Source: Methanomicrobia archaeon
GTDB taxonomy: Archaea > Halobacteriota > Syntropharchaeia > Alkanophagales > Methanospirareceae
Length of the DNA: 51,179 nucleotides
Direction of reading: 5' to 3'
NCBI GenBank assembly: GCA_016930255.1
Contig: JAFGHB010000046.1
Span: forward strand, 1 to 51,179
Shown: one piece after another, positions 1 to 51,179 of the stretch
Position numbering within the stretch: the stretch's first letter is position 1
Layout of the letters: each line of letters begins with the position of its first letter
The notes under the pieces: model-generated
Database searches by the model: none
What the model was told of the DNA's origin: nothing
Seen by the model: only the letters and a program-made list of their open reading frames with translations
Program-made: the position numbers and the translations under genes

Positions 1-87
1 CTTGATGATGGTGCCCGTGTTCCCCTTTCGGTAGTCCGGGCAATCCCGATTCAAACATATCTGGTCATTTGAAGTTGCTCCAGCCAT
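1..87 (-). CDS. Probable transposase, N-terminal fragment (cut by window edge)
   Basis: Only the first 29 codons are in the window; the gene continues beyond the left edge. The peptide starts MAGATSNDQ and then has CLNRDCPDY, a C-x4-C zinc-knuckle pattern followed by a Gly/Thr-rich turn and Ile-Ile-Lys. This layout (C-x-N-x2-C-P-x-Y, then G-x-G/T, then I-x-K/R) is what I associate with the zinc-binding N-terminus of IS1-like and related DDE transposases; that assignment is from memory of the family. A TATA element centred 28 bases before the ATG implies a leaderless transcript, which supports this start. It could instead be a different small zinc-binding protein, because the catalytic domain is not visible. 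Confidence 0.5.
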   Translation of the reverse strand, partial: MAGATSNDQICLNRDCPDYRKGNTGTIIK

Positions 88-111
88 AGAGTAAGTTATT
101 AGATCGGGTAC

Positions 112-119
112 TTATAAAG
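112..119 (-). promoter_or_regulatory. TATA box of the left-edge gene
   Basis: On the minus strand the bases read TTTATAAG, centred about 28 bases before the ATG at 87. Archaeal TATA boxes sit about 27 bases before the transcription start, so the message would begin at or within a base or two of the start codon (leaderless). Confidence 0.5.
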
Positions 120-141
120 GTCATGGTTTGTGGGACATTAC

Positions 142-405
142 CTAAAACTCTTTCCAATCCTTCTTCCCCTGCTCTCTAATTATTTTGATATAAGGCCGGT
201 TTTTAAAACCCCTTTTGCGATGATACGCATGATAAACTTGTGTTATGAAGACAGAGAGAGGTAATGAAAATGCTACAAGACCAGCAATTAACAAACCATC
301 ATCGGAAAGGTCCCAGCCCATTGCTAACAAACCTAAAACTATTAGTGTGATAAGAAAAGCTCCTGGTCCGGTTAGCGTTGGAATGACCTCTCTAAATTCA
401 TCCAT
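142..405 (-). CDS. Small membrane protein of unknown function
   Basis: An 87-residue protein with two hydrophobic segments, roughly residues 14-30 and 38-57, followed by a basic tail (HRKRG, then KIIREQGKKDWKEF). It should be a two-helix inner-membrane protein with a charged cytoplasmic C-terminus. I do not recognise a family. No clear Shine-Dalgarno precedes the ATG; a weak TATA-like stretch lies around 426-440 on the minus strand. It lies downstream of the redox operon on the same strand but 233 bp away, so co-transcription is possible and unproven. The antisense reading frame here has no recognisable domain and is taken as a shadow. Confidence 0.5.
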   Translation of the reverse strand: MDEFREVIPTLTGPGAFLITLIVLGLLAMGWDLSDDGLLIAGLVAFSLPLSVFITQVYHAYHRKRGFKNRPYIKIIREQGKKDWKEF

Positions 406-638
406 CTTTTCGCTCTTGGTTAATAGGGTTTATACATTCAGATAGAACTAATATCCATTATATAAATTCCTAGTATTTGGTATACGTCCAAAAATCGATC
501 ACCGTTGAGGGGCTCCCTCTGATTTTGAGAATAAATGGGAAGAGCTTGTTTATCTCTAAACCCTCGCGGCTTTCTCCTACCCGTTTTGCTAAGGTTCAGA
601 ACTTGTATGAACGTTTCTCAAATAGCTTAATGGTGAGG

Positions 639-2078
639 TCACACTTCATGATCAGCGGCTCGCTTCCTCTTATACTTCGTTAGCCGCTTTATCTCCTTGA
701 GATCGACATCCCCGGTAACTTCTATATAGCCCTGCGCCTCTGCGCCCTTGAGCAAGTCCTCGCCCCTCTCCGTCCGGGTCAGAACAGTAGACCACCCCGG
801 CTCAGAGCCGACAGAGCCGACCGAAATATCTGCCAGTTCCGCGGTATAATCAGAACAGACGAAACAGCCGGTATTGCCATAGCCCTCGACGTCGCCGAAT
901 GGAACGACATGCAGGTTCCCTTCCTGATCATAAACGCGGAATTCCTTACCTTTGATGTCCAACTTCTTTATAGCCTCCAACGGGAGAACCTTCTCCTCGA
1001 AATACGCCATCAGCTCTTGCTTGAACGTCTCCATACAGAACAAGCCGATGAGCAGTTTTATCTTCGCTTTCGCTATGCCGTACGGTTGATCCGAGGTTAT
1101 CACTTTCCGTATACCACCAATCTGGCAGGGCGTTCCGACAAAGCCTATAGCATCACAACCTGCGGCAGCAGCTTCGAGGAGCCCGATACCACTGGGATAA
1201 ACGGTATATTTCGTACCCGCACCATCTTTAAAATCATCCGAACTCCGTGCAACCTTCGCGCTCGGCTCCCAGTTCCGATCCGCAACCGTAATGGCCGCAC
1301 AGTCCAAGATACCTGCATCGAGTGCATACCCGAGCAACGCGGTAACCGCGCCTCCATCCTGTGCTTTCTTCAATAACTCTGCGTCGGTCGATCGAACCGC
1401 GTAAGCATTTTTGTAAATACCCACGATCTCGTCCTCTGCTCTCTGCCGACCGAACGTTCGCTCTTCGACCTTGGCAAACGGGAACGAGCTCCTTATTTTC
1501 CTGTACAGATCCTCAACCTTGATTGTTCCTGTTGGACAAACGTACGCACATGCACCACAGCCGATGCACACCTCAGATAAGTTCACGCCCAACGGTTCTT
1601 CAAGTGGCCCCTCTATTGCGCGATCAATACCGCGCTCAACAAAATTAATCGCACTCACACCAACCCGTTCGTCACAAATCCGCGTACACAATCCACAAAG
1701 GATACATGTTTCGTCTTCCTTCGTGAACCGAGGTTTTTCCACACCGTACTCCTTAGCCAGATCTTGTAGTATCTCCACGGTGGGACAGCGCGCGAGCAAT
1801 AATTCGATGAGCATTTTTCGAATCGCAACAATCTCCGGGGGATTAGTCTCGACGATTAACCCCTTTTCCACCGGGTAGTTACACGCGGTGACAACTTTGC
1901 TTCGCCCTCGTTTCGTTATCTTCACCGAGCAGAGTCGACAGGCACCAAAAGGTTCCACCAGGGGATGATAACAGAGTGTGGGAATAGCAATACCAATCTC
2001 TTTTGCTGCTTCTAAAATCGTTGTCCCCTCCTCAGCCGTGACTTTCTTGCCGTCTATCTCAAAACTAACGGTGCTCAT
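639..2078 (-). CDS. NuoG-type iron-sulfur domain fused to FrhB-type F420 domain
   Basis: A 479-residue fusion. Residues 1-80 are a [2Fe-2S] plant-ferredoxin-like domain as at the N-terminus of NuoG, with ligands in CYHPLVEPFGACRLC plus a later Cys in ACNYP. Residues about 118-190 hold two [4Fe-4S] motifs (CILCGLCTRIC and CIGCGACAYVC). The His-ligated cluster motif of true NuoG is not evident. From about residue 205 to the end it is FrhB/FpoF-like: DGGAVTALL, AGTKYTVYP, VGTPCQIGGIRK, IGLFCMETF and ISVGSVGS are family hallmarks for binding FAD, F420 and a [4Fe-4S] cluster. It lacks the NuoG molybdopterin-like region, so it is not a complex I subunit. It overlaps the upstream NuoF-like gene by 4 bp and has an AGGAGG site before its ATG. 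Probable role: F420-reactive subunit of a soluble NAD(P)H:F420 (perhaps bifurcating) oxidoreductase; the function is inferred. Confidence 0.85.
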   Translation of the reverse strand: MSTVSFEIDGKKVTAEEGTTILEAAKEIGIAIPTLCYHPLVEPFGACRLCSVKITKRGRSKVVTACNYPVEKGLIVETNPPEIVAIRKMLIELLLARCPTVEILQDLAKEYGVEKPRFTKEDETCILCGLCTRICDERVGVSAINFVERGIDRAIEGPLEEPLGVNLSEVCIGCGACAYVCPTGTIKVEDLYRKIRSSFPFAKVEERTFGRQRAEDEIVGIYKNAYAVRSTDAELLKKAQDGGAVTALLGYALDAGILDCAAITVADRNWEPSAKVARSSDDFKDGAGTKYTVYPSGIGLLEAAAAGCDAIGFVGTPCQIGGIRKVITSDQPYGIAKAKIKLLIGLFCMETFKQELMAYFEEKVLPLEAIKKLDIKGKEFRVYDQEGNLHVVPFGDVEGYGNTGCFVCSDYTAELADISVGSVGSEPGWSTVLTRTERGEDLLKGAEAQGYIEVTGDVDLKEIKRLTKYKRKRAADHEV

Positions 2079-4015
2079 TTCGGCGCGCCTCCTTTCGTCT
2101 TGCTGGTTGACAGTTTCCGTTTCGCTTCGGGCAGTGGCGGAGGCACTGGCTCGCCCGATAGTTTCTTCACCGCCCCGAATTTCGGCGGACAGACATCAAG
2201 ACACGTCCCGCATTTCGTGCATTTCGATTGATCAATGACGTGTATCAGCTTCTTGTCTCCGATTACCGCATCAACCGGACACGCCTTGAGACAGCGCAGG
2301 CATGCCCCACATTTGCTTGGATCAATGTAATACGCGATTAAGTCCTTACAGGAGAGTGCGGGGCAGCGCTTATCGAGAATGTGCGCGTCATATTCATCTT
2401 TAAAATACCGAATAGTCGTTAATACCGGATTGGCTGCCGTGGTGCCTAAGGCGCAGAGAGAAGCATTTTTCATTACCCGCCCTATCTCCTCAAGCAGCGC
2501 TAAATCTTCCTCGTTACCCGCCCCTTCGACGACACGGCTCAGTATCTCCCGCAGGTGCTTTAACCCCTCTCTGCAGGGCACGCATTTACCACAGGATTCA
2601 TCGCAGAGGAAATCCACGAAGTACCGGGCTACATCCACCATGCAGGTGTCCTCATCCATCACAATCATCCCGCCAGAGCCCATCATCGAGCCGAGTTTGG
2701 TGAGCGCGTCGAAATCCACAGGCGTATCGAGATATTGTTCGGGGATGCACCCTCCGGACGGCCCGCCGGTCTGCACAGCCTTGAACTTCTTGTCACCTGG
2801 GATTCCGCCCCCGATCTTGTAAATAATGTCCCGCAGGGTTGTGCCCATCGGAACTTCCACCAGGCCGGTATTGTTCACTTTGCCCACCAAGGAGAATATC
2901 TTTGTCCCTTTACTCCCTTCGGTACCAATAGAAGCGAACCAATCAGCGCCATTATTAATGATGAGCGGCACATTCGCCCAGGTCTCTACGTTGTTGAGAT
3001 TGCTTGGTTTGTCCCACAAGCCACTATCAGACGTGTGGACGTACTTGGGTCGCGGCTCGCCCACTTCGCCTTCTATTGCGTTCATCAACGCGCTTGACTC
3101 ACCGGAGACGAAAGCGCCCGCACCTCTATGCACGGTTACCTTGAAGTCAAAGCCCGAGCCGAGGATATTCTCACCGAGGAAGCCATAATCCTCTGCCTGC
3201 TTGATCGCAAGGATCGTATTCTTCACTGCCAATGGATACTCCTGACGGACGTAGATGAAGCCCTCCTGGGCGCCAATGGCATAAGCACCAATGGCCAATC
3301 CTTCAAGGACGCTGTGAGGATTGCCTTCCATGAGTGCGCGATCCATAAACGCACCCGGATCCCCTTCGTCGCAGTTAACAATAACATATTTCGGGTCGCC
3401 CGGTGCATTCCGTGTAGATTCCCATTTCCTGCCGGTAGGAAAGCCGCCGCCACCGCGACCTCGTAACTGCGATCTCTTCACTTCTTCAATAACCTCTTCG
3501 GGCGTAAACTTAAACAAAACCGTGCTCAGTGCACGATACCCACCCGTGGCGATATAATCCTTGATCTTTTGGGGGTCAATCTGGATATTATTGCCAATGA
3601 TGAGGCGCTTTTGATATTTATAAAAAGGGATGTCAGATTCAGGGATTGCTTTTTCACCGGTTTTGGGATCAGTGTAGACCAAACGATCGATTACCTGCTT
3701 CTCCTTTATGGTCTTGGCGATAATCTCAGGGACATCCTCGGGCTGGACCTGAAGATAGCAGACCTCCTCAGGGTAAATGACCACGATGGTGCCCTTTTCG
3801 CAGAAACCAGGACAGCCTGTTTCTCTTATGTCCACTTCAGCTTCTAAGCCGTGCTCCTTGAGTTCTTTTTTGAACGCTGCGATAACGTTATGGCAGCCGA
3901 GGGCGATACAGCCAGTTCCCGCACAGATCGCAATACAGGGCTTTTCAGGGTCTCTCTTTGCCACGATCTCTTCTCTCAATCTTTCCAGCTCAGCAGGCGA
4001 ATTTAGTCGTGCCAT
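2075..4015 (-). CDS. NuoF/HndC-like NADH-binding flavoprotein subunit
   Basis: About 646 residues in the three-part layout of soluble NuoF-like proteins. An N-terminal thioredoxin-like [2Fe-2S] domain carries Cys in CAGTGCIALGC and GCPGFC. The central FMN/NADH domain has GRGGGGFPTGRKW, NCDEGDPGAFMDR and GAGAFVSGESSALM. An SLBB region follows, and the C-terminal part has DESCGKCVPCREG plus LCALG for a [4Fe-4S] centre. Two ferredoxin motifs (CGACLRCLKAC and CTKCGTCLDVC) close the protein. SGESSALM replaces the CGEETAL of most NuoF proteins. An ATG six codons further upstream (4033) is open, but GAGAGGAGA lies just before the ATG at 4015, so I chose the latter. It accepts or donates NAD(P)H electrons through FMN and passes them along the cluster chain, probably to the fused FrhB-type subunit encoded next. 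Confidence 0.9.
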   Translation of the reverse strand: MARLNSPAELERLREEIVAKRDPEKPCIAICAGTGCIALGCHNVIAAFKKELKEHGLEAEVDIRETGCPGFCEKGTIVVIYPEEVCYLQVQPEDVPEIIAKTIKEKQVIDRLVYTDPKTGEKAIPESDIPFYKYQKRLIIGNNIQIDPQKIKDYIATGGYRALSTVLFKFTPEEVIEEVKRSQLRGRGGGGFPTGRKWESTRNAPGDPKYVIVNCDEGDPGAFMDRALMEGNPHSVLEGLAIGAYAIGAQEGFIYVRQEYPLAVKNTILAIKQAEDYGFLGENILGSGFDFKVTVHRGAGAFVSGESSALMNAIEGEVGEPRPKYVHTSDSGLWDKPSNLNNVETWANVPLIINNGADWFASIGTEGSKGTKIFSLVGKVNNTGLVEVPMGTTLRDIIYKIGGGIPGDKKFKAVQTGGPSGGCIPEQYLDTPVDFDALTKLGSMMGSGGMIVMDEDTCMVDVARYFVDFLCDESCGKCVPCREGLKHLREILSRVVEGAGNEEDLALLEEIGRVMKNASLCALGTTAANPVLTTIRYFKDEYDAHILDKRCPALSCKDLIAYYIDPSKCGACLRCLKACPVDAVIGDKKLIHVIDQSKCTKCGTCLDVCPPKFGAVKKLSGEPVPPPLPEAKRKLSTSKTKGGAPK

Positions 4016-4036
4016 TGCTTCTCCTCTCTTCATCCT

Positions 4037-4492
4037 TTAGTCGTAACGTGCTAAAATATCCTTCACCTCTGTAGGCTTTAGCTTTCCGTGGTAATCGTTA
4101 TCAATTATCATCACGGGCCCTAAGGCACAACAGCCGATACAATTCACCCGATTAACGGTGAATTTCATGTCGTCCGTTGTCGTACCCGCCCCAATCCCCA
4201 GTACGTTCTCCACCTCCGCTAAAATCCGCGGGCCGCCACGTACATGACAGGCTGTGCCTAAACAGACTTGAATCACATGGCGACCTACCGGCTTTAAGCT
4301 CAAGACCTTATAAAAGCTGACTATACGATAGATATGGCTTAGAGGAATCTGAAGCCTCGTGCTTATCCGTTCGATAGCTTCCTTTGGGATCCAGTTGAAT
4401 TCACGCTGTATATCTAACAGCAGTTGAATTAAAAACCCTTCTTCTCCCTCGTATTTATCTATAATCTCATCCACACGCTTATCAGATGCCAT
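4037..4492 (-). CDS. NuoE-like [2Fe-2S] subunit
   Basis: A 151-residue protein of typical NuoE (24 kDa subunit) length. The N-terminal helical part (EEGFLIQLLLDIQREFNWIP) and the thioredoxin-like C-terminal part match the family. Cluster ligands are visible in CLGTAC (C-x4-C) and CIGCC (C-x3-C). GGAGGT lies about 10 bases before the ATG, and a TATA element is at 4564-4575. It is the first gene of the operon NuoE-NuoF-(NuoG/FrhB); the next gene starts within 25 bp. It should hold the electron-relay or bifurcation-linked [2Fe-2S] cluster beside the NuoF-like flavin. Confidence 0.92.
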   Translation of the reverse strand: MASDKRVDEIIDKYEGEEGFLIQLLLDIQREFNWIPKEAIERISTRLQIPLSHIYRIVSFYKVLSLKPVGRHVIQVCLGTACHVRGGPRILAEVENVLGIGAGTTTDDMKFTVNRVNCIGCCALGPVMIIDNDYHGKLKPTEVKDILARYD

Positions 4493-4832
4493 TTCTACTT
4501 AACCTCCGTATGCTGCAGAGTTACAGATGGATCAGCGCCACCTATGTCTCTATCAATGTAACAGAATATAAAAACAATAGATTTGGTTTTTCGTGGTGTT
4601 TGCGAAAAACGGATTTTCGAAATGAAGCCTGCCGTGTCGTCACGCGTTGCTCAAGCTCACCCCATAAGTCCTTTTCCGATTAGATCAATTCCGGTGTTCT
4701 CTACAAGAGTTCACAGAATGCCCGTGCGATTACAGCACCTCAGTCCATTTACAACCCGTTTCACAGCTGCAGTGAGATGAAGATATTTAAGCTGGAACGT
4801 AGTTAGATAGAACATAAAAGCAGGTAAAAGAA
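4493..4832. promoter_or_regulatory. Divergent promoter region between redox operon and gdhA
   Basis: 340 bp with no convincing gene. On the minus strand GTTTTTATATTC (4564-4575) is a TATA element about 77 bases before the NuoE-like start. On the plus strand ATATTTAA (4783-4790) is a TATA element about 46 bases before the glutamate dehydrogenase ATG. The stretch between them shows no repeats or hairpins that I can support. The two transcription units therefore appear independently controlled. Confidence 0.5.
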
Positions 4833-6080
4833 ATGACGAAAGAAAACCCTTTTGAGATGGCACAGAAGCAGTTGGACGATTGTGCAGAGATACTCAAGTT
4901 GGACCCGAGTGCACACGAGATCCTCCGGCATCCCATGCGTGAATTTCATGTCTCTATTCCCGTTCGCATGGATGACGGCTCGACCCGAGTATTTCAAGGA
5001 TACCGGGTGCAATATAACGATGCGCTGGGACCGACGAAAGGCGGCATTCGATTCCATCCTGAGGAAACGATTGATACCGTGCGGGCGCTCGCAGCGTGGA
5101 TGACTTGGAAGTGCGCGCTTCTTGGTCTGCCTCTGGGCGGCGGGAAAGGCGGGGTGATCTGCAATCCAAAAGAACTTTCTGAGGGGGAGCTGGAACGGTT
5201 AAGCCGTGCCTACATCGATCAGGTCTGGCAGTTCATCGGTCCGAACAAGGATATTCCCGCGCCTGATGTGTATACCACGCCGCAGATAATGGCCTGGATG
5301 ATGGATGAATACTCGAAGATAGTCGGGAGGAATACCTTTGGCTGTATTACCGGTAAGCCGGTCTGCATCGGTGGCTCGTGTGGTCGTGAGGATGCCACCG
5401 CCCGAGGCGGTATGTACGCGATCCGGGAAGCGGCAAAAGCGCTCGGTATGAACCTGAAGAACGCTACCGTTGCGATACAGGGCTATGGCAATGCAGGCTG
5501 TCATGCCGCGTTTTTATGCCAAGAGCTCTTCGGTGCTAAGGTCGTAGCGGTTAGTGACTCGAAAGGTGGCGTTTACAAGAAGGACGGCCTGCCGCTCGAG
5601 AACGTCTGCGACTACAAGACGAAGACCAGGTCGGTCGTCAGCACCCCGGATGTGGAGCAGATCTCGAATGAAGAGCTGCTGGAGCTTGATGTGGATGTAC
5701 TCATTGCAGCAGCCCTCGAGAATGCTATTACACGGGACAACGCGGCTAACGTCAAAGCGAAGATTCTGGCGGAGTTGGCGAACGGCCCGACGACACCGGA
5801 TGCAGATGTGATCCTGTACGACAACGGTGTGCACGTGATACCCGATTTCCTCTGCAATGCAGGCGGCGTAACGGTCTCCTACTTCGAGATGGTGCAGAAC
5901 ATTTATATGTACTGCTGGGGCCTGGAGGAGGTTTACGAACGCTTAAATACCAAAATGACCGAAGCGTATCGCTCGGTGTTGGATGCGTCAAAGGTCTACG
6001 ACATCAATATGCGTAAGGCGGCCTATGTGGTTGCCGTTGACCGCGTCGTCGAAGCAATGAGATTGCGCGGCTGGGTGTAG
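4833..6080 (+). CDS. gdhA: Glutamate dehydrogenase
   Basis: A 415-residue, full-length hexameric-type Glu/Leu dehydrogenase: reversible reduction of 2-oxoglutarate and ammonia to glutamate with NAD(P)H. Substrate-domain motifs are [11 protein letters not shown] and LPLGGGKGG with the catalytic lysine, then DIPAPDVYT. The Rossmann domain shows [10 protein letters not shown] (G-x-G-x2-G) and VSDSKGG after beta-strand 2. The Ser at the VSDS position does not decide between NAD and NADP. A weak AGGT precedes the ATG. It stands alone between the redox operon and carB and would tie nitrogen assimilation to the NAD(P)H pool that the neighbouring NuoF-like complex could serve. The stop codon lies inside a 17-bp tandem duplication. 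Confidence 0.95.
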
Positions 6081-6109
6081 TGCACTCGCGCTTGTAGTGC
6101 ACTCGCGCT
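6076..6109. repeat. Perfect 17-bp tandem duplication across the gdhA stop codon
   Basis: The unit TGTAGTGCACTCGCGCT occurs at 6076-6092 and again at 6093-6109 with no gap. The gdhA stop (TAG, 6078-6080) lies in the first copy. It contains the palindrome AGTGCACT. The remaining 240 bp to carB hold no gene I can support. Confidence 0.9.
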
Positions 6110-6351
6110 ATTTATTCAACAGATCACGAAGGGGCGGGCTAGAGAAAGGCGGAAATGACGTACCTGCCCCAAAATGATTTTTTAATGTTTTGCACTCCTT
6201 CTCAGGTGCGCTAGTGTAACGGACTTGTTGCAAGAATAAAGACGGCCACAGTCTGACCAACTCTCGTGAAACGTTATGCTAACGTCAAACTAAATCGCGG
6301 GAATACCGCTTGCTGTAGCATCTTCACTTCACTAACCATCGCACGGCGCGG

Positions 6352-9300
6352 CTAATTCGTGAAACCGGCCTGTTTATGATAGTCCTGAATTGCCTTCACC
6401 TCGGCCTGTCCGCGTTTCACCGTCTCGATACCTGCGACGGTAGCCAATGCGGCTGCGGTCGTGGTAATGTACGGGATCTTGTACTGGATTGCAGCCTGCC
6501 GGATATAGCTGTCGTCATGTTTCCCTTTACCGCCAGCAGGCGTGTTAATCACCAGTTGTATCTGCCTATTACGGATCTCATCTGTTATGTCAGGTCGGCC
6601 TTCGTGCAGCTTCACCGCCAACTCCGCTTTCATGTCGTGCTCCGCCAAAAATGCCTTCGTCCCTTTGGTTGCACGTATGGTGAACCCCAGTTTGGCGAGG
6701 CGTGCTGCGACCTCAAGAATCTCCGGCTTATCAGGATCTGTAGCGGATATCAGGACCGTGCCCTCGGTGGGCACTTGCATACTCGCAGCTTCTTGCGCTT
6801 TGTAGAATGCCAGTCCAAAGGAGGGTGCAATACCCAGCACCTCGCCCGTACTCTTCATCTCCGGCCCCAGCACCGGATCAACGTCTGGGAACATATTGAA
6901 CGGAAATACCGCTTCCTTTACACCGAAATACGGAAGGATCTTATCGCCACGGTCCAATGTCTTGAGTAAGTCCTTCAACTTCCTGCCTAGCATCACTTTC
7001 GTCGCTACTTTGGCGATCGGGATGCCGGTAACCTTGCTTACCAGCGGCACGGTACGAGAAGCGCGTGGATTTGCCTCCAGTATGTACACCTTCTCATCGG
7101 CGATTGCGTACTGGATATTCATCAGTCCGACGACCTTGAACGTATTGGCGATTTTCTTCGTGTACTCCGCTATCGTTGCGAGATGCTCCGATGAAATCGT
7201 CCGCGAGGGGATCACGCAGGCGCTATCGCCGGAATGGATCCCGGCAAGCTCGATATGCTCCATTACCGCGGCGATGAATACGTCCTCGCCGTCCGCGATG
7301 GCATCCACCTCGGCCTCGATCGCGTGCTCTAGGAACTTATCGATGAGCATTGGATACTCTGGACTCACGTCTACCGCCTCCTTCGCGTAATTCAGGAGCA
7401 TCTTCTCGTCGTAGACGATCTCCATGCCCCGGCCACCAAGCACAAAGGATGGCCGCACCATCAACGGAAAGCCTATCTCTCGTGCCACGTTCAATGCCTC
7501 CTCGACTGAACGCGCGATGCCACTCTCGGGCTGTGGAATCTCCAGCTCGTTCATCATCGTGCGGAAGAGCTCGCGGTCCTCTGCCAAATGGATGCTTTCG
7601 GGGCTCGTGCCCAGTATCTGCACGCCAGATTCGTGGAGTTCCTTCGCGATGTTCAGTGGAGTCTGGCCTCCAAACTGCACGATCACACCATCCGGCTGCT
7701 CCTTAATATAGCAGTTTAACACGTCTTCAATCGTAAGCGGTTCGAAATAAAGCTTGTTCGAAGTGTCATAATCGGTGGAGACGGTCTCGGGATTGCAATT
7801 GATCATCACGGATTCGATGCCCTCTTCCCGTAATGCGAACGCAGCGTGGACACAGGTGTAATCGAACTCGATGCCCTGCCCGATCCGGTTCGGTCCACCG
7901 CCTAAGATCATTATCTTCCGCTCGGGCGATACCGAAACGGAATCTGATGCGTTGTAGGTTGAATAATAATATGCGGCGTCAGCACCGCTCACCGGCACCG
8001 CTTCATAAGCGACTGTTTTTCCTGCATTGAGTCGCTGTGTCCGGATTTCCAGCTCGGTCTTCCTCAGTAGTTGCGCGAGGTAGCGATCCGAGAACCCGCA
8101 TTCCTTCGCCGTCTTGAGCAGCTCAGTGGGCAGCTCTCGGCCCCGGTACGTCTTTATCAATTCCTCGAGCTCGACGAGCTCCTGCATCTGACGGATGAAC
8201 CATCGGCCGATTTTCGTCGTCTGATACAGTTCCTCACTGGACGCACCTTTGCGCAGCGCTTCGTACATCAGGAAGATGCGCTCGCTTGAAGGGGTGACCA
8301 ATCGTGCTCTGAGTTCATCGAGAGAGAGCGAAGCGAAGTCCTTTGCGCTGCCTACGCCGTATCGTTTGATCTCCAGCGACCGAATCGCTTTTTGAAACGC
8401 CTCCTTGAAGCTCTTCCCGATGCTCATCACCTCGCCTACGGCTTTCATCTGCGTGCCCAATTGATCGCGAGTCTGACGGAACTTCTCAAATGCCCAGCGT
8501 GCAAACTTCACGACGACGTAATCCCCGCCGGGCGTATAAGTATCCAGCGTGCCGCCCCTCCAGTACGGTATCTCGTCCAGAGTGATGCCCGCGGCAAGTT
8601 TCGCGGATATTCGCGCGATCGGAAAGCCCGTTGCCTTTGACGCTAAAGCCGATGACCGCGACGTACGCGGGTTAATCTCAATTACAACGACTCGATCATC
8701 CTCGAGGTTATGTGCAAATTGTATGTTCGTGCCACCGATAACGCCAATCGCATCAACGATCCGGTACGAGAACTCCTGCAGCTTCATCTGCAGTTCTTCA
8801 GGCACCGTCAGCATTGGCGCCACGCAGAAACTGTCACCGGTATGCACGCCCATTGCGTCAACGTTCTCAATGAAACAAACGGTAATCATGCTGCCCTTCT
8901 TGTCCCGAATCACTTCGAGTTCAAGCTCTTCCCAGCCTAAAACCGATTCTTCGACGAGCACCTGACCGATGAGGCTCGCTGCGATGCCGCGGGCAACAAT
9001 TGTCCGTAACTCTTCGACGTTATACACAAGCCCGCCGCCGGTTCCACCTAGGGTGTACGCGGGTCTGATGACGACCGGATAGCCCAGTTCCTGCGCGATC
9101 TGCTCTGCTTCCTCGATCGCGTAGGCAGGGGAGCTCTTCGGCATCGGAATGCCCAGTTTCGCCATCGTCTCTTTGAAAGCAATACGGTCTTCGCCGCGTT
9201 CGATCGCGTCAGCCTCTACGCCGATTATCGTAACCCCATAGGTATCCAGAATACCCTGCTTGCTCAGTTTCGCAGAAAGGTTGAGGCCGGTCTGTCCGCC

Positions 9301-9570
9301 GAGGTTGGGCAGCAGCGCATCGGGCCGCTCCTTCGCGATGATCTTCTCCAGGTTCTCCACGGTCAGCGGCTCGATATACGTCCGGTCCGCCATCTCCGGA
9401 TCGGTCATGATGGTAGCGGGATTGGAATTCACCAAAACGACCTCATAGCCTTCCTCGTGGAGCGCTTTGCACGCTTGCGTACCCGAGTAATCAAACTCGC
9501 AGGCTTGACCAATCACGATGGGACCTGACCCTATCACCAGCACCTTCTTGATGTCTTCTCTTTTCGGCAC
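6352..9570 (-). CDS. carB: Carbamoyl-phosphate synthase large subunit
   Basis: A 1072-residue protein, full length for CarB: two ATP-grasp halves, an oligomerisation domain and a C-terminal MGS-like allosteric domain. It makes carbamoyl phosphate from bicarbonate, ammonia and two ATP for arginine and pyrimidine synthesis. The first half starts KKVLVIGSGPIVIGQACEFD; the second repeats the fold with ILGGGPNRIGQGIEFDY. MVRPSFVLGGRGMEIVYD and EANPRASRTVPL are visible ATP-grasp signatures. The start is GTG (9568-9570) with GAGAGG immediately before it; no ATG fits better. No carA gene for the glutaminase subunit lies alongside in this window, so it is either elsewhere or the enzyme uses free ammonia. 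Confidence 0.97.
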   Translation of the reverse strand: MPKREDIKKVLVIGSGPIVIGQACEFDYSGTQACKALHEEGYEVVLVNSNPATIMTDPEMADRTYIEPLTVENLEKIIAKERPDALLPNLGGQTGLNLSAKLSKQGILDTYGVTIIGVEADAIERGEDRIAFKETMAKLGIPMPKSSPAYAIEEAEQIAQELGYPVVIRPAYTLGGTGGGLVYNVEELRTIVARGIAASLIGQVLVEESVLGWEELELEVIRDKKGSMITVCFIENVDAMGVHTGDSFCVAPMLTVPEELQMKLQEFSYRIVDAIGVIGGTNIQFAHNLEDDRVVVIEINPRTSRSSALASKATGFPIARISAKLAAGITLDEIPYWRGGTLDTYTPGGDYVVVKFARWAFEKFRQTRDQLGTQMKAVGEVMSIGKSFKEAFQKAIRSLEIKRYGVGSAKDFASLSLDELRARLVTPSSERIFLMYEALRKGASSEELYQTTKIGRWFIRQMQELVELEELIKTYRGRELPTELLKTAKECGFSDRYLAQLLRKTELEIRTQRLNAGKTVAYEAVPVSGADAAYYYSTYNASDSVSVSPERKIMILGGGPNRIGQGIEFDYTCVHAAFALREEGIESVMINCNPETVSTDYDTSNKLYFEPLTIEDVLNCYIKEQPDGVIVQFGGQTPLNIAKELHESGVQILGTSPESIHLAEDRELFRTMMNELEIPQPESGIARSVEEALNVAREIGFPLMVRPSFVLGGRGMEIVYDEKMLLNYAKEAVDVSPEYPMLIDKFLEHAIEAEVDAIADGEDVFIAAVMEHIELAGIHSGDSACVIPSRTISSEHLATIAEYTKKIANTFKVVGLMNIQYAIADEKVYILEANPRASRTVPLVSKVTGIPIAKVATKVMLGRKLKDLLKTLDRGDKILPYFGVKEAVFPFNMFPDVDPVLGPEMKSTGEVLGIAPSFGLAFYKAQEAASMQVPTEGTVLISATDPDKPEILEVAARLAKLGFTIRATKGTKAFLAEHDMKAELAVKLHEGRPDITDEIRNRQIQLVINTPAGGKGKHDDSYIRQAAIQYKIPYITTTAAALATVAGIETVKRGQAEVKAIQDYHKQAGFTN

Positions 9571-9783
9571 GTCCTCTCGTATTCTTCAAAAGACTTCCGG
9601 AATAAAAATGAATGAGTCAATATATGTTTCTCGGCAAAGTTGTAAGATAATCCAACGGAATGCTTTTTTGATATCCTCTACAGTTGAATAACACAGAAAT
9701 CGTACCGTACTTAGATGCAGGGTATGTGACTTTTGTATAGCCTCAGGTAACACTTGTGAATTTTATCAAATCTGCTAAACCTA

Positions 9784-10008
9784 TTATTTTTGAGAAACTG
9801 ATCTTTCAGAGTAAGACTTATAATCATATCCAAATTCTCGTAAGTGAATTATAATAATTATTACAGAAAATACTATGAACTCTGCTAGGACAATTGTTAA
9901 TCTTTCCGTATAAAAGAATACAGCCAAGGATGCTACTAAACCTAAAAAACCAAAGTTTAAAAATTTTTCTTGGATAATCCAGAATAGTCTCCTATAATTT
10001 GTAAGCAC
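9784..10008 (-). CDS. Small two-helix membrane protein, unknown
   Basis: A 74-residue protein with hydrophobic segments at about residues 19-33 and 37-56 and a charged tail ending SERSVSQK. It has no family that I recognise. It is the third of three short minus-strand genes (zinc ribbon, membrane, membrane) separated by 3 and 27 bp, which suggests one transcript. The 213 bp between it and carB hold nothing I can identify. Base composition is AT-richer than in the flanking carB and purL, so the trio may be a later arrival. Confidence 0.5.
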   Translation of the reverse strand: MLTNYRRLFWIIQEKFLNFGFLGLVASLAVFFYTERLTIVLAEFIVFSVIIIIIHLREFGYDYKSYSERSVSQK

Positions 10009-10035
10009 CTCAATCTTATAAGAGCAAAGAAAAAG

Positions 10036-10305
10036 TCAAAAGCTGTATATGAGAATGATAATTATATCAATAGCTCTTTGAATATCTGCAGAATATGCAT
10101 CAATTAGAAGGGCAATTCCCGCAAAAGTAAGACCACTAAGAGTTAGCGCTCTGAGATTATATTCTCTTGATTCAGGCGTAATATTCTCGCCTTTCGTTCT
10201 ATCGAATGGACTCAAAATAAGTTCCTTGTTGGTGAATAGTAGGACTGCAAGCTCTAGACACATCCAGGTAAATAGTCCAATCGTAACGCTCAATCCGAGT
10301 TTCAT
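10036..10305 (-). CDS. Small membrane protein, unknown
   Basis: An 89-residue protein with three likely membrane spans (about residues 5-24, 53-66 and 76-88) and a polar loop between the first two (SPFDRTKGENITPESREYN). It follows the zinc-ribbon gene by 3 bp and precedes another membrane protein gene, so the three are probably co-transcribed. I do not recognise a family. A zinc-ribbon protein encoded with small membrane proteins may form a membrane-associated complex, but that is a guess from context only. Confidence 0.55.
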   Translation of the reverse strand: MKLGLSVTIGLFTWMCLELAVLLFTNKELILSPFDRTKGENITPESREYNLRALTLSGLTFAGIALLIDAYSADIQRAIDIIIILIYSF

Positions 10306-10308
10306 TAT

Positions 10309-10476
10309 CTATTTGTACCCACAGTTCCAGCATTTGGAGTTTTCAGGTGGGTTTGTCTTCCCGCATCTGGGGCATTCCCAGTTACGAGCTTTAATGATTA
10401 CATTGGCAAGTCTACCACAATTCGGACATTCGGAAGCACCCGCAGGTAAAGGTTCCCCACACCCGCTACAAACCAT
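10309..10476 (-). CDS. Double zinc-ribbon protein
   Basis: A 55-residue protein made almost wholly of two zinc ribbons: CSGCGEP...CPNCG and CPRCGKT...CWNCGYK (two CxxC pairs each). Such double zinc ribbons bind one zinc per pair of CxxC motifs and usually mediate protein or nucleic-acid contacts. An open frame extends 11 codons further upstream, but GAGGTGA lies just before the ATG at 10476, so I chose that start. A TATA-like element (ATTTTATATG on the minus strand, near 10506-10516) lies about 35 bases upstream. First gene of a three-gene set with two small membrane proteins. Confidence 0.7.
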   Translation of the reverse strand: MVCSGCGEPLPAGASECPNCGRLANVIIKARNWECPRCGKTNPPENSKCWNCGYK

Positions 10477-10536
10477 CTTCTCACCTCTACTAATATTTGA
10501 TTGTAACATATAAAATGATTTTTAATTTTGCAATCT

Positions 10537-10543
10537 AAAAAAA
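10537..10543 (-). terminator. Oligo-T tract after purL
   Basis: Seven consecutive T on the minus strand, 4 bases past the purL stop. Archaeal RNA polymerase terminates on oligo-T runs, so this is a plausible purL terminator. No stem-loop precedes it. Confidence 0.35.
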
Positions 10544-10547
10544 GATG

Positions 10548-12872
10548 TCAAAGTGCCCCTAGCCACGCTTTTCTTGCTTCTTCTAATGGGAGATTCAGTA
10601 ACGCACGATTCGTATTACGAACACAAATTTGCTTCTCATCCATCGTGTTCCCTATGTTGCATATACAAACTCCACGCGTATCCATCAACCCCTCGAGTCT
10701 TCGCGCTTCTTCGTTCCGGATTTCAACTACCCAGCGTGAGTTCGATTCGGAGAACAATGCAAAATCATCCCGTATTTTTGGATTTACGCGTGCGATATCA
10801 AGAGAAGCCCCAATGTCTCCTCCTAACAGCATCTCGCAGACCGCAACGGCAAGCCCGCCTTCGGAAACGTCATGGCAACTTGCGATTGAACCCGCCCTCA
10901 TCGCTTCCCGTAACACGTCCATACTCTTTCCCAACACCGCCGGATCGGTTCGCGGCACGATACCCGCATTTGAACCCCGCAACCTGGAATATTCACTGCC
11001 GCCTAATTCCGCTTTCGTCTCTCCGAGCAGATAGAGCGGATTGCCAACTTCCTTGACGTCCGCCGTTACGCACTCACGCACGTCCTCGCAGATACCGATA
11101 CCAAGGATACTGGGGGTAGGCGGAATGGATTCGTTGAGCACGACGGATTCGTTATAGAAGCTTACATTTCCGCTCACAAACGGTACGCCGAGCGCGGATG
11201 CCATATACCCGAGCCCGCGACAGCATTCGTAGAAATTGCCCATACGGTCAGACTTCTCCGGATTGCCAAAGTTCAAGCAGTCGGCAAGCGCATGAGGGAC
11301 CGCACCGACCGCAGTCAAATTCCTGCAGACCTCGTCTATTGCACTTGCAGCACCCCAAAACGGATTCAGTTTGCAAAAGGTCGGATTCACATCGGCGGTA
11401 ATCGCAAGCCCTTTAAAAGAGCTTTCTAACGGCTTTATTACCGCGGCATCGCCGTGCGTCTCCTTCCCACGCCTACCCTGTAACGGTTTTATTATCGTCG
11501 AAGCACGCACTTCATGGTCATACTGCCGTATCACGGATTCTCGCGACGCGATGTTCGGAGCGGCAAGCAGTAATTGTAAAAGCTGGTTGTAGTCTTCAGG
11601 CTCGTCCAGTCCCACGAGCTCTTCGCGTTCTTTTATCCGCATCTCCATCGGGCGTGCATAAACCGGACAAGAGACGAGAAAATCCGTTTCGAGCTCAAAT
11701 ACCTGCTCGTCATGGTAAACAATCCTGATTTTGGGAACGGTAGAAACCTCTCTGCTTGCACTTTTCTTCGATGTTTGACCTAAGACCACTGCATCGACGT
11801 CCCATTTATCAAAGAGATCGAGAACCTCGTCCACGTTCTCTGGCTTGAGCGCCAGTAAAAACCGCTCTTGCGATTCCGATATCCAGATCTCCCAGGGGCT
11901 CAGGCCCTCTTCCTTCAGTTTCACTCGATCCAGATGGATCTCTCCACCACAGCCTCCGGCATGGCACATCTCGCTCACCGCGCAGGATAAGCCACCGCCA
12001 CCGAGGTCTTTCATGCCGCTTATCAACCGTTTCTCATTCGCCTCGAGTATCGCATGTACGAGCGGCTCTTTCGTTATCGGATCGCCAACCTGGACTGCGC
12101 TCCGTGTTTCCTCATCGCCCGTAAGTTCCACGGAAGCAAAGGTGACGCCGTGTATACCGTCTCTCCCGGTCTTGCCACCGACCAGAACGAGCACCTCTCC
12201 GGGCTTTGCCCTGCTTCTGCTCAAATCAGACTTTTTCATTATCCCAACGCAGCCGACGTTCACCACGCAATTGCCCACGTAACCCTCGTCGAAGTAAACC
12301 ATACCCGCACACGTTGGAATGCCGATCCGGTTCCCGTAGTCTCGTATCCCCGCAACGACGCCGTCAAAGATGAATCGTGGATGCTTCACCTCCGGAGGCA
12401 GCTTCTCGTAGTCGTAATCCAGCGGGCCGAAGAATAACGGATCGATCAACGCTATAGGCTGCGCGCCCATACAAACCACGTCCCGCACGATCCCGCCGAT
12501 TCCCGTTGCGGCACCTCCATACGGCTCGATGGCCGAAGGATGGTTATGGCTCTCGAGCGCGAGCACGTACGCATGGTCTTTATCGAAATCCAGAACGCCT
12601 GCATCCTCGGATATTACTAACATATTCTGCGGCGCCTGAATGCCAAAGACGAAGCTTTTCAAAGCGTTTTTCGAACTCTTGTAACAGCAATGTTCCGACC
12701 ACGCCTGTGCGATACTCTGGAGCTCCACATCGGTTGGCTCTCGGTTTTTCGCACTGAAATAGCCCTTTATCCGCCGCATCTCCTCCACGCTAAGCGAAAG
12801 ACCCATTACCTCGCTCACACGCGCCAACTCGTCATCGCCAGCATCCGTTATCGGTACTTCAAATCGGTTCAT
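10548..12872 (-). CDS. purL: Phosphoribosylformylglycinamidine synthase II
   Basis: 774 residues, the size of stand-alone (small) PurL. With PurQ and PurS it converts FGAR, glutamine and ATP to FGAM in purine synthesis. Visible signatures are WSEHCCYKSSK with the catalytic His, ALESHNHPSAIEPYGGAATG for substrate and ATP, GGKTGRDGIHG and the second-half DVSEGGLAVAVCEM. The usual two-fold repeat of the AIRS-like domains is complete. No clear Shine-Dalgarno precedes the ATG; purQ and purS are not in this window. The following gene (secF) is divergent, across a 295-bp gap that holds a C10A9 run and TATA-like stretches but no gene. Confidence 0.96.
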   Translation of the reverse strand: MNRFEVPITDAGDDELARVSEVMGLSLSVEEMRRIKGYFSAKNREPTDVELQSIAQAWSEHCCYKSSKNALKSFVFGIQAPQNMLVISEDAGVLDFDKDHAYVLALESHNHPSAIEPYGGAATGIGGIVRDVVCMGAQPIALIDPLFFGPLDYDYEKLPPEVKHPRFIFDGVVAGIRDYGNRIGIPTCAGMVYFDEGYVGNCVVNVGCVGIMKKSDLSRSRAKPGEVLVLVGGKTGRDGIHGVTFASVELTGDEETRSAVQVGDPITKEPLVHAILEANEKRLISGMKDLGGGGLSCAVSEMCHAGGCGGEIHLDRVKLKEEGLSPWEIWISESQERFLLALKPENVDEVLDLFDKWDVDAVVLGQTSKKSASREVSTVPKIRIVYHDEQVFELETDFLVSCPVYARPMEMRIKEREELVGLDEPEDYNQLLQLLLAAPNIASRESVIRQYDHEVRASTIIKPLQGRRGKETHGDAAVIKPLESSFKGLAITADVNPTFCKLNPFWGAASAIDEVCRNLTAVGAVPHALADCLNFGNPEKSDRMGNFYECCRGLGYMASALGVPFVSGNVSFYNESVVLNESIPPTPSILGIGICEDVRECVTADVKEVGNPLYLLGETKAELGGSEYSRLRGSNAGIVPRTDPAVLGKSMDVLREAMRAGSIASCHDVSEGGLAVAVCEMLLGGDIGASLDIARVNPKIRDDFALFSESNSRWVVEIRNEEARRLEGLMDTRGVCICNIGNTMDEKQICVRNTNRALLNLPLEEARKAWLGAL

Positions 12873-12963
12873 GCACTGCTCTGTTAAAAAGAATCATTTA
12901 CTAAAGATATAACTTGATCGTTGACTGATAGCCGCTCAAGCGATCTCAGCTAGAATGCACACG

Positions 12964-12982
12964 CCCCCCCCCCAAAAAAAAC
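12964..12982. repeat. Homopolymer run C10A9
   Basis: Ten C followed directly by nine A in the purL-secF intergenic region. It has no coding role; it is a slippage-prone site, and the exact counts could be a sequencing or assembly artefact. Confidence 0.9.
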
Positions 12983-13167
12983 CTGTCGCTGTACTCGATA
13001 GCGTTCCGCGGTGAAAGCGCATCTCTCTTTTAGCACCGGTCAGCATTTACGAAAAGAATAACTTAAGTAATAAATGACCGTATAAGCCATTTTATTGGCG
13101 TCCCATACCCATTACGTTACCCACAAAGGATGAAGGTTTTTATTACACTAAATATAAAGGAAGTTGC

Positions 13168-14142
13168 ATGCAAATACCAGACGTAGACAGCCTGTTCGAG
13201 AAAGTGGATATAACGAAATATCCAGTGAGAAAGTTTATTGCGATACCTCTGATCATTCTCTTCATTGCGTTTGCCGTGCTCGCGTACACGCAGGTCAGCA
13301 TCGACTCGCCAGTTCGGTTAGGAACGGATTTCGAAGGCGGGACGGTGGTGAAAGTGGTAACAGGTGAGTCGCAAGAAGCGCTCGAAGCGCGATTTGCCGC
13401 ATATCCCGTCTCCTCGATAAGAGCCTCCGGCGGTGAGAACGAGATGAGCATAGAATTCGGCCAGATGAGTGATTCGCAGAAGGATGAATTGATAGCTATG
13501 CTTCAAGCGGATTACGGCTCGTATGAGCTGCGCGACATCAGCCCGCTATTTGGCGAGGAATTGCAGGGGCAGGCCAAGGATGCCGTGGTGGTCGCATTCA
13601 TTCTGATGGCACTCGTCGTTTTCGTGGTGTTCAGAACGGTTATTCCACCGTTAGCGGTTATCTTCGCCGCGTTCTCCAATATCGTTGTTGCTCTCGCCTG
13701 CATGAACGTCGTAGGCCTGGAATTGTCGCTCGGGACGGTCGCCGCACTGCTTATGCTCATCGGCTACTCTGTGGACTCGAATATCTTACTGACGACGAAT
13801 CTGCTGCGTAAGAAGGGCGATTTAAACGAGAAGGTCCGGAATACCATGAAGACCGGTGTGACGATGACGTTCACGACGTTCGTTGCGATATTTGCCATGT
13901 TCCTCGTTTCTTCTACTATCCATCTGTTCTCCGCGCATTTCGCGCCCATACCCATTTTACGGGACATATCACTCGTGATCTTGTTCGGTCTCGTAATGGA
14001 CTTGATGAACACGTGGCTCTTTAACGCCGGGGTATTACGGTGGTACTTGGAGCGGAAGGAGAGCAAGAAATACGGTAAACGACCGGTGAAAAGCGGCGCG
14101 ACAAAAAAGAAGAATGCGAAGAACAAAAGTAGCATGGTGTAA
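13168..14142 (+). CDS. secF: Protein-export membrane protein SecF
   Basis: 324 residues. SecF works with SecD, using the ion gradient to assist protein translocation through the Sec pore. One N-terminal membrane span (about residues 26-44) precedes the extracytoplasmic domain with the family motif GTDFEGGTVVKV. Five further spans follow, with the hallmark LIGYSVDSNILLTTN in span 4-5 and a basic tail rich in Lys. AAGGAAG lies 8 bases before the ATG, with TATA-like sequence just upstream. In most archaea secD directly follows secF; here the next gene is unrelated, so secD has been moved or lost from this locus. Confidence 0.93.
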   Translation: MQIPDVDSLFEKVDITKYPVRKFIAIPLIILFIAFAVLAYTQVSIDSPVRLGTDFEGGTVVKVVTGESQEALEARFAAYPVSSIRASGGENEMSIEFGQMSDSQKDELIAMLQADYGSYELRDISPLFGEELQGQAKDAVVVAFILMALVVFVVFRTVIPPLAVIFAAFSNIVVALACMNVVGLELSLGTVAALLMLIGYSVDSNILLTTNLLRKKGDLNEKVRNTMKTGVTMTFTTFVAIFAMFLVSSTIHLFSAHFAPIPILRDISLVILFGLVMDLMNTWLFNAGVLRWYLERKESKKYGKRPVKSGATKKKNAKNKSSMV

Positions 14143-14170
14143 TTCTATCCTCTGTACAAAGTATCTTCTC

Positions 14171-14177
14171 TTTTTTT
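14171..14177 (+). terminator. Oligo-T terminator of secF
   Basis: Seven consecutive T within TCTTCTCTTTTTTTG, 29 bases after the secF stop. It fits archaeal oligo-T termination and suggests that secF is monocistronic. Confidence 0.45.
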
Positions 14178-14320
14178 GATTGACCTTTTTAGCGTGGCGT
14201 TCGTGCGGCATCCGAGCGCTTCAAGAGGGTAGGTGTACTGCAGTTGGTTACCTTAGGCCACCTACTTTATATACCAACAGACAATCAATGTTAATAAGTA
14301 AGAGGAAGGTGAAGGATACT

Positions 14321-14683
14321 ATGAGCGGAATGGGAACCACTATAAAGACGATAAAAGATGCTGGCTACAGAGTAATAATAAAGAACGAGGATGGCAGCCC
14401 AAAGAAAGTTTGGCGATGCCTCGTTAAAGAAGGGAATTACGGCAAGTTCATCTCGGTCGAGCAGCATTGGGTACGGAAGACGGAAGGCGAGAAGATAACG
14501 GAAAGCGATTGGGCGCGGAAATCAATAAATTTTCCGTACGATAAAGATAAAGCGTTTGCAACGTGGAATTCCATAATGGAGTTATTAGAAAGTGCTTTCG
14601 GTGCGGGTGAGAGTGCGGACCTGGAGCGCGAGGTAGAAGAGGAATTCGGTGAGGAACTCGAAGGGCTCGAAGACGAGCTGTAG
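14321..14683 (+). CDS. Conserved-looking hypothetical protein, acidic C-terminus
   Basis: 120 residues from MSGMGTTIK. I do not recognise a family. The first 80 residues mix basic and aromatic residues (AGYRVIIKNEDGSPKKVWR, QHWVRKTEG, ESDWARKSINFPYDKDKA), as in a nucleic-acid or protein-binding fold; the last 30 are strongly acidic (EREVEEEFGEELEGLEDEL). Upstream starts are open, but TTTATATA at 14266-14273 puts the transcript start near 14295-14300, which excludes them, and AAGGTGAAGG lies just before the ATG at 14321. It has its own promoter and is followed by the convergent XPD gene. Confidence 0.65.
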   Translation: MSGMGTTIKTIKDAGYRVIIKNEDGSPKKVWRCLVKEGNYGKFISVEQHWVRKTEGEKITESDWARKSINFPYDKDKAFATWNSIMELLESAFGAGESADLEREVEEEFGEELEGLEDEL

Positions 14684-14836
14684 TTCCCCTTAGCCGAGCC
14701 GTCAGAATCCCCAGGGCAGGGCAGGTATAGAGAATCCGGTAGAATTATCACGAGAGTCAGTCAGCGAGCGTACGTAATCCTGCTTTGCGTGTGTGGTTTG
14801 CACTGTCCGGTGGTGGATTTCTCTTGCAGCGGTGAG

Positions 14837-16861
14837 TCAGAAGAACTTTCGACAGAGCATTTCCGCGCGATCGGTGAAGGTAACCTTGTAATCAGAGGGG
14901 AGGCAGTTTTTATACGGGAACTGCGCGAACCGGTAATCCATAAGCACAATGATGCATCGGTCGTGCTCGCTTCGTATGCCTCTGCCAGCCGCTTGCAGTA
15001 CCTTGGTCACCGCGGGGTAGAGATAGCCGTACAACCTTCCCTTTTCCGATCCGTATTTGCCGGTATAATAGCTTTCGATCGTTTTCACTTCCAGTGTGGG
15101 CGGACTTAACGGGAGTCCAACGACGATAATCGCCTTGAGCGTGTTGGACTCGTAATCCAGGCCCTCAGAGAACGAACCGCCCTGCACGGCGAGCAAGATC
15201 CCATCGGTCGTGTCCCGGAGCAACTCGTATAAACGGTTCTTCTCATTCTTGTTCATCTCGCGGCGCTCCACCATTGCCCGTCTGTGTACGTCATCCGGCA
15301 GATACGCGGCTATGTTGTTGAGAAGCGCATACGAGGGGAAGAAGACCGCCATGCCGCCTCGCACGTAGCGGGCCACGTCGCTTATCTTCCCTGCTACTTT
15401 CCGGTACATCTCCTCGCCCCGTTTTGTATATTTCGTGGTGAGCTCTTTCGTAACGACAATTGGGCGGTTCTCTTCAGGGAACGGCGACTGATACTCGCGC
15501 ATCACGATCTCTTTGCCCCGAGTTCGGGCAGGCGTAACGCCGAGCACATCGGCATACATCTCGGCAGGGCATAACGTGCCGCTCATCATGATGGCTGCAT
15601 GCACCCGGGCGAAGATCGGCGCGCTGACTACCGCGGGGTCGAGCAGTTTGAAGTAGAGCGCTGGATTCTCACGCTGTGCGAGCGAGAATATCCGTATGCA
15701 TCGCTCGCGTGTGCGCCAGGTATCCAGGAACTCCGCAACGTTGAGGATATTCCGCTGTGCCGCCTCGAGATCCTTATTATATTTTGCGTGGCGCGTCGTG
15801 CTTGCGGAGCGGTATTGGTCCTTCTTCAAGCTTTTGAGGAGCCGTTTCTCTTCCGCGGAGAGCACGGAGTTGGCGCTTTCAGCGGTTTGCACTTCGTTTG
15901 TTCCCGTATCGAGCTCACCGGCAAGGCTTTGAAGCCTGGTTACGAACTCATCATAGCCTATCGCCTCGATCCGCCGTCTTAAGACCTTCTCCATCTCTTC
16001 GAGCAGGAAATTCCGCTCCACCGGTATCTCAGCCGCGTTGGTTTCACTCGCTTTCAATGCCAATTTCGCGAAGATCTTTTCTACTTCCAGGAGGTTGCCG
16101 TACATCTCGCGGTCGCTGTACTTGATTTCCCGTGCGGCACCGGTGATCGTGCTCAGTCGCAGGGTGTTGCTGAGATTGTTGCGAATGCGGTCCGGCAGGT
16201 TATGCGCTTCGTCAACGATCACAATCAGGTCGTCCAAACCCGCCTCAAGCTTCTCTAACATCCGCTCCGCAATGCCAGGATCAAAGAGGTAATTATAATC
16301 GCACACGACCACGTCAGCACGTGCAGCCACTTCCAGAGCCGCTTTATACGGGCATACGCCGCGACCGGTGCACCAATCGCAGAGCTCCTCCACGTGCAGT
16401 ATGTCATCCATTATTCGCCGCAGAGCTTCTTCGTCGTTCTTGAGGAAATACCGGCAGCGTTTGTTCTTCTGCTCAGACCTGCAGAACTCGTGGAAGAGCG
16501 AATGGTACTCACGATAGATCGAGACCGCGCGTGGGCACATGGACTGCTTCGAGGTGATATCAACCGCGACGAACTTGAGGTTGGCATGCGCTTTTATCAA
16601 CCGGAGCGTGTCGATCGCGATCTTGTGCTGGCTGCGTTTGGACGTGAGGAATAAGACCGTCTTTTCGTTCGCCAGTGCGTACTGTAAGGTGGGAACGAGC
16701 GCAGCAGCGGTCTTCCCGATTCCGGTCGGCGCATGCGCGAAGAGGATGTTCTCGGATTCCACCGAGTCCCGTACATCGTCCATGAACTCACGCTGACCCT
16801 CGCGTATCGAAGGGAAGGGGAAATATGCGTCGCCTCCTGGGTTAGTCGCGATTTTTGGCAT
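14837..16861 (-). CDS. XPD/Rad3-type DNA helicase
   Basis: 674 residues of the superfamily 2 iron-sulfur helicase family (archaeal XPD, related to DinG): a 5'-3' DNA helicase in repair and recombination. Motif I is APTGIGKTAA (about residue 45), motif II is IVDEAHNLPD (about residue 217) and motif VI is QAAGRGIRSEHDR near the C-terminus. The FeS insertion lies between motifs Ia and II, with Cys in QSMCPRA, EFCRSE, KRCRY, LCDWCTGRGVC; more than four Cys are present, so the exact ligands are uncertain. No Shine-Dalgarno precedes the ATG. It stands alone between a convergent hypothetical gene and a gene-poor stretch. Confidence 0.93.
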   Translation of the reverse strand: MPKIATNPGGDAYFPFPSIREGQREFMDDVRDSVESENILFAHAPTGIGKTAAALVPTLQYALANEKTVLFLTSKRSQHKIAIDTLRLIKAHANLKFVAVDITSKQSMCPRAVSIYREYHSLFHEFCRSEQKNKRCRYFLKNDEEALRRIMDDILHVEELCDWCTGRGVCPYKAALEVAARADVVVCDYNYLFDPGIAERMLEKLEAGLDDLIVIVDEAHNLPDRIRNNLSNTLRLSTITGAAREIKYSDREMYGNLLEVEKIFAKLALKASETNAAEIPVERNFLLEEMEKVLRRRIEAIGYDEFVTRLQSLAGELDTGTNEVQTAESANSVLSAEEKRLLKSLKKDQYRSASTTRHAKYNKDLEAAQRNILNVAEFLDTWRTRERCIRIFSLAQRENPALYFKLLDPAVVSAPIFARVHAAIMMSGTLCPAEMYADVLGVTPARTRGKEIVMREYQSPFPEENRPIVVTKELTTKYTKRGEEMYRKVAGKISDVARYVRGGMAVFFPSYALLNNIAAYLPDDVHRRAMVERREMNKNEKNRLYELLRDTTDGILLAVQGGSFSEGLDYESNTLKAIIVVGLPLSPPTLEVKTIESYYTGKYGSEKGRLYGYLYPAVTKVLQAAGRGIRSEHDRCIIVLMDYRFAQFPYKNCLPSDYKVTFTDRAEMLCRKFF

Positions 16862-16985
16862 TTACAGTACCACCAGAGAGAAATGGCATGGCCATAACAC
16901 CTTATTTGTAAGTTGTTCTTGTTGATGTTAAATGCCCTGCACGCACCGTACCGCACCGCTCCATACCGAGGGGGGAGAGTAGCAG

Positions 16986-17151
16986 TTAGACCCCTGCAGG
17001 ATTAAAGGGATAGGCGACGTCATCGAGTTTTATCGGAAACGGGGCTTTGAACCGCGCTGAAATTGCCTGAGCTATTCCAGAGTGGAGAGTATCAGGAGCA
17101 ACTTAACATACCGCCATCCCGAAGCAAACGGTGCCGTAGCGTGCGAACTTA
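16986..17151 (+). pseudogene. Coding-like remnant, GNAT-like tail (uncertain)
   Basis: In the 287-bp gap upstream of the XPD gene the plus strand reads ...IGDVIEFYRKRGFEP, which resembles the last strand-helix of GNAT acetyltransferases (x-FYxKxGFEP), and then stops. A shift of frame at about 17051 continues with ALKLPELFQSGEYQEQL. No start codon or ribosome site is attached. It may be a decayed gene; it may also be chance. Confidence 0.2.
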
Positions 17152-17292
17152 ACTTTTCATCGGGCTAGAATACCGAACGCCCTTTACCTCGAAGATATTA
17201 TTCCCCAGCCGAACGGTCTTTCCTAAGAAAGAGGCATCGTTGAGGACTTCCTCGAGTTTAAATCTCTCCCACACCGCTTTTTGCGCCGCCAT
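17149..17292 (-). CDS. 47-residue small protein, unknown
   Basis: MAAQKAVWERFKLEEVL and then DASFLGKTVRLGNNIFEVKG, ending RYSSPMKS. The peptide has a helical, amphipathic start and a beta-like second half, and its codon choice matches that of neighbouring genes. GGAGTGG lies 9 bases before the ATG, and CTATATATAT on the minus strand (17325-17334) gives a TATA box at a fitting distance. The signals are better than expected for chance, but I know no homolog. It lies just downstream of the EamA gene on the same strand. Confidence 0.5.
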   Translation of the reverse strand: MAAQKAVWERFKLEEVLNDASFLGKTVRLGNNIFEVKGVRYSSPMKS

Positions 17293-17324
17293 CACAACCA
17301 CCACTCCTTCTATACGAAATGAAC

Positions 17325-17334
17325 CATATATATA
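17325..17334 (-). promoter_or_regulatory. TATA box of the 47-residue gene
   Basis: CTATATATAT on the minus strand, centred about 37 bases before the ATG at 17292; predicted transcript start near 17302, just at or before the ribosome-binding site. Confidence 0.4.
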
Positions 17335-17409
17335 GTGAACGGTTTACAATATTGCCAAATTTGAGCAATTCCGCCGCGCGGGTAGCTCGGTGGACTGCTC
17401 TACGTGTGC

Positions 17410-18336
17410 TCACCGACCGAGATTGATGGAGGGACGATTGACGAGATAAATGCCGGCACCGACGAGTATGAGGCCAAGCCAGAGTAACAGAGGTAAGGGT
17501 TCTTTTAACACCAGACCGCTCAGGATAACGCCGAAGAGCGGAGCCAGGAAGGTAAATGCCGTGAGTCGGCTCACGGGGAAGCGATGAATCATCCAGAACC
17601 AGAGCAGATAGCTGAAGAACGCGACGACGACGCACTGATAGCCGATGGCCCCTAACACCAGCGTGTTCAGCGAAAGAGGCTCGTCCAGCTCGAAGATCAG
17701 AAATGCGGCAGCCATGAGCGGAAGAGAAAAGAAGAGCTGCGCGAAGAGGGTTTGATAATGCGTGAAATCGCGGGTCTCCACGATCTTTTTGATATAAACG
17801 GTCGTAGCAGCCCAGAAGAATGTGGCAGCCAGCACCATCAGATCGCCTATCCAGAAGTGCGGACCCAGCGTTGGCGAGCGCGATCCAAAAACTAAAATAA
17901 GCCCGCCAAAAGCTGATACCAACCCGCCAGCTTTGAGCGCGGTGAGGCGATCGTTCATGAGGAGGAGATGAGCGCCGAGCGCAACCCAGAACGGGTGCAT
18001 ATAGAGGAATATAGTGCCCCGGGAAGCGTGGGTGAAATCCAGCCCCTGGTAGAGGCAGAGGAATTCGAGCCCGAAGAGGGTGCCAATGACCATGCCGTGC
18101 CGCAGCTCACCTCTTTTCAGAAATACCCCTTTTCCCAAGAAGCGGGCATACACCCAGAGAAGGCACGCGGCAACACCTGACCGGATCGTAGCGGCCAGAA
18201 GCGGTGGAATACCTTGATTGCTGATCTTGATGCTGACCTGGTTCCCACCCCAGAGAAAGCAGAGCAGTACGAGCGTTACACTCGCGGCAAGCGGTATGGT
18301 TCCAGAAGGCTTTCCGGTGATGTGAGGTCTTTCCAT
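17410..18336 (-). CDS. EamA/DMT-family transporter
   Basis: 308 residues with about ten hydrophobic spans in two five-span halves, typical of EamA-domain (drug/metabolite superfamily) permeases. Family cues are FLWGGNQVSIKI in span 1, FLYMHPFWVALGAHLLL before the end of the first half, and LAPLFGVILSGLVL in the last third. Substrate is not predictable; members export amino acids, nucleosides or other metabolites. GAGAGA lies just before the ATG. It is followed at some distance by a 47-residue gene and preceded on the same strand by a methyltransferase and an amino-acid symporter, which may share a transcript (gaps of 79 and 62 bp). Confidence 0.9.
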   Translation of the reverse strand: MERPHITGKPSGTIPLAASVTLVLLCFLWGGNQVSIKISNQGIPPLLAATIRSGVAACLLWVYARFLGKGVFLKRGELRHGMVIGTLFGLEFLCLYQGLDFTHASRGTIFLYMHPFWVALGAHLLLMNDRLTALKAGGLVSAFGGLILVFGSRSPTLGPHFWIGDLMVLAATFFWAATTVYIKKIVETRDFTHYQTLFAQLFFSLPLMAAAFLIFELDEPLSLNTLVLGAIGYQCVVVAFFSYLLWFWMIHRFPVSRLTAFTFLAPLFGVILSGLVLKEPLPLLLWLGLILVGAGIYLVNRPSINLGR

Positions 18337-18415
18337 TCTCTCGTTCTCTTCAACCCGCGATAGGCAGGCAGTTACTCTCAGCCGGGTTTTCCGGCCGTGA
18401 TGCTACAGTGCACTT

Positions 18416-19237
18416 TCATTTCGTTGCGGTGCCTTTAAAGAAGGTATAGCAGAAGGTGCCATCGGGCTCGGTTGTCCGGTAGAGGTCTGCGATTCCGTTT
18501 GCCCAGGTTTCCGCATCGATCAGGTTTAACGCTAACGCCTGCTCTCTGACGCCCTCGACCATGGCAATGAAGGTATTTTTGGTGAAGCCTTCTACCAGGT
18601 GGGGCTTGCTTGAATCGACGTAGACCATACGCGGGGCTACCCGGACATTGTCAAATCGCGCGGTGGAGAGCAGCGGGTAGAGCTGGCGGCCGATCAGGGC
18701 GTTGCCGTTCATGCGCGCCTGGATATCAATCAGGCACTGTATAGTTCGCAATGCGTCCTTACTTTCGGGATAGAAATAGGCCGAGCCGTGGTCGCCCTCG
18801 ATGACGGTAATCGAGCCGCCTGGTTTCAGCACGGTCTTTAAACACGCTAGTGCGTTCGCGGGGTCTTGTAAATGTTCAAGCACGAAGCAGACAAAGATAT
18901 GGTCAAACCGCTCGGGTTCAAATGGCAGCTCAAAGATGTCCTCTTTTTGAAATCTAACATTGTGTACCCCTTCTCGTTCGCATAATGCGCGTGCTTGACT
19001 GATCGACGTTTTGGAGATATCAATGGCAGTGAACTGCGCTTCAGGGCTGTTTCGTGTCAGGATAACCGTTTGAGCACCGACGCCGCAGCCGACTTCCAGA
19101 ACCTCGCTTCCGGCCGGGTAAGCGGTATCGTAATGCAACAGCTCAGCTAACGTATTTGCCTGATCGTATAATCGGGCCAGTTCTCGATCCGAATAGCCAT
19201 GGACGTACGCACGCCGCTCGGGATTCATTTGCGTCAC
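18416..19237 (-). CDS. Class I SAM-dependent methyltransferase
   Basis: 273 residues. Motif I is VLEVGCGVGAQT (about residues 45-56), the acidic residue after strand 2 is in FTAIDIS, and motif post-III is VLEHLQDP then LKPGGSITVIEGDHGS. This is the Methyltransf_11/25 small-molecule type. The substrate is unknown; the ENVHxxG-like acceptor regions are not diagnostic. It sits between the EamA transporter and an AGCS symporter, all on the minus strand. The N-terminal MTQMNPERR leaves open a start three codons later. Confidence 0.88.
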   Translation of the reverse strand: MTQMNPERRAYVHGYSDRELARLYDQANTLAELLHYDTAYPAGSEVLEVGCGVGAQTVILTRNSPEAQFTAIDISKTSISQARALCEREGVHNVRFQKEDIFELPFEPERFDHIFVCFVLEHLQDPANALACLKTVLKPGGSITVIEGDHGSAYFYPESKDALRTIQCLIDIQARMNGNALIGRQLYPLLSTARFDNVRVAPRMVYVDSSKPHLVEGFTKNTFIAMVEGVREQALALNLIDAETWANGIADLYRTTEPDGTFCYTFFKGTATK

Positions 19238-19299
19238 TTATCGGTTTTATATTTCTTTTTGTTTGTTACGTTAAAGATGGTCTGAAGGTCTTGAGTCAG

Positions 19300-20685
19300 T
19301 CAGAACGGGAAATAATCCTTGAACAAGTTTACCACAATCTTACTTAGCAGAACTAACCCGATCAAGTTGGGAATGGCCATCAGCGCATTGGTGATATCAG
19401 AGAAAAGCCAGATATCCACGAGGTAGGTAGCCGCGCGTGGAAGGTCCACGACACCGGCACCGATGACGAGCCCCACCAGGAACACAGCATAGTATACCTT
19501 GAGGAATACCTGGTAGAATCCGGGGTCTTCTGACACTCGTTTCAGAAAGTATGCGAGGCACTGCTTGCCGTAGAATGACCAGGTCAGTATGGTGGTAAAG
19601 GCAAATAGCACCATGCCGAATGTTATCACCAAATCGCCCGCATAGCCGATCTGGGAGTTGAATGCGTGGATGCTCAGCGAGGTGCTGGTCTTGCCGGTCT
19701 CCCACGCACCGGTGGAGACAATGGCCAGCCCGGTCACGGAACAGACCACGACGGTATCAACGAACGGCCCGAGCATGGCAATCAAGCCCTGCTGGACGCT
19801 GTGTGGTGTCATTGCCGTGGCATGCGCCATGGGCGTGCTGCCCATACCCGCTTCATTGGAGAAGACCCCTCGGGCGATGCCGTACCGCACGGCTTGAGCC
19901 ACGGTAGCACCGGTGAATCCGCCAACCGCTGCGTGGCCTGATATGGCGCTCTCGATGATCAGCACGAAAGCCCCGGGTACCGCCTCGAAGTTCAGTATCA
20001 AAACGACCATGGCCGCGGAAACGTAAAGAGCAGCCATGAACGGCACCAGATTCCCGGCCACATAGCCCAGTCTCTTTATGCCGCCAATGACCACCAGCCC
20101 CACTACAACTGCCAGCAGTAAGCCCGTGACAATTCCGGGGATGTGGAACGTATCCTTTACTGCAAGGGAGAGCGAGTTAGCCTGGGCCATATTGCCGATG
20201 CCAAAGGACGAGAAGACGCAACAGGTAGCAAATGCCATACCCAGTGCCAGGCCCAATCGCGGATTGTTCAAGCCCCGTTCAAGATAATAGAATGGTCCGC
20301 CGATCATGGTACCGTCAGGCAGCTCTTCCCGGAAATGGATGGCAAGTGTAGCTTCGACGAACGTGGTTGCCATGCCCACGAGGGCGGTCAGCCACATCCA
20401 GAAGAGCGCGCCCGGACCGCCGAGCGAGATTGCCGTGGCAACGCCGGCGATATTGCCCGTGCCGATGGCGCCCGAGAGCGAGGTCATAAACGCACGAAAC
20501 GGCGATATGTCCCCTTCGCCCTCTTCCTTACGGGTGAGTATGAGCCGGAGCGCAGACGGCAGTTTACGCGCCTGAAGTCCCCGTAACCTGAGCGTGAGGA
20601 ATATGCCGGTCCCGATGAGCAGAAGCATCATAACCGGACCCCAGACAATAGCATCGACCGCGGTGAGAATCTGGTGTATCATCAT
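19300..20685 (-). CDS. Alanine/glycine:cation (AGCS) symporter
   Basis: 461 residues with about eleven hydrophobic spans. The AGCS signature is visible as GAIGTGNIAGVATAISLGG followed by PGALFWMW (about residues 72-98), and FSNEAGMGSTPMAHA is the second conserved block. These carriers take up alanine or glycine with Na+ or H+. An ATG one codon downstream is equally possible. It is the first gene of a possible minus-strand run with the methyltransferase and EamA genes. Together with the Na+/H+ antiporter further on, it suggests a sodium-based economy. Confidence 0.93.
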   Translation of the reverse strand: MMIHQILTAVDAIVWGPVMMLLLIGTGIFLTLRLRGLQARKLPSALRLILTRKEEGEGDISPFRAFMTSLSGAIGTGNIAGVATAISLGGPGALFWMWLTALVGMATTFVEATLAIHFREELPDGTMIGGPFYYLERGLNNPRLGLALGMAFATCCVFSSFGIGNMAQANSLSLAVKDTFHIPGIVTGLLLAVVVGLVVIGGIKRLGYVAGNLVPFMAALYVSAAMVVLILNFEAVPGAFVLIIESAISGHAAVGGFTGATVAQAVRYGIARGVFSNEAGMGSTPMAHATAMTPHSVQQGLIAMLGPFVDTVVVCSVTGLAIVSTGAWETGKTSTSLSIHAFNSQIGYAGDLVITFGMVLFAFTTILTWSFYGKQCLAYFLKRVSEDPGFYQVFLKVYYAVFLVGLVIGAGVVDLPRAATYLVDIWLFSDITNALMAIPNLIGLVLLSKIVVNLFKDYFPF

Positions 20686-21121
20686 TTATGGCATCCTCCG
20701 ATAAGCAAGCCCTCTTCCACACATATGTTACAGCCATCCGCTACTGAAGTACAGAGCAGGCACGTAAGCAGGCACGAAACGAAGGCTCAGGTGTGGCGTA
20801 CTGAAACTATACCGATACGAAGGATAGATTTATCGCGGAGTAGAAAAGCTTTTCTGTCTGTCCTGTGGCTGCCTGCTGAATGAACTACTCTCGTTCGGTA
20901 TCTGTGACACATATGCGCTGGTGCTCTCTCGGCAGCCTCCAAACACGTTCTTTGCGGCACTAGTGAACCTGCCCTTTTCGACGAGGATAAGGTAGAGGGT
21001 GAAGAGGTAAGTGGAATGCTGAACGAGAGTGCGTCCATATGATATAGTATAGTTCCGTCTATCAAGGGTTTACTAGTCAATCAGGCAATACCTAACGGTC
21101 AGATTATACGCACGCGCTGTT
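20686..21121. other. Intergenic region with one copy of a dispersed repeat
   Basis: 436 bp without a convincing intact gene. It contains repeat copy R1 (20963-21003). One frame through R1 reads ...SEPALFDEDKVEGEE and stops at an in-frame TGA, and looks coding-like without a start, so this may be the tail of a decayed gene. ATATGATATAGTATAG around 21036-21052 is TATA-like on both strands. Confidence 0.4.
20963..21003 (+). repeat. Imperfect direct repeat, copy R1
   Basis: 41 bp beginning GTGAACCTGCCCTTT, with a partner at 21951-21992. By eye, 34 or 35 of 41 positions agree, with one single-base gap. The pair brackets the vapBC genes. Confidence 0.7.
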
Positions 21122-21547
21122 CTATTTTAGCTCTCTAATGTGCGTCAGATTTATAAGATCCTTAGCTTTGGCTACCAGTTCTTCATCCGCAGTCACCAAG
21201 CGCGCATTGACGATCCCGGCCAGAGCAACATAACTGGCGTCGTAAACGGTGATATCGAGATCCATCGCCACTTTCGCTACCTTTTGCCCGTAGGCCAGCC
21301 GTAAATCCCACAGTTCTATTCCGTACCGCTCCAGGGATCTGACAACACTCATCAGTGCATCCTTTGTGTATACACCACTGTATCGCAACGCGTTAAGAAC
21401 CTCATAGGGCATAATACAGGGGCTCGCAAGTTCAACCTTGCCGCTGATGTACTTATCTCTGAGCCGAAGCGCTTCAGTGCTGTAAACTTCCTCCAGGAAC
21501 CATTTTGCGACTACAGACGCATCAATTACGACCTTCTCTGCCGCCAT
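21122..21547 (-). CDS. vapC: VapC-type PIN ribonuclease toxin
   Basis: 141 residues, normal for VapC. The PIN acidic residues are visible: Asp in VIDASVVAKWF, Glu in PYEVLNAL, Asp in VYDASYVALA and Asp in LVTADEELV. These coordinate Mg2+ for RNA cleavage. The start overlaps the end of the antitoxin gene by 22 bp, the usual coupled layout. The module is flanked by two imperfect direct repeats (20963-21003 and 21951-21992), which hints at insertion or duplication. Confidence 0.9.
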   Translation of the reverse strand: MAAEKVVIDASVVAKWFLEEVYSTEALRLRDKYISGKVELASPCIMPYEVLNALRYSGVYTKDALMSVVRSLERYGIELWDLRLAYGQKVAKVAMDLDITVYDASYVALAGIVNARLVTADEELVAKAKDLINLTHIRELK

Positions 21548-21756
21548 CGTTTTATCTCCCGGGTACTGTCCCAGCCTTCAGGAGCTTTTTTGCGGAGCCG
21601 CTCGTTCAACAGAACAGCTTCCGCGAGATTCCTGCTGCTTCCCTCCTTTATCTTCGCTTCCACGGTGTTCCGTATCACCTCACTCCAGTTGATATGCTTG
21701 AGCTTCTCCATTTCACGCTTTAACTGCTCATCCACGCGCACGGTTACCACGGGCAT
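21526..21756 (-). CDS. vapB: VapB-type ribbon-helix-helix antitoxin
   Basis: 76 residues. The N-terminus VTVRVDEQLKREMEKL followed by INWSEVIRNTVE is a ribbon-helix-helix DNA-binding domain; the basic C-terminal tail would bind and block the PIN toxin encoded next. A TATA element (ATTTTTATATA, minus strand 21780-21790) is centred about 29 bases before the ATG, so the message is probably leaderless. Autorepression by the toxin-antitoxin complex is normal in the family. Confidence 0.9.
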   Translation of the reverse strand: MPVVTVRVDEQLKREMEKLKHINWSEVIRNTVEAKIKEGSSRNLAEAVLLNERLRKKAPEGWDSTREIKRWRQRRS

Positions 21757-21779
21757 AGTTGTACATTATTGTATAGACG

Positions 21780-21790
21780 TATATAAAAAT
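21780..21790 (-). promoter_or_regulatory. TATA box of vapBC
   Basis: ATTTTTATATA on the minus strand, 29 bases from centre to the vapB ATG: leaderless promoter geometry. Confidence 0.6.
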
Positions 21791-21950
21791 CTTCTCAAGC
21801 CGCTCGGGTAAAGGCTGGTTGTTTGTAAGTAACGTAAGGTTTGCACTGCTTCACCTTTTTCGCTTCCGGCTTGCTGCCGTTGCGCAAGGACGCAAAGCAC
21901 GGGCTACAAAACAAAAGCCCCAGGTAGCAGCAATCCGAAAAAGCATGAGC

Positions 21951-21992
21951 GTGAACCTGCCCTTTGTCTACGCGGATAAGAACGAGCGTGAA
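21951..21992 (+). repeat. Imperfect direct repeat, copy R2
   Basis: 42 bp, partner of R1 at 20963-21003 in the same orientation. One frame reads LPFVYADKNERENEKQ and stops, matching the coding-like frame of R1 (LFDEDKVEGEE) around the shared DK-x-E core. The surrounding 21757-22110 stretch otherwise holds only the promoter of the defence operon. Confidence 0.7.
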
Positions 21993-22067
21993 AACGAAAA
22001 GCAGTGAGTAGGGGCTAGGGAAAGCATAACGTCAAAAAAACACACAAACAGGAAAAAAGCGAAAGCC

Positions 22068-22077
22068 ATATATAGAT
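22068..22077 (+). promoter_or_regulatory. TATA box of the defence operon
   Basis: CATATATAGA about 40 bases before the methylase ATG at 22111; CAGGTG directly before that ATG is a weak ribosome site. Confidence 0.5.
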
Positions 22078-22110
22078 GTTTTGTCTTAGGTAAAACTTGA
22101 CACAGGTGCC

Positions 22111-25100
22111 ATGATGGTGAGTACGACAGATTGGCGAAGAATCCTACCAGTTCTTCAAGATCTAAATGACATCGAAACCCTAAGAAGACTCTTTATCGAC
22201 GAACTGAATTATGATTATGAAAACCAAGATCTGGTTATCGAATATCCTGAGAGTATACGCGAAGCGATACACTCGACGAAGATAATTGCAGAAAAGGGCG
22301 CGTTTAAGATTGTTCTCTGCAACATCGAGACTCTTTTAAAAGGCATTGAACTCCATGCTGTCAAAGCTATCTCGCGTTACTATCTCTATAATCTCATCGT
22401 TTTTACGAATCCAAAGAGCGACGAGTTCCATTTCGTGAACACCAAATATATTGGCGGTATAAGACCCAATAATGTTCGCGGATTCCGGAGGATCACCGTT
22501 GGTAAAACCGAGAGGCTGAGAACCGCTGCGGATAGATTGGCAAGAATATTCGCTCCCGAAGGCATAGCGCCGTCGGCTCTGATGGCTCAATGTGAAGATG
22601 CCTTCGATGTCGAGGCAGTCTCTAAAGCGTTCTATGAAGAGTTTGTGAAAAGATACAAGGATTTAAGAGACGCTATTAAATCGCATAACCGTCTGCTGGA
22701 TAAAAAGGACGCTGACAAGCTGACGCAAGAGATTACAAACCGCTTGATATTCCTGTACTTCATCCAGAAAAAAGGCTGGCTCAATCAAGATTACAGCTTC
22801 CTTTACAACGGCTTCACACGGCTAAATTCAGAAAACCGGGAGTTTTACAAAGAGTTCCTCGTGCCGCTCTTTAAGAGGCTCTCTGACCCTGATTTCGACC
22901 ATCCTGAGTTTGAAACGATTCCATTCCTTAATGGTGGTTTGTTCGAGTTCGATGACGGGCTTGAGGGTAACGTCACTATACCAAACGACGCCTTCAAGAG
23001 CCTGTTTGATGACCTGTTGGAACGATTCAATTTCACCATACGCGAGGACACCGAGTACGAAGAGGAAGTCGCAATCGACCCCGAGATGCTGGGCCGAATC
23101 TTCGAGCAGCTTATCCTTTCGTTAGAATCCGAACAGTTCAAAGATATTCCTGATCCCCGTCGCGCATCGGGCAGTTATTACACGCCACGCTTTATCGTCT
23201 CGTTCATGGTGAAACAGGCGCTTTTGAATTATCTCGTCACTGAATTACCCCAAATTCCAAGAGAAGCGTTAAAGGCGCTCGTGTTCGAGCTCTCTACCGA
23301 GGGAATTGACGACCCGGCACTTGTAAAGGAGAAACTCCTCGTATTGAAGATCGTTGACCCTGGTGTCGGGTCAGGTGCCTTTTCCGTCGATATCCTCAAT
23401 AAATTGGTGAGTTTGATCGAGAAGCTCAATGAGCACTTAGGCACACAGGAAGAGCGGTATTACTTGAGAAAGAAGCTCATTGAGGATTGCATTTACGGCG
23501 TTGACTGCCAGGAGAGAGCGGTGCATCTTGCACGGCTGCGATTGTGGCTCTCCTTAATTGTAGACATTGAAGTTGAAGATCTCGGGGCTATTCCACCGCT
23601 GATTAACCTCGATTTCAAAATTGTCAGAGGCAACAGCCTGGTATCAAAGATCTGCGGCTTCTCGTTTGATCTCGAAACCCAACTGAGTGGCAAGGTGAAG
23701 AAATCAGAGGAGCAGATGAGGCTGCTGGGGTTGCGAGGGAAATATAACTCCCTGAAACTCAAATACGCCGAGGCGATAACGGCTGCCGAAAAAGAGAAGC
23801 TGAAATCGCAAATAGACAAAACGAGACGGGAAATCACCATCTGGGTGCTCGAGCGTATCCGCACCAAGAAGGAGAAAGATTTGAAGGCCGTAGGTGCCCA
23901 ACGCACCCTGGTCGAAAAGAGCACAAGGGAGCTTGCTAATGAAGAGCGCTTGAGGGAGGCGATTAAGCAGGAATTATCAGATATCGACGAAAAGATCAGG
24001 GAAATCAAAGCGGGCAAGGAGATCGATGCGTTCAACTGGGAGCTGAACTTCTTCGAGGTGATGGACGTTAGTAGAGGCGGGTTTGATATTGTTATTGCCA
24101 ACCCTCCTTACGGCGTTGCGGTTGATAAATCGATTTCTAATGCGGAATTTGGTCTCGGTAGTAAAGACAGTTACGGTGTCTTTGCTGCGCTTGGTGTAAA
24201 CATCTTAAAGCCCGGCGGCACGCTCTGCTACATCATGAGCGATACGTGGCAGACCATCCGAACGCACTATCCGTTGAGAAAGAAACTGTTCGAAGAGACC
24301 AAAGCGCAGTATCTCATATCCGTGCCGATGCGGACATTCAAAGCCACCGTTAACACCGGCATTTATCTCTTCAAGAAAAGCGCTCCTGACAAGATTAAAA
24401 ACAATTTTATTATAGCTGCAGACTTCCACGGGCGGGATATCAAAACCGGGGATTTAGAAACCGCCTTTGATACCTTGATTCAAATTGAACCAGATGAGAC
24501 TGCGCAAGACGGGTATACCATCATCTCAGATGAAGAGAAGGCGATCTATGTCTACCGGCAGAAGATGATCAAACGGTTTTCCAATCTCTCGTTCTTCATC
24601 GCCTCGCCGAAATTATTTGCGCTGATGGACGATACTACAAACGTTATCCCGGGGAATCCGCCGGTGATGAGCGTCAAGTTCAATGGAAAAGCTATTGAAC
24701 TGGTGAGACTTGGAAATATTGCAAAGGTACTGGCGGGGCTTCAAACCAGTGACAATAAGTATTATTTACGGCAATTTCCAAATACCAAAGGTTCGAATTA
24801 CCGGGAGATTGACTTAAGTCTCGTGTTAAAAGAAGAAGAACTTGAGAAGATAAGAGAAGATGAGAAACTGAAGCAAGAGATCATCGAAAAAGGTATATCC
24901 ACAAACCCGATACATCAACACCGATATTTTGGTGGTAGATACTTTGTCCCTTATGACAAAGGTGGTGCATCAGATGTTGAAGAAGGCTGGCTGCCAAACT
25001 ATTATGTGCCTACGCCTTACTTCATCGACTGGTCTGAAAAAGCAGTGAAAAATCTTTTAGAAGGCACACTCATCAGAGCGCAATCAAAAAAACCATATCC

Positions 25101-25581
25101 AAGAAATATTAGGTATTACTTCAAAGAAGGAATTAGCTTTTCTTCGAGAGGCTTGTTTTCCCCAACCTTTAGATTGGGCTCTATTTCACCATTTGATAAA
25201 GAAAGTTCTTGCATTTTTGTGGATAATGAATATTGGTATCTAGGTTTGCTCTCTTCTAAGTTTGCAAAATTTATATTTAGATCTTATATTCAACATACCG
25301 TATCATCTGATGTTGATTCATTGAAAAAGATAATAATACCCTTTAATATATCCAACAATAAAAAAATTGAAGATTATGTTATATCTATTATTTCAACACA
25401 AAAACAAAATCCAAAATATGACTACATGACCAACGAGCAGCTTGAGATTGATAAGCGGGTATACGAGCTGTACAATCTCAACGAAGAAGACATCCAGGAA
25501 GTTGAGAACTGGTATTACCGCAGGTATCCGAAGTTAGCACACGCGATTGAAGAGCGGTTGAAGGCGAAGAACAATGGCTGA
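22111..25581 (+). CDS. COG1002/Eco57I-type DNA adenine methylase with specificity domain
   Basis: 1156 residues. SAM motif I is DPGVGSGAFSVDIL (about residue 413) and the catalytic motif IV is ANPPYG (about residue 662), the N6-adenine class. Between them lies a long charged, coiled-coil-like insert (about residues 530-645). Residues about 860-1105 form a target-recognition region like that of type IIG/PglX proteins; its DNA is far AT-richer than the rest. The N-terminal 300 residues are of unknown fold and I see no PD-(D/E)xK nuclease motif there, so cleavage probably resides in the next two genes. The stop overlaps the DUF1016 gene by 8 bp. Role: self-marking methylase and specificity module of a restriction or defence system. 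Confidence 0.88.
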   Translation: MMVSTTDWRRILPVLQDLNDIETLRRLFIDELNYDYENQDLVIEYPESIREAIHSTKIIAEKGAFKIVLCNIETLLKGIELHAVKAISRYYLYNLIVFTNPKSDEFHFVNTKYIGGIRPNNVRGFRRITVGKTERLRTAADRLARIFAPEGIAPSALMAQCEDAFDVEAVSKAFYEEFVKRYKDLRDAIKSHNRLLDKKDADKLTQEITNRLIFLYFIQKKGWLNQDYSFLYNGFTRLNSENREFYKEFLVPLFKRLSDPDFDHPEFETIPFLNGGLFEFDDGLEGNVTIPNDAFKSLFDDLLERFNFTIREDTEYEEEVAIDPEMLGRIFEQLILSLESEQFKDIPDPRRASGSYYTPRFIVSFMVKQALLNYLVTELPQIPREALKALVFELSTEGIDDPALVKEKLLVLKIVDPGVGSGAFSVDILNKLVSLIEKLNEHLGTQEERYYLRKKLIEDCIYGVDCQERAVHLARLRLWLSLIVDIEVEDLGAIPPLINLDFKIVRGNSLVSKICGFSFDLETQLSGKVKKSEEQMRLLGLRGKYNSLKLKYAEAITAAEKEKLKSQIDKTRREITIWVLERIRTKKEKDLKAVGAQRTLVEKSTRELANEERLREAIKQELSDIDEKIREIKAGKEIDAFNWELNFFEVMDVSRGGFDIVIANPPYGVAVDKSISNAEFGLGSKDSYGVFAALGVNILKPGGTLCYIMSDTWQTIRTHYPLRKKLFEETKAQYLISVPMRTFKATVNTGIYLFKKSAPDKIKNNFIIAADFHGRDIKTGDLETAFDTLIQIEPDETAQDGYTIISDEEKAIYVYRQKMIKRFSNLSFFIASPKLFALMDDTTNVIPGNPPVMSVKFNGKAIELVRLGNIAKVLAGLQTSDNKYYLRQFPNTKGSNYREIDLSLVLKEEELEKIREDEKLKQEIIEKGISTNPIHQHRYFGGRYFVPYDKGGASDVEEGWLPNYYVPTPYFIDWSEKAVKNLLEGTLIRAQSKKPYPRNIRYYFKEGISFSSRGLFSPTFRLGSISPFDKESSCIFVDNEYWYLGLLSSKFAKFIFRSYIQHTVSSDVDSLKKIIIPFNISNNKKIEDYVISIISTQKQNPKYDYMTNEQLEIDKRVYELYNLNEEDIQEVENWYYRRYPKLAHAIEERLKAKNNG

Positions 25582-26605
25582 GTTGAGCGAATACACGGCG
25601 TTTCTGAACGAGCTGAAAGTAAAAATACGGCACGCGCAGTACCGGGCATACCGGGCGGTAAACAGGGAACTCATCGCTCTTTACTGGGATATCGGCAAGT
25701 CCGTTGTGGATAAGCAAGAGGAACAGGGCTGGGGCTCGAAGATCATCCAGCAGCTCTCTCACGATTTACAAACTGAGTTCCCGAGAAATAGCGGGTTCTC
25801 CTACGCAAATCTGGACCGGATGCGGAAGTTCTATCGCACCTACAAGGATAAGCCAAAACTCGCACAGCTTGTGCGAGAAATCCCATGGGGGCAGAATATC
25901 GTTATCCTCGAGAAACTGAGTGATGACTATCAGCGCGAATATTACCTGCGCATGACCGCCCGAAACGCATGGAGCAGAAACGTGCTCGTGCATCAAATAG
26001 AAACCCGATCCTTTGAACGGTTCTTGGCAGAGGCGAAAAGTCATAATTTCGACGAAACACTGCCCGTAACAATGCTACAGGACGTAGAGCCGCTCATAAA
26101 GGATAGCTACATGCTTGACTTTCTTGACATTGCTGCAAGTATAAAAGAGCGCGAATTAGAGCGCAAGCTCCTGGAGCATATCAAAAGTTTCCTCTTGGAA
26201 CTCGGGAAAGGATTTTCTTTTATCGGGCATCAATATAAAATTGTGCTGGGCGAGAATGAATACTTCATCGACCTGCTCTTTTACCATCGTTACCTGAAAT
26301 GCCTGATCGCCCTTGATTTAAAAATCGGTAAATTCATTCCGGAATACGCGGGGAAGATGAATTTTTACCTTAACCTTCTGGACGATACCGTTAAACTGCC
26401 AGATGAAAATCCCTCCATCGGGCTCATTCTCTGCAAAGAGAAAGACAATATTGTCGTCGAATACGCTTTGAGGAATATCGAAAAACCGATGGGTGTCGCA
26501 AAGTATTATTTGACCAGAAGATTACCTGCTGAATTAGTAAAACAATTACCAGCTCCCGCGGTCATTGAAAAGAAACTGAAAGAACTGGAGGCGAGCGGGA
26601 GATGA
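25574..26605 (+). CDS. DUF1016 (YhcG-type) PD-(D/E)xK nuclease
   Basis: 343 residues in the two-domain YhcG layout. The N-terminal DUF1016 part has YWDIGKSVVDKQ, WGSKIIQQLSHDL and GFSYANLDRMRKFY. The C-terminal nuclease part (about residues 205-270) has GHQYKI, then EYFIDLLFYHR and IALDLKIGKF, giving the D...(D/E)xK triad (Asp in FIDLL, Asp and Lys in LDLKIG). Such proteins are often encoded with restriction-modification genes. It overlaps the methylase by 8 bp and the helicase gene by 4 bp, so the three are translated as a unit. It may be the cutting subunit of the system. Confidence 0.9.
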   Translation: MAELSEYTAFLNELKVKIRHAQYRAYRAVNRELIALYWDIGKSVVDKQEEQGWGSKIIQQLSHDLQTEFPRNSGFSYANLDRMRKFYRTYKDKPKLAQLVREIPWGQNIVILEKLSDDYQREYYLRMTARNAWSRNVLVHQIETRSFERFLAEAKSHNFDETLPVTMLQDVEPLIKDSYMLDFLDIAASIKERELERKLLEHIKSFLLELGKGFSFIGHQYKIVLGENEYFIDLLFYHRYLKCLIALDLKIGKFIPEYAGKMNFYLNLLDDTVKLPDENPSIGLILCKEKDNIVVEYALRNIEKPMGVAKYYLTRRLPAELVKQLPAPAVIEKKLKELEASGR

Positions 26606-29600
26606 GTATGCCAGAATATTCCGATATCATTGACAACCGGAATCGCTACCTGAAAGACGAGATAAATGCGTGCCTTAAAGGAACGGAAGAGGCGAAATTC
26701 GCCGTCGGGTATCTCTTCCTCTCGGGATTTAATGAGATCGTCACCAACATTGCACATCTGGACGGACTCAAACTTATCATCGGCTCGACATCTAATTCGC
26801 AGACCCTTGAGGAGATTGCCGAAGGTATGGCGCGACGGGAAGAGCTCGAAGAAGCTGCTGAACGATTGAAATACCAGAAATTAACCGATAAAGTCGCGAT
26901 CGTTGATACGGTAAAGAACAAAATGGCCCGCAACATCGGTAGTCTCGAGCAGTCAGAAGAGAATGAGCTGATGCTCTCTTCGCTGCAGGAATTAATCGCA
27001 GCGGAAAAGGTGAAGATCAAGGTTTATACAAAACAGCGGCTCCATGCGAAGGCATATCTCTTCAAATATGCCCCTGAATCTGCAGAACTGGCGAGAAGTA
27101 CCGGCATTGCCATTGTTGGCAGCAGCAACCTCACACTCTCCGGCTTCAAACACAGCACTGAGTTGAACGTCTATGTACGGGATAACAAGAGTTATAAAGA
27201 GCTTGATTCCTGGTTTGAGAATCTGTGGAGCGAATCCGAACCTTTCAGTGAAAAATTCAGGAACTCACTTGAAGATAGTTGGGCCTTAAGGTTTGCCGAT
27301 CCGTATGATCTCTATATCCTAACCCTCTACAATCTCGTGCAATCACGGATGAAATTCCGCTCTCGTGTCCTCTTTGACTGGAGTCGAATGCCGCACCTGT
27401 ATACGTTCCAGAAAAAAGCAGTACTGCAGGCATACGAAACCTTGAACCGTTACGATGGCGTCTTTATCTGCGATGTCGTGGGGCTCGGAAAGACTTTCAT
27501 CGGTGCCGCATTGGTCAGCCAACTGGGTAAACGAGCAGTTGTTATTTGCCCGCCACGCGTGCAGAGCATGTGGGACGAGTTCGGTGAACGCTTCCAAATC
27601 GACATCAAAACTGTCTCGCACGGCATGTTGAACAAAGGCGTTTATGATGAGAACAGCGAACTCTGGAAATGGCGCGAGCGAGACGTTGTGCTCATTGACG
27701 AGAGTCACTATTTCAGAAATTCCGACACCAAACGGTATGCCGAACTACATCCGTTTTTGGTCGGTAAAAAGGTCATTCTCGTCACCGCAACGCCGCAGAA
27801 TACTTCCATCTGGAATATTTACAATCAGATACGACTCTTCAATCAGGAAGGCACAAACGATTATCACGTACCTGGGGGCTCTCTCAAGGAGTTCTTCAAT
27901 ATGGTGGAATATGGAGATTCGAGAATAGAAGAGTTACTCACGAAAATCTTGATCCGGCGAACACGGACATTCATAAAGAAGCAGTATCAGTCGCAGGAAG
28001 GGGAGTATGTCGCATTCCCGAAGCGGAAACTCGAAACCGTTTCCTACAACATTGATGAGACCTATAATAATCTCTTCGGCAAGATAGAAGAGGCGTTAAA
28101 GAGGCTCACCTATGCGAAATACAACCTCTGGCCATTCGTTAAGGAAGAGAAGAGAGGTGAACAGGTTTACAGAGATTTGAAAAAGGTAACAGGACTCTTG
28201 AAAGGATTGCATAAAGTTATGCTCTTTAAACGATTGGAGAGCAGCATATTTGCGTTTTCTGAAACTATCAGAAGATTGTGTAGAATTCACAAGCGATTTC
28301 TCGCTGCTTTAGAATCAGATATCGTCCCTGCCGGCGAAGAAGCACAGGATTTGATTTACAGCGAGGATGTTGATATCGCAGATATACTGGGAGACCTAAA
28401 GGAAGCCTCAAAAAAATATCAGGTGACCGACTTCAGAATAGATGATCTTAAACGCGACCTCCAAAATGATATTGAAATCTTTGAGGACATCGCAGAATTT
28501 TTGGGACGTGTCCCTGAGAGTAGTGATAAAAAGTTTGACGAATTACTGAAAATAGCCCAAAGACACAAGGGGGAAAAGTTGCTTATCTTTTCGGAATACG
28601 CCGATACGGTCAAATACCTCCATAAACGATTAAAAGGAAGGGTCGAGAATCTCGAGTTTGTAACCTCAAAGACGAAAGATGCAGTGTCAATTATTAAACG
28701 ATTCGCCCCGAAAGCTAACGAATACATCATTAAAGGCGATGAATCTCCGATTGATGTTGTTGTTTCCACCGATGTCTTCAGTGCTGGCTTGAACCTTCAG
28801 GACTGTGGCACCGTGGTAAATTATGATCTTCACTGGAACCCCGTGCTCCTCATCCAGAGAATAGGCCGCGTTGATAGAATAGGGACCGAACATGATGTTA
28901 TCAGAACCTACAACTTCCTCCCGCATAAACGAATCGATGAGAAGATCTCACTCAAGGAGCGGGTTTCTAGGAGAATCCAGGAGATACACGATCACATCGG
29001 CGAGGATGAAAAGATCCTCGATGAATCAGAACGACTGAATGAAGAAGCCATTTATGCCATCTACGATAAAAAAGATGTTGACAGCATAGAGGAGCAAATG
29101 GATGGAGAAGAATTTAATATCGAAGAAGCAGAGCTACTCATCGATAATCTTGAAAAGAATAACACCAAATATTTGCGAGTCATTAAAAACCTGCAGCTTG
29201 GTACACGAAGTTGTAAGAGGGACGAACATTACAGAGGTCTATTTGCTTATTTCAGAAAAGACGATTTCGAACAACTCTATGTCCTTAAACGGGACGGAGA
29301 GATCATGTCAGACATTGGAAAGGTGATCTCTGAGCTGAGATGTCCCGATGAAGAGAGACTACTTTCTGTGACCCACGAAGACAAAAGATTAATTTACGCC
29401 GGATTAAAAACCTTAGAAACGCGATTCAAAACAGATTATCAGCGTAATGTTGAATTAGAGTCCAAAAAGGATCCAGTCATCCAAAAAGTCGTGCAAAGAC
29501 TCGCACAGCTGAGAAAGGAACTACAGAATGAAGAAGACTCAGCACTGATAGACGAAATAAGCAGCGTATTGAACAGGGGTATTCCTGATAGGGCGCTAAA

Positions 29601-29763
29601 GGAGCTGAGACGGCTTGAAAGGACGAAAGTCAAGGGGAAAGAGTATCTACAAGGCCTTGTGGACGTATATAATCGGTATAGAATGGGGGATTTAAAAGCC
29701 GAGGAAGTGGTAAAGAAAGAATATAAACCTATTGAATTAGTCTGCTGCGAAGTGTTAAAATAA
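26602..29763 (+). CDS. PLD-nuclease/SNF2-type helicase fusion
   Basis: 1053 residues. The N-terminal about 210 residues are phospholipase D-like: RLHAKAYLF gives H-x-K and IVGSSNLTLSGF is the GSxN part; the Asp of a classic HKD motif is not in its usual place. A SNF2/superfamily 2 helicase follows: motif I VVGLGKTFIG (about residue 292), motif II LIDESHYF, motif III VTATPQN, and the C-terminal half with SAGLNLQDC and QRIGRVDRIG (motif VI, about residue 755). The last 200 residues are charged and helical. PLD-helicases of this kind occur in defence islands with adenine methylases. It could translocate on foreign DNA and pass it to the nuclease partner; this is inferred from family and neighbours. 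Confidence 0.88.
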   Translation: MSMPEYSDIIDNRNRYLKDEINACLKGTEEAKFAVGYLFLSGFNEIVTNIAHLDGLKLIIGSTSNSQTLEEIAEGMARREELEEAAERLKYQKLTDKVAIVDTVKNKMARNIGSLEQSEENELMLSSLQELIAAEKVKIKVYTKQRLHAKAYLFKYAPESAELARSTGIAIVGSSNLTLSGFKHSTELNVYVRDNKSYKELDSWFENLWSESEPFSEKFRNSLEDSWALRFADPYDLYILTLYNLVQSRMKFRSRVLFDWSRMPHLYTFQKKAVLQAYETLNRYDGVFICDVVGLGKTFIGAALVSQLGKRAVVICPPRVQSMWDEFGERFQIDIKTVSHGMLNKGVYDENSELWKWRERDVVLIDESHYFRNSDTKRYAELHPFLVGKKVILVTATPQNTSIWNIYNQIRLFNQEGTNDYHVPGGSLKEFFNMVEYGDSRIEELLTKILIRRTRTFIKKQYQSQEGEYVAFPKRKLETVSYNIDETYNNLFGKIEEALKRLTYAKYNLWPFVKEEKRGEQVYRDLKKVTGLLKGLHKVMLFKRLESSIFAFSETIRRLCRIHKRFLAALESDIVPAGEEAQDLIYSEDVDIADILGDLKEASKKYQVTDFRIDDLKRDLQNDIEIFEDIAEFLGRVPESSDKKFDELLKIAQRHKGEKLLIFSEYADTVKYLHKRLKGRVENLEFVTSKTKDAVSIIKRFAPKANEYIIKGDESPIDVVVSTDVFSAGLNLQDCGTVVNYDLHWNPVLLIQRIGRVDRIGTEHDVIRTYNFLPHKRIDEKISLKERVSRRIQEIHDHIGEDEKILDESERLNEEAIYAIYDKKDVDSIEEQMDGEEFNIEEAELLIDNLEKNNTKYLRVIKNLQLGTRSCKRDEHYRGLFAYFRKDDFEQLYVLKRDGEIMSDIGKVISELRCPDEERLLSVTHEDKRLIYAGLKTLETRFKTDYQRNVELESKKDPVIQKVVQRLAQLRKELQNEEDSALIDEISSVLNRGIPDRALKELRRLERTKVKGKEYLQGLVDVYNRYRMGDLKAEEVVKKEYKPIELVCCEVLK

Positions 29764-30021
29764 AGGCATAATTTGCAAAAAGGAGATGAGAAATAACCCC
29801 CTGCTCGGTCTGCATCGTTCACACGCTCACGCACCTAGGAATGAACGCCTGAACCGACCCGGAAACGGCGAACCAGCACTGAAACAAAGCTTGATACGGG
29901 TAGTTGCATCGCTCACGCATCTGCGCTGCAGAACCTGGGCTAACGCTGGAAAATGGCACAATCTTATATATGCTAGTACCATGAATAGTACATATATAGT
30001 AACGTACCATGAGTGATGGAA
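29764..30021 (+). promoter_or_regulatory. Promoter/operator region of the AbrB-PIN pair
   Basis: Two TATA-like elements occur, CTTATATATG (29963-29972) and CATATATAGT (29991-30000). The word GTACCATGA is present twice (29976-29984 and 30004-30012), 28 bases apart, and GTAC also occurs inverted around the first copy. Repeated half-sites over a toxin-antitoxin promoter fit autorepression by the antitoxin. The rest of the stretch shows a short open frame without family features. Confidence 0.4.
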
Positions 30022-30243
30022 ATGGGTGAACTGATAGCTATGGATAAAAGTGGGCGGATCATCATTCCCGCGAAGATCAGGCAGAGATACAGGACGAATA
30101 AATTCGAGATCCGTATCGATGACGATAAGATCGAATTACGTCCGGTAAAGCCGTTAGAATCGCTATTTGGCGCGCTTCCTGAACTCGATCTCGCAACGAT
30201 ACGCAAAGAGCATGCCGACGAGGTGGACGATGAGCACTTCTAG
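30022..30243 (+). CDS. AbrB/SpoVT-type antitoxin
   Basis: 73 residues. MGELIAMDKSGRIIIPAKIRQRY is a swapped-hairpin AbrB DNA-binding domain (D-x-x-G-R-I-x-I-P hallmark), followed by an acidic tail that would neutralise the PIN toxin. GTG (30013), ATG (30016) and ATG (30022) are all in frame. I prefer 30022 because the TATA element at 29991-30000 is centred about 27 bases upstream, making it leaderless; the others remain possible. Overlaps the toxin gene by 14 bp. Confidence 0.85.
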   Translation: MGELIAMDKSGRIIIPAKIRQRYRTNKFEIRIDDDKIELRPVKPLESLFGALPELDLATIRKEHADEVDDEHF

Positions 30244-30616
30244 CTCTAGCATCCTGGTCGATAGCTTTGCATGGCTCGAGATCCTCCAGGGCTCTGAAAG
30301 AGGCAGGGCTGCTTTGAACCTCATAAGGCAGAGTGAAAAGGTGTTTATCTCGGTTTTAAATCTCTATGAGCTGCGATATCGGATAGAACAGCTCAAAGAT
30401 GAGCAAACCGCAAATGAGTTCCTCAAAACTATTCAAGTTCATGCGAAAACGATCAATGTCGACGACGAGATCGCACTACAAGGCGCTCAGCTCAAATTAA
30501 AGTACGGGTTAGGCGCGATTGACTCACTCCTGCTTGCAACTGCACGAGTTCACAATCTGAAGCTCCTAACCGGCGATAAGCATTTCGAAACGATGCCTGA
30601 TGCGATACTGATATGA
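30230..30616 (+). CDS. PIN-domain toxin (VapC-like)
   Basis: 128 residues from MSTSSSSILVDSFAWLEIL. PIN acidic residues are Asp in ILVDSFAW, Glu in LNLYELRYRI, Asp in GAIDSLLLATA and Asp in LLTGDKHFE, a complete site for Mg2+-dependent RNA cleavage. The frame stays open upstream of this ATG but lies inside the antitoxin, and the 14-bp overlap is normal for coupled toxin-antitoxin genes. Second toxin-antitoxin pair in 9 kb; the two pairs bracket the methylase-nuclease-helicase operon. Confidence 0.88.
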   Translation: MSTSSSSILVDSFAWLEILQGSERGRAALNLIRQSEKVFISVLNLYELRYRIEQLKDEQTANEFLKTIQVHAKTINVDDEIALQGAQLKLKYGLGAIDSLLLATARVHNLKLLTGDKHFETMPDAILI

Positions 30617-30701
30617 ATATGAGTGCCGTTATCTTCTTTTAGGTTGGTGGTGTACTGTAGTATAGAGTAGTGTAGAGTAAAGTAGAGAGGTGAAGCTTTT
30701 C

Positions 30702-31283
30702 ATGAGTATGATACGAGATTTAATCCTGAAGAACAGGAGCTATCGCCGCTTTTATCAGGACGCGACCATCGACCTCCAGACCCTGCGCGAGCTCGTTGAT
30801 CTCGCACGACACTCCGCATCGGGCGGCAATATGCAACCGCTCAAGTATATTCTCTCCTGCGATCCCGCAAAGAACGCACTGATCTTCCCGCACCTCGTCT
30901 GGGCCGGGTATCTCAAAGACTGGCCCGGGCCCTTGGAAGGTGAGCGGCCTGCGGCGTATATCATCATCCTCTGGGACAAAGAGCTCGCAAAACACGCTAT
31001 CGGTTGTGACCACGGCATAGCAGCGCAGAGTATTCTCCTCGGTGCCACGGAACGAGGATTAGGCGGGTGCATGATCGGGTCGATCGACCGGTACGGACTC
31101 GGAAAAGACCTCGAGATCCCGCGCCGCTTCGAGATCCTTCTTGTCATCGCGCTTGGCAAGCCCAAAGAAACCGTCGTCCTCGAGACCGTCGGGCCGGCCG
31201 GAAGTATCGAGTACTGGCGGGATAACGAAGGGGTACACCACGTGCCCAAGCGACCGCTCGATGAGATCATCATCGCTCAGTAA
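30702..31283 (+). CDS. Nitroreductase-family FMN protein
   Basis: 193 residues from MSMIRDLI. The family N-terminus LKNRSYRRFYQD provides the FMN-phosphate arginines, then LVDLARHSASGGNMQPLKYI places the flavin-binding Ser/Asn, and GATERGLGGCMIGSIDR is the conserved loop. Length is usual for nitroreductases, which reduce nitro or quinone groups or act in cofactor metabolism using NAD(P)H. A GTG four codons upstream is open, but GAGAGGTGA lies right before the ATG at 30702. The unusual WPGPLEGERP insertion in the middle is family-specific to some archaeal members. Substrate unknown. Confidence 0.9.
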   Translation: MSMIRDLILKNRSYRRFYQDATIDLQTLRELVDLARHSASGGNMQPLKYILSCDPAKNALIFPHLVWAGYLKDWPGPLEGERPAAYIIILWDKELAKHAIGCDHGIAAQSILLGATERGLGGCMIGSIDRYGLGKDLEIPRRFEILLVIALGKPKETVVLETVGPAGSIEYWRDNEGVHHVPKRPLDEIIIAQ

Positions 31284-31508
31284 GGTACGAGAAAGAAGAA
31301 AGATAGATCAAGATAGACCAGACCGTGTGTGTATCTGAGCGGCTGGAGTGCTCGTAACTTATACGACTAAAAACGGCTACGGAAGACGCGGCTCGTGGAC
31401 GTACAGTACAACTCAAAGCAGATCAAAATCCTCAATCGAATCAACTGGATCGGAACCATACCTTATATATACTTATGGCGCGAACCTATAGTGATAGATA
31501 GTGTAACC

Positions 31509-31757
31509 ATGAAAAAACTGATAGTACGCAGTCAAAGAACCACTTCGGGCACGATACACCACTTGCGGGTCGAGGGCGTGCAGGATATAAACGACGTCCG
31601 AACGATTTATAACGAACTCCCGGGCGCCCGCGAAAAAGTTCACTATAACACTAAATTCTATCAGGGGACGTTGGAACTGATCGTCGGGAACGTCGACATC
31701 AATCAACTGTTAGCAACGTGCGGCTATGAAAAAGTTAAAAATTACATCATGGTATGA
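31509..31757 (+). CDS. Small hypothetical protein
   Basis: 82 residues from MKKLIVRSQRTTSGTIHHL. It alternates basic and hydrophobic residues (beta-rich look), ending GYEKVKNYIMV; I recognise no family. The frame is open for 38 codons upstream, but TTATATATAC (31463-31472) is a TATA box that would start the transcript near 31495, so the ATG at 31509 is the first usable start. The 225 bp before it hold no gene. Its stop codon overlaps the next possible start as ATGA. Confidence 0.6.
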   Translation: MKKLIVRSQRTTSGTIHHLRVEGVQDINDVRTIYNELPGAREKVHYNTKFYQGTLELIVGNVDINQLLATCGYEKVKNYIMV

Positions 31758-32176
31758 CGAGAAATGAGCGGCTCGTACTCGTAGTAAACCGGGCAATCGA
31801 CTTATCTATCAGGGCGGATAGTATCTATCGTAACGAGCACGAAGAAGCGGTTATTATGGCGAAGCTGCTCCTCCAGTTTTTAAAGCTTTATATAGTAAAA
31901 AGTTATAATATTAATCGCCCATGCCAGTGCACGTCTAAAAACCCCACACATCTTCCCCTTCACGCACGATACCGATCGATCACCTCGTCTAAATCTAAAA
32001 ATACGGCTACAGCATCACCAATACAGTACAGAGAACTCAGGATACATACATACGGCAAATCACCTGCATTCATCATCTGCATTTTCATTCAATACTGGCT
32101 GGCGATTGCGGCATGGGCAATACCTGTGAATTGGTGGTTACCACGACCTCAACCTTTAAATGACTGCAAGAACTAA
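31754..32176 (+). CDS. Doubtful hypothetical protein
   Basis: 140 codons starting in an ATGA overlap with the previous gene. The first 50 residues (RLVLVVNRAIDLSIRADSIY, then EEAVIMAKLLLQFLKLYIV) look like a real helical protein. After that the sequence turns into Ser/Thr/Pro-rich text unlike a fold, so the gene may be broken near 31900 by indels, or may not exist. A TATA-like CTTTATATAG lies inside it at 31887-31896. Apart from this frame the interval 31758-32197 holds only the TATA element CCTTTAAATG (about 32153-32162) of the next gene. Confidence 0.25.
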   Translation: MTRNERLVLVVNRAIDLSIRADSIYRNEHEEAVIMAKLLLQFLKLYIVKSYNINRPCQCTSKNPTHLPLHARYRSITSSKSKNTATASPIQYRELRIHTYGKSPAFIICIFIQYWLAIAAWAIPVNWWLPRPQPLNDCKN

Positions 32177-32197
32177 TCAGAACGTTAGTGAGCACAA

Positions 32198-32635
32198 ATG
32201 AATCTACAAGATTGTATTACGTTTGCCAACGAGAATCCTGTGGCGAGTGTAGCAACGATTGAAGGCGATCAGCCACGCGTACGGCTGTTCGCGATGTGGT
32301 TCGCGGATAAAACTGGGTTTTACTTCCATACTGGTACGATAAAGTCTATCTACAAGCAGTTACAGCGCAATCCGAAGGTGGAGCTCTGCTTTTACAATCC
32401 GGGAGACGCACTGGGAGGCGGTAAAATGCTGCGAGCGTCCGGCGTGGTGGATTTTGTCGATGATACCGCACTCAAAGAGCGTTTGTTTGAAGAGCGCCCC
32501 TTCCTCAAGGCCATCGCGGCAAGCCTGCCGAGCGATCACTCGGTGGTTATCTTCCGCGTGCATAAGGGCGCAGCGTGGTTCTGGACAATGGAGATCAACA
32601 CGCGCGAGTCAGAAGCCGAACGAATACCGTTCTGA
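32198..32635 (+). CDS. Pyridoxamine 5'-phosphate oxidase-like FMN-binding protein
   Basis: 145 residues with the split-barrel flavin fold: NENPVASVATIEGDQPRVR, MWFADKTGFYFHTG, KSIYKQLQRNPKVELCFYN and a C-terminal WFWTME strand. This matches the PNPOx-like group that binds FMN (some members F420). It is too short for a true PdxH and lacks its C-terminal domain. Probable redox or detoxification protein; substrate unknown. Upstream TATA-like CCTTTAAATG gives a leader of about 10 bases. Confidence 0.85.
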   Translation: MNLQDCITFANENPVASVATIEGDQPRVRLFAMWFADKTGFYFHTGTIKSIYKQLQRNPKVELCFYNPGDALGGGKMLRASGVVDFVDDTALKERLFEERPFLKAIAASLPSDHSVVIFRVHKGAAWFWTMEINTRESEAERIPF

Positions 32636-32721
32636 ATCGGGATCGAGTGAACGAGGGCAGCGAGCGAAGGTTCGTGTGCTAAAACCTTCTTATCCAATAC
32701 CACCGAATGTGAAATGAAGCT

Positions 32722-33090
32722 ATGTATACGTTGCTCAAGCAACTGGGCATCGAAGCGGAAGAAAAGGGCAAGCAAGAGCTCGAAGGGCCTGCGAAAGCGA
32801 TCAAAACCGCGTTCTACAGAGTGTTAGCGCCCATTGTCTTCAATATTCAAACAGAAACGGAATGCTATTGCTACATATTTCAGAAGGACGGCTCCGTCAC
32901 CCTTCTCACGGAATTGGATGACAAACCGGACGTTACACTCATCGGCCCCTATGAAGAAGTGCTCTATCTGTTACAGACGCGCGATAAAGAGCGATTTGAA
33001 ATGGCGCAACGCACGCGGACAATAAAGATCGACACCAACACGTTTCAAGGTTCGCTGGCCGTTACGAAGCTCCGAGAAATGTTCTTATAA
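32722..33090 (+). CDS. SCP2-like sterol/lipid-binding-fold protein
   Basis: 122 residues. The core IVFNIQTETECYCYIF, DGSVTLLTELDDKPDVTLIG and a final RTIKIDTNTFQGSLAVTKLREMFL follow the SCP2 pattern (substrate-binding strand pair, then DVTL, then gating helix). Archaeal members are of unknown ligand. Its position directly after the FMN protein (gap 86 bp) and before the broken PfpI gene suggests a loose cluster of small stress or detoxification genes. The assignment rests on pattern, not on catalytic residues. Confidence 0.65.
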   Translation: MYTLLKQLGIEAEEKGKQELEGPAKAIKTAFYRVLAPIVFNIQTETECYCYIFQKDGSVTLLTELDDKPDVTLIGPYEEVLYLLQTRDKERFEMAQRTRTIKIDTNTFQGSLAVTKLREMFL

Positions 33091-33123
33091 TCCACGAGGC
33101 GGGAGGTTAGGGGAGAAATAAGA

Positions 33124-33632
33124 ATGAGTGAAATCGCGGTACTTATTACCGATTTGTTTGGAGATGTGGAGTACACGAAGCCCGCCGCAGCATTCAGAAA
33201 GGCAGGGCACGATCTGATCCATATCGGCATAAACGCGGGACAAACGGTCAGGGGTAAGAAAGCGGGAACGCCCGTTAAAATTGACCGAGCAGTCAAAGAC
33301 ATCTCCGTCGACGAGTTCGACGCACTCCTGATCCCAGGCGGGTATTCACCCGATAAGTTGCGCGTTGATTCGGATGCGGTAAATTTCGTTAAAACCTTCG
33401 TCGAAAGCAATAAGCCCGTATTCAGCATCTACCATGCGCCACAGCTCCTTATCACCGCGCAGGTTCTCGCCGGGCTAAAATAACGGGTTGGAAGTCCATC
33501 ATCCAGGATATCAAAAACGCGGGCGCGGAATACATCGATCATGAGGTCGTCGAGGACGGCAATCTCATATCGAGCCGTCAGCCAGGCGATCTCCCCGCGT
33601 TTATCGCCGCCTCGCTCGCGAAATTGAAATAA
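33124..33632 (+). pseudogene. PfpI/DJ-1-family protein gene, frameshifted
   Basis: The first frame (119 codons to the TAA at 33481-33483) gives MSEIAVLITDLFGDVEYTKP...LLIPGGYSPDKLR...VFSIYHAPQLLITAQVLAGLK. The missing end lies in another frame directly after: TGWKSIIQDIKNAG...SRQPGDLPAFIAASLAKLK to the TAA at 33630-33632, as in intact PfpI proteins. The junction is a run of four A (33478-33481); one extra base would restore the frame. Also, the nucleophile Cys of the family (x-C-H-G/A-P) is Tyr here (SIYHAPQ), so even the repaired protein would lack the usual catalytic Cys. It may be a decaying gene or a single-base sequencing error. Confidence 0.85.
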
Positions 33633-33897
33633 CGGGCTGCGGTGCGGTCATTTCATTCTCGATAGATACGCTCCCTGTTGTGATTCGCACGCGGCGCGAA
33701 GCGAAGCTTACAAGAAGCGATAGTGCTTGCTAACTAAAACCCGACGTGAATAGGGAACGAAAGACGGCTGTGAGAAGGGCGTTTCGTATACCGAATGGAT
33801 TGCAATAATCGTCGTCGTCTTAGTGGTGAGCCCGCGTCTTTCTGTCCATTTATTTATATGTACAAAGACTATAATTTTGTTCAAGTGGTAGCGCGGA
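33633..33897 (+). other. Intergenic leader region of the TRAM gene
   Basis: 265 bp with no supported gene. ATTTATTTATATG (33848-33860) is the probable TATA region; the transcript would then start near 33880 and carry a leader of about 105 bases before the TRAM gene, including a 23-codon open frame. Confidence 0.35.
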
Positions 33898-33969
33898 ATG
33901 AGCGACTTTTATTGTAAAGGACGCGATTTCGCGTTGTATCACGAACTAAAACGAGAAAGGAAGGAATAA
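33898..33969 (+). CDS. 23-residue upstream ORF before the TRAM gene
   Basis: ATG to TAA encodes MSDFYCKGRDFALYHELKRE plus RKE. It lies inside the predicted leader and ends 18 bases before the TRAM start, with AGGAGGT between them. The peptide is charged and helical and is not low-complexity. No ribosome site is obvious before it. It may be a small protein, a leader peptide that controls the TRAM gene, or chance. Confidence 0.35.
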   Translation: MSDFYCKGRDFALYHELKRERKE

Positions 33970-33987
33970 AAGGAGGTCATGTAAGGT

Positions 33988-34206
33988 ATGGAATATAGTG
34001 GAGAAAGAAGGGGTTTCAGTGCCCCTATAAATGTTGGCGAGACCTACGACGTCACGATAGAGGACGTAGGTAGAGAAGGCGACGGTATCACCCGAGTAGA
34101 GGGTTTTGTGGTTTTTGTACCCAACAGCCAGAAAGGGGATAACGTGAAAATCCGCATAACGAAAGTATCGAGGAGAGTTGGATTTGGGGAAGTAGTTACG
34201 GAATAA
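33988..34206 (+). CDS. Small TRAM-domain protein
   Basis: 72 residues consisting of one TRAM beta-barrel: VGETYDVTIEDVGREGDGIT, then VEGFVVFVPN and GDNVKIRITKVSRRVGFGEVV, which are the family core. Stand-alone TRAM proteins of methanogenic archaea bind RNA and act like cold-shock RNA chaperones. AGGAGGT lies about 11 bases upstream. A hairpin with a T-rich tail follows the stop, so it is a single-gene transcript. The long leader and the upstream ORF suggest control at the RNA level. Confidence 0.92.
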   Translation: MEYSGERRGFSAPINVGETYDVTIEDVGREGDGITRVEGFVVFVPNSQKGDNVKIRITKVSRRVGFGEVVTE

Positions 34207-34243
34207 AAGATCGTTACGCTTCTAACATAGAAAACGACTTACC

Positions 34244-34286
34244 AATGCTATAGCGTTACTGTTATAGCATTCCTCTTTTTTATTTT
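34244..34286 (+). terminator. Hairpin and T-tract terminator of the TRAM gene
   Basis: AATGCTATA (34244-34252) pairs perfectly with TATAGCATT (34263-34271) around a 10-base loop, followed by CCTCTTTTTTATTTTAT. It looks like an intrinsic-type terminator 38 bases past the stop. Confidence 0.7.
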
Positions 34287-34662
34287 ATCTGAGGATTTTG
34301 AAAAACCCCTAAAAATAGCAAAATACGACCAAAAAGTATATAAAGGATGGGGCGATATGAGAGGTAAATCAAAATCCTCATCTATCTATCGTATCGTCAA
34401 CGCTTTGCTTTGTTCTGCAGCACTATCTTTAAGTACTCAGGCCGACTACCAAGTGTAAGGGTGATCTCATCGGTACTATGCCGCGAACCGTCCATTTTGT
34501 GCTCAATCAATGCGGACGGATGGACGAGCCGGTAAGGGCGGGCGATACGAGTTTATGCGAACGTATGTATTCGACCGGACAGTTACGAGCTGTCCATTAC
34601 CACTACCCTGGCCACGAGCCCACCGTAAACGGAATCACCACAGTATTTGAGGGCAAACGCAC
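34287..34662. other. Gene-poor stretch with conflicting short open frames
   Basis: 376 bp. GTATATAAAGG (34336-34346) is a good TATA element on the plus strand; a 33-codon frame follows at 34357. On the minus strand 34397-34552 is open for 51 residues and ends LGSRPEYLKIVLQNKAKR, which looks more like protein than the plus-strand readings but lacks an upstream start. I cannot decide which, if any, is coding. Confidence 0.3.
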
Positions 34663-34666
34663 ATGA
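34478..34666 (+). CDS. Doubtful 62-residue ORF coupled to the antiporter
   Basis: MPRTVHFVLNQCGRMDEP... ends in an ATGA overlap with the antiporter start, the layout of coupled genes. No family, no clear ribosome site, and the codon choice is not convincing. It may be a leader frame or chance. Confidence 0.25.
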   Translation: MPRTVHFVLNQCGRMDEPVRAGDTSLCERMYSTGQLRAVHYHYPGHEPTVNGITTVFEGKRT

Positions 34667-36498
34667 GCACCACATACGTGCTGACATCCCTGGTGGGGGT
34701 AATGATCATAGGGATCTTCGCACACATGCTTGGACGAGTCATAAAAATCCCGAGCATTGTCTTTTTGTTACTGGCAGGGATTGTGCTAGGCCCTGAAGTT
34801 ACGGGACTGATAGAACCCGGCAGATTTGGCAGCGGTATCGACTTGCTCGTCGGATTCGCCGTGGCCATCATCGTTTTCGACGGCGGTCTGGACATTGATG
34901 TCCGCCAACTGCGGAAACTGCAGCACAGCATCTTGAATCTGGTCACAATTGGCGTTATCATCACTGTGGTCTTCACTACGGTCACTGCTTACTCCCTGCT
35001 CGGCATTCCGTTCAACATCGCCCTGCTGTTTGGCGCGTTCGTTTCCGCAACCGGTCCCACCGTAATTACGCCGATAATCAGGCAGATACGGGTGAATACG
35101 AAAGTGGCCAGCACGCTCCAGGCGGAGGCGGTACTGAATGACGGTACAAGTGTGATACTTGCTGCACTCGTCTTCGAGTGGATTGTCACCTCATTCACAG
35201 GCGTCAAAGCCCTTGAATTCCTGGCCATCCGGCTCTTGGACGGCGTTTTCTTCGGTGCACTCAGCGGGATTGTTCTCATTCTACTCCTACGTAACATACC
35301 ACTGCTTACGGAGCAGTACGCCCGGTTGTTCACCATATCGATCCTTTTGGCCGGCTTTGTCATTGCCGAAAATATCGGAGCCCAATCGGGTGTGCTCGCA
35401 ATGGCGCTCTTCGGCATACTGATCGGCTCATCTGATCTTCCGCATAAAGCGTCGATAAAGCATTTTAAGGAGGATCTATCGATTATTTTACTCTCTGTCA
35501 TCTTCATTCTGCTCGCTACCATTATCGATTTCGACGCCATTCGCGCAATAGGGCGCAACGGGGTCCTTCTGGCGGTCTTGCTGCTCGTTATTATAAGGCC
35601 GGTGGCCGTGTTTACATCCACGCGGACGTCAGACCTGAAGCGCGGTGAGAAACTTTTCATCTCGGCAATGGGACCTCGGGGGGTCGTTCCAGCCTCAATG
35701 GCGGTCTATTTTGCCATTCGGCTGGGCGCGTTGGGGTTCGATTCCGAAGCGACCAGTCTGCTCGGCTTGGTGTTCATTACCATCATCATTACGGTACTCG
35801 CAACGGGAGTCTCCGCAAGCTTTATAGCAAGACGAACAGGAGTAATACCTATGGAAATCTTGATAGTTGGGGGAGGCGGGGTCGGCCGGGCTCTGGCGGA
35901 CCGGTTCCTCATCCGCGGCGAGAACGTTGTTATCGTCGACACCGACGAAGCAAATTGCAACAAAGCGCTGAGCATGGGTATACGAGCCGTTCACGGTAAC
36001 GCCGAAGATGTCGCAATACTCAAAAAGGCGGGAATCGAACACGCCAAGTACTTCGTCGCAACGACGGACCAGGATAACACCAATTTGCTGGTCTGCCAGG
36101 TAGCAAAGGCAAAGTTCGGATTCACGAGCGAAAACCTCGTGGCACGCGTGAACGAGCCAGAAAACCTTCGAGCGTTTATGGATCTCGGGATTCGCTCTAT
36201 TAGCCCTATCACCGCCACGGCGACAATGCTGGATGGTATGGTGGGCCACCCCGATCTCTTCAGCATGTGCGAGGTCACTGAAGAAGGCGATATACTCGAG
36301 GTTGAAGTGTCTAACAAGCGCGTAATAGGAAAGGCGATTAAAGATATCGTGCTACCACGGGATACGCTGATCGTATTGGTTCGACGAGATGGTAAATCGC
36401 TGATTGCCCACGGAGATACCCGACTCCTCGATGGCGATTATGCGACCATCATCGGCAAATTGGGCGCGGTACAGGAAGCCGCGAACAGGCTACGGTGA
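34663..36498 (+). CDS. CPA-family Na+/H+ antiporter with TrkA domains
   Basis: 611 residues. Residues 1-390 form about 12 membrane spans of the NhaP/CPA type; LQAEAVLNDGTSVILAA carries the conserved Asn-Asp of the ion site and AMGPRGVVPASMAVYF is the late conserved block. Residues about 400-520 are a TrkA-N (RCK) Rossmann domain (ILIVGGGGVGRALADRF, then VIVDTD and HGNAEDVAILKKAGI) for NAD(H) or nucleotide sensing. The last about 80 residues are a TrkA-C domain (VIGKAIKDIVLPRDTLIVLV). The regulatory domains on the same chain suggest gating by cellular nucleotide or pH state. It supports sodium and pH homeostasis and fits with the AGCS symporter in this window. Confidence 0.93.
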   Translation: MSTTYVLTSLVGVMIIGIFAHMLGRVIKIPSIVFLLLAGIVLGPEVTGLIEPGRFGSGIDLLVGFAVAIIVFDGGLDIDVRQLRKLQHSILNLVTIGVIITVVFTTVTAYSLLGIPFNIALLFGAFVSATGPTVITPIIRQIRVNTKVASTLQAEAVLNDGTSVILAALVFEWIVTSFTGVKALEFLAIRLLDGVFFGALSGIVLILLLRNIPLLTEQYARLFTISILLAGFVIAENIGAQSGVLAMALFGILIGSSDLPHKASIKHFKEDLSIILLSVIFILLATIIDFDAIRAIGRNGVLLAVLLLVIIRPVAVFTSTRTSDLKRGEKLFISAMGPRGVVPASMAVYFAIRLGALGFDSEATSLLGLVFITIIITVLATGVSASFIARRTGVIPMEILIVGGGGVGRALADRFLIRGENVVIVDTDEANCNKALSMGIRAVHGNAEDVAILKKAGIEHAKYFVATTDQDNTNLLVCQVAKAKFGFTSENLVARVNEPENLRAFMDLGIRSISPITATATMLDGMVGHPDLFSMCEVTEEGDILEVEVSNKRVIGKAIKDIVLPRDTLIVLVRRDGKSLIAHGDTRLLDGDYATIIGKLGAVQEAANRLR

Positions 36499-36549
36499 TC
36501 GAGCGTTCGTCCGTTCGTCCGCCCGTTGGGCTACTATCCCCGCCGCAGT

Positions 36550-37200
36550 TTAAAACGGCTTTAACCGATGCCGGTAGTATTGATAGAACAACTGCTCAGC
36601 CATTTTTACCTGCTCGGGATACGTTCGCCTATATTCCTGCATCAGCGCCTCTCGTTCGGTATGTTTCAGCGCAATTCGCAAGATCTCTAGGACTTGCTCT
36701 TCGATCGCGGCACGCGCGCTTTGCCATTTAGGGACCTCGATGGTCATGCAGAAATCGTGCACCGTGAATCTCCGCCTCAGAATCGGCGAGATAGACCCGA
36801 TGAGGACCCCCTCACCCATATCTACAAACTGCGGTACGCCGATCCGCTTCACGCGTTCCGGATCGGTCAATCGTGGATACGACTGCTCGCCATAGGCATG
36901 GAGCTCGAAATAAAAGCTCGGGTTGTACTCTGAGATGAGTTGCAGTAAGCGCATACCTGCTTCGCTTTGGTAATATTCTTCGGTCAAAACGCCGATGTAT
37001 TTACTGTTCTCGACCAGGCTCGGCACGATAATCGCTTCTCCGGCTTTTACGGTATCCTGAGCCAACCGCTCGAGAATCAGCGCGGTATGCGCACCTTCGT
37101 CACCGTGTAGACCGCCAACGAACAGTTTTGTCGGGCCTTCCTCAGGTGCAACGGCTCGAAACAAGGTTACACCGTGAACGGTCGATTTTTCAAATGTCAT
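36550..37200 (-). CDS. DUF2119 family protein
   Basis: 216 residues. KLFVGGLHGDEGAHTALILE near the N-terminus resembles the zinc-binding H-x-x-E start of succinylglutamate desuccinylase/aspartoacylase-like carboxypeptidases, and FYFELHAYGE supplies another candidate metal His. The DUF2119 family is largely confined to methanogenic archaea and its function is not established; a hydrolase of an amide bond is the natural guess. It is convergent with the antiporter gene and lies 27 bp downstream of pth2 on the same strand, so it may share a transcript with the STAND/TPR and Pth2 genes. Confidence 0.8.
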   Translation of the reverse strand: MTFEKSTVHGVTLFRAVAPEEGPTKLFVGGLHGDEGAHTALILERLAQDTVKAGEAIIVPSLVENSKYIGVLTEEYYQSEAGMRLLQLISEYNPSFYFELHAYGEQSYPRLTDPERVKRIGVPQFVDMGEGVLIGSISPILRRRFTVHDFCMTIEVPKWQSARAAIEEQVLEILRIALKHTEREALMQEYRRTYPEQVKMAEQLFYQYYRHRLKPF

Positions 37201-37227
37201 TTTCTTGGGGTGGTTGGTGCGATTCAG

Positions 37228-37590
37228 TCAAAATAACTCCAGATCCTTCGTCACCTTATCTATCTCATCCGCACGAGCAGGCCCTATTCCCAGTGCTGTT
37301 ACCGTTCCCGGCGGTATTTCTGTCAGGCCCGCATCCTCGACAATTGCACACGGCAGGCCCAGCCGCTCCACATCGTCCCGTACTCCATACAGCTTCGCAA
37401 GACTTGATACTTTCAGTGCGACCTTCTTCTGGCCCTGATTTTTCCAGTTGCGTCGATCGGGCAATGGTGCACGTTCGTAGCTCAGTATAGCGGCATGCGC
37501 GGCCTGCACTGCGGCCTTACCTTTCGAGAGCTTCAAATCCTCCCTGAGGACGATACACTGCTTATATTCGTGTTGTGTCTTACTGATCAT
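37228..37590 (-). CDS. pth2: Peptidyl-tRNA hydrolase, archaeal type (Pth2)
   Basis: 120 residues, the usual Pth2 size. Family motifs are KQCIVLREDLKLSKGKAAVQ AAHA (with the conserved Lys, Gln and His), KKVALKVSS, LPCAIVEDAGLTEI and the C-terminal TALGIGPA. It cleaves peptidyl-tRNAs that drop off ribosomes. Its start overlaps the end of the STAND/TPR gene by 4 bp, so the two are probably translated in sequence; ATG at 37590 is the only good start, five residues before the family block is reached. Confidence 0.95.
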   Translation of the reverse strand: MISKTQHEYKQCIVLREDLKLSKGKAAVQAAHAAILSYERAPLPDRRNWKNQGQKKVALKVSSLAKLYGVRDDVERLGLPCAIVEDAGLTEIPPGTVTALGIGPARADEIDKVTKDLELF

Positions 37591-39713
37591 TGGTTGCGGT
37601 TCTCTCCTTCTTCTAATTCCTCTAATCGTTTACTGACAATTTCAAAAACTGAACTGCCTTCAGCAAGAGGTTTTGCTTCTCGATAGTATTCCAAAGCGCG
37701 CTCTTTATCACCTTTCTGAATGAAAATTTCACCAATATTGCCCAACGTTTGGGCTGTTTCTATTCTGCTTCCCACGCCTTTGAAAATTTCTAAAGCGTTC
37801 TCGCAATATTCCAATGCTTTGTTAAGTTCCCCTTGGTTCAAGTAAGCATTACCTATATTCGCAAGATTTATCCCAAATCCTTCTTTATAACCTATCGCCT
37901 CATCAAGTTTCAATGCTCTCTTAGAATATTCCAAAGCCTTTTCAAATTCTCCTTTGTGCAGATAGACAATCCCTATGTTCGCGTAGTTTATTGCTATCCC
38001 TTTCTTTCTGCCTAACTGCTCATTCAATTTCAAGGCCTTCTGGTAATACTTTAACGCCTTACCAAGTTCTCCTTTTTCTTTGTAGACTATTCCTATGTTC
38101 CCAAGCTGATTTGCCATGCCCTCTTTTCTGCCTAATTCCTCGTTGAGTTTCAGAGACTTCTCGTGATATTCCAACGCTTTGTCAAGTTTTCCTTTGGTTC
38201 TGCAGATAAGGCCCATGTTTCCAAGGTCTCCTGCTATTCCCTCTTTTCTGTTCAATTTCTCATCTAGTTCCAATGCCTTTTTCTGGAATTCTAAAGCCTT
38301 GCTAAGTTTTCCTTTGGTTCTGTAAATATTACTTATGTTTCCATAGCCCTTTGCCACCTCATCTTTCAGTCCTAACTTCTCATGCAGCTCTAAAGCGTTC
38401 TTGAAATATTCCAAGGCTTTATCGTTTTCTCCGATATCCCGGTAAGCAAGGCCGCTATTTCCTAGTGCATTTGCTTCCCAGTTTTTATCTACATCTTTTG
38501 CCTCTTCATGGAGATGACGCCACACACAAAGTGCCTGCTTCGTTTTACCCCAGGTATACGCCTGAATTCCGACGGAATTAAGGACTTTGTAATTCTCTGT
38601 TTGTTTCAGCAAGCTCTCAAAAAAAGGTTCATCGAGGACTTCAAGAAGGATAATAACCGAATCAAGCTCATCTTTGACCTTTTCTAGTGCTTCACTATAA
38701 ATCTTCTGTTTAGTTTTGAACGCTACTGGTTGTATGCTCCTCAAATACGCTCTAAAAAGCGGATGATAGATGCGGTAGATTTTTTCTTCTGATGTTACAA
38801 GAATCCCTCGTTCGATGAGATCGGTAAGCGAAGGATCCACATCGTCACCACAGAAAGCCGCTATCAAATTCAGAGTCAACGTTGCCGGAGCAATCGCCAG
38901 GGATTTTATAACCTCTCGAGAACCTTCGTTCAGCGTCTCTAAAACTTTTTTATGAATACGATCGAGATTATGTTCCATGTCCGCGTCTCTTAAAGTCTGC
39001 AGAAACTGAGCTATCTCTTCTTCTGAGTCTTTATTATCGCAGATATACGCAAGCGACCGCGCAACGTACGGATAGCCCTTTGAAAGAGCGACAATCCGGT
39101 GCACAATCGCATCTGAAAACCCGGGGCATTCTTTTCTCACAATCTGCTCTATGGCGTCCTCGCTTAGTTCCGACAGTTGAACAACTTCGTAGGAACCTGG
39201 TCTGATCGTGACATCGGGCAGATAAGGAGTTGCAATTTCGAGAACGAACCGCAAGCGATCGTTCCTACGAGTTGCCTCCAAAATAGTTTCAAAATCCTCC
39301 TTCTTCAATTCATGGGCGTTCTCCACAAACACAATCTTATCCTTCGATTTCTCCATGTATTCCAAAATAAAGGGCTCTCGCGGATCCCAACTCAATCCTC
39401 CACCTGCGCCTGCTATAGGTGTTGAAACAGAACCGGAAACACCCGTAAGTCTTTTAGAAGGCGCAAAAATCCTGTTTACCTCCTCATAGAAGAATGAACC
39501 ATTAACGTGATAGCATGGTTTTTTCTTCAAAAAACCCGCTTTTTCTTCATTTAATGCTTTCTCAACGACGAGCGCTAAGTTTGTCTTCCCGATGCCCCTG
39601 TCTCCGGTTACAACGACAAAACCGCTGTCTTTAATCTTTTCTTTAAGCTCGGCGATTTTTTCACTGCGTCCTACAAAGTCGTTCCCATACTGCGGATCTA
39701 AAATCTTAACCAT
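37587..39713 (-). CDS. STAND-type ATPase with C-terminal TPR repeats
   Basis: About 708 residues from MVKILDPQYGND. The NTPase domain begins with FVGRSEKIAELKE, has Walker A GDRGIGKTNLA (about residues 38-48) and Walker B-like IVFVENAH (about residue 142). A winged-helix-like part follows, then from about residue 435 seven or eight regular 40-residue TPR repeats with the KALEYxxxAL core and a LGNIGxIY partner helix. The layout is typical of signal-responsive STAND switches, in regulation or defence. A start 11 codons upstream is open, but the TATA-like TTTTATTTT (about 39737-39743) is 27 bases before 39713, giving a leaderless start there. The overlap with pth2 suggests a link to translation; a conserved repeat array can also drift by recombination. 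Confidence 0.85.
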   Translation of the reverse strand: MVKILDPQYGNDFVGRSEKIAELKEKIKDSGFVVVTGDRGIGKTNLALVVEKALNEEKAGFLKKKPCYHVNGSFFYEEVNRIFAPSKRLTGVSGSVSTPIAGAGGGLSWDPREPFILEYMEKSKDKIVFVENAHELKKEDFETILEATRRNDRLRFVLEIATPYLPDVTIRPGSYEVVQLSELSEDAIEQIVRKECPGFSDAIVHRIVALSKGYPYVARSLAYICDNKDSEEEIAQFLQTLRDADMEHNLDRIHKKVLETLNEGSREVIKSLAIAPATLTLNLIAAFCGDDVDPSLTDLIERGILVTSEEKIYRIYHPLFRAYLRSIQPVAFKTKQKIYSEALEKVKDELDSVIILLEVLDEPFFESLLKQTENYKVLNSVGIQAYTWGKTKQALCVWRHLHEEAKDVDKNWEANALGNSGLAYRDIGENDKALEYFKNALELHEKLGLKDEVAKGYGNISNIYRTKGKLSKALEFQKKALELDEKLNRKEGIAGDLGNMGLICRTKGKLDKALEYHEKSLKLNEELGRKEGMANQLGNIGIVYKEKGELGKALKYYQKALKLNEQLGRKKGIAINYANIGIVYLHKGEFEKALEYSKRALKLDEAIGYKEGFGINLANIGNAYLNQGELNKALEYCENALEIFKGVGSRIETAQTLGNIGEIFIQKGDKERALEYYREAKPLAEGSSVFEIVSKRLEELEEGENRNQ

Positions 39714-39797
39714 TGATATTATTAAAAGAACTAAAAATAAAAGCACTTAACGTAATCTTTACTTAACGTAATACCGGAGAACCAAAGAGCGCTTAAG

Positions 39798-42236
39798 ATG
39801 AACATGAAAATGGAAAAGAAATACAAACCAGAGATAGTAGAGAAGAAATGGCTGGAGAACTGGGACGATTCACTTTATTATTTTGATGCTGACTCGGCTA
39901 AGTCGCCGTATATCATTGATACGCCGCCACCGTACCCTACGGGCGATTTTCACGTCGGTAACGCCTTGAACTGGTGTTATATCGATTTTATCGCACGATA
40001 CAAGCGGATGCGCGGTTACAATGTGATGTTCCCGCAGGGCTGGGACTGTCACGGGCTGCCGACCGAGGTGAAGGTAGAGGAGCGGCACGGGCTCTCCAAG
40101 CGTCAGATCGAGAAGCAGGAGTTCCGAGAGCTGTGCAAGCAACTGACGCGAGAGAACATCGCGCAGATGAAGGGCATGATGCAGAAGCTCGGCATGTCCA
40201 TTGACTGGAGCAAGGAGTTCGTGACGATGGACGATCGCTACAAGCGATTTACGCAGCTCTCTTTCTTAAAGATGTATCATAACGGGTTGATTTATCAAGA
40301 GGAGTATCCGGTGAACTGGTGTCCCCGCTGCGAGACCGCAATCGCCTTTGCTGAGGTGGAATACGAGGATCGTGACGCCTCGCTGAATTATGTCATTTTT
40401 AAGAAGGCTGGTACCGAGAACGAGTCTGTTGAGATCGCAACGACGAGACCGGAACTGCTCGCGAGCTGTGTCGCCGTAGCGGTGCACCCGGACGACGACC
40501 GGTACCGGGACATCGCGGGAAAAGAACTGGTCGTTCCGATCTTCGAACATGCCGTGACGGTCTATGAAGATGAAAGTGTCGATCCTGTGTTTGGCACCGG
40601 CGTGGTGATGATCTGTACGTTCGGTGACCGGCAGGACGTGCGCTGGTGGAAATTGCATAACTTACCATTAATAGAATCGATAGACGAGCGCGGACGGATG
40701 ACCGCAGTGGCTCGGGGTTACGAGGGCCTCAGCGTAACGGACTGCAAAAAAAAGATTATTGCGGATTTGAATGCGCAAGGGCTGCTTAAGAGCCGGGAAC
40801 CACTGCAGCAGAACGTGGGTGTTTGCTGGCGCTGTAAAACGCCGATCGAGATCATTTCCACGCGGCAGTGGTTCGTGCGCGTGATGCATGACGATATAAT
40901 AAAAGCGTCAGAGGAGATCGCGTGGTATCCGGAGCATTTCGCCATCCGCTTGAAGAACTGGGTTGACTCAATGGAGTGGGACTGGTGCATCTCGCGCCAG
41001 CGGATCTTTAGCGTGCCGATTCCTGTTTGGTATTGCCTGAACTGCGGCACCGTGAAGGTCGCCTCGGAAGATGATCTGCCGGTTGATCCCTCGATCGTCA
41101 GTCCGAAGGGGTCGTGTGCGAACTGCGGCGGCACGGAATTTAAAGGTGAGGAAGACGTCCTGGACACCTGGATGGACTCGTCACTCAGTGCGCTCTGGGT
41201 CTCCGGTTGGGACCTCAATGCAGGGGCACCGTCAGGAATTACGTTCCCCGTTGCACTTCGACCGCAGGGGCACGATATTATACGGACCTGGGCCTTTTAC
41301 ACCATTCTCCGCTCGCTCGCACTTGCTCAATCCAAGCCCTGGGACACGATCTTGATAAACGGCATGGTCCTGGGCGAGGACGGCTATAAGATGAGCAAAT
41401 CGCGCAATAACTTCATTTCGCCGGATGAGGTGATCCAGAAGCATGGCGCGGACGTTTTCAGGCAGTGGGCGGCAATTGGCGGCGCCGTGGGCTCGGACGT
41501 CCAATTCAGATGGAAGGACATCGTCGCAGCGAGTAAATTCATGCAAAAGCTCTGGAGCATTCTCCGGTTCGCGATGCTGCACCTCGCGGATTACAAACGC
41601 GAAGAAGGCGCAGCGGTAAACCTCCGCGTTGTTGATAAATGGCTGCTCTCAAAGTTGAACAGGCTCGTTCAGTCGGTGACGGACTCGATGGAAACCTACA
41701 AGTTCGATGAGGCGATGAAGGATATACGAACGTTCGCATGGAACGTGCTGGCCGATGATTACATCGAACTGGCGAAGTCGCGGCTGTACGGTCAGCCCGG
41801 CGATGAAGGCAAGGAATCCGCCAGATATGCATTGTACGTGACGTTAGAGACACTGGCTAAACTGCTTGCGCCGTTCGCTCCGTTCTTCGCCGAAGAGATG
41901 CATTACTACATCGAGAATGACGGAAGTGTGCACAACGCGGACTGGCCCGTGGTGGAGTCTGAACTGATTGATAGAGAAGCAGAGGCGGAAGGTGACCTCA
42001 TCGCAGATATCGTCCGCGCAGTCAGGAGATACAAGTCCGAACAGGGTATCGCGTTAAACGCACCATTGGGTACGCTGGCGATCTACATGACGGATTTAAA
42101 TCAGCGTGATACCGAGGACATAGAGAACGCAACGGCAACGAAGGTGGAGCTCTGCACTGATGAGATGGCGAGTGAACCGGAAGCAGAAGGGACGGTTCTT
42201 GACGTTAACGGCACGACAGTGCGTATAAAATCATAA
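39798..42236 (+). CDS. valS: Valyl-tRNA synthetase
   Basis: 812 residues, class I. The HIGH motif is the HVGN variant in [15 protein letters not shown] (about residues 44-59) and the KMSKS motif is intact in [11 protein letters not shown] (about residue 533). [18 protein letters not shown], the editing-domain start [17 protein letters not shown] and a four-Cys zinc site (CLNCGTV...CANCGG) are visible. The C-terminal part is the anticodon-binding helical bundle, with no coiled-coil extension. Start codons MNMKMEKKY are crowded; any of three in-frame ATGs is possible. It charges tRNA-Val; an extended 5' TATA-like stretch is shared with the divergent STAND/TPR gene. Confidence 0.96.
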
Positions 42237-42277
42237 AGGAATAAACGGTAAGTAAGAGTAAGAGGTGGGGGTTGATC

Positions 42278-42505
42278 ATGGTGAAAGGCAAGGGCGCGAG
42301 GAAAGCGAAGAAAGAGGAGAAGAAGGGTGGAGGGGGCCGAGCAGAAGAGCGCGGGCTTATGTCCTCCGCCGGATTGATGCGCTATTACGATGTTGAGGAA
42401 TCCGCGGTGAAATTCTCACCGAAGATGATACTGCTCCTCGGCGCGTTTATTGGTGTGGTACTCATCGGGCTGGAGATCTATTTCGGTGTCTGGCCACCAC
42501 CGTGA
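42278..42505 (+). CDS. Sec61 beta / SecG translocon subunit
   Basis: 75 residues from MVKGKGARKAKKEEKK. A basic, Gly-rich N-terminus, then LMSSAGLMRYYDVEESAVKF (the family block AGLxRFxDEE/xxP-like), and one C-terminal membrane helix (PKMILLLGAFIGVVLIGLEI). It belongs to the archaeal SecYE-beta channel. A TTG two codons earlier is open, but GAGGTGGGGG sits directly before the ATG at 42278. It follows valS by 41 bp and precedes moaC by 41 bp, possibly in one transcript. Confidence 0.92.
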   Translation: MVKGKGARKAKKEEKKGGGGRAEERGLMSSAGLMRYYDVEESAVKFSPKMILLLGAFIGVVLIGLEIYFGVWPPP

Positions 42506-42546
42506 GTAAGTGAGTGAGCGAGCGAGTTGAGTGAGGTACGCGAACA

Positions 42547-43014
42547 ATGCAGCAACGGCGTAGCGCGGGCATGATAGACATAAGCCAGAAAGGCGAAGTC
42601 GAACGCGTAGCGACAGCGTCTGGCAGGATACAACTGAGACGGAGCACGATCGAGAAATTGCAAAGCGGCACGACCAAGAAGGGGAATGTGCTTGCGAGTG
42701 CAGAACTCGCAGCGATCTTAGCAGTGAAGAAAACGCCCGAGGTCATTCCGCTCTGCCACCAGATAAATATCGCGAACGTAACGGTTGACTTTACCGTCGG
42801 CGACGAGGATATAAGAGCCTCGGTATCGGTGAAATCCGTGGGGAAAACCGGTGTGGAGATGGACGCGCTTCATGGGTTAGCTGTGGCGTTACTGACGGTC
42901 TGGGACATGGTGAAAGCGGAAGAGAAGGACGAAACGGGCAACTATCCGTACACGAAGATAGAAGAGATCGTCGTGGATAAGAAGGAGAAACGACCTCTCA
43001 ACCAAAGTAACTAA
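42547..43014 (+). CDS. moaC: Cyclic pyranopterin monophosphate synthase
   Basis: 155 residues, the usual size. It converts the MoaA product to cyclic pyranopterin monophosphate in molybdenum/tungsten cofactor synthesis. Signatures: GMIDISQKGEVERVATASG, KKTPEVIPLCHQI (family IPLCH) and SVGKTGVEMDALHGL followed by ALLTVWDMVKA. The region before it, 42503-42537, is a run of imperfect GAGT/GAGC repeats, and the start lacks a clean ribosome site. MoCo enzymes such as formate or formylmethanofuran dehydrogenases would be clients; none is in this window. Confidence 0.95.
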   Translation: MQQRRSAGMIDISQKGEVERVATASGRIQLRRSTIEKLQSGTTKKGNVLASAELAAILAVKKTPEVIPLCHQINIANVTVDFTVGDEDIRASVSVKSVGKTGVEMDALHGLAVALLTVWDMVKAEEKDETGNYPYTKIEEIVVDKKEKRPLNQSN

Positions 43015-43127
43015 CGTCCGGACTTATTTCTTCCTGTTGGTTTCGTCTAACGTAGGTGGTTTGGCAGGTAAGAAGTTGACGACCGCGTGAAGGTGCTATG
43101 GACGGTAGGTAATCCAAAGGTCTCTGA

Positions 43128-43232
43128 TACGGAAGCATACCTAGCTCACGGGAAAGTGTGCTTGCTTATGAAGCCCTGAATGATGATTACCTTAAGCTTC
43201 CTGAGCTCGTTTGGTTTCAAATGCATCGTTAA
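43128..43232 (+). pseudogene. Coding-like fragment in gene gap
   Basis: In the 261 bp between moaC and the next gene, one plus-strand frame reads SRESVLAYEALNDDYLKLPE and ends MHR before a stop. It has an amphipathic look and no start codon or ribosome site. It is perhaps the tail of a decayed gene; the remaining gap holds nothing I can identify. Confidence 0.2.
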
Positions 43233-43275
43233 GGTTCGTTCTTTGATATGATCGCTGCGGCTGAACTCAATAGAC

Positions 43276-44277
43276 TCAAGCGCTGGTGCCCGTTATGCGC
43301 TCCCAGTTCTCACGCACGGCGTAGAAAATCGCGCCGAAGCCAAGACTGAACGCTACAATACGTATGAGCCAGCCAGCAACGGGGATCCGGAAGAGCAGGC
43401 TGAGAATGACGAAGCCGAGGATGAAAATGAGCATGTCGTTGGTCTTGACGTTAAGCAGGTTAGCAATCGTCCTTCCGAGGGCGAACGAGACGAAGAGGCT
43501 GGAGAGCATCAGCGCGATGATGAACAGCATGCCCATAACAGCAGCAAGGGGGAAGCCGATGACGGTTATTGTAAGCAAGAATAGCACGACGATCGAAACG
43601 ATGATGAGCACAAAGCCGACAGCGGTGTCTCTCAACGGTGACTTCCGCACTTCCGCTTCCACATGGTGGAATTGCGCCGGGAACACCTTGAGCAGGATGA
43701 GACCGAGTATAAGGAACCCAATAATCATAAGGATGTAAACGATGGTCATGAGTTGCTGTACCCGTGCTTGCACTTCTTGCAGGCCCTCGCTTCTCGTATA
43801 ATCGACATTGCCTGCGGTTCCGGTATTCTGGAACTGCTCGGCTCTCACGGTTAAGTTGCCCGCGACCGTACCGGCATTGATAACCGAACTACCAGCTATG
43901 ACTGCATCCTTACTAATAACCGTATCGGGGCGGATATTGACCATGCCACCTGCAAGTACCGCGTTCGTAGCGCTGCCGCTCAGATCGATTTCGCCACCTG
44001 CAGCTACAATCTTGCCGTCGACATCAGAATTCACTACTATTGTTCCACCAGCGGCAAAAACGTCACCGCTTACCGGCGCATTGATCGTAATATTGCCGCC
44101 TGCAAGTACGACGCCTGCAACGGGAGCGTTAATCGTTATGGTATCACCCGCTGCGAACACATCGTCATCTATGGGGCTATCCACTGATATGTTATCGCCG
44201 GAGAGCATCTGCAGTGCCAGCGTCTGTGGTACGAGGAGCATCAAAATGATGGCAATGAGCACGAATCGCCGCCTCAT
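43276..44277 (-). CDS. Secreted beta-solenoid and membrane protein (polymer-forming/bactofilin-like)
   Basis: 333 residues. MRRRFVLIAIILMLLVPQTL is a signal peptide. Residues about 25-165 are short repeats such as DVFAAGDTITINAPVAGVVL, GGNITINAPVSGDVFAAGGT and GGEIDLSGSATNAVLAGG, the right-handed beta-solenoid pattern of polymer-forming (bactofilin-like) domains. From about residue 185 there are four or five hydrophobic spans, ending in SLGFGAIFYAVRENWERITG. It is probably an envelope protein presenting a beta-helix outside the cell. Longer frames upstream exist, but GGGTGGGTG lies just before the ATG at 44277; the ATG at 44310 is an alternative because the TATA element GCTTTTATACC (44337-44347) lies about 32 bases from it. 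Confidence 0.8.
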   Translation of the reverse strand: MRRRFVLIAIILMLLVPQTLALQMLSGDNISVDSPIDDDVFAAGDTITINAPVAGVVLAGGNITINAPVSGDVFAAGGTIVVNSDVDGKIVAAGGEIDLSGSATNAVLAGGMVNIRPDTVISKDAVIAGSSVINAGTVAGNLTVRAEQFQNTGTAGNVDYTRSEGLQEVQARVQQLMTIVYILMIIGFLILGLILLKVFPAQFHHVEAEVRKSPLRDTAVGFVLIIVSIVVLFLLTITVIGFPLAAVMGMLFIIALMLSSLFVSFALGRTIANLLNVKTNDMLIFILGFVILSLLFRIPVAGWLIRIVAFSLGFGAIFYAVRENWERITGTSA

Positions 44278-44578
44278 ACGGCACCCACCCATCAATGGTC
44301 TAAAAGCCATGGTTATGCTTCTATCGTTGGTTTCAAGGTATAAAAGCCTTTCGATTGATAATCCGTTTGATGTCTCGTGTTGCCCTGCAGCAGAGCGCAT
44401 TCAGCTTGCGAGTTATTTCACGTTCGTGCAAACGCCCGGGACCACATTGACAGCCCCAGAATTTCGAAAGTGAGATATAGGTATGCGAAGAATATCAGCA
44501 GAGGAGAGAGTGCAATGGTAAACCGAATTGAAAAAGTCGAGACGGATAACTGGAAAGAAGGATTAGGAGGTTACGGAT
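44278..44578. promoter_or_regulatory. Divergent promoter region before DUF1464 copy 1
   Basis: 301 bp between divergent genes. Minus-strand TATA at 44337-44347 serves the beta-solenoid protein. On the plus strand a TATA-like GAGATATAGG (44472-44481) precedes two consecutive ribosome-site/ATG pairs (a 32-codon frame at 44515 and DUF1464 at 44579). Confidence 0.4.
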
Positions 44579-44613
44579 ATGAAGGCGTTAGGAATAGATC
44601 CCGGTACGAGTAG
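44515..44613 (+). CDS. 32-residue ORF overlapping the DUF1464 start
   Basis: MVNRIEKVETDNWKEGLGGY and on to RNRSRYE. GAGGAGAGAG lies directly before its ATG, stronger than for many real genes here. It runs out of frame through the DUF1464 ribosome site and start (44579) and stops 35 bases inside. It could be a coupled leader peptide; it could be chance. Confidence 0.3.
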   Translation: MVNRIEKVETDNWKEGLGGYGYEGVRNRSRYE

Positions 44614-45682
44614 CTTTGACTTCTGCGTTCTTGATGATCAAGCGGGGATCGCCCTCTACGAAGCGTCTGTACCCACAGCTGTTGTGGCTAAGTCACCGGA
44701 GAGTCTCCTCAGTGTTGTCAAGGAAGCGAACGCCGACGTGATTGTCGGGCCGTCAGCCATGGGCTTGCCCGTGACGCATATCTCTGAACTGACCGATCTG
44801 AAGCTTGCGCAAGCGACATTAGGAAAGAACACGGAGGTTGATATCGCCATCAGACAGTTCATCATGATGCAGAAGGAGCTTAACTTAAACGTCTTCTTTA
44901 CCCCAAACGTCATTCAGCTCCCGACGGTGCCGCGGTATCGTAAGCGGAACAAGGTCGATATGGGGACGGCGGATAAGACCTGCATCGCCGCGCTCGCACT
45001 CTGGGACTACGCAAACAGCCACAGTGAGAACTATCAGGATGCGAACGTCGTCGTGCTGGAGTTAGGCTTCGGGTTCAACGCAATCATGGCTATCGAGGCG
45101 GGCAAACTAATAGACGGTATTGGCGGGACGCTCTTTCCTGGCCCGGGCTATCTCACGATCGGCGCGATGGATCTGGAAATAGCGCACACGTTGGGGAGCT
45201 TTACGGAGGCGCAGCTCGGATTTGGCGGTATCGCGTATGCTGCGGGGGACGTTATTCCACCGGAAGAGTATGTCACGCGACTCGACGAAGAGAATTTTGC
45301 CACTGCGTGGAACAGCCTCGTCGAAGGGATTGTCAAAGCGGTTGCGATGGAACTGACGGTCTTTGAAGAGACTCCGACGGAGATTATTCTTTCAGGGCGG
45401 CTCACACGGGTGCCAAAGTTGTATGCACGGCTGGTTGCGAGTTTGGGGCGGGTCAACATCCCGATCAGAAAGCTTGAAGGCTATGCGACGAAGAGCAAAG
45501 AAGCTGCTCAGGGTGCCGCACTCATTGCTAGCGGACTCGCAGGTGGCACGCACGCCGAGCTGGTTGACGTACTCGAGTTACGCGGTGCGAGCGGTACCGT
45601 TTTAGATTATATTCGCTGGCCGGGATTCAATGCAGAGGAGACCATACGTAAGAAGCTGCAGGCAATGAAGATGAAGCTTTAG
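44579..45682 (+). CDS. DUF1464 family protein, copy 1 (kinase-like)
   Basis: 367 residues of the DUF1464/COG2441 family, which has the actin-like ASKHA fold of acetate and butyrate kinases; biochemical role is unproven. The phosphate-1 loop is GIDPGTSSFDF at the N-terminus. Next come QLPTVPRYRKRNKVDMGTAD, VVLELGFGFNAIMAIEAGK, DGIGGTLFPGPG and EIILSGRLTRV. This copy has Ser-Phe where the others have KSMD in the first loop. AGGAGGT lies 7 bases before the ATG. It lies 700 bp before the minus-strand RFAP synthase and belongs to a set of three paralogs in 6.2 kb. Confidence 0.88.
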   Translation: MKALGIDPGTSSFDFCVLDDQAGIALYEASVPTAVVAKSPESLLSVVKEANADVIVGPSAMGLPVTHISELTDLKLAQATLGKNTEVDIAIRQFIMMQKELNLNVFFTPNVIQLPTVPRYRKRNKVDMGTADKTCIAALALWDYANSHSENYQDANVVVLELGFGFNAIMAIEAGKLIDGIGGTLFPGPGYLTIGAMDLEIAHTLGSFTEAQLGFGGIAYAAGDVIPPEEYVTRLDEENFATAWNSLVEGIVKAVAMELTVFEETPTEIILSGRLTRVPKLYARLVASLGRVNIPIRKLEGYATKSKEAAQGAALIASGLAGGTHAELVDVLELRGASGTVLDYIRWPGFNAEETIRKKLQAMKMKL

Positions 45683-45846
45683 CCATTTTCACACAGACTT
45701 GTTAACTGGTCGGTTTTTGGTTTAATCTTGGGAACTTACAACCACCTGATAAAAAGCTGGAGCTGGGCTAGAGAGTGGAAGTTTTAGTCCCCGCCCAAGC
45801 ACTCTTGCCACTCATCCCTTCGCCTTTACTCTTACTACCGCTGATA

Positions 45847-46101
45847 CTAAGTTTGCTTAAGCAATTCCACCTTCGTCAAAAATGTAAGCAGATAACCTAT
45901 AAGAATTCCCAGGAGCAACGAAAAATTGCTACTATCAAGAATACCGGTTGAAGTGAGCCAAGTTGCTACACCTAATATAGCGCCAATCAAAACCACCACG
46001 ATAATCAGTCGAATACCTAAATAGATCAAATTATCTCTCTGGATTTTCTTCCAGTTTCCCATTACCGTCTCGACGACATCTTTTATACCTTCTTGAATCA
46101 A
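45847..46101 (-). CDS. Small membrane protein, unknown
   Basis: 84 residues with two long hydrophobic spans (about residues 28-50 and 58-76), preceded by an amphipathic start MIQEGIKDVVETVMGNWKKI. The spans fit a helical hairpin in the membrane. It follows a short acidic gene by 23 bp on the same strand; the two are AT-rich compared with neighbours and may be a recent insertion between DUF1464 copy 1 and the RFAP synthase. Confidence 0.55.
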   Translation of the reverse strand: MIQEGIKDVVETVMGNWKKIQRDNLIYLGIRLIIVVVLIGAILGVATWLTSTGILDSSNFSLLLGILIGYLLTFLTKVELLKQT

Positions 46102-46124
46102 AGCCCTTGTGCCTTCAGGATTGC

Positions 46125-46286
46125 TTAGGGCAGTAGTCCAGAATTTTGGTTATTTTGCCCTTGAGTTGCCCAATATTGAAGGCGATCATACTCTTCACGA
46201 GAAATTATTAGTTCTTCTTGTCCTTGAGCATCAGGAACATCAGAGGTCGTTTCTTTTTGTTCTTCTCCCATATTTTCTACCCCCAT
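46125..46286 (-). CDS. Small acidic protein, unknown
   Basis: 53 residues from MGVENMGEEQKETTSD, with an acidic, Gln-rich and probably unstructured body (DVPDAQGQEELIISREEYDR) and no family I know. An open frame reaches a TTG at 46331; ATG at 46286 is the better start, with a TATA-like stretch (GCATATATCA on the minus strand, near 46320) at a fitting distance; ATG at 46271 is an alternative. It precedes the small membrane gene by 23 bp, probably on the same transcript. Confidence 0.4.
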   Translation of the reverse strand: MGVENMGEEQKETTSDVPDAQGQEELIISREEYDRLQYWATQGQNNQNSGLLP

Positions 46287-46373
46287 AGCTTCATGTGATT
46301 TTTCCTTATCTATTATGATATATGCTTTCAAACTATTTATTGGGATTCGTTCTACAAAAAATCTACTCTTTTC

Positions 46374-47351
46374 TTAAACGATTCCGATGCGTGCACCTTG
46401 ATTGTCCGATCCGACCACTGAGACCTCAGCCTTGCCCCGCGCCTCCGCTTCGATCGTATCCGCAATGCACTGCGCAGCTTCAGGGCTATCAGTAAAGGCG
46501 TAGACGGTCGGCCCCCACGAGCTTTGGCCGATACCCAATGCGCCGCTTCGGTTAAGTATCGGAATGAGCCATTGCGATGCGGGATTGAATAGTTGCTCCT
46601 GAACTGGCTGATAGATACGGCCAACGGTCATCTGAAGCTCGGTGAGCGCTTTACCAAAAGCTGCTGCATTCCGTTCAAGGAGCGCAGGCAGCATTTTCGC
46701 GGCGAGTACGAAGTAGCCTTTGTGAATGAGCTCAGCCGGCGCTTTTCTGTCCCGCAAGGTGCTGAAAGCCACCTCCTCCGACTCCTTATCAGGGCTCTTC
46801 GGCGCCACTAACGGCCGCGTCAAGACGAACCGCCAGTCCTCAGGGAAGTCCCCACGGAAGATTAAAGGTGGTATCAGCGTCTCTTCTCTCAACCATATTC
46901 GCTCGCCAGGTTTCACGGGGAAGCCCCCGGCAACGACAAAACCCCCCAGTTGAAACGGGTAGATCCCTCCGGTCGAGGTGCGTTTGAGCGCCTTCACCAA
47001 TTCGAGGAGCGGCACGTCAAGACCATAAGCCTTTGTCACCGCCCGCCCCACGGTGAGGCTGAGTTGCGTCGTTGACCCAAAACCTTGATTTCGTGGTGCA
47101 GCGGCTTTAACGGTAACTTTAGCACCTTTGAGATCAAACGCATCCAGGACACGCTGAGCGTACATGCGAGCATCATCTTTTTCAAGGCCGTCAATTTCCA
47201 GGCCATCGGCCTCTTCAGCTTCAATGACAGTTCGCGGCTCCGTTATGGCCAAGACGGGCGCATAACCAAACCTACCGAGCGCAAACGGGTCTAAATCGCC
47301 CAAATGGAGCCGTGCTGGAGCAGAAATCGTAACACGCATTTTGAACACCAT
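46374..47351 (-). CDS. RFAP synthase family protein, paralog A
   Basis: 325 residues of the GHMP-fold beta-RFAP synthase family, the enzyme that joins PRPP and 4-hydroxybenzoate at the start of methanopterin synthesis. N-terminal ISAPARLHLGDLDPF, the GHMP loop PRNQGFGSTTQLSL, the strand GGFVVAGGFPV and the C-terminal GQSSWGPTVYAF are visible. Here the loop has Asn-Gln where the common form has a His before Gly-x-Gly-Ser. A frame extends well upstream, but the TATA element CATTTATAATAG (47371-47382, minus strand) is centred about 27 bases before the ATG at 47351, so the transcript is leaderless from MVFKMRVTI. The gene is divergent from paralog B. Confidence 0.85.
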   Translation of the reverse strand: MVFKMRVTISAPARLHLGDLDPFALGRFGYAPVLAITEPRTVIEAEEADGLEIDGLEKDDARMYAQRVLDAFDLKGAKVTVKAAAPRNQGFGSTTQLSLTVGRAVTKAYGLDVPLLELVKALKRTSTGGIYPFQLGGFVVAGGFPVKPGERIWLREETLIPPLIFRGDFPEDWRFVLTRPLVAPKSPDKESEEVAFSTLRDRKAPAELIHKGYFVLAAKMLPALLERNAAAFGKALTELQMTVGRIYQPVQEQLFNPASQWLIPILNRSGALGIGQSSWGPTVYAFTDSPEAAQCIADTIEAEARGKAEVSVVGSDNQGARIGIV

Positions 47352-47492
47352 CGTAACTGTACGTTGTGAACTATTATAAATGTTTCTTTCAAAGAGTTCG
47401 GCGTGCAGTGCATAATTACGCGGTGTGTTAGCGTGGTTATTAAAATAAGAAGTGATAAGAGATGGGTAATGATACGGAGGAAATGAGAAATA
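47352..47492. promoter_or_regulatory. Shared divergent promoter of the two RFAP synthase paralogs
   Basis: 141 bp. Minus-strand TATA at 47371-47382 for paralog A. On the plus strand a TATA-like ATTAAAATAAG (47440-47451) and ACGGAGGAAATGAG before the ATG of paralog B. A common regulator site could control both, but I see no clear palindrome. Confidence 0.4.
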
Positions 47493-48479
47493 ATGGCTAA
47501 CGTTGGGGATATTGGAAGAGTCGTTGTTGTACCTGCTCATCTACACGCAGGCAATATGGACCTAACTGGCGACCTTGGACGGCTCTACGGCACCGCAGGC
47601 TTCACCCTCGACTACCCGCGAACCGTCATAGAGGTCGTTAAATCTGATAAGATCACGATCACGGGGGAAGACACAAAGAACGCGGAGGAATATACAAGAG
47701 TATTTATGGAGCGTTTCAAGATCGCGGGCGGAATAGCTGTTAACGTCAGGGAAACCATTCCCAAGCACCTCGGCATGGGCTCTCAGACCGCACTTGCATT
47801 ATCCATCGGCCACGCGATAGCGGAACTCTACCATCGCTCTATCGATATAGAGGAGATGACTATCGCGCTCGGAAGATCTGACATTGTCGCTCTCGGGTTC
47901 AACTCGTTCCAAACCGGCGGGTTCATCGTCGATGGCGGATACCGGATAGCAGAGAAAGGTCGGAGGGTTCCTCCCTGCCTATTCAGATACCCTATACCTG
48001 AGGACTGGCTCTTTGTCGTTTGCATTCCTCGCAAGCCGATACCGGAGATACTGAAGATAAAAGAGCACGAGGAGAAGATACTGAACAACCTGAAGCTGAT
48101 GCCAGAGCAGATGTCCGACCGGCTCTCGAGGATAATGCTCATGCAGGTGATGCCCTCGATCATGGAGCACGACATAAAGACCTTCGGCAAATACATAACG
48201 GCATTCAACAGCCGCCTGGGGAGCTTCTGGGAAGAGTTCCAGGAGGGCAACACCTACTGCGATCCCGTCGTCGAGTCCGGCATAAAGATCCTCTTGGAGA
48301 ACGGCGCGTATGGGGCCTGCCAGACCTGCTGGGGTCCGACGTTCTACGGGATCGTTGATAACGGCGACATTGCGAGAACGCTGGTTAAGAAACTTGAGGA
48401 GCTGCTGGAAACGCATGGCGGAGGCGACGTCTTTTACACACCGGGGAACAATAAAGGAGCGGTGATAAGAAGATGGTAA
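47493..48479 (+). CDS. RFAP synthase family protein, paralog B
   Basis: 328 residues, same family as paralog A. The N-terminus VVVPAHLHAGNMDLTGDLGR, the loop PKHLGMGSQTALALS (with the conserved His before Gly-x-Gly-Ser), the strand GGFIVDGGYRI and the C-terminal CQTCWGPTFYGI (Gly-Gln-Ser-Ser-Trp in most members, here Gln-Thr-Cys-Trp) show the fold. Each paralog thus keeps some family residues and lacks others. The GRSDIVALGFNSF segment also lacks the usual Ser-Gly pattern. The stop overlaps the next DUF1464 gene by 7 bp, a strong sign of joint function. The reaction of either paralog cannot be told from sequence. Confidence 0.87.
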   Translation: MANVGDIGRVVVVPAHLHAGNMDLTGDLGRLYGTAGFTLDYPRTVIEVVKSDKITITGEDTKNAEEYTRVFMERFKIAGGIAVNVRETIPKHLGMGSQTALALSIGHAIAELYHRSIDIEEMTIALGRSDIVALGFNSFQTGGFIVDGGYRIAEKGRRVPPCLFRYPIPEDWLFVVCIPRKPIPEILKIKEHEEKILNNLKLMPEQMSDRLSRIMLMQVMPSIMEHDIKTFGKYITAFNSRLGSFWEEFQEGNTYCDPVVESGIKILLENGAYGACQTCWGPTFYGIVDNGDIARTLVKKLEELLETHGGGDVFYTPGNNKGAVIRRW

Positions 48480-49621
48480 CCGCAATTGGGATAGATCCCG
48501 GAACCAAGAGCATGGACCTCTTCGGGTTTGATGATGCATCCGATGAGGTCATCATAGACCTCGCCATACCGCGAGTTGAGGTGACAAAGGATCCAGAAAT
48601 CGTGCTGGAGGCCATACGTGCACTGGACCGTGAAATAGATGTCATAGTCGGGCCAAGCGGCTACGGGCTGCCGATGGTAAAAGCTTCAGAAGCTGCGGAC
48701 GGAGAAATCAATGCCGCGACATTCATCACGCAGGCCGACGTTGCGCGAAGGCTCAACATCGTGGGGTTACGGGAGTTGATGTTCCTCATGAAGAAATCAA
48801 ACCTCAACGTTTGGTTTCCGCCTGGTGTTATCCATCTGCCTACCGTGCCCGAATACCGGAAGATTAACAGAATAGACATGGGTACCGCAGACAAGGTCTT
48901 CACGGCGGTTTCCGGGATAAGAGATCAAGCGGAGAGATACGATCTCGATTACTCCGAGACGTCGTTCATTGCGCTTGAGATTGGCTTCGGCTATACGGCT
49001 GCGCTGGGGATAGAGAACGGTAAGATCGTTGACGGCGTCGGCGGGACTATCGGCGGGGTCGGATACATGGGCATGGGCGGAATGGACGGCGAACTCGCCT
49101 ACGCCTTAGCAAATACGGTTGGAGCGTTCTCGAAGATGATGCTCTTTAATGGCGGTGCTGCCTCGATTTCGCAGATTGATCCCCAGAAAGTTTCGATTGA
49201 GGAATTCCTCCATCGCGCACGGAGCAACGAGCAGCTGGTGAAGCTCGCCTATTCCGCCATGCTGGAATCACTACTCAAGGATACGTACCTCATGCTTTCG
49301 TCGGTCAGGCAGCCAAAGGAGATCTTACTGAGCGGGCGGTTCACGCGGATTGACTCGTTCGTTCAGGACGTAACATCTTTACTGCAGGACCATCTCAGCG
49401 AACGCGGAGTCGACGCGGGGATAAGAACCCTGACGAGGACTGGCGGCGAAGTAAAGGAAGCTGCGGAAGGCGCGGCGGTTATTGCGAACGGAATAGCAGG
49501 CGGGAAATACGAAAAGCTGGTAGAAATCATGGAGCTGAGAAAGAGTTCAGGCGGAGTGTTCAGCCACATCTATCTTGATGAGGAAACAAGGCGAAGAATA
49601 GAAGAAACTTTTACACAGTAA
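48473..49621 (+). CDS. DUF1464 family protein, copy 2 (kinase-like)
   Basis: 382 residues. Phosphate-1 loop GIDPGTKSMDLFG; then IVGPSGYGLP, HLPTVPEYRKINRIDMGTAD, FIALEIGFGYTAALGIENGK, DGVGGTIGGVGYMGMGG and EILLSGRFTRI. This is the full ASKHA core and the most family-like copy. It overlaps paralog B of the RFAP synthase by 7 bp (start ATG within the preceding AGATGG), so the two are translationally coupled. DUF1464 proteins are annotated as possible butyrate or acetate kinases by fold alone; the coupling points to a phosphorylation step in the same pathway as the RFAP synthase-like enzyme. Confidence 0.9.
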   Translation: MVTAIGIDPGTKSMDLFGFDDASDEVIIDLAIPRVEVTKDPEIVLEAIRALDREIDVIVGPSGYGLPMVKASEAADGEINAATFITQADVARRLNIVGLRELMFLMKKSNLNVWFPPGVIHLPTVPEYRKINRIDMGTADKVFTAVSGIRDQAERYDLDYSETSFIALEIGFGYTAALGIENGKIVDGVGGTIGGVGYMGMGGMDGELAYALANTVGAFSKMMLFNGGAASISQIDPQKVSIEEFLHRARSNEQLVKLAYSAMLESLLKDTYLMLSSVRQPKEILLSGRFTRIDSFVQDVTSLLQDHLSERGVDAGIRTLTRTGGEVKEAAEGAAVIANGIAGGKYEKLVEIMELRKSSGGVFSHIYLDEETRRRIEETFTQ

Positions 49622-49675
49622 CGCCTTAGTATTTAGAGAATGCTAAAGAATGATGCGTTCTATTAGGGGAGGGGT

Positions 49676-50809
49676 ATGACGCGCGCAGCAGGTGTTGATC
49701 CGGGAACGAAGAGCATGGATATCTGTGCCATCGAGGATGGCAGGGTGTACTATGAGAACCCGTTTGAGAACCTCGTCATAGCGAATGCTCCTGAGAAGAT
49801 AATAGCGGGGATACGCGAAGCGTTACCCTTAGACCTCATTGCCGGGCCGTCGGGTTACGGCGTGGAACCCACACGGCTCGACGAGATCCCGGAAAGCATC
49901 TTCGAGGACTGGTATTACAATTACGTCTTACTCACGACGAAGGAGGAGATCCTGAAGGGGATAGAAGACGGCATCTTCGGCGCGATCCTGTACAAGAACA
50001 TGACCGATTTCTCGGTCTGGCTGCGACACGAGCAGTTACTGGCGATGTTCATCCCGTCGGTGATCGAACTGCCGACCGTGCCGTATTACCGGAAGCTAAA
50101 TAAGCTCGATATGGGCACTGCGGACAAGTTGGCGGTGGCGGTGCTCGGCGTTCATGATCAATCGCGGCGGTTCGGCATCCCGTACTCGGACGTGTCGTTT
50201 ATCCTCGTCGAGGTTGGCTTTGGGTATAATGCGGTCATCGGCGTCGATGGCGGCCGCGTGGTGGACGGTATAGGCGGCACGAACTTCCCCGGTATTGGGT
50301 TTTTAACGGCTTCGGCGGTGGATGGCGAGCTGGTGCAGATCGTGCATAACTGGGAGCGGAAGGACACCTTCGAGGGTGGTGTCGTCTCCGTCACCGGCGA
50401 GATGGATCCTGACGCGTTTGTCAGCCGTAAGGGCGTTAAAAATGAGATCGCGTTTGACGCAATGATGGAAGGCATCGAGAAAGCGGTTGCCGAGATGACC
50501 GCGTCCGTGAAGAAGCCACGGGAAATTCTCATTTCCGGACGCTGGACGAAACAGAACGAGATAAAAAGAGAGTTGATACGGCGGCTGCTACCGTACGCTG
50601 ACGTGCGCTCAGTCGGTTTTTTAGAGGGCGCCGAGAAGACGAAGGAGACCGCTCAGGGCTATGCGATGGTTGCCGACGGACTAGCCGGGGGCACGTTTAA
50701 GGAATTGATCGAATGGATGCAGATCAACAAAGCGAAAGGGACGGCGCTGGAGTATGTTCATCATCCAAAGCTTTCGGGGCCCCCGGAGCGGTTTGTGGGG
50801 TTCAAATAG
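49676..50809 (+). CDS. DUF1464 family protein, copy 3 (kinase-like)
   Basis: 377 residues. Phosphate-1 loop GVDPGTKSMDICA; then IAGPSGYGVEP, a variable 60-residue segment with TKEEILKGIEDGIFGAILYK, then ELPTVPYYRKLNKLDMGTAD, FILVEVGFGYNAVIGVDGGR, DGIGGTNFPGIGF and EILISGRWTK. It lies 54 bp after copy 2 with GGGGAGGGG directly before its ATG, so it is probably in the same transcript as the RFAP synthase paralog B and copy 2. It diverges from copies 1 and 2 mostly in the segment between the two first motifs, which may set substrate choice. Confidence 0.9.
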   Translation: MTRAAGVDPGTKSMDICAIEDGRVYYENPFENLVIANAPEKIIAGIREALPLDLIAGPSGYGVEPTRLDEIPESIFEDWYYNYVLLTTKEEILKGIEDGIFGAILYKNMTDFSVWLRHEQLLAMFIPSVIELPTVPYYRKLNKLDMGTADKLAVAVLGVHDQSRRFGIPYSDVSFILVEVGFGYNAVIGVDGGRVVDGIGGTNFPGIGFLTASAVDGELVQIVHNWERKDTFEGGVVSVTGEMDPDAFVSRKGVKNEIAFDAMMEGIEKAVAEMTASVKKPREILISGRWTKQNEIKRELIRRLLPYADVRSVGFLEGAEKTKETAQGYAMVADGLAGGTFKELIEWMQINKAKGTALEYVHHPKLSGPPERFVGFK

Positions 50810-50938
50810 GAAGCAAATAGCCTCGTAGCTGCTTAGGAAATCGAAGTACGGCAGGTGCTCTGACATGGGAAGCATACCAAAATGTGCTCAAAGGCGTTAG
50901 CTTTAAATAGTTTGCACATAAAGCATTAACTGATAAAA

Positions 50939-51112
50939 ATGATTTCGAATATAGAAATTGAGAACTTTAAATGTTTTGGGAAAGGAAAAAATTTTGGAAA
51001 AATATCGGAGCTAGGTAGAGTTAGTGTCATCTACGGTGCAAACAACTCTGGAAAGTCATCTATCTTGCAAGCCATTAGTCTTTTAAAGCAGTCAATTATA
51101 GTGAGGTACTAA
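50939..51112 (+). pseudogene. N-terminus of AAA/OLD-type ATPase, truncated
   Basis: 57 residues, MISNIEIENFKCFGKGKNFG and then VIYGANNSGKSSILQAISLL with an intact Walker A. This is the start of an OLD/RecF-like ATPase of several hundred residues, which ends here at a TAA in ...KQSIIVRY. A TATA-like CTTTAAATAG (50901-50910) lies upstream. Nothing further of the gene is seen, and the sequence after the stop may belong to an inserted element. Such ATPases often occur in defence loci. Confidence 0.6.
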
Positions 51113-51123
51113 ACTTTTAATAC

Positions 51124-51179
51124 TTATCTTTCGTATCTTAGTTCATGTCTAAACCCGAACAGATCCCTATTCATCGATC
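51124..51179 (-). CDS. C-terminal end of an unknown gene, possibly a transposase (cut by window edge)
   Basis: 17 codons in the minus frame read SMNRDLFGFRHELRYER and then TAA. The aromatic and basic run resembles the tail of many transposases, but the piece is too short to be sure. If true, an element has been inserted just after the truncated ATPase fragment. Confidence 0.2.
   Translation of the reverse strand, partial: SMNRDLFGFRHELRYER

Follow-up and report, generated by a model that had tools for sequence, protein, structure and literature searches.

Interleaved DUF1464 and divergent RFAP synthase-family genes in an ANME-1 genome, and a probable role for DUF1464 in methanopterin-type cofactor synthesis

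We analysed a window of 51,179 nucleotides (contig JAFGHB010000046.1, positions 1 to 51,179) from an ANME-1 genome (GCA_016930255.1, Methanophagales-type, 2.23 Mb, 95% complete). Five intact genes lie within 6.2 kb of this window, and the gene calls, Pfam and TIGR00144 confirm the three DUF1464 and two RFAP synthase-family genes given in a preliminary description of the DNA. The first is DUF1464-A, a core-type DUF1464 (44579–45682, forward strand). RFAP-A, an RFAP-synthase family member on the reverse strand (46374–47339), is separated by a divergent intergenic region (47340–47492, no strand) from RFAP-B (47493–48479, forward strand), which belongs to a cross-phylum clade and has an AlphaFold model nearest to ForT. 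Next lies DUF1464-B (48473–49621, forward strand), the predicted ASKHA-fold, kinase-like partner of RFAP-B, the first 7 bp of which overlap the end of RFAP-B; this is the overlapping pair that had been described. DUF1464-C (49676–50809, forward strand) is of a long-branch type restricted to ANME-1. Genes were called as the longest ORF. The listed RFAP-A ORF is longer (46374–47540) and would overlap RFAP-B, whereas an internal ATG start (MRVTISAPARLHLG) leaves zero overlap.

All three DUF1464 proteins match the full Pfam model (PF07318, E = 3e-91, 5e-100 and 3e-89) at 300–335 bits, against a gathering cut-off of 23.5 bits. The motif DPGTxSMD, ascribed earlier to all three, is present in DUF1464-B and DUF1464-C but reads DPGTSSFD in DUF1464-A; the motifs quoted were otherwise right in substance, and those of the RFAPs were read correctly (GQSSWGPT in RFAP-A and QTCWGPT in RFAP-B, with the loop His in RFAP-B and Asn in RFAP-A). 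A whole-genome search of the host revealed no further DUF1464 or RFAP copies, and hence no third, orthodox RFAP beside which both copies could be dispensable relics. The host carries Mch and therefore uses a methanopterin-type C1 carrier.

We compared the two RFAPs to beta-RFAP/RHP synthase (MTH0830, MJ1427, AF2089; TIGR00144, NF040726), an enzyme defined by the decarboxylative coupling of PRPP to pABA or 4-hydroxybenzoate. The window proteins share its family, length and fold, the C-terminal SxWGP/SSFGP motif, the D19 and R26 region (M. thermautotrophicus numbering) and a gene context with H4MPT genes, and RFAP-A and RFAP-B pass the TIGR00144 subfamily cut-off (125 and 134 bits, cut-off 113.5). 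However, they score far under the NF040726 RFAP-synthase equivalog cut-off (139 and 183 bits, cut-off 328), and thus both are divergent. The solved structure nearest to RFAP-B, and the best match to its AlphaFold model (pLDDT 93.3), is the formycin C-nucleoside synthase ForT (PDB 6YQQ, 8AOZ, 8AP0; TM ~0.82), with which it shares 21–24% identity. In ForT, Arg19 touches both ends of PRPP, its 5'-phosphate and its pyrophosphate, and the 5'-phosphate is held by Arg135, Thr106, Ser139 and Ser142 (PMC8183095), while Leu24, Thr138 and Glu211 have a role in acceptor or catalysis, Glu211 being essential (PMC9832568).

Comparison at these positions indicates that the donor clamp and the acceptor contact of ForT are both replaced in RFAP-B. 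The Arg19 position is His in 21/21 RFAP-B members and Arg in 54/54 other RFAPs, and the Leu24 position, which contacts the aromatic ring, is Asn in all 21 RFAP-B members. The T138/S139 pair found in beta-RFAP/RHP synthase is missing from RFAP-B, with Ile or Val at Thr138, while Arg135 is retained among many conserved residues around the active site, and the pyrophosphate loop is kept in most members. RFAP-A retains Arg19 and differs from beta-RFAP/RHP synthase in an Asp at Leu24 and a shortened R135 loop; it also has Asn at His99. The alignment places Glu at the E211 position in both RFAP-A and RFAP-B. Since the clamp Arg has become His and the aromatic-contact position Asn, RFAP-B probably uses a different reaction or different substrates, and the fixation of these changes across phyla speaks for a change of substrates, not for decay.

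RFAP-B is paired with DUF1464-B in a two-gene operon that occurs in ANME-1, Altiarchaeota, Thermococcus, Nitrososphaerales and Thermoproteota MAGs. RFAP-B lies directly upstream of its own DUF1464 type in 21/22 fetched B-type DUF1464 loci, and the genes overlap by 7–8 bp in most members. The RFAP-B and DUF1464-B clades (support 100/100 for each) contain the same lineages, and ANME-1 is nested among Altiarchaeota in both trees; the simplest reading of the phylogenies is that the B operon was probably gained by horizontal transfer from Altiarchaeota-like donors. RFAP-A belongs to a clade common to one ANME-1 genus (g2) and one Nitrososphaeria MAG. The two RFAPs thus fall in separate clades, each of which includes members of other phyla, and a tree that unites them in one ANME-1 clade is rejected (AU p = 8.6e-5), which indicates that they were acquired separately. 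The duplication and split of function proposed earlier therefore divides: the diagnostic active-site changes of RFAP-B support a functional split, while in-place duplication of RFAP inside ANME-1 is ruled out by the tree and the AU test.

Genomes with the B pair also carry another RFAP, found in 14/15 B genomes vs 1/34 other DUF1464 genomes (Fisher p 3e-10; RFAPs per genome counted from match tables, with split pieces taken as one gene). This bears on whether RFAP-A and RFAP-B are simply ordinary RFAP synthases of different origin, redundant or condition-specific, with DUF1464 a general enzyme of the pathway unrelated to RFAP-B specifically. Horizontal transfer would explain such mixed copies, both proteins exceed the subfamily cut-off and keep the catalytic Glu position, and RFAP-B folds like ForT; nevertheless, the retention of another RFAP in B genomes, the clade-wide changes at PRPP- and aromatic-ring-binding residues and the constant position of RFAP-B upstream of its own DUF1464 type make this explanation unlikely. 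Alternatively, RFAP-B could be a non-catalytic or regulatory partner in complex with DUF1464-B, the latter replacing the core DUF1464. Outside ANME-1, every B genome except G064, which has two, carries a single DUF1464, and DUF1464-B therefore occupies the place of the core protein there. The loss of the PRPP clamp and the overlapping genes would also suit a partner of this kind, but the strong conservation of the active-site surroundings, including Arg135 and mostly the pyrophosphate loop, leaves it improbable in our judgement.

Across 58 genomes of the class, g1 and g2 are the sole genera with a DUF1464 match above the cut-off. Other genera having RFAP mostly possess a single orthodox copy that scores roughly 300 bits, whereas g1 and g2 genomes have divergent copies in its place; the host sub-lineage no longer has the orthodox RFAP seen in related genera. 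In g2, DUF1464-C and RFAP-A are direct, head-to-head divergent neighbours and RFAP-B/DUF1464-B lie elsewhere, while in the window the RFAP-B/DUF1464-B cassette sits between RFAP-A and DUF1464-C. Most other g1 genomes have the order RFAP-B, DUF1464-B, DUF1464-C, with a distinct RFAP (A') on another contig, adjoining a 265-aa gene which we take to be the aldolase of archaeal aromatic synthesis. Comparison of the pABA synthase PabB between the ANME-1 genera was uninformative, with a single chorismate-binding enzyme in nearly all.

Three DUF1464 genes in the host are unusual, since genomes outside ANME-1 carry one, with few exceptions. DUF1464-A is found in the host genome alone among the ANME-1 genomes surveyed, and is akin to Bathyarchaeota and Methanomethylicia copies that reside in methanopterin operons. 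Its long branch and several changed near-invariant residues would suit a chance neighbourhood of relics. Yet the cluster recurs in many lineages and the host lacks any orthodox copy, and for the B pair recurrent adjacency and residue conservation contradict such an origin, which we regard as highly implausible for the cluster.

One exception among these relatives is locus L035 on contig G003:C50, which may be mis-binned and has the order orthodox RFAP, PF01947 (DUF98, chorismate-lyase-like), DUF1464. PF01947 over the cut-off is lacking in g1 and in every g2 genome except G003, as well as in 36/44 DUF1464 genomes tested, and this distribution makes the 4-hydroxybenzoate route a less likely general partner of DUF1464. 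With L035 the only such locus and most genomes lacking the gene, we rejected a general link between DUF1464 and this route.

Next, we consider the DUF1464 neighbourhoods across genomes. A single scan yielded 430 DUF1464 relatives, and 80 loci were fetched, 77 of them with a called DUF1464. An RFAP directly adjoins DUF1464 in 26/77 loci, against a chance expectation that we estimate at well <1 adjacency, for 1–2 RFAP genes among ~1,500. Within seven genes of DUF1464 in these 77 loci we observed MptE (10), MptA (8), DUF447 (8), DHPS-like (7), Mer (5), CitG-like (5), SHMT (4), AfpA/Dmr (3, a dihydromethanopterin-reductase-like flavoprotein) and Fhc (3). MptE, DUF447, MptA, DHPS-like (TIGR00284), Mer, CitG and AfpA/Dmr were named by Pfam/NCBIfam, and Fhc, MtdB and SHMT from reading the sequences only. 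Near-complete methanopterin operons enclose DUF1464 at L103 (DUF447-RFAP-DUF1464-Dmr-DHPS-MptA) and L104, and the same clustering is seen in bacterial bins of Caldisericota, Chloroflexota and Myxococcota. The surveyed genomes are mostly MAGs, in which some contigs are possibly mis-binned and some organism titles possibly wrong. An apparent DUF1464 fusion at L125 was rejected, since the ORF seems to be over-extended at its N terminus rather than to encode a further domain.

This conserved clustering with known tetrahydromethanopterin biosynthesis genes in unrelated genomes supports the proposed link of DUF1464 to the pathway: the neighbours are not random and recur across phyla. On this genomic evidence, DUF1464 very probably belongs to methanopterin-type cofactor synthesis and is a probable missing enzyme of that pathway. 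The association has its limits: none of the tracked pathway genes is nearby at 30/55 non-B DUF1464 loci, and a clear RFAP match is missing in 6/49 DUF1464 genomes. Two controls, M. jannaschii and M. acetivorans, lack DUF1464 although they produce cofactors of the methanopterin type, so another enzyme must serve in M. jannaschii, and the family is not universal among ANME-1 either, where other genera have such cofactors without it. In Chloroflexota, Mch is present in 1/4 genomes with a strong DUF1464 match (only G104 has both); phylum-wide co-occurrence of DUF1464 and Mch was dropped, the positives being too few (4 and 2 of 201).

DUF1464 is predicted to adopt an ASKHA fold, nearest to butyrate and acetate kinases. 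The best PDB matches to the DUF1464-B model (pLDDT 92.7) are butyrate, acetate and propionate kinases, and Foldseek ranks 1–38 are all acetate/butyrate-type kinases, with E down to 8e-14. These fold matches agree with a weak profile match of DUF1464-B to butyrate kinase (E 7e-5, profile positions 148–300); against NF002834 butyrate kinase, DUF1464 scores 22.6 bits and does not reach the family cut-off of 222. The kinase-type fold expected from the earlier reading of the DNA is thus supported by model, fold and profile. DUF1464 has in common with butyrate/acetate kinases (PDB 1SAZ, 1X9J) the fold and a phosphate-1 type N-terminal motif, but has Asp-Pro-Gly-Thr for Asn-Pro-Gly-Ser, ~13% identity, and a context of cofactor synthesis instead of acid metabolism. 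An ASKHA fold also serves an archaeal C1-cofactor pathway in MfnF (COG1548), which acts in methanofuran synthesis; MfnF belongs to a different family, and no match was seen here.

The resemblance to carboxylate kinases suggests a further alternative, that the group activated by DUF1464 is a carboxylate or phosphate in the cofactor tail (for example in hydroxyglutarate or ribosyl phosphate attachment) and that RFAP adjacency reflects pathway clustering. CitG-like and ATP-grasp genes do occur in some DUF1464 clusters. Against this, DUF1464 pairs tightly with RFAP and not with the CitG-like or ATP-grasp genes, and RFAP-B and DUF1464-B are co-inherited, and we therefore consider tail activation a minority possibility deserving some weight.

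We propose, with moderate confidence in the whole, that DUF1464 is a kinase acting near the RFAP step, that the B pair is a variant, and that the two RFAPs were acquired separately. DUF1464 would be an ATP-dependent phosphotransferase (ASKHA, acetate/butyrate-kinase branch) for tetrahydromethanopterin-type cofactor synthesis, at a step close to aryl C-ribosylation by RFAP synthase; we infer its kinase activity, pathway membership and substrate. DUF1464-B would work with RFAP-B, whose rebuilt PRPP clamp and aromatic pocket may make or pass on a different intermediate (another aromatic or another donor), while the second RFAP would perform the ordinary reaction. The ANME-1 sub-lineage would have obtained an A-type RFAP as well as the B operon, the donors of which were probably Altiarchaeota-like, while its orthodox RFAP disappeared and additional DUF1464 copies were retained. 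More speculatively, and in our view doubtfully, RFAP-B and DUF1464-B could be a two-enzyme module for a second, novel aryl or heteroaryl C-ribosylation in archaea, in which DUF1464 is the dedicated activating kinase and the product is either a new C-riboside cofactor or a modified form of methanopterin. The modified cofactor and the phosphorylation of an intermediate put forward in the preliminary description are likewise hypothetical.

Several steps of methanopterin synthesis had no assigned gene in a review that gives an estimate of seven unknown proteins for 2011 (PMC3087415). The clustering of DUF1464 with methanopterin genes in archaea and bacteria makes it a concrete candidate for this gap, and the RFAP-B sub-clade, with its rebuilt active site, may be diagnostic of a variant cofactor among lineages of ANME-1, Altiarchaeota, Thermococcus and Thermoproteota. 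Our literature search found no mention of DUF1464; most subscription journals were outside its scope, and earlier proposals are possible. Our first candidate for the DUF1464 step is a reaction reported by White 2011, as relayed in PMC3261824, in which 4-(beta-ribofuranosyl)hydroxybenzene 5'-phosphate is activated at its phenol at the expense of ATP; we know of no gene for it. In that account phosphorylated RFH-P proceeds to RFSA-P, a known step that would fit. Certainty on this step is reduced by the patchy occurrence of PF01947 and by the folds nearest to DUF1464, which are those of carboxylate kinases and not phenol kinases.

Among the RFAP synthase-family proteins outside the window, the A' variant, carried by most other genomes of the ANME-1 genus g1, is encoded directly 3' of a gene of a 265-aa family (L041, L042, L043, L044) and has Asn where the RFAP synthase of M. 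thermautotrophicus has its mutated D19. The orthodox RFAP synthase gene of L128 (G085) is adjoined by a PF01947 (DUF98) gene, an arrangement that L035 shares. Four bacterial MAGs (G080, G086, G104 and G106) hold a full-scoring DUF1464 protein and no clear RFAP match was found in them; they may lack RFAP or carry one that is too divergent. One of the four, G104 (L123), has Fhc, Mch, DHPS-like and CitG-like genes.

A further candidate from the methanopterin operons is F19, a family of ~341 residues without a Pfam match, which recurs beside DUF447/MptA (L104:12944-13969 and L103) and is present as two tandem copies in L103.

In the window, a MoaC gene (42547-43014) lies upstream of DUF1464-A. In L038/L040, too, MoaC is found close to RFAP-A; in Methanoperedens loci (L072, L073, L079 and others) it occurs near DUF1464, and GatD is a further regular neighbour there.

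Elsewhere in the window, positions 22111-29763 hold a defence-like operon of three genes. One encodes a type IIG-like/Eco57I methylase that partially matches PglX and DrmMI; the others encode a YhcG-type PDDEXK nuclease, which corresponds to PADLOC candidate PDC-S02, and a PLD+SNF2 helicase that is C3a139-like in PADLOC. The genes overlap, which suggests that they form a single system. The minus strand at 37587-39746 encodes a TPR-repeat ATPase that is STAND-like by sequence; its PADLOC matches are to the TPR only. Near the contig end, an ATPase start of the 'KCFG...GANNSGKS' type (50940-51113) ends after ~57 codons and is a truncated or broken gene.
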